Of a DNA stretch of 56,033 nt, positions 1 to 56,033 are shown one piece after another. The position numbers and the translations under genes are program-made. The DNA lies in the IMG/VR virus record IMGVR_UViG_3300031841_003747, positions 1-56,033 of that record; one strand, given 5' to 3'. Below the pieces are notes generated by a model. The model had not been told where the DNA came from and ran no database searches. It worked only from the letters and a program-made list of their open reading frames with translations. Each line of letters begins with the position of its first letter. Positions within the stretch are counted from its first letter, which is position 1. This DNA is from a virus.

Positions 1-2
1 GT

Positions 3-491
3 AAGGTATATAGGACAGGCGTGTATCCTGAGTGGTGCTTCGATGCAAAGCTAATGGATATCCCCAAAGGTGTACCACCTGTGCTACATCGCATCCTTAC
101 TGAGTGTATAGAGCATGCCTCATCCAGTTACCACTTGCCACTAGAAGATGGGTCATTGGACTACCACCCCCTATTCTATTGTTGTTGGTATGGTTGGCGA
201 GAGCCATGGATGGACAAGCGACTAGAGCGTATGGTGCTAAACAATTACAACTATGCTTACACACCAGACCATGTACTCGACTCACTCAAGTCAAGGCCGG
301 GAGATCAGGGGCAAGGGGATGATCTAACATGGAAGGTGTACGAGGATCTATGGAAGTACAATGAGAATACAACAGATCAAACATGTATGCCCGAATGTCA
401 TACACTATGCGAAGCAGAGGAGATCATAAACAAATTCAAACCATTCGCACAACTAATCAAATATATAAGCCATGAGATACAGTACGTTTAA
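3..491 (+). CDS. Hypothetical protein, 5'-truncated, upstream of PRTRC-like genes
   Basis: The reading frame is open to the window edge, so the gene is probably cut off. A GTG at 21 could start a 156-residue protein, but no Shine-Dalgarno sequence can be seen before it. The protein is rich in Trp, Tyr and Cys (for example PLFYCCWYGW near residue 50 of the GTG-start form) and has no signal peptide or membrane segment. Its 3' end overlaps the next gene by 20 nt, which suggests translational coupling. In PRTRC cassettes of plasmids and integrative elements the gene before protein B is often protein A or F. I cannot confirm homology to either, and I see no JAB-type HxH motif that would indicate protein A. 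Function unknown. Confidence 0.6.
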   Translation, partial: KVYRTGVYPEWCFDAKLMDIPKGVPPVLHRILTECIEHASSSYHLPLEDGSLDYHPLFYCCWYGWREPWMDKRLERMVLNNYNYAYTPDHVLDSLKSRPGDQGQGDDLTWKVYEDLWKYNENTTDQTCMPECHTLCEAEEIINKFKPFAQLIKYISHEIQYV

Positions 492-1083
492 TGCAAAGCA
501 TTGCTTGATGGTGTACGAGGATGAGCAATCAACACTAGATCGTCCAGCCTGCCTACTCTATGACAAGCAAGATAACAAGTGGGGCAACGCAAGGACACTA
601 TCCCCAGAGGAGGTAGATACTATCTTCAAGTTTCGACAGGATCAGTTCTTCTCAAAGCCAGCGGTACTCCCTGAGTGTATGCTGTGGTACGAAGCAGATA
701 AGTGCTTGATGTGGTATCAGAACCCATGCACTAGACCAATGACGGTACGAGGAAAGAAGGTAAAGTACTCACACCCAGGCTTAGTGTTCATGGTATCTGC
801 CAACGCCATGCGTATCTGTGTGTACTCAAAGAAAGAAGCATTCCGCCCGACATTCACCACCAAGCTATATGAGAATCCATACTCCAATGTGGATACACAC
901 TATGGTCATGGCAATGTGGGTCTATGCCGTGTGCCTAAGTTCACTCAAGAGTATGCACATAAGCTAGATGCGTGGGAGGAGTGGACAGATATGTTCTACG
1001 AGAGTGGGTTCAACAAAGTACCTACACCAAGAAATAAAATAAAACAAAAAGACTTAACACTAGGAGAATGGATATGCGGATAG
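472..1083 (+). CDS. PRTRC system protein B-like (E2-like fold)
   Basis: This 203-residue protein resembles PRTRC protein B, a family predicted to have an E2 ubiquitin-conjugase-like fold. Features seen: the block RPTFTTKLYENPYSNVD around residues 124-140, matching the family's Pro/Thr/Leu-Tyr/Pro-Tyr/Asn pattern, followed by a Gly-rich GHGNVGLCRVP segment with Cys152 where the family has its conserved VCxG-type cysteine. The N-terminal half has alternating beta strands (LMVYEDE, CLMWYQN). The gene overlaps the following ThiF/E1-like gene, and this B-then-ThiF order is the usual PRTRC order. Role: presumed partner of the E1-like enzyme in an uncharacterised conjugation or sulfur/adenylate-transfer reaction. 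Biochemistry of PRTRC is not established. The family call rests on recalled motifs, not on a search. Confidence 0.75.
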   Translation: MRYSTFNAKHCLMVYEDEQSTLDRPACLLYDKQDNKWGNARTLSPEEVDTIFKFRQDQFFSKPAVLPECMLWYEADKCLMWYQNPCTRPMTVRGKKVKYSHPGLVFMVSANAMRICVYSKKEAFRPTFTTKLYENPYSNVDTHYGHGNVGLCRVPKFTQEYAHKLDAWEEWTDMFYESGFNKVPTPRNKIKQKDLTLGEWICG

Positions 1084-1739
1084 AAAATATATCAGTGTAC
1101 GGATGTGGTGGTACGGGATCACATATACTCAACGGACTTGCCCGTATAGATCATGCGTTGAAGAGCTTGAACAAGTTTACATTCCAGGTAACTGCGTATG
1201 ATCCAGATACAGTAACCGAACAGAATGTAGGCAGACAGGCATTCTACCCATGCGATGTGGGTGTCAATAAAGCCAAGGTACTATGCGAGCGTATCAATCT
1301 CTACTACCATACAAGGTGGCGAGCAGTACCAAGCAAAGCACCATCGTCAGATAAGACAGACCTATTCATTGCCTGTGTGGATACGGTCAAGTCACGGGAA
1401 GCAATCGCTAAGTCATGGCATAAGAAAGGTACATACATGATCGACTGCGGTAATGCCAAGTCATCGGGTCAGGTACTACTTGGCCAATTCAATGGCAAGC
1501 TACCCAATCTATATACCGAGAATGATGAACTAATCTACGGGGATGAACCCGAGGATGACTTCTCATGTACCGATCAGTACTACAGGCAAGACCTATTTGT
1601 TAATAACGCCGTCGCATTACAGGCTCTGCAAATCGTGTGGAGTATGGTGCGGTGGGGCAAAATAAACCATAGGGGTGTGTTCCTTGATATAGAACGAGGA
1701 GCGATGAACCCCATAAAAATAGAAGAGGATATCATATAA
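1074..1739 (+). CDS. PRTRC system ThiF family protein (E1-like adenylyltransferase)
   Basis: E1/ThiF/MoeB-like Rossmann enzyme. The glycine motif GCGGTGSH lies at the N-terminus, followed by a beta-strand Asp (YDPDTV), the QNVGRQ..F segment and the GVNKAK helix typical of the adenylation site, then an FIACVD strand. The C-terminal half matches the PRTRC branch: DDFSCTDQYYRQDLFVNN, a VFLDIERG strand, and a final NPIKI. Cys167 (numbered from the ATG at 1068) in FSCTD is the best candidate for a conserved catalytic or metal-binding cysteine. An ATG at 1068 would extend the protein by two residues, but AGGAG at 1062-1066 sits 7 nt before the ATG at 1074, so 1074 is preferred. The upstream gene is the E2-like partner. 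The activated substrate is unknown; no ubiquitin-like protein is recognisable in the window. Confidence 0.85.
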   Translation: MRIENISVYGCGGTGSHILNGLARIDHALKSLNKFTFQVTAYDPDTVTEQNVGRQAFYPCDVGVNKAKVLCERINLYYHTRWRAVPSKAPSSDKTDLFIACVDTVKSREAIAKSWHKKGTYMIDCGNAKSSGQVLLGQFNGKLPNLYTENDELIYGDEPEDDFSCTDQYYRQDLFVNNAVALQALQIVWSMVRWGKINHRGVFLDIERGAMNPIKIEEDII

Positions 1740-2428
1740 TGGATATGAACGCATACAGGCAGAAGAAAGCTTCTGCCCCAGGAATAAAGAAAACATCATC
1801 AGGTGACAATGTAGTAGTCATTGATGCCACAAGGGATGCAGACCCTGCTATCCAAGAGGCGATCGAGAACCACTATCACGGCACTCAGTTAAAGAAGGAT
1901 GGCACAGGTTTGGTTGAACAGTCCAAATACTTACAGCGTGTTGTTCGAAAGAGGCTCTTAGCTAATCGCTCAGAGGATAGACCTAAGCGATTTGAGTTTA
2001 AGGGTGAGGTGCATGGTGAGAAGCATACCGTCAAGGTGACCGTTAAGACTAGTAATTATAAACCATTCGATGATGGTGTCCGTCACGAGATCGAGCAGAT
2101 CGGCGTAAAGTATGACGAGGACGGGAAGAAGGTTGGTAAGTCTGCGGGCGAGCAGTTCCTTGAGCGGGCTGTTACACAAACTGCAGTATGTAAGGTAGAC
2201 TTCAGCTTGATACCGGAAGACATGAAGAACGAGGTGTTCAACCACATATTACAAGTCAATGCGATGTGTGGTATTACTGAGAAGGATATCGAGGATGGTG
2301 CTATACCTATCGTGGATATCTCATTCGGTAACACTCCGACCAGTGAGTACCACAACTTGCGTACCCTACTGACTGAGGGTGATGACAAACTCCTAGAAGA
2401 TATAACTCCTGCATCGCTATCGTACTAA
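1739..2428 (+). CDS. Hypothetical protein (229 aa), PRTRC-adjacent
   Basis: I do not recognise this protein. It starts by overlapping the stop of the ThiF-like gene by one base (ATATAATGG), so it is almost certainly co-translated with it. A second ATG lies at 1745. The N-terminal 60 residues look flexible and polar. The middle contains a beta-rich stretch (FEFKGEVHGEKHTVKVTVKTSNY) that could form a small barrel. The C-terminal half is alpha-helical with a short hydrophobic helix around VFNHILQVNAMCGI and an acidic tail. No signal peptide, transmembrane segment or catalytic motif is visible. Position suggests it belongs to the same functional unit as the E1/E2-like pair, perhaps as substrate or accessory protein; this is inference only. 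Confidence 0.75.
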   Translation: MDMNAYRQKKASAPGIKKTSSGDNVVVIDATRDADPAIQEAIENHYHGTQLKKDGTGLVEQSKYLQRVVRKRLLANRSEDRPKRFEFKGEVHGEKHTVKVTVKTSNYKPFDDGVRHEIEQIGVKYDEDGKKVGKSAGEQFLERAVTQTAVCKVDFSLIPEDMKNEVFNHILQVNAMCGITEKDIEDGAIPIVDISFGNTPTSEYHNLRTLLTEGDDKLLEDITPASLSY

Positions 2429-2911
2429 ATGAAGAAGAAATACGAAAAGGCAGAGATACTAGACCTCTGGAATACTTATACTGTGATGCTCGGACATCAA
2501 GAGAGGCAGGAGAAGTACTCAAAGACTAAATATAGAAACAAACACCTTGAGAGGTATGAAGGTCGCACCCGCGGGAGCTATGAGGCATTCATGATGAATA
2601 TCTCTACCGCAAGAGATAAGCACGGACTACCTGTACTCAAGGGATACAAGCCATCCATGCCTAACTACAATAGATATCTCGATAAGATATGTGAGACTAC
2701 TCTGGGCATAAAGGATACCCCACCCCAAAGGATAAGATATGTAGCGAACTGCATAGAGGCAGGTGAACTATTCTCCACGACATTCATTAGCGTGAAGACT
2801 GATCCTCGTGAGCTGAAGCGTGAGGGTATGGAGCTAGCCGCCGGATGGGGTGCTGAGTGTATAAGTGTACAGAAGGATACCAATCAGGAGAACCTAGACA
2901 AAAATGAGTGA
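2429..2911 (+). CDS. Hypothetical protein (160 aa)
   Basis: Its ATG abuts the TAA of the preceding gene with no spacer. The protein is basic at the N-terminus (MKKKYEKAEI) with a long charged stretch (HQERQEKYSKTKYRNKHLER) and an acidic, Asn-rich tail. Mid-protein helices include a PPQRIRYVANCIEAGELF segment. No known family, membrane segment or metal site was recognised. The charged N-terminal half could bind nucleic acid, but that is speculation. It overlaps the next gene by 8 nt, in keeping with the compact operon. Confidence 0.7.
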   Translation: MKKKYEKAEILDLWNTYTVMLGHQERQEKYSKTKYRNKHLERYEGRTRGSYEAFMMNISTARDKHGLPVLKGYKPSMPNYNRYLDKICETTLGIKDTPPQRIRYVANCIEAGELFSTTFISVKTDPRELKREGMELAAGWGAECISVQKDTNQENLDKNE

Positions 2912-3182
2912 GCCTCAGACATTCAAGTCGCCTACAGGATCGGAGTACAGCATCACACCTAGAACAGAGCGCCCTGGTTGGATCGTCACTCGCTTGGCAA
3001 CAGGCAAGGAGGAGATCGTCAGTAAGCTAATGGTAGAAAAAACCATGACTAAACTGAGGGCAGGTGAAGCTATACCATTCCGTCAGATCAATTATACTGT
3101 GGCTATTGAGCAAGCAGTATTGTTCCTACTGATCGACAAGATACATATCAATCCATTCACCAAGGAGTACACACTACGATGA
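2904..3182 (+). CDS. Hypothetical protein (92 aa)
   Basis: Small soluble protein of unknown function, overlapping its upstream neighbour by 8 nt and the following gene by 4 nt (ATGA). It appears to consist of a beta-hairpin region (SEYSITPRTERPGWIVTRL), a basic helix (KEEIVSKLMVEKTMTKLRAG) and a hydrophobic C-terminal stretch containing AVLFLLIDKI, which is too short and interrupted for a transmembrane helix. No family recognised. Confidence 0.65.
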   Translation: MSEPQTFKSPTGSEYSITPRTERPGWIVTRLATGKEEIVSKLMVEKTMTKLRAGEAIPFRQINYTVAIEQAVLFLLIDKIHINPFTKEYTLR

Positions 3183-3484
3183 GTGAGTATGAGTTTGAAG
3201 ACCTCGATGTGGAACACAAGGGGCAGTCATTCACATGTGCTGGCACATTGAAGTATAGCTATACCCCAGCCTGCCCAGACGAAGCATTCGGATACTGGGG
3301 CGCAACACCTGGTCATGGCGAGATATTCGAGGACTTAACGGTCACTGAATTAACTAGCGTTGAGTGGGAGGATGAGGACGGAAACCTTATTAGGGATACG
3401 AACTACCTACCTACTGACATATCCGAACTGAAAGAAACAATCGAAGGATACTTCGATGCGAACACAGATAAAATAGAAAAATGA
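3179..3484 (+). CDS. Hypothetical acidic protein (101 aa)
   Basis: Acidic, cytoplasmic-looking protein with a central aromatic and Pro-rich portion (YSYTPACPDEAFGYWG) and a predicted beta strand EDLTVTELTSVEWEDEDGN. Phages often carry small proteins with this kind of beta-sheet segment, but I cannot name a family. Overlaps of 4 nt with both neighbours (ATGA on each side) show tight translational coupling. No motif allows a functional claim. Confidence 0.65.
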   Translation: MSEYEFEDLDVEHKGQSFTCAGTLKYSYTPACPDEAFGYWGATPGHGEIFEDLTVTELTSVEWEDEDGNLIRDTNYLPTDISELKETIEGYFDANTDKIEK

Positions 3485-3834
3485 ATTATTACTTAATTAC
3501 AGACTTCAACCGAGATGGTGAACACGAATACTATGACCGTGTGCCCATAAAGTCATCCAAACCCAAAGAGCAATGGCATGAAAACTGGGAGAACTTATAC
3601 CTGTGCTGGCAATATGGCGCAGGATGGATTGATGAAAAGAATGGAGACTTCTGGTCTGATGACAGGATTGTAAGCGTATATGAAGTGAGGGATATGACCG
3701 AAGAGGAATACAATGTCTTCACCAAGTTTACGTCTGAGTTCGATATTGATGAAATCATCACGGAGGGTAAGGAAAATTGGGACGAGGCAGAGCTTCAACC
3801 AGCATGGGATAAATACAACGAAAAATGCCAGTAA
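3481..3834 (+). CDS. Hypothetical acidic protein (117 aa)
   Basis: Very acidic and aromatic: Trp residues are frequent (WHENWENLYLCWQYGAGW). The protein begins with a beta strand (NYYLITDF) and ends with an acidic helix. Such composition resembles DNA-mimic or anti-host proteins of phages, but no specific similarity is claimed. It overlaps the upstream gene by 4 nt and the next by 10 nt. Confidence 0.65.
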   Translation: MNYYLITDFNRDGEHEYYDRVPIKSSKPKEQWHENWENLYLCWQYGAGWIDEKNGDFWSDDRIVSVYEVRDMTEEEYNVFTKFTSEFDIDEIITEGKENWDEAELQPAWDKYNEKCQ

Positions 3835-4271
3835 TAAAGGAATACTTGTTCGTGGGAGAAAAGCGAAGCAACCTAGCAATCAAGATGAATGTAACCTGGA
3901 AAGATGGTAGGCTTGCCGCCAAGCAGTTGTTTGATGCTCTTGACGCATGTGGCATACCAAGGAAGAAATGTAGTTTCCTTAATTGGTGGCCAGAATTTGA
4001 CCGTAGAACAAAAACATGGTCAGAGCAAACGCCACGAGCCACTATCCGTAACATCGACAACCGTAACAAAGAGGGCGGATGGGGATCAGGTGACATCATA
4101 CAGATTGTAGCATTGGGAAATAAGGTGCAGAAGGAGCTAAGTAAAGAAGGTATAGATTTTATACCTGTAATTCATCCTGCGGCACGCGGAACAATCAGAA
4201 AGAAAGAAAACTATGCCGAGCATATTCGGCAACAACTAATAGAAAGTAACACGAAATATAATGTTAAGTAG
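3825..4271 (+). CDS. Uracil-DNA-glycosylase-superfamily-like protein
   Basis: A 148-residue protein with features reminiscent of minimal UDG-fold proteins. An N-terminal strand is followed by VGEKRSN (in the place of the family's GExP-type first motif). Then come a helix with GRLAAKQLFDALDACGI, a strand IIQIVALGNKVQKEL (the ALG.xvq.xL strand-helix common in UDG-like folds) and IPVIHPAARG (in the place of the HPSP motif). The usual catalytic Asp/Asn after motif 1 is not obvious, so the protein could be inactive, bind a different base, or belong to another small alpha/beta family. Its place in a phage operon with a helicase and a DNA base-exchange enzyme fits a DNA-metabolism role. Overlaps both neighbours by about 10 nt. 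Confidence 0.5.
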   Translation: MPVIKEYLFVGEKRSNLAIKMNVTWKDGRLAAKQLFDALDACGIPRKKCSFLNWWPEFDRRTKTWSEQTPRATIRNIDNRNKEGGWGSGDIIQIVALGNKVQKELSKEGIDFIPVIHPAARGTIRKKENYAEHIRQQLIESNTKYNVK

Positions 4272-4443
4272 GTACTTGGTATCCTCGGACGGTCATTGCT
4301 TATGCGATGATCGTACCGAGGGTACAGTAACCTTCAGCAAACAAGATGCTGAAGATATTGTTAATCAACTAAAAGAGAAAGGAATAAACGCCCAAGTAAT
4401 TGAGGTGAGGATAAGAAAATGGCTATCTATGATTTGGAGATAA
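4261..4443 (+). CDS. Small hypothetical protein (60 aa)
   Basis: Short ORF that overlaps the preceding gene by 11 nt and the helicase gene by 25 nt. It predicts a beta-hairpin (YLVSSDGHCLCDD) followed by a helix (SKQDAEDIVNQLKEKG) and a basic strand, like a small ferredoxin-like or DNA-binding fold. The last residues lie over the helicase start and may be there only for coupling. No family recognised. A degenerate copy of the 22-bp GTAACAC element overlaps its ATG (4246-4267). Confidence 0.5.
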   Translation: MLSRYLVSSDGHCLCDDRTEGTVTFSKQDAEDIVNQLKEKGINAQVIEVRIRKWLSMIWR

Positions 4444-7073
4444 CATCGGACGGTAAGCTCCGATCGTTCCCACAAACCGCACCTGGCGATCTGCAGATGG
4501 ATCTGGAGATTGTGGCAGGTAGATCCCCCATATCACTCGTAGTATCCCTATCGGACTATCGGAGGTTGAGTAAGCTATTCAATCATCCCAAGTGTTTGAT
4601 GTCAGAGGATGCTCGCATTGCAATCGAGACAGCATTGGAAGCGGGTAAGAAGGTCGCACGACCTATTACTAAGCCTACTGATTTCGAGCTGACTGCGTAT
4701 GTCGAGGAGGTCAAGAAACTAAAATGTATAAAGGATGTACACATAGAAGGAGATGATAAGTTCTCAGGACTTCAGCTAACTAAAGGCAGAGAGTATGAGT
4801 TTGTCTCCAAGAAGATTGAGTTCGTTGAACCATTCACCAAGGAGAAGTATCTCTTCGATGAAAGCACCGAGCAGATCGCTACTCGTACACACCAAATGTC
4901 ATTCAAGGGTAATGACTATGCCTTGCAGTTTGTTGATGACCGAGGATGGACAATGAGATTCAGAGATCATCCTACCATTCATACAGATATCAATGAGGCA
5001 AAGATATGGGAGTACTTCGAGAGACCTGATGTACCTACTGTAGCTAGTGACAACATGGATAAATACAACGATGGACTAGATATACTTAGGTATATGGAGC
5101 ATTCTGCTCAGCCCAAGTTCTCGTTTTTCCCAGGTCAAATGAAGTATATTGCATCTGCATCATGCTCTGACTCTGCACTGATTGCCGCCGAGACAGGGTG
5201 TGGTAAGACATTGATTGCGATATCACTTGTCATGATGAAAGCTCCCGGTCGTGCATTGATCTGTGCCCCCAAGGGTACAGTGGCATCTAAGGACTCAAAG
5301 GTACATGCTCAATGGGTTAAGGAGTTTAGGAAGTTCGCACCCGATATTCCTGTGTACAAGCTATTCACGCCAGGTGATTATGAGAAACTAAAGAATGAGA
5401 ATGGTGGTGAACTACCCTATGGGGTTTTCCTCACCTATGACCATGCTATGTTTCGTGGTGGTATGGAGCATATACCTAACGCTTGGTTTGAGAAGAAGAA
5501 AGACGAGGCAGGCAAGGTCATTACCCCAGACCCAGAGGCTAAGTATCGTGAACACCTCGAGGAACGGAAGATAAAGGTACCACCATTGTTTGATGCCATC
5601 GGTACCCGTGACCGAAACAACTACCACTTCGGTATTGGTGAGCAACGCACTATGCCCGTACTCAATAAGGGTGCAGTTACTGGTGAGAAGGTATGTATCC
5701 GTTGTGTATCTGAGCCATGTATGGCAACAGAGATCGGACTAGAGATGTGGGACATGGTGATCTTGGACGAGGCACATGCTATATGTAACCTTGATGCACA
5801 GATGACCAAGAACTTCATCCGGTTGCAAGCTAAGTACAGATTCGCTCTGACTGCTACTCCTATACCTAATATGATCTGGAATATCTTCTCTCTGATGGGT
5901 TGGCTCAGTGTACCTCATTGGTACTTCGGTGATCGATCCAATGCCGCTTGGCCTTACAAAGTGGATGAGATGACTGGCAGAGGTGGCTTCATTGATGAGT
6001 TCGTCACCAAGGAGATCGACCATACGCAAGCAAAGATGAATCAGAAAGCTGGCAAAGGTCCCGCCGCGGTTAAGCGATCACCTAAGATCAGTCAGCAAGC
6101 TAAGCTACTCAAGCTGATTAGACCAATGGTGGCATTCATACCCAAGGATAGATGTAATCCTAATCTACCTAAGCTAAATGTACTCAAGATTAGTGTGCCG
6201 ATGTCCAAGGAACAGAGACAGAATTACAGTCACTACATGAACCCAGCCCATGTTAAGACCAAGAACAAGATGACTAGGTATGGTACTCAACTAGCATATC
6301 TGCGTGGTATTGGTAACAATCCAAAGTCATGCGGTAAGAATCGTACAGAAGGTTCATACAATCTGTTCTCCAGTACAGACTACACACCTAAGACACATGC
6401 TGCTCTTGAAAATGTATACAATATACTATCCAAGGGTGAGCAAGTACTCATTGCTGGTGCGGCTATTGACCAGCTCAACGAGATGCAACGCAGGCTATCG
6501 GAAGCTAAGATCAAGTACACGGTTATCAATGGTGACAACTCAGATAAGGCAAGTGCGGCAGAGAAGTTCAAGTCAGGTGAAGTACCTGTACTATTCATGT
6601 CTAATAAGTGTGCCCAGGCACTATCCTTTGAGCAATGCTCCAACATGATTATCATGTCCCTTGACTGGGCATTCGGTGTATTCGATCAGACGGTGGGTCG
6701 TTGCTATCGTGTTAATTCACCCAAGGATGTGAACTGCTACATCTACCTACACTCTGAGTCACTCGATGAGTTGATGTTCGACAAGCTATGCTCCAAGCAA
6801 GATGCGGCAACCATTGCCCTGCATGGCGAGAAGGTAGATAACGAGGTAATCACAGTAGATAAGCAATCCATACTTGGTGAGCATATGTTGCAGTGGCAAA
6901 GCCTCCGTGGTCAGATTGATCTATCCGAGGAGACCGAGGCTGAGTTGTTAGCTAAGTGGCCTAGTCTACTCGACAAGCTAAAGACTATCACGGCAGGTGA
7001 GGAATTAGGAATCACCAAGGAGGATCAGGATGCAGTGGCTGAGTTACTAGAGGAGATGGAAGACTATGCCTAA
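4419..7073 (+). CDS. SNF2/superfamily 2 DNA helicase (884 aa)
   Basis: ATP-dependent DNA translocase or helicase. Two RecA-like lobes are visible. Walker A is ETGCGKT at residues 258-264, a motif Ia-like strand is ALICAPKGTV, and the DEAH box is at 450-453 (VILDEAHAI). The motif III region is ALTATP, and motif VI lies near residue 760 (DQTVGRCYRVN). The Q-like segment before Walker A (FFPGQMKYI) and the FALTATP/GRCYR pattern match SNF2-like phage helicases. A long insertion (about residues 330-440) separates motifs Ia and II. The first 230 residues form an accessory domain of unknown role. Phage SNF2-like helicases usually serve replication initiation, recombination or repair. The gene overlaps the next ORF by 8 nt. 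This is the longest left-arm gene and the likely enzymatic core of the operon. Confidence 0.92.
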   Translation: MAIYDLEITSDGKLRSFPQTAPGDLQMDLEIVAGRSPISLVVSLSDYRRLSKLFNHPKCLMSEDARIAIETALEAGKKVARPITKPTDFELTAYVEEVKKLKCIKDVHIEGDDKFSGLQLTKGREYEFVSKKIEFVEPFTKEKYLFDESTEQIATRTHQMSFKGNDYALQFVDDRGWTMRFRDHPTIHTDINEAKIWEYFERPDVPTVASDNMDKYNDGLDILRYMEHSAQPKFSFFPGQMKYIASASCSDSALIAAETGCGKTLIAISLVMMKAPGRALICAPKGTVASKDSKVHAQWVKEFRKFAPDIPVYKLFTPGDYEKLKNENGGELPYGVFLTYDHAMFRGGMEHIPNAWFEKKKDEAGKVITPDPEAKYREHLEERKIKVPPLFDAIGTRDRNNYHFGIGEQRTMPVLNKGAVTGEKVCIRCVSEPCMATEIGLEMWDMVILDEAHAICNLDAQMTKNFIRLQAKYRFALTATPIPNMIWNIFSLMGWLSVPHWYFGDRSNAAWPYKVDEMTGRGGFIDEFVTKEIDHTQAKMNQKAGKGPAAVKRSPKISQQAKLLKLIRPMVAFIPKDRCNPNLPKLNVLKISVPMSKEQRQNYSHYMNPAHVKTKNKMTRYGTQLAYLRGIGNNPKSCGKNRTEGSYNLFSSTDYTPKTHAALENVYNILSKGEQVLIAGAAIDQLNEMQRRLSEAKIKYTVINGDNSDKASAAEKFKSGEVPVLFMSNKCAQALSFEQCSNMIIMSLDWAFGVFDQTVGRCYRVNSPKDVNCYIYLHSESLDELMFDKLCSKQDAATIALHGEKVDNEVITVDKQSILGEHMLQWQSLRGQIDLSEETEAELLAKWPSLLDKLKTITAGEELGITKEDQDAVAELLEEMEDYA

Positions 7074-7257
7074 GTATAAGCCTGTAAAGATAGAGCAAGG
7101 TTGGATCACAGGGAATGACGGTAAAGGTGGTTTACCATATTGGGCCGCTTACGGAGACACCCAGTGGGGACGCAGACAGCGACTCCTAAATGGTACATAC
7201 TGGTTAATAAGGAGACTTAAAGGTGAGCCAACTGGACCTGAGTTTACAGTTAGATAA
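7066..7257 (+). CDS. Small hypothetical protein (63 aa)
   Basis: Basic, Gly- and Trp-rich protein (GWITGNDGKGGLPYWAAYGD, then WGRRQRLLNGTYWLIRRLKG) directly overlapping the helicase stop by 8 nt. The Trp/Arg pattern suggests a small nucleic-acid-binding beta structure, but no family was recognised. The 3' end overlaps the next gene's GTG start by 35 nt. Confidence 0.55.
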   Translation: MPKYKPVKIEQGWITGNDGKGGLPYWAAYGDTQWGRRQRLLNGTYWLIRRLKGEPTGPEFTVR

Positions 7258-8032
7258 AGAGTCGTGCGTTCCACCCGGTCTTAAATGGATTAAGAGTGAG
7301 GGGGATATGCCATCTTACCATCTGTATGATCGATTAAAGTACACAGGCTGGAGAGTTGACCATTGTGGTCACCCTACCGCCCTTCGTCCTTATGCTATTA
7401 GTGATGACAATGAGGAGAAAGCATACGCTACACATAATGGATTCGCATTCAGTCATGTATACTGCGCGAGGTGGTCTGCCGAGGAAATGTACAAAGCCAA
7501 GAAGCCCGAGACATGGGAGCATATAGATATACGGATCCGAGACCTACATCAGAGCCGAGCGATCGAAAGGTGCATGAACTATGATGCATTTCCCCGTGTG
7601 CCATATAAGTTCCGCGGGAGCATGGTGGAGCATGTCTATCTGGGCTTGAGATATATCACCCCAAATGTAAAGAAGTATCAAGTAGACCTAGTTAATAAGC
7701 ACAGGCGTGGCAGAAAAAGAGTGGTCGATTCTGTAAAGATTGAGGCAAGGGATAGGTCTGACGCCAAGAGGATAGCTCGATCTCATTGGGTCGGTGGTCA
7801 TGAATATGTATATGACATAAGGCAAGCAGGCTTAAAGGAGCCAATAAAGGATACTGATGAAATGATCGCTCTACTTAAAAAATTAACTGACGAGGGAATG
7901 AAGTTTCCGAAGGCAGGTTATATGAAATGGGAAGATAAATATAAAATAAGTCAGGACTGGACATTCTTTGAGCCTGGTGGATGGAAGTACAGAGGTCTAC
8001 CTGACGGATACGATGTAATAGTAAGGAGGTAA
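7223..8032 (+). CDS. Hypothetical protein (269 aa)
   Basis: Unrecognised, mostly soluble protein. The GTG at 7223 is chosen because AAGGAG lies 8 nt upstream; the next in-frame ATG at 7307 would remove 28 residues. Visible features: several His and Cys residues in the first third (DHCGHPTALRP, HVYCARW), a basic segment (NKHRRGRKRVVDSVKIEARDRSDAKRIARSHW) that looks like a strand-helix nucleic-acid-binding element, and an aromatic C-terminus (WTFFEPGGWKYRGLPDGYDVI). Position between the helicase and the DpdA-like gene suggests DNA metabolism or modification, without direct evidence. Confidence 0.75.
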   Translation: MSQLDLSLQLDKESCVPPGLKWIKSEGDMPSYHLYDRLKYTGWRVDHCGHPTALRPYAISDDNEEKAYATHNGFAFSHVYCARWSAEEMYKAKKPETWEHIDIRIRDLHQSRAIERCMNYDAFPRVPYKFRGSMVEHVYLGLRYITPNVKKYQVDLVNKHRRGRKRVVDSVKIEARDRSDAKRIARSHWVGGHEYVYDIRQAGLKEPIKDTDEMIALLKKLTDEGMKFPKAGYMKWEDKYKISQDWTFFEPGGWKYRGLPDGYDVIVRR

Positions 8033-8036
8033 TAAT

Positions 8037-8228
8037 ATGAGTGAATTATATGCATGCCCGCAATGCGGAAAGAAAGATTCTGCATGGGATGATGGACTCT
8101 GTGGAGCTTGTGAGAAAGCTCGAAGGGAGTGGGATGAAAAGATAAAACGAGAAGAACAAGAAGAGTATTGCAAGAAACATGGTGGATACTTCGATCGCGA
8201 TGGCAACTGGAGGGAGGGAGAAGAATGA
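8037..8228 (+). CDS. Zinc-ribbon protein (63 aa)
   Basis: The N-terminus has CPQCGKK, then LCGACEKA, a CxxC...CxxC treble-clef or zinc-ribbon knuckle, followed by a long charged helix (REWDEKIKREEQEEYCKKHGG). It is preceded by a near-perfect Shine-Dalgarno AAGGAGG (8023-8029), 7 nt before the ATG. The stop overlaps the ATG of the DpdA-like gene (ATGA at 8225-8228), so the two are likely coupled. A regulatory or adaptor role is plausible; the partner is unknown. Confidence 0.75.
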   Translation: MSELYACPQCGKKDSAWDDGLCGACEKARREWDEKIKREEQEEYCKKHGGYFDRDGNWREGEE

Positions 8229-9040
8229 AGGAATACTTCGTAGGATGTGAAGACCCCAAGCGGGTACACGAACTAGATGCGGCAATGATGAACGCATACT
8301 CATTAAGGAATAGAAAAGAACCACTCAAAGTAAACAGATGGATGTTGGATAGTGGTGCGTTCTCACAGATCGGACTAGGTGAACATGCACCAGGTAAATT
8401 CGTGCAGACACCAGAGGAGTATGTACGCCTTGCCGTACGCTTACAGGACTGCGGAAACCTAGCATGTATTGTCACGCAGGACTATATGTGTGAGCCGGAA
8501 GTGCTAATCGCACAACGCAAGAAAGGATTCACCGCTACTATTACCAAGCATCAGTGTTGGACGGTAGAGCGATACTTTGCGATCTTAGAGGAAGCAGAGA
8601 TACAAGGACTAAGAGTGCCCGTCATGCCTGTACTGCAAGGTGATGACCCGCATGATTACTTGAGGCATTGGCAGATGTACTGCAAGTGCAAGGAAATCGT
8701 GGGTGATTATCGTCCTTATGAGTGGATCGGTATAGGCTCTACATGCAAAAGGAATAATAATCCTGAGTCAGTTGCGGAGATACTAAAGCTACTCGATGAC
8801 CACTACGGTCCACTTACCGACTACAAGGTTCATGCGTTTGGATTAAAGCAGACAGCCCTAGGGTTTTCCGATGTGCGAGATATGTTATACTCTGCCGATT
8901 CCATGGCTCCAGATTATTCTCATAGAGTCGAGTGCAGAGAGAAAGGTATCCCAAGGACCAGACGATCACGCATGGATAATATGCTAAAGTTTCAGGAGCG
9001 TATAAGAAACCAACCCGTGCAAACTTGCTTGACATTGTGA
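8225..9040 (+). CDS. dpdA: DpdA-like 7-deazaguanine DNA transglycosylase
   Basis: Resembles phage DpdA enzymes, TGT-like (beta/alpha)8 proteins that exchange guanine for a 7-deazaguanine in DNA. Family-like motifs seen, in order: LDSGAFSQ (Asp42), TQDYMCEP (Asp86), VPVMPVLQGDDPHDYLRH, GIGSTCKRN near 169-177, and HAFGLK at 203-208. The TIM-barrel order and the DSGAFS and G.GS.C.R signatures separate it from tRNA TGT. No preQ0 synthesis genes (folE, queD, queE, queC) are visible here; they may lie outside the window, or the host may supply the base. ATG 8225 is selected (271 residues) because a purine-rich AGGGAGGGAG lies just upstream and it overlaps the previous stop; an in-frame ATG at 8168 lies inside the zinc-ribbon gene. 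Specificity for DNA is inferred. Confidence 0.82.
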   Translation: MKEYFVGCEDPKRVHELDAAMMNAYSLRNRKEPLKVNRWMLDSGAFSQIGLGEHAPGKFVQTPEEYVRLAVRLQDCGNLACIVTQDYMCEPEVLIAQRKKGFTATITKHQCWTVERYFAILEEAEIQGLRVPVMPVLQGDDPHDYLRHWQMYCKCKEIVGDYRPYEWIGIGSTCKRNNNPESVAEILKLLDDHYGPLTDYKVHAFGLKQTALGFSDVRDMLYSADSMAPDYSHRVECREKGIPRTRRSRMDNMLKFQERIRNQPVQTCLTL

Positions 9041-9046
9041 AGTAAA

Positions 9047-9068
9047 GTAACACTTAGTGAAGTGTAAC
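9047..9068 (+). promoter_or_regulatory. 22-bp GTAACAC element (site a) before recombinase gene
   Basis: GTAACAC-N10-GTAAC with CACTT-AGTG-AAGTG inner dyad symmetry. It ends one base before the ATG of the tyrosine recombinase gene. A TTGACA (-35-like) lies at 9029-9034; no good -10 was found. No Shine-Dalgarno sequence can fit between this element and the ATG. Confidence 0.7.
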
Positions 9069-9069
9069 A

Positions 9070-10131
9070 ATGAAATTAATTAAGTCAGATAAGACAGGTA
9101 TTTACTCCGTTCAGTACAGAACTGCATCGGGTAAAAGACGAACAACATCACTGCAAACGACTAGCAAGAAAGAGGCTACATCTATTGCAAAGGATATCGA
9201 ACAGGCTGAAGGGTTGGCTAAGAGAAACCTACTGACCAAGGAAATCCTTACCACCATGATTACGGATAGGAATATATCTTTCCAGGACTGCGTGAACGAG
9301 TGGTATAACTATTCCAAGGTCAGATCAAAGTCTGGCAATACGATCTATACTCAGTCCACATTGCTCAGTAATTTTAAAACCTCTGCAAAGATCAGTAAGC
9401 TGAGCGAGCTTGAGTCTAAGATGATATCGGACTGGGTGAACGAGAAGGGCAATATGAATGCCAACTCACGCAATCAAAGGCTTGCCGCTATTCGTTCGTT
9501 CTGTGGATATGCTGTAGCAAATTGCTACATGACCAAAGACCCATCGTATGGAATCAAGGTAGACTTATCCAAGCTAGATCATCAGCAAAAGGAAAAGAAC
9601 ATTAGGGTTCCGTTCACCAAGGAAGAGTATGATGCTATGCTCGCCTACGACCCACCCTACTTTATGAAGCAAGCGATCGTGCTTGGTTGGTGGACTGGAC
9701 TAAGGATCATAGATATCTCCAAGCTTGAGTGGGCAAGTATATCAGACACCCATCTAACAGTTTGGACAGAGAAGCAAGACAAGCGAGTTAATCTACCACT
9801 AGACAATCCACTAATCGGAGGCGGTAAGATCAGGGATGTACTTAGCGAAGTGCCTTACGAGGATAAGAAGTATTGCTTCCCTGAGTGGGCTGAGCTTGCC
9901 GATGATCCCAAGAGACGATCAAGATTTAGTGTATACTTTAAGAGATTTCTAGGGCATGTATCAGAGTTCGGTGATTGCGTAATAGAAGGGAAGAGCTTCC
10001 ATTGCTTCCGACACTCTTTTGTTACTCGTATAAAAACTGAGAGCTATGATTCGTCACTTGAAAAGATTGCGGAATGGGTGGGTCATTCTCGAACAGAGAC
10101 CACGAAGGGTTATTTGCACGATGCTTCCTAA
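9070..10131 (+). CDS. Tyrosine recombinase (left)
   Basis: Phage integrase family protein, 353 residues. The N-terminal part has an arm-binding-like region with two strand segments (YSVQYRTASGKRRTTSLQT), then a SAM-like core-binding domain (about residues 75-170). The catalytic domain carries the full tetrad: Arg212 in TGLRIID, Lys in the beta hairpin TEKQDKRVNLP, His311-x-x-Arg314 in HCFRH, His339 in VGHSR and Tyr348 in KGYLH. The enzyme should therefore be active. It is the last gene of the rightward block and converges with the HNH operon; a - strand ORF overlaps its 3' end by 110 bp. The second recombinase at 54255-55271 sits beside the attP candidate, so this one may act in excision, inversion, dimer resolution or another integration event. 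The 22-bp element directly before its ATG suggests lysogeny-linked control. Confidence 0.93.
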   Translation: MKLIKSDKTGIYSVQYRTASGKRRTTSLQTTSKKEATSIAKDIEQAEGLAKRNLLTKEILTTMITDRNISFQDCVNEWYNYSKVRSKSGNTIYTQSTLLSNFKTSAKISKLSELESKMISDWVNEKGNMNANSRNQRLAAIRSFCGYAVANCYMTKDPSYGIKVDLSKLDHQQKEKNIRVPFTKEEYDAMLAYDPPYFMKQAIVLGWWTGLRIIDISKLEWASISDTHLTVWTEKQDKRVNLPLDNPLIGGGKIRDVLSEVPYEDKKYCFPEWAELADDPKRRSRFSVYFKRFLGHVSEFGDCVIEGKSFHCFRHSFVTRIKTESYDSSLEKIAEWVGHSRTETTKGYLHDAS

Positions 10132-10273
10132 ACTCTTTGGATCCGAATATAAAATCGCCATCAAGACTATGGAGTGGAATGCCACGCCTTTCAAAAAATT
10201 CACGATGCGCTTTATCGACCTCACGCTTAAATCTCTCCGAGTAGATCGTATACTCTTCAGTCTTCTTCCCCAT
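10022..10273 (-). CDS. Small hypothetical protein (83 aa)
   Basis: The chosen ATG (10273) follows the acidic small gene with a 17-nt overlap; an upstream ATG in the same frame at 10330 would add 19 residues but bury the start deeper in that gene. The protein is charged (KREVDKAHREFFERRGIPLHS) with a short C-terminal segment (WSLFENDPPIPQSF). It overlaps the convergent recombinase gene by 110 bp, which is unusual for this compact genome, so it may be a chance ORF. Residue composition looks protein-like, and it continues a row of three overlapping - strand ORFs. Function unknown. Confidence 0.45.
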   Translation of the reverse strand: MGKKTEEYTIYSERFKREVDKAHREFFERRGIPLHSLDGDFIFGSKEFRKHRANNPSWSLFENDPPIPQSFQVTNHSSQFLYE

Positions 10274-10466
10274 CGAGATCAATCTCTGAAATAAATTCAA
10301 CCTCGTCCTCCTCTTCTTCGTATAATTCATCTATAGCTTCTGATACGCAGTTCAGGATTTCGTTACTCTCTAGGTCGGACTCAGCTTCCCACCTCTTTAA
10401 AAAAGATATGAACTCATTGGTGCATTTCTTCTTAGCATCATCGTCCTGTTTATCGAACACGCTCAT
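10257..10466 (-). CDS. Small acidic protein (69 aa)
   Basis: Very acidic C-terminal half (DELYEEEEDEVEF then DLDGEED). The start overlaps the HNH gene stop by 4 nt (ATGA), implying translational coupling. Helical N-terminal part with CTNEFISFLKRWEAESD. Acidic partners of HNH or other DNA-binding proteins are common in phages, but no family is identified. Confidence 0.6.
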   Translation of the reverse strand: MSVFDKQDDDAKKKCTNEFISFLKRWEAESDLESNEILNCVSEAIDELYEEEEDEVEFISEIDLDGEED

Positions 10467-10693
10467 TTTCTGCTACGATTTCGACTCTTACTTACGCATG
10501 ATAAGTTAGAACGCTTGTTATTACGAGGGTTGCCATCTTTATGATGCACATCCTTGCCCTTGCACCCCTTTAGCTTTCTGCGTGCCTTATTCCGAGATGA
10601 TCTATTTTTCCTTTGCTCGGGTTTACCCTGGTATTTTCTCTGCCTTTTACTCCTTGGTTTGGCGTTAGGGTCTCTGTATCCGGGTTTAGGCAT
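10463..10693 (-). CDS. Small HNH endonuclease-like protein (76 aa)
   Basis: Compact basic protein ending in an HNH-type beta-beta-alpha metal motif: DVHHKDGNPRNNKRSNL, where His-His, Asn and the second Asn match the phage HNH pattern (HHxDGNxxNN...NL). The N-terminal half is Lys/Arg-rich and should bind DNA. Small HNH proteins of tailed phages often lie near the packaging genes and assist terminase; here it stands alone, far from terminase, so homing or DNA-processing roles are equally open. ATG 10693 overlaps the stop of the preceding 41-residue ORF by 8 nt. Catalytic residues appear complete. Confidence 0.8.
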   Translation of the reverse strand: MPKPGYRDPNAKPRSKRQRKYQGKPEQRKNRSSRNKARRKLKGCKGKDVHHKDGNPRNNKRSNLSCVSKSRNRSRK

Positions 10694-10811
10694 GGCACAA
10701 CTGCTTTGTTATTATTTGATCGAGAATACTTACTAGGTCTACTTCAGCCTTATCAGAAAAAATAACTAAATGTAGGCCGATATCATGATTCACGATTATA
10801 TGTTGGTGCAT
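10686..10811 (-). CDS. 41-residue ORF heading the HNH operon
   Basis: Small ORF found by translating the gap upstream of the HNH gene. It begins MHQHIIVNHD, contains a hydrophobic core IGLHLVIFSD, then a helix KAEVDLVSILDQIITKQ. The ATG lies 4 nt after site b of the 22-bp GTAACAC element, the same element-to-ATG distance seen at other transcription units, and its TAA overlaps the HNH ATG by 8 nt. These two features argue that it is a real leader gene of a four-gene unit (41 aa, HNH, acidic protein, 83 aa). Function unknown; too short for a domain call. Confidence 0.55.
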   Translation of the reverse strand: MHQHIIVNHDIGLHLVIFSDKAEVDLVSILDQIITKQLCHA

Positions 10812-10815
10812 ACTT

Positions 10816-10837
10816 GTAACTTACCTTTTCGTGTTAC
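10816..10837 (-). promoter_or_regulatory. 22-bp GTAACAC element (site b) before the HNH operon
   Basis: On the - strand GTAACAC-N10-GTTAC, the only copy whose outer arms are perfectly inverted. It is followed after 4 nt by the ATG of the 41-residue ORF. A possible promoter overlaps it: TTGCCA (-35-like), 18-nt spacer, TAAGTT (-10-like). Confidence 0.65.
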
Positions 10838-10848
10838 ACCATGGCAAA

Positions 10849-11757
10849 CTATTTTGCACGAATTGCCTCAATAATAGGCTCACACACATCAATTTTATCC
10901 TTACTGGTTTTACGCATACTCATCCTAAGCCACACAGCACCAGTAGGTTTGGGTGGTCCTCCCCTCTCAATATGCCATCCACCATAGCCATCAACATATT
11001 CTTCTTTGTAGGACGGAACCTTCAAGTGTAGTTGTTCATCATGGTATACCTTCCCTTTATTAGTTAATCTAATACGAGGGATAGGGAACTGCCATTCATT
11101 GTGAGTATGACCAGTAGCTACAATGTGAGCATCGGGTAGATAAACCGCTTGCCTACTTGTTTGGATAGTTCCCTTAGTCACGGGAGCGTCCCCTCCGTAT
11201 CCATGGTGGTACCACAAATTAACCGACCTTGCTTCTCCAAATAGTAGTAATTGAAACTTTACCCAACCACTAAAACCACCTACATGAATCTTTGTGTTAT
11301 GCCTATCGTTAAGCATACTAACTAATCGCTCAGTTAAGTTTGTCTCGTGCCTCTTAGATATATTTGTTTCATGATTGCCTGGTGCCATGATTGCAAACTG
11401 TTCGGCGTAAGGTCCATAGAAGTCTGCCGCAGTCTTTACTAATGAGTCAAGGTAGTCTCCCTTCTGATGCTCTGGCTTTACATCTCGCTTATCTGATCTT
11501 GGATCATACTTGCCTTGCATAGCACAGAATAGATCACCTCCATCTATTATTATAGCGTTTCTTTCCTTTGCCTGTCGAAGATGTCTAAGCTCCATGACAT
11601 TATCAGACTTCGGATTGTCGTGGTGTCTATCAAAACTGAGTAGTACCCAAAAGGAATCTTTTTCTTTTGTAGACTTAAGTTGGTGTTTTATAAAATGTAC
11701 ATTACGACTCTTCTCTATGATTTCTGTCGTACCGGGGGTTAGTCTTTTGATTGGCAT
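10849..11757 (-). CDS. Calcineurin-like metallophosphoesterase
   Basis: A 302-residue protein with the full metallophosphoesterase series: FDRHHD at residues 42-47 (metal site 1; the first motif is usually DxH), GGDLF at 73-77, GNHE at 127-130, HHGYGG at 184-189 and GHTHN at 216-220. These place it in the calcineurin-like phosphoesterase superfamily (nucleotidases, DNA nucleases, cAMP or Ap4A hydrolases). The exact substrate cannot be read from motifs. Its start overlaps the stop of the 3751-residue virion protein gene by one base (TAATG), so it ends the large late operon. It could remodel nucleotides or be a packaged nuclease; both are inferences. Confidence 0.88.
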   Translation of the reverse strand: MPIKRLTPGTTEIIEKSRNVHFIKHQLKSTKEKDSFWVLLSFDRHHDNPKSDNVMELRHLRQAKERNAIIIDGGDLFCAMQGKYDPRSDKRDVKPEHQKGDYLDSLVKTAADFYGPYAEQFAIMAPGNHETNISKRHETNLTERLVSMLNDRHNTKIHVGGFSGWVKFQLLLFGEARSVNLWYHHGYGGDAPVTKGTIQTSRQAVYLPDAHIVATGHTHNEWQFPIPRIRLTNKGKVYHDEQLHLKVPSYKEEYVDGYGGWHIERGGPPKPTGAVWLRMSMRKTSKDKIDVCEPIIEAIRAK

Positions 11758-14700
11758 TATTGCATCATCATTTGTAAAGCGAGTAGTCTCGCGTCCTCCT
11801 GTCTCATCTGTGACCGCATAGAAGGTTTACGATATCCACCGCCAATTAAGTTGAGGTAGTGTTCATGGGAGGCTTCAGCCTGTTGTACGCGCATGCGATC
11901 TTCTTCACTTAATGCACTCAGGATCATTTCCCACTCCCTTTCGGAAAGTTTTGTTTTAGTTACTCCAGTCTTTAGGCTCCTGCGCTTGTAACTTTCTATT
12001 ACGCTACGCTCGGGGTCTTCTCTTCCATCCACTTTAGCGGCTTCCATTGCTTGCTGGTACTGCTCTAAGAACCCTTGACTATCACCCGCATACGCCGCTC
12101 TTGCCATTTGCCTGGTGTTTACACTTACTCCGGTGGGTCTTCCTCCTCCCTTGTATGGAGGTCTAAGCTCTAGTCCCATCATGAATGCTGTCTTCTTGAT
12201 GGTGTTCTTGAGTCCAATGTAATCTGCTACCCTACGCTCCTCGGAGTCGATATCTAATTGTGCAGTAGCTAAGTCCATCATTTGTATGACAGAATTACCA
12301 CCCACTCCGTATGCGATCGGACGACCTACTGTCTCCCAATCCCACTCACCTTGGTGTATCCATGTGCCAAAAGCATCATAAATATTTTTAATCATGGAGA
12401 ACGCAAAGATTCTAGTATCCAAGCTAAGCTCTCGGGACGCACCATACGGGTCACCTTTAGAGAATATACCATTGATTAGCTCAGTACCCATACCAAATGG
12501 TACACCCGCTTTAGCCAGTCGTGAGGTTACTGAGTAGATAGTAAAGTTAGGATCGGATGCGGCAATAGGTATACCTACGATCGGAAGAGCAGCCCATGGT
12601 GTGATTGGTGGCAAGTTATTTGGTTTCTCCAGCATCTCATCATCATACCAATCAATCATCATACCAAAGGATAATGACAATGGCATATACACAGCAGATA
12701 GTAAGCCGATGTATTTAAGTAAAGCTATGTATGTGGTGGTAGGATCATCGGAGTCACGGATCACTGCGGTAAGGTCACGACCCATCTTACCAAGAGGCCA
12801 ACCAAGGAAGGTATTAAAATATCTTAGGTAGTCATTGGAGTACAACCAGGCAGGTTTTGCATTAAACCCATCCCCTGATATCTGATCCATTGCGATCGTG
12901 TTGATCAGTATCGCAGTTCTTTGCTCAATCGGGAAAGCATTTTTGTCTGCCTTCTTACGATCTATGAAATCAAATGCTAAACGGGTAACGGATGGTAAGC
13001 CGTGAGATATCAGAAGTTCATTCATTCTTCTGTACCCGTCTGCTTCACCAATGATCCACTCTCCAGTCTTGTCCCCCATGCCTAGGTCTTCTGCGGTGAA
13101 CTCGCCATCATACTCGGTAATACCTCTACGCTCTATTTCTTCAGTAACTTGCAGTACCAAGTCGTTGTATGAGTGGATAGCACCTACTCCGATCGAGTGG
13201 TTGACCACATTATTTATATAAGGAAAGATGCCTTTGACTGCGGTAAGGAAATCGAATGGGGCACGAGTACCATCTACATTCTTTCTCTTATTAAACATCA
13301 TGGCACGCTTTACCATCCGTAGATACTTCTTGGCATTCGGTCCATCCATGTCACCACCTGACCCCAACTGCCCTGTAACATACTCCTTAAACGAGAGATC
13401 CATTTCATCTAGTCTAAAGTGAGTATTGTTTAAATACTGGGCATAGCGTCCTGTCTTCTCCATCTCCATACCCATAGCCTCAGCGATACCACCGAATGTC
13501 TGGTTTACGAAGTTACCTAACGCAGTAACCGTCCCCTTCCCTGCCATTTTGTTTAACCCACGAAAAGCCATCGGGAACTCAAACAAACCAAGATTCTGCC
13601 AGAAGGAAGACTTCGGATTGTTCAGTACGGATAATGCTTGAACCCCAAGTAACTCAAGTAGAAGGTTCGCATCCTTGTAAGGACCCGCCGCATTGTCCTT
13701 GCCGTAGTATCTAGCAAGGTGTTCCATTGCTTTGTTTAATTCACCAAGTGCTACTGCTTTGGCATACAATTGATTCCATGCTTTCTCGGCATTAGGCTCT
13801 CCCTCCCGTCTTAGTATGCGGTAAGCTTCTTTCTTTTCTTCCCTGGTATAACTTCTTTGCGGGGAATCATGTTTACCATTGGTTGCTTGAGCCATGATCC
13901 TATTGAACTTGCCCCGTGCTTTCTCGAAACTATCCCGCCCCTCAGTAAATGCAGAACCTGCCTTATCCCCATTCCTACCAAATGTTTTAGTAGCTACTTG
14001 TAAAGCCAAGCGGATACTGGAAGTAACCTCATCATACATGGTATAATAGAAGAACTCCTTCGGCAGACGACTCTCCATCATACGAGCATCCAAACTCTGT
14101 GGAGTATTTCTCATGAGGTGCGAGTCCTTCAGTCCTTGGTGTACTCTATCCCGAAGTAAGCGGTCTGCTACTTTCTTTAACTCCATGTACTTACCATCCA
14201 TCTGTCTAAGGAAGTATGCTTTCCATTGCAGTCTGGACTCTAGTGTTTGACTCTCTGATACCCGATCAAAGATTATGTCAGTCATCTTAAAGATATCCCC
14301 ACCACTCTGACGATATGCTTCCCTTACAAATGAATTACCCATGTATGCGTTGTGACCATCGGAGTCTGCGGGTCCACGGAATACAGATTGTCTTACATCT
14401 GAGTGGAGGAATGGTCTCACAAACCTACCAACTATTTTCTCAGGGAAGATCCGCTTATAAATCTTCTCCATAGTCTCTAAGTCTTTTACACTACCCGCTT
14501 CATTTAGTAGCTCACTTGCCGCTTCCCCACGCCAGCCCACTGACTGCATGAGTTCATTGGTATCTATTACCAAACCATCATTGATGGATCGTGGCATGGT
14601 AGCGTATCCGATATCAATCGGGCGACGATAGAAGTCTACCATCTCTCCATCTATATAAGACTGTACCTTAAACTCATCATCCTTGATACGATTACCAAGC

Positions 14701-17700
14701 TCCATGTTTATCTTCTTCTCGAAGTCACGAGCGGCCAATGCCTTGGCAATCATGTTCTTTACTAGCTTCCTAGCATTAGTATCTAGGAGGGTACGATCCG
14801 GTACATTGGCATACTTGCGGAGGTTTGACCATAGCTGTGAAAATGCTTCCTCTTCATTGCCTGCATACTCGGGATGGTTATCAAACCACCACCAAATGTC
14901 CTGGTATAATCCTGAGTAAAACTCTCTACCACCTAGCTTGAGTGCCCCCATTACTTGCTGTGCGGAAGCATTGAATTGTAGTGCTAGGGATTGAGACTTT
15001 GAGGAGTAGTCACGGAACAAAGCTACTGTCTCGGATGACATCTGCGAGAGCTTCATGCCCTCGTATCCGAGCTTGGAAAACCGCTCGGTCAATCCTTGTA
15101 GTCCGCTCAACCAACTAGCTCTTTGTACATGGAAGAACTCATCTGCTATTGGTTCATGTAGTGCCATGAGTGCTTGCTCACGCATGAGGTCAAACCATGG
15201 CTCCTCCCTGTATAACTTCTGCATCTCAGGGTCTCTTGTAAATCGTAGTGTTTCCTTATTGACCTTAACAAAGTTCGCACGATCCACGATCTTACCATTC
15301 CTGTACTGCACCTTAAAGTTCTTACCCCGTACCCACTCACCACTCTTATCATCCCAACGCATGGTCAGTAGCTCAGCACCATCATGTATAGATACTGGCA
15401 TAAGTTCACCAAGAGATGCTCGGAGACGATCACTACGCACCTTCAAGGATAGGTCGATCTTATTATATATCTCCTGTTCCTTCTTTAATTTCTCTAGGTT
15501 CGCACGCTCAATGATCTCTCCTGCTTTCAGTCTAGCAAAGTATCTAAGTGGAGTACCCTCTACTCCGCTCTTAATAATGATCTTATCTAATTGTTTCTGA
15601 TCTGTTGCTTTGGCGATTTGATGTGCCACATCCATCATGGCTTGCTGGCTCTCTCCGATCCTGCCCTTGCTCAATCTAAACAATGCCATCTGACCAGTAC
15701 TCTCCCGTACTGCTCTCATGATTGCTAGTGCTTTGATGGTAGGTATGCCCATTGCCTTGATTGAATCGAGTAGCTCTCCCTTCTTTTGGGTCTCTGCTAC
15801 ACCAGGTAAATCAATCAGTTGCTCCATGACTGACTCTACCTCACGCTTACTAATTTCTTGTATCGTGCGGATATCTGATTGGGTAAGATCAGCGTTGGGT
15901 AAACTCGTCACATATTCCTTTAAGGTATCAAATGATACCGCATTGGCTTTGGATAGTATGGACTCTACTTGCTTCTCTGCGGGCGGAAATCTTCTAGCTA
16001 ATAGATCTTCATAGAGATGTAAGCTATCTGTGATTGCCTTACTTGCTAAGTCCTCCGCTATGACTCGCTCTTGTAGCTCAGTCCTTGCCTTGGCTCTTAC
16101 TGCCTCAAGATTGGCTACTGCCTTTCTTCTTCCCCAATTAAATGCAATACGATTCAGCCCAGCATCATCCAGTCTTACACCATCAGAGGAATCCATGAAT
16201 GGTTTGAGGTCTCTATCTAGTCTCTTCTTGATCGTGGATATGTTTGAAGTACCGGGTGATCCGTAAAGATCCATGAAGTCTTCAAGCTCTATACCTACAT
16301 CCTTGGCTACCTGTTGGTATACCTTTACTAGCTCGGTTACTAGATCATTGAATCCCGCGGCGTTAGCTTCCATCATTACCCGCATATTCTCATCGGGATT
16401 AGCGTTCTCTAGTCCGTCTTGGAATTGTTCTTGGTACTGAGAGTCAAGTGCTGATGCTTGGATATCCCTTGAGTTGAGGTAGTCTGCTTCAGCTTGCAAG
16501 CTCTCCAACTGATTAGCTAAGTCCTCAGTATTCCTTAAATTGAATCTTTCCTTGTACTTGGTTGCCTCGGGGTGGCGGTCGTACCTTACATCCCCTGCCA
16601 AAATCTGTCCAATTATAGCAATCTCACTCTCAAGGTCATTAAGGGATTGGCTCCACCCTTGGTCGATAAATGGATCGAATAAGAATACTTCTCCGTTTTG
16701 TATTATTGCATTACGGGAGGTTAAATCTCTTACCTGTATATTCCCACGAAGATAAGTATTGTATGGTTCTCCTTCAGATATTCCTTGGATTCCTTGGTTA
16801 CGGAATCCCTTCTTGAGCATCTCGGTATTTATAAGACCAAGCGGAGTGCCTGCTTTTGAGTCTGCCTTTAATGCTTTCTGACTGACTACTGGCATAAGCA
16901 TACGCTTGCCTGAGTCACTCGCTTCTCTTTCTACGAACCCATCTAAGTTTAATTTAACTTCGGGGAAAAATTCATTATGCAAGAGCAACCTTTCAAGGTA
17001 CTCAGATAGTTCGGTATCACCTCTGTATGCTTTTACATACTCTTGTCTATTCTCATCGAAGTAAACATCATGCTCTCCACTAAATACTTGCCCCCAATCT
17101 AGCTCTTCATTGATCTCGCTTTCGTCAATAAGTTGGCTATTTCCTCTCGCAAGTTCCTTAACCTTACCCTTTCGCTCGGTGTCAATTTCTGGGGTGGTGG
17201 TGGCTTTCGATTGAATAATTGGACTGCCATCTCCCTGCCCTCCTCTAAGGACATTGATCGCTTGGATGATGTTGTATTCGGTTGTTCCTGGTTTTGATCT
17301 TTTGCTGATGTCATTTAATACCTCTCTTTGAAAATAAGGTCCTTCAGACCTTAAACCTTCTTGAAACTGTGGGTCAAGCGCAGAAGCTTGGATGTCCTTA
17401 AATTCCAATTCTTTTAGTTTTGGATCAAAGTCTACAGTGCTTAAATTAGTTCCTTGCAGTCCTACTTCTTTTAAGTCTATGCCTTCCTCCTTAACATACT
17501 TATCCATACGCTTTTTAATTTTTTCATTAGCGTTGTTTAAGTAGAATTGTAAACTATCTGCACTGTACTCCCCTCCAGTGAAATCTTCTTTTGCTATGGC
17601 ATCCTCAAGGCGTTTCTCTAAATCCCGTATATTCATATCTTCCCCGAATACCGAAACAGGAAAGTCCATTTTAATTATATCACGCTCTTGTTTAAGTCCT

Positions 17701-20700
17701 AGTACAGTGCTGTATTTTTGTTTCTCTCCGTAGTAGAAACGATCCAAGTCTTGAAACTGTGGGTCAAGCGCAGAAGCTTGAATATTCTCCTTGGGGATCC
17801 CCACCCTATTTCCATCCACATCTATTGCATACTCCAATGGCTGGACAGCATTGACGAGTTGGTTCAACTGATCGGTGGCGTAGGATAGTGCGTTGTCGTT
17901 GGTTACAGTGGCAAAGTTTAGTTTAGCAAGTATGCGGTAGATGAAGTCTAGTACTGTGTTTAGTACTCCCTTCCTTCTCATGCTCTTGGGTAGACTTGTC
18001 TTACTCAGGAAGTCTCTAAAGTATGGGTCACTTGCAAATACTGAAAAGAACTCGTCTACTGATGTCAGCCCATAGGATAGCTTAAGATCGCCAGATGCTT
18101 GCTCTCGCAGATAAGGGAGCATGGTTTCTGTCATGTTCGTCCATAGATCACCCGCGAGTTGCTTGTGCTGTAAAATGTTTTCGTCCGCAATAAACTCAGT
18201 ATTACCTTTATAGATTGCTTCCCCGAAGTCTAGGATCGGATTGAGTACCGGGTGTAGTAGCTCATGCACAATCGTACCCGCCAGTATATCATCTGCTTTG
18301 TGTAGTTCGTTATCCTGAAGGAACGCATCAGATATAATAATCTTCTTCTTGGATGGTATATGTACTGCCGCAGTAAGGATTCCATTCACCCGTGCGTATG
18401 GTCGGTAGTCCTCCCACTTAGCAAACTCTATGGTATAGTTATCAAGTAGCTTATTACCATTTAGCATCCGTGCCACATTTCCAATGAATGGTACATTTGT
18501 CCTGGTAATTATCTGATTGATTGCAGTCTGTGCCGTGAATGGTAAACCCTCCATTGGGGCAAACCTCTTGAATGCCGCCTGTGCTTCCTCTACTGAATTA
18601 GGATTCTCTTCAGCTACTGGGTTTTGTTTTGGTGCTAGATATCTGCGTGGGTCACGGCGTGCCTCCTCATATGAGTGGTCGATTGCTTCCTCGCTTGTGG
18701 TAGCGGTCTGCCTGATCTCCCTGCGATTCGTAGTAGGATCAATGATGGTAACAGTACTTGAGTTTGGATTCAACCTGGCATGATCCACATCTGGCTTATC
18801 TGCTTCATACCCTTCCTTGAGTTGTAACCCCTGTGCGTCCGTAGTATCTGCTACCCGTATTCTCCCAGGTGAATCAAATAGATCAAGTAGCTCCTCTTCC
18901 GAGAATGCTCCACCTATATCCATCACGAAGTCCCGCTGACTTGGAGGATCAAATATATCTAGTATCTCTTCAATAGCATCCTGCTTGAAGGTGTCTCGAT
19001 TGACTACGGGGCTTTGACCAAAATCATTTAATCTATTCCAACTATCGGTATTAAGACTACGATCGTAATCCTTGAGTATACCCCTAAGTTTCTCTCTTGC
19101 TAATTGCTTTCGGGACTTAGGCTTCTCTACCTCTTCTTCTTGGACAGGCTCTTGAGGTTTTGGCTCAGGTGCGGGTTGTAGGTCGCCAGACCTTACTGCT
19201 TTCTCACTTCCTCTCTCTTGCCTCTCGTACTCAAAACTTTCTATTGCTTCTGTTAGCTGAGGTCCCCTAGCCTTTATAATCCGCTTTATAAGCCCACGCA
19301 TGGAATTGAGTTTAGCGGGAACATCTATGGGGCGGTCGATAGGATCGAGCATGCCATCCTTTCGGGTGGCGTATGGTTTTATTGCTTTGTCATTTACCAA
19401 CCTTGTATAAAACTCCTGAAGGAAACTATCGAAGGAGCTAGGCATACCAACATATAAAGACAGTAACCCTTCCTTTATTCCTCCAACTGGGCCACCCACC
19501 ATATCCCTGAAGGTATCAAGGAACATTTCACCGAGCTTGGTTTGCTCTAGTAGTCCAAAGAATTGCGGAATGGTTAGGGCATCAAAGTTCTTCTTCGCAC
19601 CCTTGGCTGACCCAGCTCCTTCAGCTAGTGCCTTGCTTTGTTCATTGGTTGCAGTAAATCCATCCTTACCATCCTCTGCGCCATCTACTCCCTGTCTTAC
19701 TGTTCCTGTACGGGCATCAGATATCTTTTTGTTTTTTAACTCGGCACGATCTGCTTCAATAGCTCTCTTCTTTTCCTCTATCTTTTTTTGTATCTCTTTT
19801 CGTAAAGCTATTGTCTGCTCAATCTGTGCTTTAATCCTGGCTCTTACTTGCTCTTTAGTTTCGCCTCCCTCAAGCGCCATACCTTGGTCATCACTTTCCT
19901 CATCCAGCTCCTTGAGCATTGCTTGCAAGTCCTCAAGGCTAGCCGTGGAAGCGTCTAGTTGTGCCTGTAAGTCCTCTAGCTCTCGATCCTTCTCAGCTAC
20001 TTTCGATTGGGTCTCTATATCTGATACTGTTTGAGTCTGCTCATCTTGGGCACGCACTGCCGCCTCTGCGATCTTTGGGTCGGACTCAAATGCTTCAAGG
20101 GAAGTATAAAAAACATCAACATCTCTACCTACGCCTCCGGTATTCCCTGTTGAGTTTACCTTGCCAGTTAATTCCCACCCCTGTTCTTCTTTTAACTTAT
20201 CTAGTCTAATATACCTACTGCTTGCAGAACCTCCTCGGGTTGCATCGTACACTAGCACTATCTTGTTTTTTATGTATGCGGATGTTATGCGGATCTCGTT
20301 ATCTTTCTTAAAGATAAGTAGTGCCTTGGTTCTCGACCTCTGATCAATTCCTACCGACGCAGACTTATTAGATCTATGTAGCTCCCCGTCACTTATCAGG
20401 TCATCGTAATCTACTTGCTCTAAAAATATTTGCCCAGGTGTTTCACCAAAAGAATCAAAGACAGAAGGATTGTATTCTTCCTGTACTGCCCCCTCGGTCT
20501 TGCCTCCTACTTGAACAGTATTGATAACCACATGGTCGGGTAGTTGTATGGTCTGCGGTGTAGCACCCTTATCACTTTTCCTTGGCGGCTTGCTTACTAT
20601 GCCCGCTTGCTTGATTTCCTCAAAGGTGATCTGTATGCCACCAAAATTAAACAACTCACGCTCCGCATCACGCTCCGCAATAAATGTTTCATCTCCGATC

Positions 20701-23012
20701 TCAATAGCACCTATGTTGCGGATTGCTGTATTCGGATTCTTTAGTCGCTTAGATAGAAAAGTAACAAGTTGTTCCTTGAGGGTAGCTTCATCTGCAAATG
20801 CTCCGACCGCTACCTTCTTCTTTCTACCATCATTCTGTTTGTAATGAAGAGTTACCTTCTTGTCCTTGAAATCAAACCCACGAGGGATCGGATTAAGTGG
20901 GGTGTCATCCTTGGGGTTGTTAGGGTCTTTAGGAGTGGTAGTCTTTGGTGTTGATACTGGTTTAACCTTTACCTTGTAGAGGTGCTTGGGGTCATACAAT
21001 TCCCCATCAACCACGACAAACCCATCCTTGTTTACCTCCTGTACCTCACCTAGTTCGCCGTATAAGTCTTTTACTCTTTTACCTGGAGCGAGGTAATTGT
21101 CATCTGAGTTCTTGATACGCTTAATTCTCGCAAGCCTATCCTCTTTTAATCTCTTAAGTTCTGCTTTCTGGAACTGCTCGTCTGCTTTGGTAGGAGTAGA
21201 TATCTCACCATTAGGGTCAAGGAATCCTAGCGCTCGTAGTGCCGCTTTATTCTTATCTCCCCGCTTACCACGAATAATTGCTTTATCGGGACCGAGCATG
21301 AGTTCCATACGAGCCCAGTCATTACTTCCCCATCCCTTCTTTGCCCTGTTCGCACGACCACGGGACTTGTACATCTCCCCGCTACGCTTCCACTTCCCGT
21401 AGTACTTAAATAGTTTATCTAGGTCAGATTTGGTCTGCTCAGTAACAGTTACTTTATTTTCGCCAAACTCTACATCTACACTTACTTCTTCGGGAGTGGG
21501 GTCTTTATGCTCAGGCACTTGCTCCTCAGATACTATCTCTTCGGCTTGTGCTTTAGGCACTTCCTCCTTACCTTCCGCAGGAGTAGGCTCAGTAACCTCT
21601 GGTTCGATAGGATCAAGGGCGGCGGCTAGTCGGTCGTTTCTAATCTCCCGTATGCTACCATCCTTCATTTCTACCACAGAGACATCTTTCCTCGCCTCCA
21701 TGATTGTACCTTTTTCTCCGTATGCAGTTTGTACCTCGTCCCCTACTTCGTATCTATTTAGGTCTACGGTTGGTGCATCCTGTATCTCTTCAAGTAATTC
21801 CTTTTGTGCCTGTACCTCGGGTGTTTCTGATGCGATCTCTTCTGATCTAGCTTCAGGAGTTGGTGGGTCTTTCGGTCCGGGGATCGCGCCGATCGCAGAG
21901 AACCCAACACCACCAATAGCACCCAATATACCCGCATCCACCATGCGTAGTATCTCCTGGTCAGAGAACTCAATCTCCTCCCCCTTGGCATACTTCTCGG
22001 CGGCAATATTGATTAACTCTTGTACACTCTCCGTACCACCCTCGATTACTAGACCTTCAGGTAGTCCCATAAGTAATCTCTTTAGGTAGCTCTTAGCCTT
22101 GCCCTCGGTAGAGCCTGTTAGGCGACTAAGTAACTTACCGGCACCCATCATGTCCAGGCTACCCGCTAGTGTACCAAATGCAGTAGATACTCCCCGTGCA
22201 GTTTCAGGTGAAATATAATCAGGGTGGGTAGGGTCTAGTTGCGTGTTCGGATATAGTTCTCCGTAGATCTCTCCAACCCCAAGACCAATAGAAGAGGTAC
22301 CTAATCCCACCATTGATCCTGTGGCAAAGCCTTGGCGTGCCTTGGCTTTTACTACTTCTTGGAATACATCCTTGATCTTCTCATCGGCAGTTTCCCCTAA
22401 CCTATTCTCGATAGATTTCCTAAGTGCTTTCTTGGCTGACTGCTTCGCAATTCCGTACCCTACCGCACCCGCACCAGTAAATGCTAAAGCTGATTCTGCA
22501 ACTGATGGTACGGCATATCCCACACCTCCTAATAGATATCTAGCTACCTCGGATGGATTGTCCCAACGGATATCATCAAATGATTGTATGGTGCGTGGAT
22601 CGTCCTGCCCTTTGGATGCTATTTCATTAGCCTTCTCCATTAAGTAGTCCTCTACTCCGAGGTCTACTCCCACCGCATCACCTACTGCACCCGCGGCCAA
22701 TCCCGCCGCTTGTAATGGCATAGCAGATAGACCATAGAGTGATTCCTTGAATCCTGATCCTATCTCACCCAAGTACCCTTGATTGGGGTCGGGACGATTC
22801 TTTATGTCGTAGTACTGGTCAGTAAATTCGTCACCATGAAGGTCACGCATACTGGACTGAGTATATCCTTTCTTTTCTAATCCTTGAGCATAGCGAAATA
22901 GCAGTGCTTCATTGGATAGATCGGATGTATCTACATTTAGTTCTTCAAGGTAACGCCGACGAATTTCATCTACGATCGGGTTCTGTATATCATTGTCGAA
23001 CTGTGTTGCCAT
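11757..23012 (-). CDS. Giant polyvalent internal virion protein (3751 aa)
   Basis: By far the largest gene, 11.3 kb. The first ~390 residues contain several Gly/Ala-rich hydrophobic segments, as in ejection proteins that insert into membranes. Small beta-barrel-like repeats follow (near 430-480 and 650-690), then a coiled coil about residues 1000-1110. A zincin metallopeptidase carries HELLH at 1583-1587 with a candidate third ligand Glu1654. A protein-kinase-like region runs about 1970-2115 (Lys1994, Asp2096 in RDLTSRN, Asp2113 in FDPF). The rest is largely alpha-helical, with more hydrophobic segments near 3370-3420. The linker IQASALDPQFQ recurs at 1744, 1874 and 2184. Together this matches the idea of phage polyvalent proteins, injected with the DNA, carrying several enzymatic modules. 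It lies after the other internal virion protein genes and overlaps the previous gene by 23 nt. Confidence 0.85.
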   Translation of the reverse strand: MATQFDNDIQNPIVDEIRRRYLEELNVDTSDLSNEALLFRYAQGLEKKGYTQSSMRDLHGDEFTDQYYDIKNRPDPNQGYLGEIGSGFKESLYGLSAMPLQAAGLAAGAVGDAVGVDLGVEDYLMEKANEIASKGQDDPRTIQSFDDIRWDNPSEVARYLLGGVGYAVPSVAESALAFTGAGAVGYGIAKQSAKKALRKSIENRLGETADEKIKDVFQEVVKAKARQGFATGSMVGLGTSSIGLGVGEIYGELYPNTQLDPTHPDYISPETARGVSTAFGTLAGSLDMMGAGKLLSRLTGSTEGKAKSYLKRLLMGLPEGLVIEGGTESVQELINIAAEKYAKGEEIEFSDQEILRMVDAGILGAIGGVGFSAIGAIPGPKDPPTPEARSEEIASETPEVQAQKELLEEIQDAPTVDLNRYEVGDEVQTAYGEKGTIMEARKDVSVVEMKDGSIREIRNDRLAAALDPIEPEVTEPTPAEGKEEVPKAQAEEIVSEEQVPEHKDPTPEEVSVDVEFGENKVTVTEQTKSDLDKLFKYYGKWKRSGEMYKSRGRANRAKKGWGSNDWARMELMLGPDKAIIRGKRGDKNKAALRALGFLDPNGEISTPTKADEQFQKAELKRLKEDRLARIKRIKNSDDNYLAPGKRVKDLYGELGEVQEVNKDGFVVVDGELYDPKHLYKVKVKPVSTPKTTTPKDPNNPKDDTPLNPIPRGFDFKDKKVTLHYKQNDGRKKKVAVGAFADEATLKEQLVTFLSKRLKNPNTAIRNIGAIEIGDETFIAERDAERELFNFGGIQITFEEIKQAGIVSKPPRKSDKGATPQTIQLPDHVVINTVQVGGKTEGAVQEEYNPSVFDSFGETPGQIFLEQVDYDDLISDGELHRSNKSASVGIDQRSRTKALLIFKKDNEIRITSAYIKNKIVLVYDATRGGSASSRYIRLDKLKEEQGWELTGKVNSTGNTGGVGRDVDVFYTSLEAFESDPKIAEAAVRAQDEQTQTVSDIETQSKVAEKDRELEDLQAQLDASTASLEDLQAMLKELDEESDDQGMALEGGETKEQVRARIKAQIEQTIALRKEIQKKIEEKKRAIEADRAELKNKKISDARTGTVRQGVDGAEDGKDGFTATNEQSKALAEGAGSAKGAKKNFDALTIPQFFGLLEQTKLGEMFLDTFRDMVGGPVGGIKEGLLSLYVGMPSSFDSFLQEFYTRLVNDKAIKPYATRKDGMLDPIDRPIDVPAKLNSMRGLIKRIIKARGPQLTEAIESFEYERQERGSEKAVRSGDLQPAPEPKPQEPVQEEEVEKPKSRKQLAREKLRGILKDYDRSLNTDSWNRLNDFGQSPVVNRDTFKQDAIEEILDIFDPPSQRDFVMDIGGAFSEEELLDLFDSPGRIRVADTTDAQGLQLKEGYEADKPDVDHARLNPNSSTVTIIDPTTNRREIRQTATTSEEAIDHSYEEARRDPRRYLAPKQNPVAEENPNSVEEAQAAFKRFAPMEGLPFTAQTAINQIITRTNVPFIGNVARMLNGNKLLDNYTIEFAKWEDYRPYARVNGILTAAVHIPSKKKIIISDAFLQDNELHKADDILAGTIVHELLHPVLNPILDFGEAIYKGNTEFIADENILQHKQLAGDLWTNMTETMLPYLREQASGDLKLSYGLTSVDEFFSVFASDPYFRDFLSKTSLPKSMRRKGVLNTVLDFIYRILAKLNFATVTNDNALSYATDQLNQLVNAVQPLEYAIDVDGNRVGIPKENIQASALDPQFQDLDRFYYGEKQKYSTVLGLKQERDIIKMDFPVSVFGEDMNIRDLEKRLEDAIAKEDFTGGEYSADSLQFYLNNANEKIKKRMDKYVKEEGIDLKEVGLQGTNLSTVDFDPKLKELEFKDIQASALDPQFQEGLRSEGPYFQREVLNDISKRSKPGTTEYNIIQAINVLRGGQGDGSPIIQSKATTTPEIDTERKGKVKELARGNSQLIDESEINEELDWGQVFSGEHDVYFDENRQEYVKAYRGDTELSEYLERLLLHNEFFPEVKLNLDGFVEREASDSGKRMLMPVVSQKALKADSKAGTPLGLINTEMLKKGFRNQGIQGISEGEPYNTYLRGNIQVRDLTSRNAIIQNGEVFLFDPFIDQGWSQSLNDLESEIAIIGQILAGDVRYDRHPEATKYKERFNLRNTEDLANQLESLQAEADYLNSRDIQASALDSQYQEQFQDGLENANPDENMRVMMEANAAGFNDLVTELVKVYQQVAKDVGIELEDFMDLYGSPGTSNISTIKKRLDRDLKPFMDSSDGVRLDDAGLNRIAFNWGRRKAVANLEAVRAKARTELQERVIAEDLASKAITDSLHLYEDLLARRFPPAEKQVESILSKANAVSFDTLKEYVTSLPNADLTQSDIRTIQEISKREVESVMEQLIDLPGVAETQKKGELLDSIKAMGIPTIKALAIMRAVRESTGQMALFRLSKGRIGESQQAMMDVAHQIAKATDQKQLDKIIIKSGVEGTPLRYFARLKAGEIIERANLEKLKKEQEIYNKIDLSLKVRSDRLRASLGELMPVSIHDGAELLTMRWDDKSGEWVRGKNFKVQYRNGKIVDRANFVKVNKETLRFTRDPEMQKLYREEPWFDLMREQALMALHEPIADEFFHVQRASWLSGLQGLTERFSKLGYEGMKLSQMSSETVALFRDYSSKSQSLALQFNASAQQVMGALKLGGREFYSGLYQDIWWWFDNHPEYAGNEEEAFSQLWSNLRKYANVPDRTLLDTNARKLVKNMIAKALAARDFEKKINMELGNRIKDDEFKVQSYIDGEMVDFYRRPIDIGYATMPRSINDGLVIDTNELMQSVGWRGEAASELLNEAGSVKDLETMEKIYKRIFPEKIVGRFVRPFLHSDVRQSVFRGPADSDGHNAYMGNSFVREAYRQSGGDIFKMTDIIFDRVSESQTLESRLQWKAYFLRQMDGKYMELKKVADRLLRDRVHQGLKDSHLMRNTPQSLDARMMESRLPKEFFYYTMYDEVTSSIRLALQVATKTFGRNGDKAGSAFTEGRDSFEKARGKFNRIMAQATNGKHDSPQRSYTREEKKEAYRILRREGEPNAEKAWNQLYAKAVALGELNKAMEHLARYYGKDNAAGPYKDANLLLELLGVQALSVLNNPKSSFWQNLGLFEFPMAFRGLNKMAGKGTVTALGNFVNQTFGGIAEAMGMEMEKTGRYAQYLNNTHFRLDEMDLSFKEYVTGQLGSGGDMDGPNAKKYLRMVKRAMMFNKRKNVDGTRAPFDFLTAVKGIFPYINNVVNHSIGVGAIHSYNDLVLQVTEEIERRGITEYDGEFTAEDLGMGDKTGEWIIGEADGYRRMNELLISHGLPSVTRLAFDFIDRKKADKNAFPIEQRTAILINTIAMDQISGDGFNAKPAWLYSNDYLRYFNTFLGWPLGKMGRDLTAVIRDSDDPTTTYIALLKYIGLLSAVYMPLSLSFGMMIDWYDDEMLEKPNNLPPITPWAALPIVGIPIAASDPNFTIYSVTSRLAKAGVPFGMGTELINGIFSKGDPYGASRELSLDTRIFAFSMIKNIYDAFGTWIHQGEWDWETVGRPIAYGVGGNSVIQMMDLATAQLDIDSEERRVADYIGLKNTIKKTAFMMGLELRPPYKGGGRPTGVSVNTRQMARAAYAGDSQGFLEQYQQAMEAAKVDGREDPERSVIESYKRRSLKTGVTKTKLSEREWEMILSALSEEDRMRVQQAEASHEHYLNLIGGGYRKPSMRSQMRQEDARLLALQMMMQ
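16431..17783 (-). repeat. Three copies of the IQASALDPQFQ-coding linker
   Basis: Within the giant gene, nearly identical ~33-bp stretches encode IQASALDPQFQ (residues 1744 and 1874) and IQASALDSQYQ (2184). The two closest copies also share DNA sequence. The copies border the zincin side, a ~120-residue insert and the kinase-like module, as expected for inter-domain linkers. Confidence 0.8.
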
Positions 23013-23526
23013 TTGGTCTAAGCACTCCTGTTGAGGATGAATCCATATATGGATCCTGTTGCTGTATAATAGAGGGTCCGCTATTTAAAAACTCCTGCCC
23101 TTGGTCAAAATCGTCACCTAGTGGGACTACTCTTTTATTTTCGGGATCATTAAGAGCATCTACCAGTTTATCGGAGTAAGGTTTAACATAAGGACTAGAC
23201 GCTATAGCACCTACTATCGGGGTCACTACTCTGCCTATGGGGTGCATTTTAGTGGCATTAGCAAGGAGACTTCCACCTAACGCTCCAGGCGTACCAGAAA
23301 CCGCATCCTTAACATAGTTCTCTTCAAACTCATCCTTTGTCTGTATCTCCTGTTGGGACTGCTTGAGCATATGTTCGGTTACTTTTATCCCTTTACCCAT
23401 TTTAGCCACTGGTTCATTTTCCGATGCAATCCTTTGACGTAGCATGGATGCTTCCCGACTACGCTCCTGTGCGTCGGTGATTAGTTCTATGCGTGCGATC
23501 TCTCTATTGATCTCTTCCGAGGTCAT
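22990..23526 (-). CDS. Putative internal virion protein (178 aa)
   Basis: Small, mostly helical protein with a Gly/Ala/Pro segment in the middle (GALGGSLLANATKMHPIGRVVTPIVGAIASS) that is weakly hydrophobic and might associate with membranes. It starts within the stop of the 611-residue protein (4-nt ATGA overlap) and overlaps the giant gene by 23 nt. Gene order in podovirus-like phages places internal core or ejection proteins here. No catalytic motif. Assignment rests on position and composition. Confidence 0.6.
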   Translation of the reverse strand: MTSEEINREIARIELITDAQERSREASMLRQRIASENEPVAKMGKGIKVTEHMLKQSQQEIQTKDEFEENYVKDAVSGTPGALGGSLLANATKMHPIGRVVTPIVGAIASSPYVKPYSDKLVDALNDPENKRVVPLGDDFDQGQEFLNSGPSIIQQQDPYMDSSSTGVLRPNGNTVRQ

Positions 23527-25358
23527 GGTCTAAGGGGACTAGGTTGCCCGATTAACTCATCAATTCTGCTTCTTTGATCCTCACTCTCTGGCGCATTACT
23601 TTGTAGCATTGATTGATGAATAGATTTCTCGGCTTCCAATATAGCCTGCCCCTCGCTCACGATCTTTTGTTTCTCTGATTCATTACCGGGGGACATTAGC
23701 CAAGTTTTAAAATCTAGTGCGGCAAATATAGCACCTATCCATCCAGCACCTTGTAGCTTCTTACTCTTCTTGAAGTCATCTAGGTTTATCTTTCTGCGAC
23801 CACCCTCTCCGTCATCCATAGTAACGGTTTTTAATCCGAGCCTACCTAACCTAGATAGCCAACCACCCTTTGCTTTACTTACAGTCTTACCAAATTCTTC
23901 AGGGTCTAACTTCTTAAAGAAGTCCAAGTCTTTCTTTCCTAAACCATTGGGGTCTAGTTTCTTGGCATGCTCCATCATTACCTGTGGAGCAATAGACCTT
24001 GCCTTTACCTTCTTGGCGGCACCTGTAAGCTTCTTGGTCTCTCCAGTATCCTCTACTCGATAGGAGTTTGCTTTATCTATCTTATTATTAACCTCGGTTA
24101 ATTTCTTATTTAAATTCTTACGCTCCCCGCGAGATAGGCCCTGATCCTTAAGTTTCTTTTGTAAGTCAGCACGCTCACCCTTAAGTGCATTCATCTCTTT
24201 TCGAGATATCTTGGTTTGCGGATCTTTTACTGTGCGGGTCTTAGTAATATCTGTTTCACTTGCTTGGAAATCTAAGTCCTCTGCAAATTTAGCCTGTATC
24301 TTTTGAAAGTCTGGACGACTGAGTAGTTCAGTGGCAGTCATACTACCAAGACCTACTATGCCTAATGTGCCTGCTGAGTCTGGGTTTTCTTTAGCCCAGT
24401 TAATCATCGCTTGAGCGGCTTCCAATGTATTCTTTGGTGCGTCCAGTATGAAGTATGGGTCTTCTTCTGCCTCGGCTTTTGGCTTTGGTCCACCTCCACC
24501 AAAATCGAAATCATTAGCGGGGTCTATGGTGTTTATGTTTGCTTTGATTGGTTTCTCCTGAGTAGGCATCAATGCTCCACCTCCGCCACCCTGTGCCCCG
24601 CCTGATAATGAGAATCGTAATGTTCTCACAGTATCCATAGCAGACTTAAAGGATGATGCATAGTTGCTGTTCTGCTGAGCAATATCCCGATCGACCATTG
24701 CCTTGACACCCGCTAACTGACCAAGTCCTTCTTCAGTACTACCTAAAATTTCTAATGCTTTCTTTCTGTACGCAGGAGTACCTGGTTTTGGTGTAGCTTC
24801 TGGAGTGAAACCTTTTTCAGCGAATGCGGCGATCACTGTCTCCCTTGGCACATTAGCTTCTGCGAACCTACCCGATTGTTCAGTATATAGACGCTCCCGC
24901 TCTAACTCCATTTCACCATTAATCCATGCTTGGTATTGGTTGGCTATTTCAGTGACCTGTCCGCGAAGTGGTGCATATTGCTCGTCTGCTAATGCAGTTA
25001 ATGCTCGGTTCTTTTCTACCTCAATAGCTATGGAATCTTCCTGTCTTTTTCTTACGAGTTGATCCTGTTGCTTTTGTGCATCCAAAACATTTTGGTGTCT
25101 TGTCTGCTCTTGCATTATATTCCAGACCGCTTCCTTATTTCTCTGATCCCTATTTAAAGCACTATCTATATACTTATATTTATCTACTTCCCGTAGCTGT
25201 GTAGCGGGAGCATTCATCATCTGCGGACGAGCGGGAGTATTCATATTAGCATATGCTAATAATGGATTAAGCTCCTGCGCCCCTTGGGACTGAACTCCTA
25301 CTGGCGTCATTTGGTTAGCCTGACGAGCGGCTACCATAGCTTGTAGTGGATTCATCAT
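23523..25358 (-). CDS. Putative internal virion protein (611 aa)
   Basis: Gln-, Ala- and Glu-rich helical protein. The N-terminal 200 residues are predicted coiled coil (RDQRNKEAVWNIMQEQTRHQNVLDAQKQ... and similar). A Gly-rich linker lies near residues 255-270, and the C-terminal half is Lys-rich with repeated GLGKKDLDFFKKLDPEEFGK-type helices. No signal peptide; one short hydrophobic stretch (GAGWIGAIFAALDFKTWL) near residue 545. It overlaps both neighbours by 4 nt. The composition resembles internal core proteins of T7-like and related podoviruses, which form the trans-envelope channel. No lytic transglycosylase motif was found. Confidence 0.65.
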   Translation of the reverse strand: MMNPLQAMVAARQANQMTPVGVQSQGAQELNPLLAYANMNTPARPQMMNAPATQLREVDKYKYIDSALNRDQRNKEAVWNIMQEQTRHQNVLDAQKQQDQLVRKRQEDSIAIEVEKNRALTALADEQYAPLRGQVTEIANQYQAWINGEMELERERLYTEQSGRFAEANVPRETVIAAFAEKGFTPEATPKPGTPAYRKKALEILGSTEEGLGQLAGVKAMVDRDIAQQNSNYASSFKSAMDTVRTLRFSLSGGAQGGGGGALMPTQEKPIKANINTIDPANDFDFGGGGPKPKAEAEEDPYFILDAPKNTLEAAQAMINWAKENPDSAGTLGIVGLGSMTATELLSRPDFQKIQAKFAEDLDFQASETDITKTRTVKDPQTKISRKEMNALKGERADLQKKLKDQGLSRGERKNLNKKLTEVNNKIDKANSYRVEDTGETKKLTGAAKKVKARSIAPQVMMEHAKKLDPNGLGKKDLDFFKKLDPEEFGKTVSKAKGGWLSRLGRLGLKTVTMDDGEGGRRKINLDDFKKSKKLQGAGWIGAIFAALDFKTWLMSPGNESEKQKIVSEGQAILEAEKSIHQSMLQSNAPESEDQRSRIDELIGQPSPLRP

Positions 25359-28084
25359 CCGTTATCGCTCCAGATATCTGCGATCCCCTTGATACCACTA
25401 AGTACTTGTGGTGCCATCATTGCATAATCATACCACTCATTCTTTTGTGTAGGTGGAGCAATAGGAGAGAATGTAGTAACCGGAGCAGGTAGCTGTCCAG
25501 TTGTAGTAAATGGTGAGGTATTTCTGATAAGTGGACCCATTGGTGCGAGCGCCGCCTCGAGCAATGTAGCTGGAAGTTGCGCATTCTGCATGCCAAGTGC
25601 GGGTATAAGGGAAGTATTACCAAGACGCATATTAGTAAGGTCGCTAAGTAACCTACGCTCATCATCAAGAGTTGCTTGGTCGATACCAATATTCGCACCA
25701 AGTGCATTAAGTATCTGATCGCCGTACCCAAGAGCCCGAAGCTGGTTTTGTAGGTTTGCTTGGGATGCAAGTACATCGCCAGAACCTGGATCAAGTTCCG
25801 ATAAAGTCTTAAATCTATCTGCCTCTACTCTTGCCCCTAGTTCATCCGCATCTGAGTATAAGATATCCTCAAGTTGATTTCGGTATTGCGTCTCTGCCCC
25901 ACCAACTCGATCGGCTAAGTTAATATTTGATTGTCCAAGTCTGCCCGCTAAACCGATATCGGAAGCACCTAGTTGATCTGCTCGATCTACCAATGCGCTA
26001 CCTATTCTACTTGCGTAGTCTATGCCTGCTTGACCAAGTCTATCAGATCTGTTCATGCCCGCAGTACCTAGTCTCGTAGCTAAGTCTACACCTGCACCAC
26101 CCATTTTATCAGCAAACCCAATACCCGCATCACCCATTCTGTCTGCAAATCCAACACCAGCACCACCAAGTCTTTCTGCGAGTTCTATATCTGCCTGACC
26201 TCTGCGATCTGCATCGCGAATAAGTGCATCTGCCAATAGGTCGGATCGTTGCTGACCAAGTTGTGCGCGTATCATGGCATTACCCATGCTTTGCTGTGTG
26301 CCACCACCTTGACCCACCATGGCACTGCGCATACCTCTTTGGTTTGCGTTAGCCATATTTTCTGCGTTCGCACCTGCGGCTAAAGACTTTGCGCGTTCGG
26401 CATCTCTTATTCTGTCCGCGGCGCCTTGGCGTGCTCCAAATATACCAAATGCTTCATCATCTTGCGCACCCAATATTCCACGGGCATTATCCTGTCTCGC
26501 ACCTAGTCCACCAAGCGCATCACTTGCGGTAGAGTCAAAGATACCTTGGGCTGATCCAACCTCTGACCCAAACATATTATTTGCATCATCTGTTCTAGCA
26601 CCAAGTATACCCCCGGCCTCTCGACCTCTTGAGCCAAATAGTCTATTTGCCGCCCCATACTCTGCATTACTTAATCCAGTAGCCGCCCCATACTCTGCAT
26701 CACTTAAATCAAAAGCGGCATTTTGCCTGGCGTCTCTTGTGTCAGCGAATCTATTGCTCTGCTCTAAGTTCTGCATGCGCTTGATATCCTCTAACGAGGA
26801 TAACGCATCAAAACTTTTATCCATTAAGCTAGTCTGGAGATTTTTCGAGTCAGCTAAAGATGCCGAGTACTGATCTCCTGCGTCTAATACATTATCAACC
26901 AGTCCTTGATTTGACTCTGCGGTCATTGTGTTAAGGAGTTTTTGACCCTCAGCTAATGTATTGAAATCATCTTGAAATCCACGATACTGTGACTCTAAGC
27001 CTCCCTCCCCTTTGTCAAATATAGAACCAAGTGTGGACATAGCATCGAGGTTCATACCCTTCATCCGATCCAAGATCGGCATAAAGTCATACATCCTCTG
27101 GTCTGCGTCCCCTAAATATTCTCCAGCATAGTACCCTGTATCATCTATAGTGCTATTGATTCTATCGCCCGCACTTCTAAGCCAACTAGGGAATGGGTCC
27201 ATATCTTGACCACCAATAGAGAATCCCTCGACATAGTTCTCGTCCCCTGGTGATGCAAGTAGTGAAGATAGTCTACCCGTATCTGATGGGTCAATAATTC
27301 CAGCTTTACCCCTACCCTGTAATGCTCCAGCTACAGCCCTTAAGTTTGCGATACCCTCTTCGTCATATCCTTTGGGCGTAGTACTAGCCGCGGCAGTTGA
27401 TCCTTGAGTATTTCCCGCACTACCATACCGAGCAGAACCATCATCATTGTTATCAGAATAATACTCCTTGCCCTGGAAAAAGAATGTTCTATCTCCTCGC
27501 TCTAGTGCCGCTTGCCTGTCTGCCTCAAAAGCATTCTTTAATTCAGCAAACTCTTCTCTTTGTCTCTGTCTACCACTTGTGTCTCCCGAGTTATTCTCGA
27601 TAACCTTATCCAATGCAGACATCCCAAGACTTGCTAATCCTCCCGCAGTACTAGCCGACATACCAAGCTTTGCTCCGAGAGGACCACCAACCGCAAACCC
27701 TACAAGCGTGGGTAGTAAGTCATCCCATGTTGCATCACTAATACCCCAGCTCTTAGTGGAGTCATTTCCTAGCCAATCATCCCATACCTTATGACCAATA
27801 CCTCCAAGGAATGTATGTTTCCCCATACCGAGGAACTTATTGTCATCAATCCCTAGGATATCATCGAATACTTTTTTCTTAAACCACTTCCATGCTCCAT
27901 AAGATGGTACATCAGGGTCAGCTTGCTCCTCAGCGGACGGAATGATTATCTCACCCGATCCACCAATGGATTTAAGTATTTCTTCCTCTAAGGGATTAAG
28001 GTACGCAATTCTTTCCTTCCCGAACTGTCCGTCAACGGGAGCTTTGGAATTAAGTAACTTAGCTGCTTTTTGGTACTTGTCCAT
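25355..28084 (-). CDS. Putative internal virion protein with 11-residue repeats (909 aa)
   Basis: The N-terminal ~180 residues hold a Gly-rich hydrophobic region (TLVGFAVGGPLGAKLGMSAS). Two blocks of 11-residue repeats follow: nine around residues 461-560 (units such as AEYGAANRLFG, ARTDDANNMFG, ARQDNARGILG) and at least eight around 638-725 (GGAGVGFADRM, GDAGIGFADKM, GQAGIDYASRI). Hendecads predict right-handed coiled coils or amphipathic membrane-lying helices, like those of synucleins or LEA proteins. Between the blocks is a Gln/Met-rich part. The C-terminus is Leu/Pro-rich with a Trp-containing end. Position next to the other internal virion genes suggests an ejection or channel-forming role, inferred from repeats and context. 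Confidence 0.7.
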   Translation of the reverse strand: MDKYQKAAKLLNSKAPVDGQFGKERIAYLNPLEEEILKSIGGSGEIIIPSAEEQADPDVPSYGAWKWFKKKVFDDILGIDDNKFLGMGKHTFLGGIGHKVWDDWLGNDSTKSWGISDATWDDLLPTLVGFAVGGPLGAKLGMSASTAGGLASLGMSALDKVIENNSGDTSGRQRQREEFAELKNAFEADRQAALERGDRTFFFQGKEYYSDNNDDGSARYGSAGNTQGSTAAASTTPKGYDEEGIANLRAVAGALQGRGKAGIIDPSDTGRLSSLLASPGDENYVEGFSIGGQDMDPFPSWLRSAGDRINSTIDDTGYYAGEYLGDADQRMYDFMPILDRMKGMNLDAMSTLGSIFDKGEGGLESQYRGFQDDFNTLAEGQKLLNTMTAESNQGLVDNVLDAGDQYSASLADSKNLQTSLMDKSFDALSSLEDIKRMQNLEQSNRFADTRDARQNAAFDLSDAEYGAATGLSNAEYGAANRLFGSRGREAGGILGARTDDANNMFGSEVGSAQGIFDSTASDALGGLGARQDNARGILGAQDDEAFGIFGARQGAADRIRDAERAKSLAAGANAENMANANQRGMRSAMVGQGGGTQQSMGNAMIRAQLGQQRSDLLADALIRDADRRGQADIELAERLGGAGVGFADRMGDAGIGFADKMGGAGVDLATRLGTAGMNRSDRLGQAGIDYASRIGSALVDRADQLGASDIGLAGRLGQSNINLADRVGGAETQYRNQLEDILYSDADELGARVEADRFKTLSELDPGSGDVLASQANLQNQLRALGYGDQILNALGANIGIDQATLDDERRLLSDLTNMRLGNTSLIPALGMQNAQLPATLLEAALAPMGPLIRNTSPFTTTGQLPAPVTTFSPIAPPTQKNEWYDYAMMAPQVLSGIKGIADIWSDNG
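25905..26700 (-). repeat. Two blocks of 33-bp hendecad-coding repeats
   Basis: At least 17 degenerate units encode 11-residue repeats with a conserved small-hydrophobic-charged pattern. Block 1 (about 26400-26700) and block 2 (about 25905-26170) are separated by a non-repetitive stretch. Repeats are conserved at protein level more than DNA level, which indicates selection on structure rather than recent duplication. Confidence 0.75.
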
Positions 28085-28104
28085 GACGGGGAGTTCCCGT
28101 CATA

Positions 28105-30183
28105 TTACAATGCCGAGATGATGAATGAGTGGAGCTGTTCGTATCTCAATGAATATTCGTCGTAAGCCTCAAAGGTTACATCGTCAGCAATTCCAGTAAC
28201 TGGTCGCTTACCACCTCCGGAATAATTTTCATCCGAAGGATCAGGTGCTGGACCATAAGTCTTCTCAAGGGATTCATACAACTGTTCATCAAGAACGGCG
28301 TGCGCTGTCCTTTGAGTAAGCCCTGTGTCTACCCCATTAACAATTACTTTATAGTGGGTGTCCTTACAAAGCACTGCATAGTCAAAGCCATTAAGTCCTT
28401 CTGCTGTAAATGCTTCCTCTACTTCTTGGGCGATCCACCCAATATGTACGCGCGCTTCTTCACCTTTTTTCTTAACAGAGGATTTAAGACGGTACTTCTT
28501 TACCATACCCTTAAGAGCAACAGCTACACGCTTTTCAGCATCAGAAAGAGCTTCAATATCTTGTTTTAAATTTCTGTCAGAAGAAACAGTTGGACTATTC
28601 TGGATAAACAGGTCTCTCCACTGCTCACCAGTGTTACCCAAGTCCATATTACTGCCTTGTGGAGCTAGACTGCGCTTCATGCTGGAATTACCTAATCCTT
28701 CTCCATAAATATAAAGACCACCAATATTTCCAACACTACTTCCGCCAGTTGTTACTAATCCATTCGATGTGGAAGAGTTGTACCAAAGATTGGGATCTTC
28801 AACATGACAGATATAGTTCACTGAGAACCTACCGACCGATGCTTGTATCTGTATATTTCCTTGGTGATCTATTACATTACCACGCGGATAGTCATCATCT
28901 ACACCGTAGGTTGTACCACTGTATGTACCTACATTTCTTTTAACTTCTGCTTCAGCATTGAAACCATCAACATTTTGCTCCAACTGTAATACCGTACCTC
29001 CTGCGGCACCACTTCCGATCGTACCAGCAGAACCTTCATTCTTAATGAACATTCTATGGTATGTGGCGTCTTCCCTAGCTCTAAAGTTCCAGGATAGACC
29101 TAAATCCATGTAAAAACATGCATTGTTATTACCAAGAATCAATCGATCTGTAACATCAGATGTATCAAGTGGTCCCAAAATAATAGCACCAGCCCAATTC
29201 ATTTGCCCCCATATATTGTGAGTAACATCAGATGCCCATCCAAATTTACCGTCGGTTACATTTGTGTCACCATCTAGTGCTTTATGCGGGTAAATTTGAA
29301 GTATGCTCGAATATTTTGTATAGTCAGCACTAATTGAATCCAGACCAAACTTACCATTACTACCAACGATATTGAAGTTTCTGTATGCTTGCTCTTGGTC
29401 ATGAATGAACCATGCCCCAGTGTTTGGGTCTTGGTGTTCTGCGGCAGTATATGTTGTACCTGTAGGGAACTTATCTCGGAGTGCTATGAGATTAACACCG
29501 CCTTCTAAAACAAGACCCGCAAGACCACCATTAGTATTGTCCTGCCCACCGGAACCAGTGCCAGTAGCTGTCTGTGTTTCAATTAAAAGTGCCGCATCAC
29601 CATAAGAACTTGCTCCCGTCTTAGTTATGTTTAAGCCTGCGTATGCATCACTATCCTCTATCCTGAGGGTACCATCTACATCCTGACTTAAATTAGAGAG
29701 AGAGGACCCTCCGCCAGCCGGACCTTGTAGTCCTTGCGTTCCTTGGAGACCTTGATTTCCTGTCCCTGTAAGGCCCTGCCTTCCCTGAGCACCTTGTGTG
29801 CCTGTACCTGTTGTTCCTTGACTTCCGGTAGTGCCTTGCCTTCCTTGTAATCCCTGAGTTCCTTGCGTGCCTGTACCTGTGAGACCCTGTGTTCCTTGGT
29901 TACCCGTAGTTCCCTGGCTTCCTGTAGTTCCCTGACTTCCTGTGGTTCCCTGACTTCCGGTGGTTCCCTGAGGGCCTTGGATTCCTTGGGTGCCCTGCAC
30001 ATCACCATTAGTTATTGCATTTACATCACCGATGGTAGTGTTGAGCTTTAATCTCAAATTTTCAAAATTACTATCTACATCATTATGAGACAAAGGGTTG
30101 CCACTATTGTGTGCGCGTAATTTTACATTTTGACTCGTAGGGTTAAAATCCCCACTAACATTAAGGTCAGATATATTTGGCAT
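28105..30183 (-). CDS. Tail fibre with collagen-like repeats and S74 chaperone domain
   Basis: A 692-residue receptor-binding protein candidate. Residues ~60-155 are Gly-X-Y collagen-like triplets ([17 protein letters not shown] repeated). The middle resembles a trimeric fibre shaft, and the C-terminus (about 565-692) is an intramolecular chaperone of the peptidase S74/endosialidase type: [13 protein letters not shown]... and [13 protein letters not shown]. In that family Ser of the SD dyad begins the released chaperone domain, which trimerises the fibre and is then self-cleaved. The ATG is 3 nt after site c of the 22-bp element and has no Shine-Dalgarno sequence. Starts a separate transcription unit with its own promoter. 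Confidence 0.85.
29690..30000 (-). repeat. Collagen-like GXY repeat region
   Basis: Degenerate tandem triplets encode Gly-X-Y within the fibre gene, with some near-identical 9-bp units in the coding strand for GTT GSQ. Slippage here could change fibre length. Confidence 0.7.
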
Positions 30184-30186
30184 GAT

Positions 30187-30241
30187 GTTACAATATTTTT
30201 AGTGTTACATTAAATTTAGGATGCAATATGATATCAGTCAA
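30187..30241 (-). promoter_or_regulatory. Promoter with 22-bp GTAACAC element (site c) for the fibre gene
   Basis: The element is 30187-30208 (GTAACAC-N10-GTAAC on the - strand), 3 nt before the ATG. Upstream lies a sigma70-like promoter: TTGACT (30236-30241), 17-nt spacer, TAAATT (30213-30218). The element would cover the transcription start, the position of a repressor operator. Confidence 0.75.
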
Positions 30242-30258
30242 GCATCCATGTGAATAAA

Positions 30259-30861
30259 TTAGGCATTAAGTCCTGCGGTAAAATCTGCATAGTCTCCAAG
30301 TGCTTGGGTTGATGCCCTGGTTCCGATTAGTAGACTATTAACTGCTAGTGCCCCAAGTGACACATTACCAAGGGATACTGCATCTCCAGTTCCATCGGTA
30401 AGACCTACCTCAAATCGGTCTTGTGATTCCTCAAAAAGGATTGCACCATTCTGAGTACCGCTAGCCCGCTCAAACAAAAATCCGCCATCTTTTGCTTCTG
30501 TAGAAGAATCATTAGCACCTTCGTTGATAACAATGAGGTTATCCTGGATTTCAGTATTTGTGGTTTGAACTGAAGTTGTAGTACCGGTGACACTAAGGTT
30601 TGATACGCTTAGGGTGTCAGTAGATGCGTCATAAGTAAACCCAGCTTCGGTTCTTAGTTTTCCGTCTGCATCAGAATATACAACACCATTATCCGTATGA
30701 TCTGTGATTTGTATCGTATTTCCTGTACCAATTATTATATCAGCAAAGGTTTGCGTTCCTGTGAATGTGTTAGCTACGCTTGTATCAAACGCGCTATCCG
30801 AAATTTGTTGAGCAACTGCTTGCCCGACTTGGTAAAAAACTGAGGTTGTATCTGCTGACAT
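30259..30861 (-). CDS. Tail fibre/tip protein (200 aa)
   Basis: Beta-rich low-complexity protein (TFTGTQTFADIIIGTGNT, LSVTGTTTSVQTTNTEIQDN) typical of phage fibre shafts or knob-bearing accessory fibres. The N-terminus (SADTTSVFYQVGQAV) is nearly the same as that of the next protein upstream in the cluster (TDTNSILYQIGQAV), suggesting a shared virion-attachment peptide. No enzymatic motif. It follows the esterase-bearing gene with 19 nt between them and is transcribed in the same direction. Confidence 0.7.
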   Translation of the reverse strand: MSADTTSVFYQVGQAVAQQISDSAFDTSVANTFTGTQTFADIIIGTGNTIQITDHTDNGVVYSDADGKLRTEAGFTYDASTDTLSVSNLSVTGTTTSVQTTNTEIQDNLIVINEGANDSSTEAKDGGFLFERASGTQNGAILFEESQDRFEVGLTDGTGDAVSLGNVSLGALAVNSLLIGTRASTQALGDYADFTAGLNA

Positions 30862-30880
30862 TGTATTAGTTTGTTATTGG

Positions 30881-33487
30881 TTAAGGTGCTGTTGTTTTAT
30901 AAGTGTGCCCTGCTGGTAGTTTGCTTTCTATGCCCCATTTATGAGCAAGGTAGCCTTCTATCTTTACGCGGTCTGATAAATTATCTGTTGCAATAAACTC
31001 GCAGAACTCGCCCTCAAGAAAGTTCTGTCCATTGTTGTACATCATAAATTTCCAGGCACTTGTGCCTGTAGGCGAGAGCGGGTTGCTCGTGTTTGTGTCT
31101 TGCGGTCTGTTTACAGTACCATCAGATGTACCGTCCACCCACATACTGGTAGTGCCGTTTGTTTGCCCACCTGTTGCCCAATTCATTTGGATAGCAAGTA
31201 TACTTACTTCATTATTAGGTAATGTATTGGTGGTGGTATTGAGTATCTGATTATTTGAATAGAATCTTCTTAAGCTAGAAAGGTAGGTTATCGCATTAAC
31301 CTGGAACATTCCGTCAAATGCAGAAGCTCCAGTATCGTCTGTGCCTATATTTATTGGCTTAACAACAAAGAACCATATTTGATTATTTGATGACATTGCC
31401 GAAGCTAACGCACTTGATGCTATATAATCAGAACCGAGCCCACCCGCTCCACCTGTAGCAGTGGATGAATCATCCTCAAATGTTAAAGTTTGTAGACCGT
31501 TCTCAGTACCGGCAATGATGTTTCCTGTTGCACTAAATGTGTTACTACCTACCGAGCCATCACTGTTCTTGTCTGTAATGCTTACAAGATTAGAGCCACT
31601 AAATGTAGTTGTGTTAGTATCAGACGCATCAAGCCAAAGCTCAATATCATCAGGTTGCCATAGTGAATTTGTGTTTCCAGATTTTGCTAAGTCCATCTGA
31701 TCGGCATATGCACGACCAATAGCAAACATATCATTTACTCCGTCACCATTGAAGTCTGGGCCACCAACTGAATCACCAATACTACCACCATATCCATTAT
31801 CAATATCATTTTGGTCGGCAGTATATGTTTCATTAGAGCCAGGATGGACAAGTGTTCTGTCAGCCCACGCAGGAGCGGCTAAATCTTGTGAATTAACGAA
31901 CCCAACATAACCATCTAGGTTTGCCACATTTGCCTCATAAGTGCTTCCCCAGTAATCAGTCGTACCTGTTATAACAAATGGGAACTGAGCCTTTGGCATA
32001 CTTAGATAACTGTTGTCATCTAACCATGTACGGATGTGGTCAATAAATGCGATTAAGTCACTATCTGCACCACCACTCTCCCCTTGCCACCAGATCATAC
32101 CAGCAAGCCTATAACTATATCCTGCATTGGTAAGCTTAGTGAGTCCATCTGCCACTGCTAACTTGAATGCACGCAAAGCATCTCCTTTTCTGTCACCTGT
32201 GGCAGTCAAATCCCAGTCAGATAAATCTGTAGATCCGCCAACGTCCGTTAAAGTACTTGCACCAATCGCATGTTTTAATACTCCAATGGGTTGACCATCG
32301 GTAAGATTTATAGCGTTAGCACGCTCAACAAATCCTAGCTCAGGACCGAACATTGTACTACCACCAATCGTAGAACTACCGCTATCCCCTCTTGTATTTC
32401 CCGCCACCAAGGAAGTTGCCCAAGATGTGTAGTATTGAGTAGAGGAGGCATTGGATGTGTTATCATGCCAAGATGTGTAAAATAGTCCGTCTTGGGTTTT
32501 CTGCACTTCATCTAAGTCACTAACATCAGCATGACCATGTGCATTTGACTGACCAGCGAGCAAGAAAATATCTATCGTTTGATCGGTAATTTCAGAGTTA
32601 TCTAATGTGCGGAACCATTTACCTTGGTAAAAGTATGCCATTGTTGGGTCACCCGAAATCGTACCATCTGTAACAAGTGCTAAGTCTGCTGATGATCCAT
32701 TTAATGGAAGGGTAGCTTTTGTATAAGTTGCCGCAGATCCACCACCACCTCCTGCCTGTAAGGTAGCTACATCATTCTGAAGATTTGCAATATCTGAATC
32801 ATTAGATGCTATATTTGCTCCCGCGGTATTAAGATCGGTGTACATTTGATGCACATCAATCCATCCAGTAGCATAAAGTCCTGTCTTAAGGATTCTAATT
32901 TTTGCAGAATATGCGTAACTACCAGAAGCAACAGTAGCAAGGTCAGGATCATACACCCCTTGGAATGTAGAAGCTGCGACAGGAGTGGAAAATTCACCAT
33001 TAGTGTCAGCAAAGCACGAATTTGTTTCTGGATCATAACTTCCATTCGATGAACCGTCAGGCACTCCAAACTGCGTACCATCATCCGTCCCTTGGCAAGT
33101 TGGCTCACCCCCATCTATTCTTATAAAGTAATCATTGCCGCCGGCTCCATACTCATCGGCTATCCTAAGATACCTAATGGTATTATTGGGAGTGCGCCAG
33201 ATGATGGTATGTTCAGAAATATTTGTGATGTCATGCTCATCGCCAGCATTGATCTGTAGGTATGGTCTATGATGAAGTAAGTTGTTCATCATCCCTCGGA
33301 ACTCGCCATCTACCACAAAGTTATTACCTACAAACTCAAGAGCCGTGCCAGTATCATTTAATTTAAGATTTGGCTTATTTGAGGCGTATGCGGATGGGGT
33401 GTCAGTAAGCTCGAGGAAAGATTGCGCCTCGCCAGCATTTTTGACTGCCTGTCCGATCTGATATAAAATTGAATTTGTGTCTGTCAT
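30881..33487 (-). CDS. Tail protein with sialate O-acetylesterase-like (SASA) domain (868 aa)
   Basis: The N-terminus shares the ILYQIGQAV attachment segment with its neighbour. A central domain (about residues 300-600) has the SGNH/SASA esterase signature: IFLLAGQSNAHG (catalytic Ser in the GQSN block), then a Gly-rich GGSTMFGPELGF, IWWQGESGG and a later His (GAADRTLVHPG-like segment). Such carbohydrate esterases remove acetyl groups from sialic acid, xylan or pectin. The C-terminal third is beta-rich and ends in a segment (EGYLAHKWGIESKLPAGHTYK) often seen at C-termini of LamG/ConA-like domains. Predicted to deacetylate host surface polysaccharide during adsorption. Catalytic substrate unverified. 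Confidence 0.78.
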   Translation of the reverse strand: MTDTNSILYQIGQAVKNAGEAQSFLELTDTPSAYASNKPNLKLNDTGTALEFVGNNFVVDGEFRGMMNNLLHHRPYLQINAGDEHDITNISEHTIIWRTPNNTIRYLRIADEYGAGGNDYFIRIDGGEPTCQGTDDGTQFGVPDGSSNGSYDPETNSCFADTNGEFSTPVAASTFQGVYDPDLATVASGSYAYSAKIRILKTGLYATGWIDVHQMYTDLNTAGANIASNDSDIANLQNDVATLQAGGGGGSAATYTKATLPLNGSSADLALVTDGTISGDPTMAYFYQGKWFRTLDNSEITDQTIDIFLLAGQSNAHGHADVSDLDEVQKTQDGLFYTSWHDNTSNASSTQYYTSWATSLVAGNTRGDSGSSTIGGSTMFGPELGFVERANAINLTDGQPIGVLKHAIGASTLTDVGGSTDLSDWDLTATGDRKGDALRAFKLAVADGLTKLTNAGYSYRLAGMIWWQGESGGADSDLIAFIDHIRTWLDDNSYLSMPKAQFPFVITGTTDYWGSTYEANVANLDGYVGFVNSQDLAAPAWADRTLVHPGSNETYTADQNDIDNGYGGSIGDSVGGPDFNGDGVNDMFAIGRAYADQMDLAKSGNTNSLWQPDDIELWLDASDTNTTTFSGSNLVSITDKNSDGSVGSNTFSATGNIIAGTENGLQTLTFEDDSSTATGGAGGLGSDYIASSALASAMSSNNQIWFFVVKPINIGTDDTGASAFDGMFQVNAITYLSSLRRFYSNNQILNTTTNTLPNNEVSILAIQMNWATGGQTNGTTSMWVDGTSDGTVNRPQDTNTSNPLSPTGTSAWKFMMYNNGQNFLEGEFCEFIATDNLSDRVKIEGYLAHKWGIESKLPAGHTYKTTAP

Positions 33488-34056
33488 TACTGAATCAATT
33501 TAAAGTTAGCGCGGACATACTGATCCTCTTTTATTTGTAGTACTGTTTCTGAATCAAGTGGCTGATTGATATTATCTCCCTGCCAGTAATCAAACTCATA
33601 GCCTGCAAATGGGCTTGCGGTAATGGTAACTAAATCATTCAGGTTGAAAACATTGTCGGTCCCATCGTAAGATGCAGTACCTCCTGTGCCTGCCGCTAAT
33701 GTTAATACGTATTTCGGCGTGCCCCCTGAAAGTCCTGCAATAAATTCATTTACTCCCTGCTCGTCATAAACTTTAAATTTTGCACCAAAGTATTCTACTG
33801 CTCCTGTTACGGAATTTACATACTCTGGTAGAACCGATGAGTCATGTATTACTGTTCCTGCCGCCTCAGAATCTCCAACGCTATAGTAATTTAAATCGTT
33901 CCATGCAGTTTCACCATCTCCAATTTTCAGTCGCCTAGTGTCTAATTCCCATCCCGGTTCACCCTCAAGTAGGATAGTATTTTCTGATTCCCAGGCATCT
34001 TTCGTTCCTCGACGAATAGACAATCTTGCTGTTACATATCTACTTGGTTGTGGCAT
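33487..34056 (-). CDS. Tail tip protein with Mtd-like N-terminus and InlB-like repeat
   Basis: Two parts. The N-terminal ~60 residues have the pattern RRGTKDAWES...LLEGEPGWELDTRRLKIGDGETAWNDL, common to Mtd/hyaluronidase-type fibre-binding domains. The C-terminal ~70 residues match a divergent InlB B-repeat-like domain (LTLAAGTGGTASYDG...VTITASPFAGYEFDYWQGD...VRANF). The pairing of a virion-attachment motif with a surface-adhesion repeat suggests a receptor-binding protein. Only one base is shared with the preceding esterase gene. It begins 3 nt after site d of the 22-bp element, so it starts a transcription unit. Confidence 0.72.
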   Translation of the reverse strand: MPQPSRYVTARLSIRRGTKDAWESENTILLEGEPGWELDTRRLKIGDGETAWNDLNYYSVGDSEAAGTVIHDSSVLPEYVNSVTGAVEYFGAKFKVYDEQGVNEFIAGLSGGTPKYVLTLAAGTGGTASYDGTDNVFNLNDLVTITASPFAGYEFDYWQGDNINQPLDSETVLQIKEDQYVRANFKLIQ

Positions 34057-34059
34057 TAT

Positions 34060-34091
34060 GTTACAATAGTTATCGTGTTACAATCTTTCAA
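34060..34091 (-). promoter_or_regulatory. Promoter with 22-bp GTAACAC element (site d)
   Basis: The element (34060-34081, GTAACAC-N10-GTAAC on the - strand) lies 3 nt before the ATG. Overlapping promoter: TTGAAA (34086-34091), 17-nt spacer, TATTGT (34063-34068). The -10 is about 6 nt before the ATG, so the transcript would have almost no leader. Confidence 0.75.
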
Positions 34092-34098
34092 GTTAGTT

Positions 34099-34452
34099 TT
34101 AGGCATCATGCTCATAGATGTCCTGTACTTTACGCCCAGCAGAACCAATATCTGAGGTATTGTGAGTGTAAGGAACTAAACTCCCGTTTGATGTTATCTC
34201 CCAAAACTCTACAAACCTAGCAAGTTGCTCAGCTTGGGCATCAGTAAATTGATTAGTTATACCCGATAAACCCTCCAGCTGAGTACTTAATGATGCGTTT
34301 TCCGCCTGAAGTTCAGTTATTTTATCTTTCAGTCTCTCTAGGTTATCTCTTGTCTCAGCCCACCATGCTTGTAATTCTTTTGGCACAGAATCTTCTTCAA
34401 GAAATCGAGCCTCAATATTTCGAGAAAAACTTCTGACCGTAGGAGTGCTCAT
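34099..34452 (-). CDS. Coiled-coil tail/fibre connector protein (117 aa)
   Basis: Helical protein with a probable coiled coil (residues ~30-70: RDNLERLKDKITELQAENASL). It ends in YTHNTSDIGSAGRKVQDIYE, a motif widespread at fibre-to-shaft junctions. It overlaps the next gene upstream by 4 nt. Probably an accessory fibre or attachment component; too small to have an independent enzymatic role. Confidence 0.65.
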   Translation of the reverse strand: MSTPTVRSFSRNIEARFLEEDSVPKELQAWWAETRDNLERLKDKITELQAENASLSTQLEGLSGITNQFTDAQAEQLARFVEFWEITSNGSLVPYTHNTSDIGSAGRKVQDIYEHDA

Positions 34453-37088
34453 CCTTGATTATAGGCTTGGGTTGCTGATCTTGTGTCCACTCCGCTAACT
34501 TCAAATGTTCTGCCAACAATTTTTACAGGGTTTGGTTTTATGTAAAACTCATCATCAGCAAAATCTACATCGTAATACTCAGGCACTGCATATGCACCTT
34601 CCGCGTAATACTCTGTGTTAATAGATATCTCATCTCTAATGTATGGAGCCCGCACATACATGGGGATCATATTTTCATCAGCTATTCGATTTAACTCTAC
34701 ATAGTCAATATCCACCCCATCAATAGTTTGCATGGTTTCAATTTGCTCTATGCCCTGCGGAGCAGATGTAGTACTGATTCTTACCTGAACTGGAGTAGTT
34801 CCGTACTTGGATGACAACTCAAGTACATAAGATCTAATTTCTTTATCTGAAAAAGAGTCCCCGAAATCAATTAGTCCACTTTTAATTATAGATTTATAAC
34901 CCAGTCCTAATCTTCCATAAACTCTGTATGGTTCGCGCTCGCCCACCTTGGGAGGTCCGTACCCGTACCTAACCATCACTCCACCATATTGGTTATCATC
35001 ACGATATTGAGTGCCCGGGTATATAGTTCCAAAATCATCAACCTGATGTATACCCATAACAAACCATGCTTCTTCTGGTCCTATTCTATTATGCTTAGGT
35101 TTTCTAATAAAAGCACATGCAGTAAATGATGCGTCTATTTCGGAAAGTGTTTTATTTACATAGTCAAATGCTATTGTTCCCCACTGTAGCCTCGGTCTTG
35201 CATCTATGTTTGTTGCTTCTGTTGAAAAATAGGGTTGATCCCCAATTCTAGTTAGATCATCTGCGTAAATTTTACCATCTGGTGATATCGAGTACTTGTA
35301 GTTTTGCTCGGAGAATACAGTATCGCCACGCTCATCAATAAGGTCCCCATTAGAGTTTGTTAGTATACCCATTGGGCAATTAATAAATATTTCCCTAGTA
35401 ATCGGGTTGTCTACGGCATAAACATACTCAGCTAAATCAGGTGGAACTATTTGCCAAAATGGAGGACCGATCTCAAACATACTTATTGGTTGTGGTTCGG
35501 TGGACGATCTAGTGATTGAATAGATCCCACTATTACCCATAAATATATGTTGCTTCCCATCTATATCTATAATGGTGTGCCTAAAGTCTGCCACCCTTCC
35601 ACCAGTATACCTAGGCTCAACCGCAAATGGTACTCTTGATGAGTTTGTTTTTGATATGAAAAAGAACCCCGAATCCCTGTATACCACCAATTTATCATTT
35701 AGTGGTTTCATTTTTAATATCCTAGAGCCATCCTGTGAGAACTCATTATATGATGCTGGAGATCTTAATTGCTCAGCATAGGGACGCAAAACAACTGTGT
35801 ATACACCCGCAGTTAATGGCTGTCCCGTGCTTGGGTCTATTAGTATTAAGTCTTGTGCGTCCTTGTCTACTAATTTTAAATCCCCAATTTCTGCAAAGTA
35901 CCCTTCTTCTGCATATGAAGCGTCGACATAAGGGTTTGTGTTTGTTGTGGTAGCTTGAAGAAATATACCTGATATGATTAAGCTGTTAGGGTCTTCATTT
36001 ACCGTTTTTACTGCACTTACTGGGGTTACCATATTTACGGTCAGCGCATCTTCCCCTTGGAATGTGCCATTACTTAAGTACTTATACATACTAAGGGGCG
36101 TATTTATTGCATAGTTGTAATCCGTTGAGAAATTATATTCTCCAGTATTGGTCACAGTAATTATACCTGGTAGTCCGCCAGTCTCCATAACTACTGCACT
36201 ACCAGTATCCACTCCTGTATTAAATAGCTTGGGTTCTCCCTCGGCTGAAAAAAGTGTCCTGAATTGATATCTTTGTGTTAGTACTTGCCCATAAAGACTA
36301 CTTGATAATATATCTCCATATGGGTTAGTTGCTTGCTCAAACCATGTGTCAAAGCCATCTGTTATAATTGTTATATCAGCACAAAACAATCTATCTTGAT
36401 ACTCGCTAATTGTACCCACGGACACTACTCCATTTTCCCTTAAGGAATAAAGTGGCTCAGCCTGATCGTACTCACTTTTGTATACTATTGGTAAGTCTAC
36501 GCCATTATTGATTATTACATGATTCTGTACATCAACTATCTCCCACCTGTACGCACCCCCCTCATATGGATCAAGTAGGTCTGGCCCTGACTTTTTGTCT
36601 ATGAAGCTATCGAATATATATATTTGCTTCCAATAGAAATCTTCGCCCGCACCTAGCCAATATTCATTGCCAAATGTGTCCACTGCATAAAGCGCATTAG
36701 GATTCTGGTAGTCTTTTGCGTAAGTGTCAGCACTAGAGAATAGTCTTAGTACATGGGGGCCAGCAATAGCTATAAGCACAGGAGTTCCATCTGTCCCAGG
36801 GAACTGATGTATTGCCCGTATCGGATACTCTGAGTTAATAAAATCAAATGAGTTACCAATACCCCAACCTTCACTACCATTTCCCGAAGGAGTAAAAAGC
36901 TCCCAGCCCTCTCTTCTTAATTCCCCATCTGTCTCTCTACGGAAGTTTAATTTTGTAGTATAATTAGCTGAAGATGAAAGAAAGTTTTTCTCTTGAGTTA
37001 TTGGTACATCATCTGAAGCAGACCCAATCAAAGCACCACCTTGTGCTGGGTGGATCGTAATATTTTTATATGCTTTCCGTCTAGCCAT
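34449..37088 (-). CDS. Putative tail nozzle / tubular protein B-like (879 aa)
   Basis: Large beta-rich structural protein, gene-order neighbour of the adaptor and fibre genes, where podoviruses encode the tail nozzle. Segments such as VPVLIAIAGPHVLRLFS-like strands, ILKMKPLNDKLVVYRDSGFFFISK and IFMGNSGIYSITRS resemble the propeller blades of nozzle proteins of T7 gp12 type, though I make no direct identity claim. No cysteine-rich or catalytic motif is visible. It shares overlapping start and stop codons with both neighbours. Alternative: a baseplate-like protein of another short-tailed phage group. Confidence 0.6.
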   Translation of the reverse strand: MARRKAYKNITIHPAQGGALIGSASDDVPITQEKNFLSSSANYTTKLNFRRETDGELRREGWELFTPSGNGSEGWGIGNSFDFINSEYPIRAIHQFPGTDGTPVLIAIAGPHVLRLFSSADTYAKDYQNPNALYAVDTFGNEYWLGAGEDFYWKQIYIFDSFIDKKSGPDLLDPYEGGAYRWEIVDVQNHVIINNGVDLPIVYKSEYDQAEPLYSLRENGVVSVGTISEYQDRLFCADITIITDGFDTWFEQATNPYGDILSSSLYGQVLTQRYQFRTLFSAEGEPKLFNTGVDTGSAVVMETGGLPGIITVTNTGEYNFSTDYNYAINTPLSMYKYLSNGTFQGEDALTVNMVTPVSAVKTVNEDPNSLIISGIFLQATTTNTNPYVDASYAEEGYFAEIGDLKLVDKDAQDLILIDPSTGQPLTAGVYTVVLRPYAEQLRSPASYNEFSQDGSRILKMKPLNDKLVVYRDSGFFFISKTNSSRVPFAVEPRYTGGRVADFRHTIIDIDGKQHIFMGNSGIYSITRSSTEPQPISMFEIGPPFWQIVPPDLAEYVYAVDNPITREIFINCPMGILTNSNGDLIDERGDTVFSEQNYKYSISPDGKIYADDLTRIGDQPYFSTEATNIDARPRLQWGTIAFDYVNKTLSEIDASFTACAFIRKPKHNRIGPEEAWFVMGIHQVDDFGTIYPGTQYRDDNQYGGVMVRYGYGPPKVGEREPYRVYGRLGLGYKSIIKSGLIDFGDSFSDKEIRSYVLELSSKYGTTPVQVRISTTSAPQGIEQIETMQTIDGVDIDYVELNRIADENMIPMYVRAPYIRDEISINTEYYAEGAYAVPEYYDVDFADDEFYIKPNPVKIVGRTFEVSGVDTRSATQAYNQG

Positions 37089-40000
37089 TATGCCGCTTCC
37101 GCTAATGACGGTTCATAGGCATAATCCTGATCGGCAGTATTGTCACCGTCATCTGCAGTTCCATATATGCCATCCGCACCGTAGTCTATTGAGTAATTAC
37201 CTCCCGCTCCAGCGGAGTATTCAGGAGCCAAAAGAGTTCCATTATTTGCCGCGACAATCATTTCAAGCATTTCTTGCCTAGTTGGAAATGTCGCGGCAAT
37301 AGCATCAACTTCAGCTTGGGTGTAATATCTAACATCTCCTTCTGCTTCAGTAAGATATTCAGATGGTACTGAAGTTAAATAATTACCCTCTACCTGTGCG
37401 CCTATATTGGTTCTTGCTTGTAATTTCTCTGCGTCTGTTAATGTTTGCGCTCCATCATATGCAACATAACCTTCAGCCTCTCCAAGATAAAAGGTTCCAT
37501 TTGCTCCTCCGTCATTAACTTGCCACCTATTTTCGTCTAAAACATATTTAATAGAGGGATTTGGATCTAAACCTGCATCTACCGTTAATCCTGCGTTATT
37601 ATATGCACTCTCCTCAATCTCGAAATAGTCTTCAGAGTCATCATCATCAGCTGTGCCAAAGGTATTGTCTGCACCATAATCTATTGAGTACTTTTGACCC
37701 ACGAGCGTGCCTGTACCATCATCATACTCCGAGTATGCGTACCCATTCTTTTCACCCCCGGTAGTACCATCAACTGTAAGGCTTTGCTGAACAATAGTCT
37801 GCTCTAGCACAGTCGTATTAGTGATGTTATCACCCTCGTTAATGATGGTTGTGGATGCCCCTATTGTCTCGAGAGTTGACCCGTTAAAAACCTGCCACTC
37901 ACCAGCTACCGAATCAAACCTTATGTATGGGTCTGCAGTAGTACCAGGTAAATCAACAAAAAGTTCTACAGGGACATTATTGATTGCCTTATACCTGCCA
38001 TCCGACTCAGTCTTTGTGTAGTAATTACCGTCTGATTGTGTTTTTGAGTAGTACCTGTCATCCGACTCAGTCTTTGTGTACGAGTCTCCAAGGTGGAAAG
38101 TTCCATTACTTCCACCCTCTTTTACTTCCCACTTATTTTCAGTAGGATCATACAAGATAGAAGGATTTGGATTTAATCCTACATTGACTGTTAGACCAGA
38201 ACTCTGATATGACTCGGCATCAACCTCGAAGTAGTCCTCAGAATCATCATCATCAGCAGTTCCGAAAGTATCATCGGCTCCATAGTCTATTGAGTATTTC
38301 CCGGAACCTTCCGTAAAGGCATATCCGTTTTCCTCTCCGCCTGATTGCGCATCTATTGTGAGCCCTTGCTGAATAATGGTCTGCTGTAATACAGTGGTCT
38401 CATTAATAGTGGTGTTTGTAGTGGTCGACTGACCAATATTTACTAGCTGTGTCCCATTAAATGCTGTCCACTGACCTGAAACTTCATCGAATCTTATGTA
38501 TGGGTCTGAGCCTTCTTTTTCAAATAAAAGCTCAGCTACTACAGGAGTTTCTCCAATTACAGTTATGTCTTGTCCGTCAAATACATCCCACTTACTACTA
38601 AATATATTGTATCTTATATATGGATTAGTCGCAGGATCACCAAAGTCTATTATCAATCCAGTATTGACGGCACTTGCAGTAGTAAGACTCCAGTACTCTT
38701 CATCGACATCATCTCCAGTTCCATATGTCTCATCTCCTCCGTAGTCTATAGCATACTTGCCGGACGGACTATAGGCGTACCCTGATAATTCACCCCCAGT
38801 TACGCCTGGAATTATGATATCCGTTTCCGTACCCCCTGTGTTATTTTGTTCCGTGGAATCATTACCAGAAGTGGGAAGATCGCTCTTAAGGGCATAATCA
38901 GATAAATCAGGCAGATCAGACTTATATGCTACCTCAAAAAATCCATTCTGAGGGTCTGATATAATGATTCTTGACGCAATATCTCCATTAAAATGATTTA
39001 TGCTAAGCCCTGTACTTTTCGATACAGTCTGTGGATCATTAAAGAATCCAGGCTCTCTAAATGTTACTTCACGAGTATTAAGAAGCTCAAGGTCTGAAGA
39101 TGGAGCTACTAAATTGCCTTCGATCGTGGTCGGACTGCCTATATTTAAAGTGGATGATTCGGTCGTAATATCACCCCCGATATGGGTAGATCCGGTTACG
39201 GTAAAATCACCCGTCACTTCCGATTCACCAGAAAGCACTATTTTCTCTGTTTCCGAGGAAGAGGTTATTGTGTCAATAGTTGCCGTACCAGAGATTGTAG
39301 TATCACCAGAGATTGTAGTATTACCAGTGATTGTAGTGGTTCCGTCAATCGTGGTGTTATTCTCAATCGTTATGTTTTCTGTGGTTGATGAAATGCTTCC
39401 GCCAATCGTGACATCACCCGCGTTTGTGACCTTAAATACTTCTTCGTTTGTAACATTTGTTACGCTGAAATCATTATTTTGGATAATCGTATCACCCTGA
39501 ATGGTGGTGCTATCCTGTATGATTATTTGCTCTGTTGAGGATGAGATATTCTCATTGATAATTGTATCACCTTCAATGGTAATATTTTCAATAGACGTAC
39601 TCGTTAGGTGGACATCTCCTTCTTCGGTTATGTTAAATACCTGGTCTCCTTCATTATTTGTTATATTGAAGTTTTCCGTAATATTTATTTGAGTGACCTC
39701 TTGTAGCTCTACTTCGTTTACTGTTATGAGGTCCCCAACTGAGTTTGCCAGTCCTGCATCTACATCTTCCTGATTTGCTGGTCGTTGTATATATACAGGA
39801 TTAAGTGGAATTTTTCCCCACTCTGAATTACTTACCTTAAAGTATAAGTTGCTTTGGTCATACGCAAAGTCTCCTACAGCACCAGCGGAGTCGTTATTTG
39901 CAAGCGGCGTGAATGCGTACCTTAGTGAATCAATATAAAATTGAGTTCTAGCATCCGCCTCTGCGGTAGCGTAAACATCAAAAAAGGAAAGATCTATATT

Positions 40001-41116
40001 ATGGGGATTAGAATCAGTTAAGTGGTCAAATAGTAATACGGATACATCTACATTAGGGACATTCGATAGCCCGACATCTGATTTAGTTACTCCGTGCGGA
40101 TTATTTGAATCAGCTATATGTGTACTTAATGAATTAGTAACAGTATCTATATCAAGCTGACTAACTCCTCCTGCTTGAGAAATTATTTCGGAAGGGGTAA
40201 GATTTTCTACCTTATCCAAACCTACCTGTGCCTTGGTTACATTGTGAGGATTGTTTGTTGCAGAGCTATGGTCAGATACAAGTAGATTGGTTTTTGACTG
40301 AACCTCTGCGTTAAAATCAGTTATATCCGCAGTTACATGCTTATGATCTTCCAGTTCGATATCTGCAATAAGTGAGTTTACTGTATCTATGCTTGCCAGT
40401 TTCACCCATGCACCAGCATGCGCAAAGTATGCGGAACCCTCTGCATGAACATGAGCAAACATGCCATGATTATCTGTGGCGCTTGGTAGATCACTTAGGT
40501 TGGTATAAAGAGGGTGAGAGTTTACCTTGGTTTCCAAGGCATCAACTTCGCTATTTAAATTAGCTATTGATGAGTTTATACCCGTTAGGTCTACAGATCC
40601 ATCCACTCCGTCTATTGCATTTATGCTTGCAATTAAAGAATCTCTTACATCATTGAGTTGAGCAACAGTTGCTCTTGTATCTAGTTCTGTTTGTAAATTT
40701 ACAACCGAAGATATTTCCTGTGTGTGGCTAATATCTGCTTTGCTTGATAATGATTCGTTAAGGTCGGTTATTTGACCGCTTAAAGTTGAAATATCTGCTC
40801 CGTAAGGAAGGTCGTTAATTACATTGTCTACAGCTGTAATCTTGTTATCTACCTCTGTCTTATTGTAATAGTTGCTGGCAAATGTTGCTTCGGTGTTCTC
40901 AAGAGAAGTAATTCTTAAATCAAGTCCGTCAATCGAGTCCCCTAAAATTTTACCCATTGCCGCAGAAAGCGGATCAGAGGTTGATGTAGATGTTAGGCTA
41001 TCTACTATATCTTCTACCAATAAGGTAGAATCAATAAGGTCACTGAAGTCCGACTCACTAGGAGAAGCTCCTGTTATAAAGTATGACTTTAGGGTAGTTC
41101 TGTTTTGTACGGTCAT
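37088..41116 (-). CDS. Long fibre-like structural protein (1342 aa)
   Basis: N-terminal ~350 residues contain coiled-coil and repeated segments with HKHVTADITDF and NNPHNVTKAQVGLDKVENL-type units, common fibre-shaft motifs. Next is a beta-solenoid-like stretch of TTTI/TI repeats (about residues 500-640: ENNTTIDGTTTITGNTTISG). The C-terminal part has four copies of an acidic block centred on GADDxxGTADD. This layout is typical of long tail fibres or appendages of short-tailed phages. Very acidic, potentially calcium-binding in the repeat region. Stop and start overlap neighbours by 1-4 nt. Confidence 0.78.
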   Translation of the reverse strand: MTVQNRTTLKSYFITGASPSESDFSDLIDSTLLVEDIVDSLTSTSTSDPLSAAMGKILGDSIDGLDLRITSLENTEATFASNYYNKTEVDNKITAVDNVINDLPYGADISTLSGQITDLNESLSSKADISHTQEISSVVNLQTELDTRATVAQLNDVRDSLIASINAIDGVDGSVDLTGINSSIANLNSEVDALETKVNSHPLYTNLSDLPSATDNHGMFAHVHAEGSAYFAHAGAWVKLASIDTVNSLIADIELEDHKHVTADITDFNAEVQSKTNLLVSDHSSATNNPHNVTKAQVGLDKVENLTPSEIISQAGGVSQLDIDTVTNSLSTHIADSNNPHGVTKSDVGLSNVPNVDVSVLLFDHLTDSNPHNIDLSFFDVYATAEADARTQFYIDSLRYAFTPLANNDSAGAVGDFAYDQSNLYFKVSNSEWGKIPLNPVYIQRPANQEDVDAGLANSVGDLITVNEVELQEVTQINITENFNITNNEGDQVFNITEEGDVHLTSTSIENITIEGDTIINENISSSTEQIIIQDSTTIQGDTIIQNNDFSVTNVTNEEVFKVTNAGDVTIGGSISSTTENITIENNTTIDGTTTITGNTTISGDTTISGTATIDTITSSSETEKIVLSGESEVTGDFTVTGSTHIGGDITTESSTLNIGSPTTIEGNLVAPSSDLELLNTREVTFREPGFFNDPQTVSKSTGLSINHFNGDIASRIIISDPQNGFFEVAYKSDLPDLSDYALKSDLPTSGNDSTEQNNTGGTETDIIIPGVTGGELSGYAYSPSGKYAIDYGGDETYGTGDDVDEEYWSLTTASAVNTGLIIDFGDPATNPYIRYNIFSSKWDVFDGQDITVIGETPVVAELLFEKEGSDPYIRFDEVSGQWTAFNGTQLVNIGQSTTTNTTINETTVLQQTIIQQGLTIDAQSGGEENGYAFTEGSGKYSIDYGADDTFGTADDDDSEDYFEVDAESYQSSGLTVNVGLNPNPSILYDPTENKWEVKEGGSNGTFHLGDSYTKTESDDRYYSKTQSDGNYYTKTESDGRYKAINNVPVELFVDLPGTTADPYIRFDSVAGEWQVFNGSTLETIGASTTIINEGDNITNTTVLEQTIVQQSLTVDGTTGGEKNGYAYSEYDDGTGTLVGQKYSIDYGADNTFGTADDDDSEDYFEIEESAYNNAGLTVDAGLDPNPSIKYVLDENRWQVNDGGANGTFYLGEAEGYVAYDGAQTLTDAEKLQARTNIGAQVEGNYLTSVPSEYLTEAEGDVRYYTQAEVDAIAATFPTRQEMLEMIVAANNGTLLAPEYSAGAGGNYSIDYGADGIYGTADDGDNTADQDYAYEPSLAEAA
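37137..38760 (-). repeat. Four acidic GADDxxGTADD-coding repeats
   Basis: Copies lie near 37140-37200, 37630-37690, 38230-38310 and 38690-38760. Each encodes a Y(S/A)IDYG(A/G)D..(F/Y)GT.DD block with Asp spacing like calcium-binding EF-hand-like or thrombospondin-3-type loops. Units are separated by 120-200 residues. Confidence 0.65.
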
Positions 41117-41883
41117 CCTATTACAAATCCTCCTCCGCCAACACCTGTGCTATTGGCAATCTGTTCTATCGACGATGTTTGATATTCTTTTCGGTTAATA
41201 AAAATTTGAGCCCGCTCTTTTTGGTACATTTGCATGTAAGCTTGGTACTGAGCTAGGTCATTATCTACATCGCGCGCAAGGTGCGCTTTTACATATCCAG
41301 CAGATGCCTTTGCTTCCATTTCATCAAATATGACAGGGGCATTTTTCTCATCATCAGTGGCTCTATAGATTGGGGTTGGTCTAAATTCACCCTCAAAGTA
41401 AATATACATAGCCTCGTCATCACGAAGTTTTGGGGCGGTCCAGAATCGGTCCTGACCAAAAGTTATTCTTCCAGGTATATTATTTGTTCTTTCAGTTACC
41501 CCACCATCTATTAAAGTAAATCTTGACTCCCATGGGATAGATATTGGGTAAAAATACCTTGAGTATGTCTGCCCATTTTCTTCAGTTGCAACTCTTCGTA
41601 CAACTACTTGCTTAATCCGTACATTGGACATAGCAAACTCGCCCTTATGCACATCTAAATCTTCCGAATTTACGTTACTTAAGTCGTCTGGGTTTGGTTC
41701 GACCAAACTAGAGTTAGAATAAAACTTGTACTGGTTCTGCCTAATTGCAGGAACATACCTTTGTAGGTCTACCACAGAAGCAACAATAAGTGAGTCAATA
41801 TTCTCTTGTACCCCCCTACCTTTTCGCTCGCTATCTACAATAAGAAATACTCGTACTTGATCGTTAAATTCTTGCCAATTCAT
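41113..41883 (-). CDS. Tail/head-tail adaptor protein candidate (256 aa)
   Basis: Protein of the size and fold class of phage adaptors: helical N-terminus (NWQEFNDQVRVFLIVDSERKG...IDSLIVASVVDLQRYVP), central beta part, C-terminal helices (DLAQYQAYMQMYQKERAQIF) and a Gly-rich tail. The start WQEF..Q followed by a helix packed against a ring is common in gp11/gp4-type adaptors of podoviruses. Assigned from shape and gene order; no specific homologue is claimed. Overlaps the fibre gene by 4 nt and the membrane-protein gene by one. Confidence 0.62.
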   Translation of the reverse strand: MNWQEFNDQVRVFLIVDSERKGRGVQENIDSLIVASVVDLQRYVPAIRQNQYKFYSNSSLVEPNPDDLSNVNSEDLDVHKGEFAMSNVRIKQVVVRRVATEENGQTYSRYFYPISIPWESRFTLIDGGVTERTNNIPGRITFGQDRFWTAPKLRDDEAMYIYFEGEFRPTPIYRATDDEKNAPVIFDEMEAKASAGYVKAHLARDVDNDLAQYQAYMQMYQKERAQIFINRKEYQTSSIEQIANSTGVGGGGFVIG

Positions 41884-42347
41884 TATCTTCTACCTCCGGG
41901 AGTGTAGTAAAATCCGACGACCATGGGGCATATAATTACAACGAAGTAGGTCGCTAGGTGGCCGGTAGTTAGCGATATAGGGGCTTGCTTAGCTGGAAAA
42001 GAGAAGAGCCCAAAGAGGAACTCTGTTGAACCCTCTCCACTAGGGTTGGTGAGGGTAATGATTTCTGCACTTGGGAAGAGGGTGCAGAGGATGACGACGG
42101 CTGAGAGCGTGGAGACAAGTATGAGCGCGAGCATCCTGCGAGTAGCACGAGTAAACTTACCACCTTCACCGCTGTTAAGTTGTTCTTGAAATTTAAGTGC
42201 AAATTCATTTCCACGTGCCTCCCTAGCTAATTCTAATTCAAACTTTTGCTGACGAGAGTCATTTATTGCACCAAATACACCTTTCAAGATAGATCCAAGT
42301 GCGGCACTCCCGCCACCAGTTAAAAACATTGTTATCAATTCAAACAT
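41883..42347 (-). CDS. Membrane protein, holin-like 3TM family candidate (154 aa)
   Basis: Contains predicted membrane segments: MLALILVSTLSAVVILCTLF, a hydrophobic EFLFGLFSF, and TYFVVIICPMVVGFYY. The long amphipathic stretch with Gln/Glu (DSRQQKFELELAREARGNEFALKFQEQL) precedes the first. This resembles 3TM holin-type proteins found beside structural genes. ATG 42347 is preferred; it lies 1 nt downstream of the stop of the upstream gene (TGATATG). A virion membrane role is also possible because it is embedded among tail genes. Confidence 0.62.
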   Translation of the reverse strand: MFELITMFLTGGGSAALGSILKGVFGAINDSRQQKFELELAREARGNEFALKFQEQLNSGEGGKFTRATRRMLALILVSTLSAVVILCTLFPSAEIITLTNPSGEGSTEFLFGLFSFPAKQAPISLTTGHLATYFVVIICPMVVGFYYTPGGRR

Positions 42348-42348
42348 A

Positions 42349-43104
42349 TCAGTATGCAGTTTTTGCCTCATTCCAGATCTTATCCGCACCATACCTACTT
42401 AAGTCTCCGTCGTGCATGGTACACTCTACAAAAGTTCCCGAAAAGAATCTGTCTTTCTCTCTCCCTATGGCAGTAGTAGTAAAGTTTGTGGATATGTTAT
42501 CGTTAAGGTTTTGACCTCTTCCACCTCCATCACTTTTCATAAGTAATACCCTCTTGCCATTCTGAGAAGCATCTATACCAGAGAAGAGTTGGTTTATTTT
42601 GTCATTTGCCTCTCCACTGATGGAGCCAGAGTTGCTGTTAAATGTAAATCTAGTTGGCTCACCAGGCTCTAATGTGATTGAGTCAGTTTCTCCAAATACA
42701 GAAAACATTGGCCTCGGTCTATCTCCGTCACCAATTAGGGTTACGGTAAAATTTTCGTTTACATATTGCTCCGGGTTTCCTGTTAGTTCTAGGTATTGAC
42801 CTATCTCAAAATCTGCAGAGTAGTACCCATTTGTCTCAATTATTTTAGGTTGCTTACTTTCATCGTTCTGAACTGCATTAAATTGAGAATATCCAAATTT
42901 TGATTTTTGGTCATAGATCTCGATCAAGTATGCGTCATTACCAGGATTTCTATTTGGGTATGTATATTCGACCCCGCCCTCTCTGTATCTAAAATACTGT
43001 CCCACATATGCTCCTCTAAGCTTTCTTCTCATGGAAAGAGCAAATATTGGATGCTGGGCATCAGCTGGTAACTTCAGCTCAGTATTATCAATAAGTGCGA
43101 TCAT
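42349..43104 (-). CDS. Structural protein (251 aa), unknown
   Basis: Beta-rich protein of the structural cluster (LRGAYVGQYFRYREGG, YSADFEIGQYLELTGNPEQ, EPTRFTFNSNSG), like small lectin- or jelly-roll-type decoration or fibre-tip proteins. No specific homology claimed. It overlaps its upstream neighbour by 4 nt. Its C-terminal part (DLSRYGADKIWNEAKTAY) is charged. Position between capsid and tail genes suggests a virion component. Confidence 0.6.
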   Translation of the reverse strand: MIALIDNTELKLPADAQHPIFALSMRRKLRGAYVGQYFRYREGGVEYTYPNRNPGNDAYLIEIYDQKSKFGYSQFNAVQNDESKQPKIIETNGYYSADFEIGQYLELTGNPEQYVNENFTVTLIGDGDRPRPMFSVFGETDSITLEPGEPTRFTFNSNSGSISGEANDKINQLFSGIDASQNGKRVLLMKSDGGGRGQNLNDNISTNFTTTAIGREKDRFFSGTFVECTMHDGDLSRYGADKIWNEAKTAY

Positions 43105-43853
43105 ATTAAGTCACCCATTCCGTACCATCCACTAGCGTAGTATATTGTGCATGCAGAAAACTTGGCTGTTAATTGAGTCCCTTTTGCGTTTTGTAGGTTC
43201 GGAAATGTTACGGTCTTACCTGTGCCTGTGAGCATAATTGTAAAATACACCCCATCTGTTGCATCATTAGGAAACCTGAAATTAGTATTACCAGCACTCG
43301 GATCACATTGCAATATGGTGCCAGTTTCACTAGCAGATAGATTATACTCTGCCTGCGTTACATACTTAACGGGTGCAGTAATCCTTGCCTGACCAGTTAT
43401 GCTGTTACAGGTAATATCTCCGCTTGCTGTTATATCTACAGAGTTAAGGCTCCCACTAACTTCTATTTCTCCGGAAAATGTTACCTCTCCGTGTATTACT
43501 AAATCTCCATACACCGTGGCATCATCTACATACAGGTCATAATTATGTATAGCGGATGGTACTCTCAGTGTATTATAATTTGAAATACTAAGATCAAAAT
43601 ATGGCCTAATTTTATCTCCATCTAGCAGTCCTTCCCAATACTCGCTACTTGGGTAAACGAGGATATCTGTAACCCATGGAGCAAATCCATCAGTAGGGTC
43701 TCCTCCATCTAAGTGATTTAAGTTATGATCTGCCTCAAGGACTTGTAGTGGGTATGATGATGGATCAGGTGCCTCAGATGATGAGCCTTCTACGAAGCTG
43801 ATATATTGATGGGCGGGCTGATACCCCTCGCTAACTTTAATTTCATCTTGCAT
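43101..43853 (-). CDS. Structural/fibre-like protein (250 aa)
   Basis: Beta-rich protein with a central low-complexity stretch of short strands (VYGDLVIHGEVTFSGEIEVSGSLNSVDITASG) typical of trimeric fibre shafts. A C-terminal part (KTVTFPNLQNAKGTQLTAKFS) has fibre-tip character. Overlaps both neighbours by 4-11 nt. No enzymatic motif. Probably a short fibre or whisker. Confidence 0.62.
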   Translation of the reverse strand: MQDEIKVSEGYQPAHQYISFVEGSSSEAPDPSSYPLQVLEADHNLNHLDGGDPTDGFAPWVTDILVYPSSEYWEGLLDGDKIRPYFDLSISNYNTLRVPSAIHNYDLYVDDATVYGDLVIHGEVTFSGEIEVSGSLNSVDITASGDITCNSITGQARITAPVKYVTQAEYNLSASETGTILQCDPSAGNTNFRFPNDATDGVYFTIMLTGTGKTVTFPNLQNAKGTQLTAKFSACTIYYASGWYGMGDLI

Positions 43854-44622
43854 AAAACCCGCTTATTGAGATGGTTTGCGTGTTATCCGAGTAATTCATT
43901 GCGTCACTACCAAGATTTACTATCTCGTACTCAGATGTGCTATTATCGCATGGATAAGTGTAGCTACCTCCGTGACCAATATGTTCTACTGAGTAATCTA
44001 CTTTCTGATTGTATATAATTGGGTCTACCAGCAACCTTTGATTGGCCTCAATTAACACAAGCGAATTTTGAAGAAGTCCTGACCCGTAAGTGCCTGTTCC
44101 TGATGATAACTCTATTCGATCTTTACCTGGTTCCTCGATGTAGGATACATAAGTAGATTTTATTGGATTTAGCACAAGAGTGACATCATATATCGTGTTA
44201 CTCTTTGAGTTAGTATTGTCTATCGTTGCATAACTTGCATAACCTAAGCCAATCCTAGCCACATCATCTATTACAGATAATGTATATGAGTAATTGGTTG
44301 CAGATGTGGTTCTTATGCGAAAAACTACCTCCGATCCTTCTTTTACAATTTGATCGGTAAGAACCCTGTGGGCTGTGCCGTCTACTACTGCACTTCCTGT
44401 ACCTTCAAGCTCTTCCTCTAAGTACTCGATATCCCCATTCCACTCAGAAAAGTCCCTATCGTTGAATCCATCAACCAGTAGGGAGTTGTGCTTTCGGCGT
44501 ATACCTACTACTTTGCCAGTAAAATTAGTTACACGAAAGGATTTAGCACGATGGTACGGAATTGTGTTGTAATTATTGTCTGTAGTAGCCGCGAATGTAC
44601 CTGTTTTATTTAGATCCGTCAC
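43843..44622 (-). CDS. Structural protein (259 aa), unknown
   Basis: Unrecognised beta-rich protein in the virion gene cluster. Hydrophobic and acidic segments alternate (FTGKVVGIRRKHNSLLVDGFND, GSEVVFRIRTTSATNYSYT, IYDVTLVLNPIKSTYV). No membrane helix. The 3' end overlaps the next gene by 11 nt; the 5' end overlaps the 56-residue membrane-protein gene by 17 nt. Likely a connector or decoration protein by location. Confidence 0.58.
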   Translation of the reverse strand: MTDLNKTGTFAATTDNNYNTIPYHRAKSFRVTNFTGKVVGIRRKHNSLLVDGFNDRDFSEWNGDIEYLEEELEGTGSAVVDGTAHRVLTDQIVKEGSEVVFRIRTTSATNYSYTLSVIDDVARIGLGYASYATIDNTNSKSNTIYDVTLVLNPIKSTYVSYIEEPGKDRIELSSGTGTYGSGLLQNSLVLIEANQRLLVDPIIYNQKVDYSVEHIGHGGSYTYPCDNSTSEYEIVNLGSDAMNYSDNTQTISISGFYAR

Positions 44623-44776
44623 TTTGTTTGTCCTTCCCCTTGAGTTTCACATATATGCTAACACTAAGATGGACAGCCGTCAATACGGCACAAACGGTAG
44701 CCGCAACCAAATGAACAGTATCCAAGGTGAAGCTGGCAAATGTTCCAGCTAAACCTACGGCCGTGTCTCTATTCAT
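44606..44776 (-). CDS. Small membrane protein (56 aa)
   Basis: Missed by longer-ORF criteria. Starts ATG at 44776, overlapping the stop of the 120-residue gene by one base (TAATG), and ends TAA at 44606, inside the next gene's start. Sequence begins MNRDTAVGLAG, then a hydrophobic stretch of 25-30 residues (LVAATVCAVLTAVHLSVSIYV) and a basic tail (KLKGKDKQSDGSK). It fits a one-span small membrane protein, with the basic end likely on the cytoplasmic side. A holin, pinholin or virion membrane component are possibilities. Confidence 0.62.
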   Translation of the reverse strand: MNRDTAVGLAGTFASFTLDTVHLVAATVCAVLTAVHLSVSIYVKLKGKDKQSDGSK

Positions 44777-45138
44777 TACTCAGTTCCTTCTAGCGGATCT
44801 TCTACGACTGCTTCACTTACCTCTACTAAATCCTCTGCGTCAGACGATGCTGATTGGTTGCTTTCTTTGTCTGCATACACTGCATCCGGATTGCGCGCGG
44901 GATCTTGGGGTTGCGTCGCGAAAACTCGAAAACTCGTTGGTGGAAGATTCAGCTTTTTTTTTAGCTCCTCATATCTTTCTTCAGATATCTCCTCAACCAG
45001 GTCTCCATGAAGTTCAAGTAGGATTTCTGCATCCTGCTCTTCGTAAGCACCAATACCACGCTTAACAACTCCGTTAGTAAATCTCTGGTACTCGGCTCCG
45101 TAGTCGTAGGGTACTCGTTTGAATAAAATGTATTTCAT
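44776..45138 (-). CDS. Small acidic protein after the capsid terminator (120 aa)
   Basis: The ATG at 45138 (MKYILFKRV) is preferred over one at 45153, which would read through the terminator U-tract. N-terminal half has strand-helix character (YQRFTNGVVKRG...); the C-terminal third is strongly acidic and low complexity (SSDAEDLVEVSEAVVEDPLEGTE), as in head-completion or decoration proteins of some phages. The gene begins just after the capsid hairpin and has no visible Shine-Dalgarno sequence. Function unknown. Confidence 0.6.
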   Translation of the reverse strand: MKYILFKRVPYDYGAEYQRFTNGVVKRGIGAYEEQDAEILLELHGDLVEEISEERYEELKKKLNLPPTSFRVFATQPQDPARNPDAVYADKESNQSASSDAEDLVEVSEAVVEDPLEGTE

Positions 45139-45140
45139 AT

Positions 45141-45181
45141 AAAAAAACCCCACCCTCTCCCCCGTTACTCAAGGGGAGAGG
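45141..45181 (-). terminator. Rho-independent terminator after the capsid gene
   Basis: On the - strand, a 9-bp GC-rich stem (CCTCTCCCC / GGGGAGAGG-type, 45154-45181) with a 9-nt loop is followed by GTGGGG and seven Ts (45141-45147). It lies 22 nt past the capsid stop. Confidence 0.85.
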
Positions 45182-45202
45182 AATGAGGCGTTAAGGAGTT
45201 AA

Positions 45203-47077
45203 TTAAGAGATGTAGTCAGACCAGTTGGCAACGTCGGAATTAGCATCGAAGTTTTCAACAATCAAGTGACGAGCAGGAACATCCATCATCGTGGTCCACT
45301 TGGTGGAACGGAGTGAGTACTCAGTTTCCTTGTGAGCCATGCGACATTTGTACAAGCGATCCGTTTCAGGATGTGGTTGCTTGCGAGTGATGGAGTTAGT
45401 TCCAGCGATACCGATTTTTACATCAGACCAATCAACAAACCACATGGAGCGCATAACCTTTGAGTAGTTAGCGTGTCCACCGGAATTAGCGGCGATTGCG
45501 GAACGATTTCCTTCCTTATCAACTACCTTGTCACCATCTGGATCAAGAGTAGCACCGAACAATGGAGCTTGGTGATTGATGAGGTCATCGAAGTAAGGAT
45601 CGTGGAATACAGCAAGCTGACATCCAACCTCTGGCAAATCGAACATCGAGTAGTTGAATAACAAGATGCCATTGTGAGTGATTTGCTGGTTGATTTGAGC
45701 ATTGCGATCAAGTCCCCATCCGTAGCGAGCCTTGTAGTATTGATTAAATACTTCGAAAAGCTTGTTGTAGGTGAAGCGGTCGGTCATTACATCAACGACG
45801 CTGATGTTTGATCCGTCTTGCTCGCGGTTGCGCTTCAAGTAGTAGATATCCTTTTGGAGATCCTCTACGGTGTAAACACCACCAGCTTTGTTGACCACAC
45901 GATTGGACTCAGCCAAGAGAGCTTTAATACCAAGTGCGTTGGATTTGTACTCAAGCGTACAAGTGTCATCTTCTGGGTCAGTGACCGCAGGAAGTTGCAT
46001 GTAAGTCTCAGGAGTTTGAGCGGCATTGATTGGTTGATTGAACCAAGTAGCACGCAACCATTGCTCCTGGGATGCTTGAGCGGCAATTTTGTTTTGCTCA
46101 GCAAGAGGAGTGTAAACCATGGATTTGAGGTAGCTGTTGACATCCCCGTTCATGATTTTTTGCAATGTTTCACGATAGGTTTGGTCAATCGTGCGGGACT
46201 CACGAGTGGTTTGTAACCAGTTGACGATCAACTTAACGCTGAGGTCGGTTGGCTGATTACGGCACCATTCTTCGAAGTCGTTAACATTGTTGGCGACGGT
46301 CTGCACAACACCATAGGAAGGAGCGTACTGAGCCTTGAAGTCTGCATCAAGAGCAGTCCACTCAGAATCAGTGTATCCAGTAGCAGAGATTTGCTTACCA
46401 ATCGGACGAAGAGTTACTTTAGCTTGGGAAAGCTTATTAGTAGAATCGTCAGCATTAGTAGCACCAATGATTTGGAATTGTACTTCGATTGGATCGGTTC
46501 CGCTCCAGTGATTAACAATAACAAAACCTCCGGTAAGGAAGTAACGCTCGATGTGATCGATTGGAGTAGCCCAATCAGAAGCACCCATATTTACGGTGAT
46601 CTCATAGTCTCCACCTTTGCGGTCAAAACCAGCAGAGATTGGGGAGCTTCCATCAGCAAGCTTACCGCTACGAATTGCGAAGTAACCACTGTTAATTACA
46701 GAACGCTGACGGCGTTGGATGTATGGAAGAATGATGGACTGCTCGGAAATGTTTACCTTATTGATTAAAGGCTTAATGTTTGTGATCGAGCTATTAAGAA
46801 GGTCAACTAATCCTCTTTCGCGGACTCCAAGCATTTTTGCTTCGGCAGAGCTTGCGATGACACGAGCTAAGTCAATTTCCTTATTGGAAAGAGCTTCAAA
46901 TTCCGCAGGAGTTAAACCCTTAATGGAGGCGTTAGTAAGTGTACAACCAGTGGAATCATCAACTTTAATGATGCGACCTACGCCTGCGTCCCTAATTAGG
47001 GTTGAAGCGCTACTGCCACTTGTTGGTCCGGAGATGGCGGTAGGTACCGCACTAATGTTTTGATCTGTTTCAGCCAT
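45203..47077 (-). CDS. Major capsid protein candidate (624 aa)
   Basis: Located directly after portal and scaffold genes, with its own upstream regulatory element, flanked by hairpins, as expected for the most abundant virion protein. The sequence is soluble alpha/beta with a long N-terminal arm (Ser/Thr/Ala-rich), a helix with VRERGLVDLLNSS-type spine character, and a C-terminal beta-rich part (WTTMMDVPARHLIVENFDANSDVANW). Size is larger than typical HK97-type capsid subunits (300-450), so extra domains are probable. The HK97 fold is inferred from context, not from motifs. Starts 18 nt after site e. Confidence 0.75.
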   Translation of the reverse strand: MAETDQNISAVPTAISGPTSGSSASTLIRDAGVGRIIKVDDSTGCTLTNASIKGLTPAEFEALSNKEIDLARVIASSAEAKMLGVRERGLVDLLNSSITNIKPLINKVNISEQSIILPYIQRRQRSVINSGYFAIRSGKLADGSSPISAGFDRKGGDYEITVNMGASDWATPIDHIERYFLTGGFVIVNHWSGTDPIEVQFQIIGATNADDSTNKLSQAKVTLRPIGKQISATGYTDSEWTALDADFKAQYAPSYGVVQTVANNVNDFEEWCRNQPTDLSVKLIVNWLQTTRESRTIDQTYRETLQKIMNGDVNSYLKSMVYTPLAEQNKIAAQASQEQWLRATWFNQPINAAQTPETYMQLPAVTDPEDDTCTLEYKSNALGIKALLAESNRVVNKAGGVYTVEDLQKDIYYLKRNREQDGSNISVVDVMTDRFTYNKLFEVFNQYYKARYGWGLDRNAQINQQITHNGILLFNYSMFDLPEVGCQLAVFHDPYFDDLINHQAPLFGATLDPDGDKVVDKEGNRSAIAANSGGHANYSKVMRSMWFVDWSDVKIGIAGTNSITRKQPHPETDRLYKCRMAHKETEYSLRSTKWTTMMDVPARHLIVENFDANSDVANWSDYIS

Positions 47078-47095
47078 TGTTATTATTGATTGTGT

Positions 47096-47124
47096 GTTAT
47101 ACGAAAATTCGTGTTACACCCTAA
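47096..47124 (-). promoter_or_regulatory. Promoter with 22-bp GTAACAC element (site e) for the capsid gene
   Basis: Element 47096-47117 (GTAACAC-N10-ATAAC on the - strand; inner ACGAA-TT-TTCGT dyad). Overlapping promoter: TTAGGG (47119-47124), 17-nt spacer, TATAAC (47096-47101). The ATG is 18 nt downstream. Confidence 0.7.
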
Positions 47125-47177
47125 TAATAACAGAAAAGCTCCCTAAATCATTGAACCTACGAAATTTTTGCAAATTT

Positions 47178-47233
47178 CCCCAAAATTGGGGTTTTGCTAT
47201 ACTCTTACTAAAAAACCTAAAACTATGTTTTAG
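47178..47233 (-). terminator. Hairpins between scaffold and capsid genes
   Basis: Two stem-loops. CTAAAAC-3 nt-GTTTTAG (47217-47233) is followed by GTTTTTT on the - strand just after the scaffold stop. A second, CCCCAA-2 nt-TTGGGG (47178-47191), lies further on. The first stem is AT-rich, so termination may be partial. Together with site e it makes the capsid gene a separate unit. Confidence 0.6.
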
Positions 47234-47236
47234 TAT

Positions 47237-48598
47237 CTACAAACCTAACGCACCAAGTAGTGCATTTTGTTTAGGATTAGCTGGTTTAGAGTCCACGGTA
47301 TTACCTTGCCTAGGTGTTGCGGAAACAGAAGGTGGTTTTGGCTTAGTTTGCGCAACAGGTTGTTGTTGAACAGGTTGTTGCTGAACGGATTGTGATTTTG
47401 TGTAACCCGCCGCTTCCATCTGTTGTTTCTGTTGATTTAGTGCATTATTCACAAGGTTCTGATACCTGATTGCTAGAATCTTCATGATATCATTATCAGA
47501 CCAGGTATAGTACTCCGCTCTTTTGTTTTCTGGCAGAGCATAGTACCGCTCTCTTCTCATGAACAACTTACCATCTTCTTCGGTTTGTCCAGATTGTATA
47601 AAAGATTCCTGCTCTTTTTCTATCCACTGATTTAATTCTTGATGGATAGGATTATTCTCCAGGTCTAGTTGTGTACTAGGGTCTAAGAATATATCAGTTA
47701 GCGCATCACTATAAGTAAGTAACTGTTGAGTAAAGTTCTCAAGTATTTTGTACTCGAATGGGTTTTCTTGCGCAAACTTCTGGATATCCTCCTGTCTGCC
47801 CTCTCCTAGCATCTTTTTATATTCTTCAGGTATGATTGTGTTCTGTGCTACCCTGCGGAAATTAGCTTTTGCTTGCTGGACTTTTGGCTGGACCTCGTAT
47901 CTTTTTAATTGACGCTCTAAGTTTTCAATACGATCTGAGGTCTTTCTGTATGATCGCTTTTCAGCTTCCTCCAGGATCATCTCCCGATATGCTTTATCTT
48001 CATCAGCCCGACTAAAGGCTGGTCGGTTCTTTTTAATGAAATTGGTATAGTCTTCGTCCTGTGATGGATCATAGAAGTCATCCTCTGACATCTTCTTTTC
48101 TATGTAATCCTTACTCTTCTTCAGAAAGGACTTAAATTGACTGGATTTACCTTTGTACTCACCACCCAGTTTTTTATCAGCATAAAGAATTTTTTCGTAC
48201 ACTACTTTTTCTTCAGGAATCAAAGAGTCCATAAACTCTTGATCCTCAGTATCTATGTAGTGATCTTCCGCCTCTTGTTGTTGAAATGCTGGTTGCTTCT
48301 TGACTGCATCAGGAACATCTGGGTCTACTACCTTGCGCAGTTTCTTTTTCTTAGGCTCTTTTTTTTCAGGTTCTACCGCTTCCGGCTTAGCCTCTTCTTG
48401 TACAGCTTCCTGTACAGGTTCTTCCGCATCAACTGCTTCTGATAAATTTCTTATTGGAGCCTTCTGCTCCTCCTCTACTTCTTCCGTTACTTCCTCTGCA
48501 ATATCAAAGAGGGTCTTGTATAATGGATTAGATTGCTCCTCTTGCTTGGGAGCTTCTTCTGTTTCTACTTGTTCAGTTGCGGTTTCTTCTTCGCTCAT
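47237..48598 (-). CDS. Scaffolding protein candidate (453 aa)
   Basis: Highly charged, mostly helical. The first ~120 residues are very acidic (long Glu runs such as EEVTEEVEEEQ), and a central region has coiled-coil character (RSYRKTSDRIENLERQLKRYE). The C-terminal part is Gln/Pro-rich (QSVQQQPVQQQPVAQTKP). No cysteine, no membrane segment. Between portal and capsid genes this composition is typical of phage scaffold proteins, with the basic or Gln-rich C-terminus likely binding the capsid. Alternative: a capsid-maturation protease-scaffold fusion, but no Ser/His protease motif is seen. Confidence 0.75.
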   Translation of the reverse strand: MSEEETATEQVETEEAPKQEEQSNPLYKTLFDIAEEVTEEVEEEQKAPIRNLSEAVDAEEPVQEAVQEEAKPEAVEPEKKEPKKKKLRKVVDPDVPDAVKKQPAFQQQEAEDHYIDTEDQEFMDSLIPEEKVVYEKILYADKKLGGEYKGKSSQFKSFLKKSKDYIEKKMSEDDFYDPSQDEDYTNFIKKNRPAFSRADEDKAYREMILEEAEKRSYRKTSDRIENLERQLKRYEVQPKVQQAKANFRRVAQNTIIPEEYKKMLGEGRQEDIQKFAQENPFEYKILENFTQQLLTYSDALTDIFLDPSTQLDLENNPIHQELNQWIEKEQESFIQSGQTEEDGKLFMRRERYYALPENKRAEYYTWSDNDIMKILAIRYQNLVNNALNQQKQQMEAAGYTKSQSVQQQPVQQQPVAQTKPKPPSVSATPRQGNTVDSKPANPKQNALLGALGL

Positions 48599-50859
48599 AG
48601 TTGGACTTGTTGTTCAGGTGATGTCATTGCTTGTTGCTCAGGTTGAGAAGGTGCGGGACGGGAACCAGGTTGTCCTTGACCTTGCTGTGCCTGTGCTTCC
48701 TTTTGGACTAAAGCTTCTAGCATCTTGAGAACTTGGGGCCATTGCTCTCTGAGTTGCGCAAGGAATTGCTCATTCCCTACATTTGTTAATTCTTGTGTTT
48801 CATCTGCCTCATCTGTTTCTAACTTGAGGTCGTGCGCTCCCGACATACGGAAGATTTCATTAAACATATTAAATATACGCTCCCTGCCTAGAGATTTTGC
48901 CATATCGGGCACCTGTAATAGTTGCATGAGTAGCTGACCAAGCACCTGGGCAGATTGTGTATCCCTTGCTCTCTCAGCTCCATCTCTAGCACTAAACAGA
49001 TACTCGTAAATAAGGTTTTCTGGTTTTCCAATTACATTCCTCTTGGAAGCCATAGGCTCACCTGATGTCTCTACATCAAATCCAGCTTCTTTGATGATCT
49101 GCTCGGAGTATCTGCCCTTAATTGGTACGATGAAAGTATCTGAGGAACAACTAACTAGATGTTCGTAGATTATTTTCTTCATGGCGGCACGCATATCATC
49201 CACACCCTCAGATATAAATGAGTAGATACTATTAGTAGTATTTGCAATCTCTGCTACTTCAGTTGCAGATATCTCCCGAGGAGCGGGCTGTCCTAACTCT
49301 TGTGGAGAAAGGATCAGCAAACGCTCAACGAGATTCAGTAGTTGGAGGATAGCTTGGATCGATTGATTGATCCCTGCGGATAGTTCTTTCTGTACATCTA
49401 CTACACGAATAAAGTCATTGTTATTGATGCCGAGGTCTGCCGCTTTCTGACCAGAGTAGAATAACGCTTTTGGTTTAGCATAGAAGCTATCGTCCGCTAG
49501 TGCGTTCTTGATATACTCCTTTACATCGTCATCTAGTGCGTCCTGGTCTATGGCAAAGATTTTAAACATACTCATTTTCATCTGCTCTAGCATAGAGTTG
49601 AGTATATTTGTTAATTGGTCTTGGTATGGCATGATTTCGTGAGCGACTGATATATTCGCCATGCGATCATCATTCTCATTTATACCACCATAAACGGCTG
49701 GTAACGATGGGAGGTACTCCGCATATAGTACTGTCTCGTCACTAGCTACGGTTAGCTTGAGCCAAACATCATGTGGGTAATCACCTAGCTTGTCCCGTTT
49801 TGGATTTACCCGCATATACATTTGAGTAACGAACATGCCTTTGTCCTCGTCCTCTGCGGCATACAATCCAGTCTGTGCTACACGCTCGTTCTTAAATGAG
49901 AACATATCTCCGATCCTAGGAAAGGTTACATCATCCTTAAAGTAATACCCAAAGAAGTCTGCATATGTATTATATATAGACGAAAGACTATTGGTAAAAC
50001 TGATCTTGTCTGAGTTCCATGTTGCAGGATTCTTATTGATATCCCCGTACCTCACGATATCCCAGTAACCTATCCACTCGGGGCCTTGGTTATTATTTAC
50101 ATCATGCAAAGGACGAGATATGTCCCTTATCACCCTAGTTGGATGAGGAGTAATAAATTTAACCCCTGCTTTTTCTGCATATGACTCTAAGTCATCCCCT
50201 CCAGTAAGATCATCTTTGGAGTATCTCCATTGTATGTCCTCCGTCCATGCCGTCTCAGGAAATGCAATCGAGTGCCCATACATAAACATGTGCCTAATAA
50301 CCTGTTCAAATTGATGCCTATAGCCAAATTGCTCAGCCATAATCTCAACCCGCTGAGATAAAACATCTGCCCTTAGCTTATCTGTGAGCGAAGTGCTTCT
50401 TGGCTCATACTTGAAGTATGGGAAGAGATTACAGAATCGACTAGCTTGAGCAGCAACACGCCGAGTAACATAAGACCTAATAATATTAACGGAAACTTCA
50501 TATAACCTAAGTGCATTGATGTTCTTTAACTGCCCTTCGTCATCATACTCGCAAAACTTATCTGCCACACCGATATCTTGCAGTTTATCGTGGCAATCCT
50601 CTAAATTGATTTTACCCTGCGCATACTGGAGTAAAGGAATGGTCGACTTATTGATGGGCAATGAATCCCATGCCATATCAACGGACATATATAGCTTAGC
50701 ATGCTCTGCACATGAGCGGATACCCTCGAGTATCCTGGACTGAATCATGTCTTGGAAATGTTGGCGGGTGTAAAAATCCTCTCCTTCCGTAGCAGTGAAT
50801 ATTTCACGGAGCCTATCCTGTGTGCATCCGAACTTCCTAAGTATTTCCTTATTGACCAT
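48595..50859 (-). CDS. Portal protein (754 aa)
   Basis: Large portal of podovirus size. The region around 130-330 has helix/strand alternation (RLYEVSVNIIRSYVTRRVAAQASR), a long stem-like helical segment (NILNSMLEQMKMSMFKIFAID) and the FYAKPKALFYSGQ/FIRVVDVQKELSAG region. A crown-like Gln-rich C-terminus (QPGSRPAPSQPEQQ) follows. These, with position after terminase genes and before scaffold and capsid, fit the dodecameric DNA portal. ATG 50859 overlaps the previous gene by 11 nt. The 750-residue length resembles N4-like portals. Confidence 0.8.
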   Translation of the reverse strand: MVNKEILRKFGCTQDRLREIFTATEGEDFYTRQHFQDMIQSRILEGIRSCAEHAKLYMSVDMAWDSLPINKSTIPLLQYAQGKINLEDCHDKLQDIGVADKFCEYDDEGQLKNINALRLYEVSVNIIRSYVTRRVAAQASRFCNLFPYFKYEPRSTSLTDKLRADVLSQRVEIMAEQFGYRHQFEQVIRHMFMYGHSIAFPETAWTEDIQWRYSKDDLTGGDDLESYAEKAGVKFITPHPTRVIRDISRPLHDVNNNQGPEWIGYWDIVRYGDINKNPATWNSDKISFTNSLSSIYNTYADFFGYYFKDDVTFPRIGDMFSFKNERVAQTGLYAAEDEDKGMFVTQMYMRVNPKRDKLGDYPHDVWLKLTVASDETVLYAEYLPSLPAVYGGINENDDRMANISVAHEIMPYQDQLTNILNSMLEQMKMSMFKIFAIDQDALDDDVKEYIKNALADDSFYAKPKALFYSGQKAADLGINNNDFIRVVDVQKELSAGINQSIQAILQLLNLVERLLILSPQELGQPAPREISATEVAEIANTTNSIYSFISEGVDDMRAAMKKIIYEHLVSCSSDTFIVPIKGRYSEQIIKEAGFDVETSGEPMASKRNVIGKPENLIYEYLFSARDGAERARDTQSAQVLGQLLMQLLQVPDMAKSLGRERIFNMFNEIFRMSGAHDLKLETDEADETQELTNVGNEQFLAQLREQWPQVLKMLEALVQKEAQAQQGQGQPGSRPAPSQPEQQAMTSPEQQVQL

Positions 50860-51115
50860 CGGTAAAATTAAATAAGTTGTCTATTGTATCCTTTGTGTAG
50901 TTATACAGATATCTTCTCTCTATTATCGTAAGAAGTAAGCACAGTGGGCCATCTAATGGTTTTGGTGATGTTATCTTTCTAATGAACTCCGCATGAGGCA
51001 TGAGCAGTAGACTTGCTATCTCCCCGTAATTCATTCTTAAAAAACCACATAGCCTATCTACTCTTTCTTTATTCCATCTTTTCTTAATTCCCAGACGCGC
51101 ATAATGCGCATCCAT
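50849..51115 (-). CDS. Small helical protein (88 aa) before portal gene
   Basis: Start chosen at the internal ATG (51115, MDAHYAR), which lies 31 nt downstream of the preceding stop. An in-frame ATG at 51214 would give a 121-residue form with a 68-nt overlap, which is less likely. The sequence looks helical with a helix-turn-helix-like part (KERVDRLCGFLRMNYGEIASLLLMPHAEFIRKI) and a C-terminal ILLTIIERRYLY-type segment. It could be a transcription or packaging regulator. Not recognised. Confidence 0.5.
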   Translation of the reverse strand: MDAHYARLGIKKRWNKERVDRLCGFLRMNYGEIASLLLMPHAEFIRKITSPKPLDGPLCLLLTIIERRYLYNYTKDTIDNLFNFTDGQ

Positions 51116-51146
51116 AATGATCGAAGCAGATGTCGCATGCGTTGAA

Positions 51147-51401
51147 TCACCCGGAAGCTTCTTGAGTTTCGGGCTCTTCCTCGTCTGTATCGTCTTCGTC
51201 CTCGGAGTCTTCACTCTTATTTACGATGCTGATATCTGCGTCACTATCGTCAAAGGAGGCTGTAAATCGCTTGTCGGACAACTCCTTAACCTGAAAGGAG
51301 CCAGAAATGCGAACTACATCTCCTACTTTTACCCCGTCTAGCATCTCCAAAATGTCCGGATACATCTCAAGGTCGAAGTTGGTTATAGAATCCATGTGCA
51401 T
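51147..51401 (-). CDS. Small acidic protein (84 aa) downstream of terminase
   Basis: The N-terminal part forms a small beta fold (DVVRISGSFQVKELSDKRFTASF), similar to an OB-like or SH3-like strand pattern. The C-terminal ~30 residues are almost all Glu/Asp/Ser (SEDSEDEDDTDEEEPE). The ATG lies 6 nt after site f of the 22-bp element. Such tails resemble SSB-like or DNA-mimic proteins; no family is claimed. Confidence 0.65.
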   Translation of the reverse strand: MHMDSITNFDLEMYPDILEMLDGVKVGDVVRISGSFQVKELSDKRFTASFDDSDADISIVNKSEDSEDEDDTDEEEPETQEASG

Positions 51402-51407
51402 GATATT

Positions 51408-51439
51408 GTTACATTTGTTTTAGTGTTACAAAAAGTCAA
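51408..51439 (-). promoter_or_regulatory. Promoter with 22-bp GTAACAC element (site f)
   Basis: Element 51408-51429 (GTAACAC-N10-GTAAC on the - strand). Promoter: TTGACT (51434-51439, overlapping the terminase stop), 17-nt spacer, AAATGT (51411-51416). The element overlaps the spacer and -10, and the ATG follows after 6 nt. It starts the portal-scaffold unit. Confidence 0.72.
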
Positions 51440-52980
51440 GAGCCAATATCCATGATTTCTGTCTTTGGCTCAGGTCTATTACCTAAGTGCATGGAGTCGT
51501 AATAAATAATGACATAAGACATCGCATCAAAGGCATGAACATAAACTGATCGCTTAGGTTTAAATGCTATATTGGGGTCGTATGTTTTACCTGGTTTCTC
51601 AGATATTAAGTTCTGAAACATTTTTTTAATATTGGTGCATTGGTATGACACTAAAAGTTCCTCAGATTGTAGTTTGGCTATAGTAAGCCTAACCCGTGCC
51701 TCCACTGACCCGTTAAACTTTGGAGCCGCTCTCATACGAATCGGACTCATATTAAAAGTCTCTGCCTTAGATTTTGATATCTCCTCGATATCTTTTACAT
51801 CATAGGAGCCCGTTTTCGCGCGGAACTGATTAAAAGCAGAGTTATCACTCACATGTATGTAGTTAAATTTGTGCCCGCACTTTCTATTCCAGTATGCCAT
51901 CTTACGCATAACCAATGGAACTAGCGTGGTGTATGGTAGCTTTTTATTTATAGTTACAAACTCATCGAACACCGTCCATATAGTCTTATCTGCACCAGGT
52001 AAGGTTTGCATAAAGATTATGGCATTGTTTACCGAGCCGGGGTCCCATCCTACTACTATAGGGTAATTCTTATTAGGGAGTATGCCCTTCTTATTGTCCC
52101 CACGGATATGCAATGTTTTATTGAAGTAAGGGCCGAATATAGCATTACCCGCTGGGCGGTCGATCCATTCCCCGCGAACCATTCGTGCTTCCTCGATGGG
52201 GTCTGACTTAACTGCCTCCTGAATGCGGTCGTAATACCCCTTTGGGAGGTTATCTATATTGTCCTCAATCTTTACATGATAAACTGCATAGTCCTTATTC
52301 CAGTTTCCATCGTCATCATACGGGTCTTCAAAGAATCTCTTATACACCCAATGGCTCGGACCATCGGGATTGCATGCCGCTAGATACTGTTGCGGGCCGT
52401 GGATACCTTGCCTTCTACCCAACTGCTGAACTACCGCATTGAAGTAATCATCAGTATCCAAGTTGGTAAGCTCGTCTACAAAAATTAAGCTAGGCTCAAA
52501 ACCTTTTATTCGATCCTTGATAAAAGCACCGTAGGGTATGGAAATAAGGCACACTCTTGAGTGTCCACCAAAACGATTCTCGATATCTATATATAGGTTC
52601 TTTTGGGTATCCTGTCTCTCATCTGTGTGAACTAATCCTATACCTTCTACCCACTCGGGTAGTATTTCAACCTGTAGCTTATGCCACACGCCACCCATAG
52701 TCGCCTGTGACCTGACGCCAACTATGATTAAAGCTAGTGCATTAAAGTTTTCGTAGCAATGTCGGACCAGTTTATGACCACCCAAGGAGTATGTTTTTCC
52801 GGAACCTCTCTCCCCATATGCAAGGATGTACTTAGCTGGATCGTCAAAGATTTTTCTCTGCGTGATAGTCAAAGACGGCATCCAAGGCTCGGTATCTTTC
52901 TGATCTAAGGTCTCTTCTTCTGGAGCAAACTTCTCCAGTAGTATCTTATGGTCAACCTTAGTTTTCTTCTTCCTCGGCAT
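51436..52980 (-). CDS. terL: Terminase large subunit (514 aa)
   Basis: ATPase domain: Walker A GERGSGKT at residues 56-63, an arginine-rich segment, Walker B LIFVDE near 170, and the coupling motif AACNPDGP near 200. C-terminal nuclease: metal-binding Asp in VVGWDPGS near 300, a second acidic site near HVSDNS and a third in HAFDAMSY near 490. The full set indicates a working packaging motor. Overlaps the small-subunit gene by 23 nt. The closest type (headful or cos) cannot be judged by eye. Confidence 0.95.
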   Translation of the reverse strand: MPRKKKTKVDHKILLEKFAPEEETLDQKDTEPWMPSLTITQRKIFDDPAKYILAYGERGSGKTYSLGGHKLVRHCYENFNALALIIVGVRSQATMGGVWHKLQVEILPEWVEGIGLVHTDERQDTQKNLYIDIENRFGGHSRVCLISIPYGAFIKDRIKGFEPSLIFVDELTNLDTDDYFNAVVQQLGRRQGIHGPQQYLAACNPDGPSHWVYKRFFEDPYDDDGNWNKDYAVYHVKIEDNIDNLPKGYYDRIQEAVKSDPIEEARMVRGEWIDRPAGNAIFGPYFNKTLHIRGDNKKGILPNKNYPIVVGWDPGSVNNAIIFMQTLPGADKTIWTVFDEFVTINKKLPYTTLVPLVMRKMAYWNRKCGHKFNYIHVSDNSAFNQFRAKTGSYDVKDIEEISKSKAETFNMSPIRMRAAPKFNGSVEARVRLTIAKLQSEELLVSYQCTNIKKMFQNLISEKPGKTYDPNIAFKPKRSVYVHAFDAMSYVIIYYDSMHLGNRPEPKTEIMDIGS

Positions 52981-53629
52981 CCTTTAGTTCCTTTAGTGGT
53001 CGGAAGCCAGGCTTCTTTTTAGTTTCACGCTTATCCTTCTCGTTGGCTAATTTAAGTTGAAACTCTAATCCTTTTAGTAGTCGGTCGTAGAACTTTCCTT
53101 GTTGTTCAGTTGCCTGGAGAAATAGTCTCGTCTGAAGTATCCTTTCTTCGGGGTCCATATCATCTCCGTCAAGTGCATCCTTAAGTGCTTCCGTAACCTC
53201 AAATAAGCTCATATTCTGACGGATATTTACTTTCTGAGTAACACGCAAAGCCTCTGCCATTAGTAAGCCCACGGAGTCATCAAAGTCTTTGAATATCTGT
53301 AGTTTCTCTACATTGTCCTTATTTGAAAGTATACCTTCTAGTTCGTTATTAAAAACATACCTACTGTTTTTATCTAATGCCTCGAGCAGGCGTGATCCTT
53401 TCTCGTCATCAAATTCATGCTGACGCTCCATAAGCTCTATGCCATCTGGCTTCATTTCTTTAACTCCGTTCTTAACCCATATAGAGTAAAGTTGGGGGTC
53501 ATGGTATACCCGCTCCCGTATTTTCTTTGCAGTTGTTCCAAAATGTTCAGCTACCTTTTCGTAGTTCCCGTCATACTCCTTGAGGGCGGCGGCGAGAACA
53601 TCTGTCTTGATTTTATGCGTTCTGGGCAT
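52958..53629 (-). CDS. Terminase small subunit candidate (223 aa)
   Basis: Directly upstream of terL with 23-nt overlap. The N-terminus has a helix-turn-helix-like pattern (VLAAALKEYDGNYEKVAEHFGTTAKKIRERV) suited to recognising packaging DNA, followed by helical and acidic segments and a charged Lys-rich C-terminus (KDKRETKKKPGFRPLK). Size and position fit TerS. The preceding gene overlaps its start by 17 nt. Confidence 0.75.
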   Translation of the reverse strand: MPRTHKIKTDVLAAALKEYDGNYEKVAEHFGTTAKKIRERVYHDPQLYSIWVKNGVKEMKPDGIELMERQHEFDDEKGSRLLEALDKNSRYVFNNELEGILSNKDNVEKLQIFKDFDDSVGLLMAEALRVTQKVNIRQNMSLFEVTEALKDALDGDDMDPEERILQTRLFLQATEQQGKFYDRLLKGLEFQLKLANEKDKRETKKKPGFRPLKELKDAEEEEN

Positions 53630-53990
53630 CTTGAAATATTTTAATAAGTGGTAGAAATGTAGTATCCCAGTGGTCGCTCCTTCGTAAGAAAGCGTATGTA
53701 CCTCGGCGTGAGTATGCAGATATCCTGTTTCTATCTAAGTAATTGAATGGGTCGAAGTTGCATCCTTTACAGAATCTCTTCGCATCCCCAATAGTGACAT
53801 CCTCCCATGAGGTCATGCGAGATATCCTTCTTACTCTATCGACAGGCAGATTTGACCTTATAGCTATCTCTTGATCGCTTAAGGCACAGTGCATTCTTTG
53901 ACCTGTTCTCTCCTTGGCGTATAAACGCACAAAGACAGGTGGGTACTTAATTAGAATCTGCCAGGGTGTTTGCTTTCCATTTTTTGGCAT
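53613..53990 (-). CDS. Small basic protein (125 aa) with HTH-like region
   Basis: Basic protein with an apparent helix-turn-helix (SDQEIAIRSNLPVDRVRRISRM), typical of DNA-binding phage regulators. Cys residues (CKGCNFDP) may bind metal. It overlaps the next gene (terminase small subunit) by 17 nt and the previous gene by 44 nt. It might be a regulator or packaging accessory protein; the family is not recognised. Confidence 0.6.
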   Translation of the reverse strand: MPKNGKQTPWQILIKYPPVFVRLYAKERTGQRMHCALSDQEIAIRSNLPVDRVRRISRMTSWEDVTIGDAKRFCKGCNFDPFNYLDRNRISAYSRRGTYAFLRRSDHWDTTFLPLIKIFQDAQNA

Positions 53991-54180
53991 TGGACATTAG
54001 TTGTTTCATGTCGGGTTTCTTTTGACTGTAGTCCCCGATTATTACTTTTGTTCCGCAACCAGCTCGACGACCAGTTATAATCCAGTCATCGAAGTATTCA
54101 GAAAGCAAAGGCTTAACTCGCTCATAGCAAGACATAGCCTCATCCTGTCTCCAGATGTTTTCTTTTTCCTTATCCTCCAT
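53947..54180 (-). CDS. Small charged protein (77 aa), first gene of the terminase operon
   Basis: Charged helical protein (MEDKEKENIWRQDEAMSCYERVKPLLSEYFDD then strands IITGRRAGCGTKVIIGD). It is the first gene after site g and overlaps the next gene by 44 nt. No family recognised. Its reading frame and composition look real. Confidence 0.58.
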   Translation of the reverse strand: MEDKEKENIWRQDEAMSCYERVKPLLSEYFDDWIITGRRAGCGTKVIIGDYSQKKPDMKQLMSNAKKWKANTLADSN

Positions 54181-54211
54181 GTTTTAGAAAGTAAAAAACT
54201 ATTTTTTAAAT

Positions 54212-54233
54212 GCAACACGAAATTTCGTGTATC
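54212..54233 (-). promoter_or_regulatory. 22-bp element (site g) upstream of terminase operon
   Basis: GATACAC-N10-GTTGC on the - strand, with a perfect 16-bp inner palindrome ACACGAAA-TTTCGTGT. ATG of the first gene is 31 nt downstream. A further GTAAC (54240-54244) lies beside it. This copy is degenerate in the outer arms but has the best inner symmetry of the set. Confidence 0.65.
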
Positions 54234-54254
54234 GGGGGTGTAACATATTGTTTA

Positions 54255-55271
54255 CTACCCCGCTTGACATATTCCGAAATATTCGGACGCAGATTCCGGA
54301 TCTACTCTATTGTTCTTGTAGTTCTTAAGGAATGTTTCTGATGACATATGCCCCATAATATCAAGTGCGGATTCAAACCCTAGGTGCCAATATCCATAGC
54401 TTGCGAAAGAGTGCCTTGCCCCATTTGGTGGATATTCAAACCCCAACCTCTTAGCGGCTCTATATCTAGCTTTATTTACTGAGTTATAGCTAGGCATTAT
54501 ATTAATTGGTTTCTTGGGCAACCAGCTCCATAGGTTATCGGGTGGCTTGATCCACCTCTCCCTGCCCGTCTTTGTAAGTTCTGCTTTTAGTCCGATAGAT
54601 TTACCCCAGCGGATCCTTGAGTAATCCAGGGTAAGCATCTCGACTTCCGGCCTGATCCCCGCAAAAAGCATAAGGGCGAGTGCAGGACGGTATTTGTCCG
54701 TTATCTCATTTAGTAAGCCTTCTGCCTGTTTAGGTGTGACTATTTCTGGGAGCTTAAAATAGGTCTTTTTCTTGGTCAGCTTTAGATCGGGATTAGTTTG
54801 TGCATACCAGTCCGTAACTTTACCTCCAAGGTTTTGCTTAGCACACCATGCCATGAAAGTTCTTACAGCCCGACTATACCCAGCTTTTGTTTCCTCTGAC
54901 CACCTCCCAGAGTTCACATATTTCTTGTAGTCCTCTACCGTTACCTCATGAACTGCTCGACCCTCCCCAAACCAAGTAGTGAATTTATTTACCCTCTCAA
55001 CGGTGGTTCTGTATCCCTTTTGCTTTGGCTTATTTGGATTGTAGTTATTATTTAAGTAATCTTGGTAATATAAATCCTTGGCTATATATAATAGTGTTTC
55101 TTCACCAACGGGTTCTTTTTTCTTAATTTCCGTGAACCACTCCAAAGGATTAAATGTTTTAGCCTCCATTGCAGAATTAAAAAATTTTCGCTTTCTTTTT
55201 CCTTCATGGAGCATATCCACCACCCATTTCTTTTTACCTCTTACTTTATGCTCCTTAATGCTTACCTTCAT
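54255..55271 (-). CDS. int: Tyrosine recombinase/integrase (right), beside attP
   Basis: A 338-residue phage integrase. N-terminal arm-binding-like segment (VSIKEHKVRGKKKWVVD), core-binding helical domain (about 55-165), then a catalytic domain: Arg207 in GIRPEVE, Lys in LTKTGRERW, box II with Arg286 in NGARHSF (the usual first His is Asn here), His308 in MGHMS and Tyr318 in LKNYK. The gene lies 127 bp from a tRNA-Pro-derived attP candidate and its ATG overlaps a TGTTGACAA direct repeat, suggesting autoregulation by the arm-type sites. This layout is standard for the integration enzyme of a temperate phage. Confidence 0.93.
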   Translation of the reverse strand: MKVSIKEHKVRGKKKWVVDMLHEGKRKRKFFNSAMEAKTFNPLEWFTEIKKKEPVGEETLLYIAKDLYYQDYLNNNYNPNKPKQKGYRTTVERVNKFTTWFGEGRAVHEVTVEDYKKYVNSGRWSEETKAGYSRAVRTFMAWCAKQNLGGKVTDWYAQTNPDLKLTKKKTYFKLPEIVTPKQAEGLLNEITDKYRPALALMLFAGIRPEVEMLTLDYSRIRWGKSIGLKAELTKTGRERWIKPPDNLWSWLPKKPINIMPSYNSVNKARYRAAKRLGFEYPPNGARHSFASYGYWHLGFESALDIMGHMSSETFLKNYKNNRVDPESASEYFGICQAG

Positions 55272-55293
55272 GTTGACAAAACTGTTGACAAAA
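55271..55293 (+). promoter_or_regulatory. Arm-type repeats P' (TGTTGACAA x2)
   Basis: TGTTGACAA at 55271 and 55283, 12 nt apart, overlapping the integrase ATG. A matching pair lies on the far side of the tRNA-like core at 55482 and 55493. Confidence 0.6.
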
Positions 55294-55337
55294 AAACCAT
55301 GAATTAGTGGGTATTTATGAAACTTAGTGAAGTAAAC

Positions 55338-55366
55338 AAAAAAACACCCCCCATTTCTGAGAGGTG
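55338..55366 (-). terminator. Rho-independent terminator before the integrase gene
   Basis: On the - strand CACCTCTC ... GGGGGGTG (8 bp with G-T pairs) followed by seven Ts (55338-55344). It would stop transcription from the gene pair at 55.5-56.0 kb before int. Confidence 0.75.
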
Positions 55367-55397
55367 CTTATTTACTGAGATTGACGCTATTTTAAAG

Positions 55398-55459
55398 TGG
55401 TCGGGACGGTGAGATTCGAACTCACGGCCTCCTGCTCCCAAAGCAAGTGACTTGTCCCG
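55398..55459 (-). other. attP: attP candidate: 3' part of tRNA-Pro(UGG), no D arm
   Basis: On the - strand the segment has an anticodon stem-loop (CTTGC/GCAGG, loop TTTGGGA, anticodon TGG for Pro), a 5-nt variable region, a T arm GTGAG-TTCGAAT-CTCAC, an acceptor 3' strand CGTCCCG, discriminator A and CCA. The D arm is missing: only 5 nt separate the anticodon stem from CGGGACA, which could pair with six of seven acceptor bases. An intact tRNA is therefore unlikely; phages integrating at tRNA 3' ends carry just such a fragment as the crossover region. Flanked by the repeat pairs and next to the integrase. Confidence 0.8.
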
Positions 55460-55473
55460 CCAATACTACGATT

Positions 55474-55872
55474 CTAGTCCTTGTTGACAATCTGTTGCCA
55501 TTTGCCGTCTTTCCATGTCCACCCGAGCGCAGTTAGTTTTTTAGCATAACTTTTGCTTTGTTTTTCTAACTTAATGATTCTTGCTGAGAATCTATCTTCT
55601 GCAGTGTCCATGGTTGATGCTATTTGCTCTTTGTTAGTTGCAAGCCAAGATCCGACATAAACCCCCCATGCAAGTGCAATAATCGCTAGAAATGTAGCCA
55701 TCACTGCAAGGGTTTTAATGACCGTAGTCATTCTGTCGATCTTGAGAGCTAGATCATGAATATCGTTTAGTTTTCTTCCATCCACTCTAATCTCGCCAAT
55801 CTTACCCTCCAATTCGGTCTTCCACTCTTTTGAGTCGTGTAATACAGTTATTGTTGAAGGGGCTGATTTCAT
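55474..55872 (-). CDS. Single-span membrane protein (132 aa)
   Basis: Acidic/basic mixed N-terminal domain, one transmembrane helix about residues 52-74 (IKTLAVMATFLAIIALAWGVYVGSW) and a helical, Lys-rich C-terminal part ending in a Trp-containing motif (LGWTWKDGKWQQI). Stops 14 bp before the attP fragment. A role at the host membrane (exclusion, signalling or lysis) is possible but not shown. Follows the 52-residue ORF with a 1-nt gap. Confidence 0.68.
   Translation of the reverse strand: MKSAPSTITVLHDSKEWKTELEGKIGEIRVDGRKLNDIHDLALKIDRMTTVIKTLAVMATFLAIIALAWGVYVGSWLATNKEQIASTMDTAEDRFSARIIKLEKQSKSYAKKLTALGWTWKDGKWQQIVNKD
55482..55500 (+). promoter_or_regulatory. Arm-type repeats P (TGTTGACAA and TGTTGCCA)
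   Basis: TGTTGACAA at 55482-55490 and the degenerate TGTTGCCA at 55493-55500, 11 nt apart. They mirror the pair at 55271/55283 on the other side of the attP core, and overlap the 3' end of the membrane-protein gene. Confidence 0.5.
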
Positions 55873-55873
55873 T

Positions 55874-56032
55874 TTATTTTTCCTTTCTAATTAGGTTCAC
55901 TGTGAATTTGTCAATTTGGTACGGATCCTGGTCGGTTAATTCCTGTCCGTACAAGTGGGCAATGTACCATTCAACCGCGTATGTTATGAAGGTAGTACTC
56001 GGTTTTCCGGATTTGTCTAAAACTGCGTACAT
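55874..56032 (-). CDS. Small protein (52 aa) at window edge
   Basis: Starts with ATG at 56032, one base from the window end, so the gene may extend beyond it. Begins MYAVLDKSGKP and ends VNLIRKEK, with an aromatic centre (TYAVEWYIAHLYGQEL). It is separated from the membrane-protein ATG by one base, so the two form an operon. Too short for a family call. Confidence 0.5.
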   Translation of the reverse strand: MYAVLDKSGKPSTTFITYAVEWYIAHLYGQELTDQDPYQIDKFTVNLIRKEK

Positions 56033-56033
56033 T

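Follow-up and report, generated by a model that had tools for sequence, protein, structure and literature searches.

Does the pair of E2-like and E1-like genes in the early region of this temperate phage belong to a conjugation pathway of the PRTRC type, and what would such a pathway modify? PRTRC cassettes are known mainly from plasmids. A prediction published in 2006 held them to encode a ubiquitin-like pathway of bacteria, and our search of the open literature found no paper testing PRTRC function or describing PRTRC on a phage. We analyzed the 56,033-base linear IMG/VR virus record IMGVR_UViG_3300031841_003747 over its full length (hereafter the window). The locus is a PRTRC-derived variant and not a full PRTRC system, since A and ParB were looked for and were not found in this sequence. 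Our preferred reading, to which we assign a probability of about 0.62, is a phage-borne PRTRC variant without a JAB peptidase, in which a ubiquitin-like protein C with a pre-exposed end is relayed from ThiF to B as a tag with no dedicated removing enzyme, its likeliest targets being proteins acting on the DNA of the element itself. The features of the locus are collected in Table 1.

Table 1. Features of the PRTRC-derived locus and its flank (positions in the window).
Feature	Position	Strand	Basis or remark
F-position protein, C-terminal part only	3..491	+	Matches proteins of ~290-330 aa between C and B in relatives
E2-like protein (PRTRC_B / Prok-E2_D)	472..1083	+	Family profiles; homologue in 85/85 loci
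Asp141-x-His143 codons of B, clade-specific motif (D-T-H in the window)	892..900	+	Asp 11/11, His 10/11 in two of three clade alignments
Cys152 codon of B	925..927	+	Invariant in clade alignment; off the canonical Cys column
E1-like adenylating enzyme (PRTRC_ThiF)	1068..1739	+	TIGR03736 above cut-off; profile aligns best with SUMO E1 subunit UBA2
Cys167 codon of ThiF, candidate thioester cysteine	1566..1568	+	Invariant within clade
Small ORF directly 5' of the SNF2 helicase gene	4261..4443	+	Kept in nearest relatives L006, L007 and L008
SNF2-type helicase	4419..7073	+	First large gene after the cassette throughout the clade; an associated gene outside the PRTRC set
Tyrosine integrase, downstream of the cassette	9070..10131	+	Phage context

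The ThiF protein scored 201.4 bits against TIGR03736 PRTRC_ThiF (E 1.4e-59; cut-off 144.75) and, on this score, belongs to that family. The nucleotide-binding Gly motif and the Asn, Arg, Lys and Asp adenylation residues of E1-like proteins are all present; the motif and N53, R56, K68 and D105 are invariant in alignments A1 and A3. These four residues line up with N56, R59, K72 and D117 of UBA2, which we take to be catalytic, together with a Cys at the position of ThiF Cys167. The B and ThiF ORFs are both open, lie on the same strand with a 16-nt overlap and form one operon. B matched TIGR03737 PRTRC_B at 68.7 bits (E 4.4e-19), under the cut-off of 131.45, and Pfam Prok-E2_D (PF14460) at 68.3 bits, exceeding the cut-off of 25. 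It is a divergent PRTRC_B/Prok-E2_D protein, the E2 label being taken from these family profiles. The PRTRC-type pair proposed in the first-pass annotation was thus recovered.

When IMG/VR was searched with a ThiF alignment, 190 related contigs were found, of which 80 were kept for analysis; single-sequence searches with the window ThiF, B and the gene after ThiF (g1739) gave no match. B accompanied ThiF in all 85 loci checked, either immediately preceding it or separated from it by a single gene (A), except in the unverified record L005, where it was 5.6 kb off. The window and ten relatives with 44-67% ThiF identity (L006-L015) form a clade of 11 rows (SH-aLRT 95) and have the order cassette, SNF2 helicase, integrase in common. 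The helicase is present in 11/11 members and the integrase in 10, the contig of L012 ending before the integrase position. No close relative of the clade was found in GTDB genome contigs. A phrog_2 terminase was detected on the same contig in 21 of the 42 records tested (two matches being weak, E about 3e-4), which indicates that several different phages carry PRTRC. The isolate Burkholderia gladioli phage BgVeeders33 encodes E, C, B, A, ThiF and a candidate F, which are unrecognised in its annotation. Phage carriage of PRTRC is therefore widespread rather than unique, and the pair that the first-pass annotation had proposed to seek in phage databases recurs there.

Profile searches detected genes for TerL, a portal protein, two tyrosine recombinases, an SNF2 helicase and a DpdA-like protein in the window. 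The TerL, portal, DpdA-like, SNF2 and integrase genes identify the source as a tailed temperate phage, and the earlier placement of the pair in the early region of such a phage, with SNF2 helicase and DpdA-like genes, was correct. Since the longest relatives reach ~80 kb, roughly one third of this phage genome may be missing. The two recombinase (integrase) genes lie at opposite contig ends (9070-10131 and 54255-55271). The DpdA-like gene of the early operon (8168-9040; PF23859, 92 bits; PHROG annotation queuine tRNA-ribosyltransferase) is retained by most clade members at varying positions. The gene at 1739-2428, g1739, is restricted to the nearer relatives; it follows ThiF in the window and L007, whereas L009 and L010 have it within the cassette itself, flanked by E and C. 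A small basic ORF at 10463-10693 has the motif HHKDGNPRNN, looks HNH-endonuclease-like by eye and is conserved in the clade at 67-94% identity. The ORF at 11757-23012 encodes 3,751 aa with short peptide repeats IQASALDxQ(F/Y)Q between apparent domains (DNA repeat family D3; 16429-16468, 17359-17398 and 17749-17788), possibly sites at which a polyprotein is processed, or linkers within it. Degenerate 45-nt tandem repeats at 29740-29895, collagen-like in look, probably sit in a tail-fibre gene.

The first-pass annotation had recognised no other PRTRC members and had suggested a reduced system. The former is true of the window, but the first bases of the contig already lie within the F-position gene, so that E, C and most of F could not be recognised there, and the apparent reduction is largely an artefact of the contig end. 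The cassette of the clade relatives runs E-C-F-B-ThiF on one strand: C and the F-position gene lie just upstream in all ten, and E in most. The ubiquitin-like C gene is 1.6-2.0 kb upstream of ThiF in 10/10 of these loci, a position that falls off the contig in the window, as does that of E. Against TIGR03738, C of L010 scored above the cut-off and C of L008 and L013 below; all three passed the Prok_Ub cut-off. E of L010 passed the cut-offs of both TIGR03741 and Pfam PRTRC_E. We infer that E and C are present in this very phage. The partial ORF matched the F-position protein of L006 (E 4.9e-31) and was connected by iteration to L105/L106, whose protein matches TIGR03742 PRTRC_F weakly (E 0.0067). 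In profile-profile comparison its probability of matching PRTRC_F was 21.6% when the linking sequences were left out; a match of 98.8% was discarded as partly circular, because it had members common to both sides. A fold search with F matched nothing significantly. By its position and this chain of weak matches, the ORF is a candidate PRTRC_F.

What is missing from the reduced system is the JAB peptidase A. No PRTRC_A (TIGR03735) or Prok-JAB match above the cut-off was found in any of 29 A-less virus records (the window, 10 clade members and 18 further), and the search recovered 4/4 positive controls. Neither profile matched in the window, itself a fragment. A weak Prok-JAB match in L006 was rejected as protein A because it proved to be a RadC gene; RadC-type JAB proteins were also rejected as a general stand-in for A, being above the cut-off in only 4/33 records, of which L006 and L015 belong to the clade, and nowhere in the window. 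A RadC-like JAB gene adjoins the cassette in two clade members (L006, 13635-14084, PF04002 128 bits; L015, 5467-5961, 101 bits). A weak Ct_A match of g7223 (E 0.017) was rejected since its sequence has no JAB metal-binding motif. A-less cassettes are found on plasmids as well (Alteromonas, Pseudomonas P105, pQBR103, Aeromonas), which indicates that the loss of A is neither phage-specific nor a phage invention.

The absence of A was compared with the C-terminal end of C, which is typically GTKG. In A-less loci with C, the protein stopped exactly at the conserved terminal residue in 49/49 cases; this residue is Gly, except for Ala in L053, and C of the ten clade relatives ends precisely at the terminal Gly. 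In A-carrying loci, C extended 1 to 100 variable residues beyond the conserved end in 38/45. Among plasmids, C stopped exactly in three A-less cassettes, A occurred with a short tail in Burkholderiales, and A occurred with no tail in sphingomonads and Methylomonas. A tail without A was not found in any virus locus or plasmid compared. Many Burkholderia-type prophage cassettes (L016-L063) have a long variable extension after GTKG, in some with an HVCPLLDEE-type helical end, which is possibly a fused small cassette protein. As judged from the sequences, the pattern fits A as a peptidase that matures the ubiquitin-like C. The association gave a Fisher p of 1.6e-19 with kinship ignored; on the tree, A has to change only 5 times and the tail 4 times, and the independent pairs number 1 to 4. 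Since the loci are related and the independent events few, we do not claim the link to be significant.

Another departure from the plasmid type lies in B. The first-pass annotation had pointed to a Cys152 motif; this Cys is invariant within the clade but lies outside the canonical column. All 108 B proteins outside the clade keep the family Cys column. Of three alignments, two place a Cys there in 0/11 clade proteins and one in 1/11. A His downstream of the Cys is present in 90/108 non-clade proteins versus 0/11 in the clade. The window B has Asn at the family column and Cys152 four columns further downstream. Throughout the clade, an invariant Cys shifted by up to 4 residues lies behind an Asp, nearly always in a D-x-H motif. 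In alignment terms, the shift could also be described as residues inserted ahead of the Cys and others deleted behind it. On these comparisons, the rearranged active site is the most unusual part of the locus and marks this phage clade only; it lends support to the earlier word "rewired". As modelled by AlphaFold (pLDDT 83.6), B has a beta-meander followed by the Cys loop and a helix, with low confidence in the loop (pLDDT <50 at 142-149). Comparison with known E2-fold domains gave weak matches (VIA; Tsg101 UEV, Z 2.6; Atg10, Z 2.4). Foldseek against the PDB returned zero significant matches for the model, three viral models with uninformative names matched at E < 1e-3, and PDB sequence searches with B and with C gave no match or chance-level matches only. 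The loss of the canonical Cys column and the downstream His would also be expected if the clade B were an RWD/UEV-like adaptor devoid of catalysis, leaving the transfer of C to ThiF alone, and the UEV domains among the weak fold matches are dead E2s. All members nevertheless retain an invariant Cys a few residues from the canonical place, behind the nearly invariant D-x-H, and we consider a dead B improbable.

These differences were set against known systems. The plasmid cassette has the order ParB-E-C-(D)-F-B-A-ThiF. The cassettes of Cupriavidus taiwanensis plasmid I and C. necator pHG1 share ThiF and B with the window; with its relatives they also share C, E and F-position genes, likewise ordered and all encoded on one strand, whereas the phage clade lacks A and a cassette-linked ParB, its C is not extended past the Gly, and its B has a displaced Cys without the downstream His. 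The A-less plasmid cassettes (pQBR103, Pseudomonas P105, Aeromonas caviae, Alteromonas) resemble the clade in that B is directly followed by ThiF, and C of pQBR103, Pseudomonas P105 and Aeromonas caviae ends exactly at the Gly; they differ in an adjoining ParB-family gene, the canonical E2 Cys column and a plasmid backbone. BgVeeders33 and related prophages (L016-L063) likewise have PRTRC close to an integrase in a tailed-phage genome, but they have A, a C tail after GTKG in nearly all, a ThiF only ~38% identical, and belong to another phage group. The description of operon type 6d (Iyer et al. 2006, PMC1779556) includes a JAB gene and, downstream of the Cys of the E2, a His that is absolutely conserved. 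It has in common with our locus a ubiquitin-like protein with a C-terminal Gly, an E1-like protein, an E2-like protein without the classical upstream His and a fast-evolving helical protein, although the window has neither the JAB gene nor the downstream His.

The E1-E2-ubiquitin-like logic is also common to defence systems such as CBASS Cap2/Cap3 and 6A-MBL conjugation. The cassette might therefore be a prophage-borne anti-phage defence like CBASS Cap2 or Bil that tags a defence enzyme or a competitor's structural protein. ThiF gave weak PADLOC E1-E2 matches and a weak NCBIfam 6A-MBL match, and the cassette is near an integrase in two unrelated temperate-phage groups. However, the PADLOC matches span only the nucleotide-binding part of ThiF, and B, C, F and g1739 match no PADLOC model. 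In contrast to CBASS and 6A-MBL, the phage E1 and E2 are separate proteins and the relatives have their own ubiquitin-like protein; neither a cyclase, metallo-beta-lactamase or Cap3 gene nor a nucleotidyltransferase or other effector gene was found adjoining the cassette. A defence role is thus rather unlikely.

The likeliest targets would be proteins handling the element's own DNA, because ParB lies beside the plasmid cassettes and an SNF2 helicase beside every clade cassette. With a PRTRC ParB profile built here, no ParB was found with the cassette in the window or within 10 kb at the clade loci. Outside the clade the cassette neighbours are diverse, which makes this a weak reading of the target; no Pfam family was represented by over 3 of the 100 genes examined when recurrent genes downstream of the cassette were sought across phages. 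The same machinery could instead act on host proteins in the course of infection or in the lysogenic state, for takeover or counter-defence. Tagging host proteins is a plausible phage strategy, the operon lies in the phage early region, and the absence of a JAB to reverse it would accord with one-way modification. Yet plasmids, for which there is no takeover phase, carry the cassette no less commonly (a ThiF relative occurs in 371 plasmid records), and its neighbours in the window are DNA genes; host targeting is therefore unlikely. Still more doubtful is that C is a sulfur carrier and not a protein tag, ThiF making a C thiocarboxylate that feeds sulfur to nucleotide or nucleic-acid modification. 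The ThiF/MoeB ancestry and the DpdA-like base-modification gene of this phage would suit such a role, and PAPS-reductase-like genes lie within 6 kb of ThiF in 4/12 additional plasmids (L117, L120, L121, L122) and virus contig L068. Such genes are, however, absent from the window and the clade loci, no rhodanese or desulfurase was found in the cassette, and an E2-like gene, which sulfur carriers do not need, accompanies ThiF throughout.

In the preferred reading of a JAB-less conjugation pathway, C would leave the ribosome with a free C-terminal Gly and need no maturing peptidase. ThiF would adenylate this Gly and then bind C through a thioester bond, with Cys167 the probable site. C would then be handed to Cys152 of the E2-like B and attached to a lysine of a target protein. 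With A missing, C would stay attached for good unless some other peptidase took it off. Catalysis, the thioester relay and the target class are what we infer from these comparisons. A more specific version, which we put forward tentatively and hold to be somewhat improbable, is that this temperate-phage clade evolved a ubiquitin-like pathway of its own, with a pre-matured C, no peptidase, an E2 Cys relocated behind D-x-H and a one-way tag on a phage or host DNA-handling protein.

These results indicate that an uncharacterised bacterial protein-tagging system travels in phages and can be studied there in a small, tractable setting. The covariation between the JAB gene and the C tail predicts the role of protein A, and the shifted active site of the clade B offers a natural experiment on the ways in which an E2-like enzyme can be remodelled.
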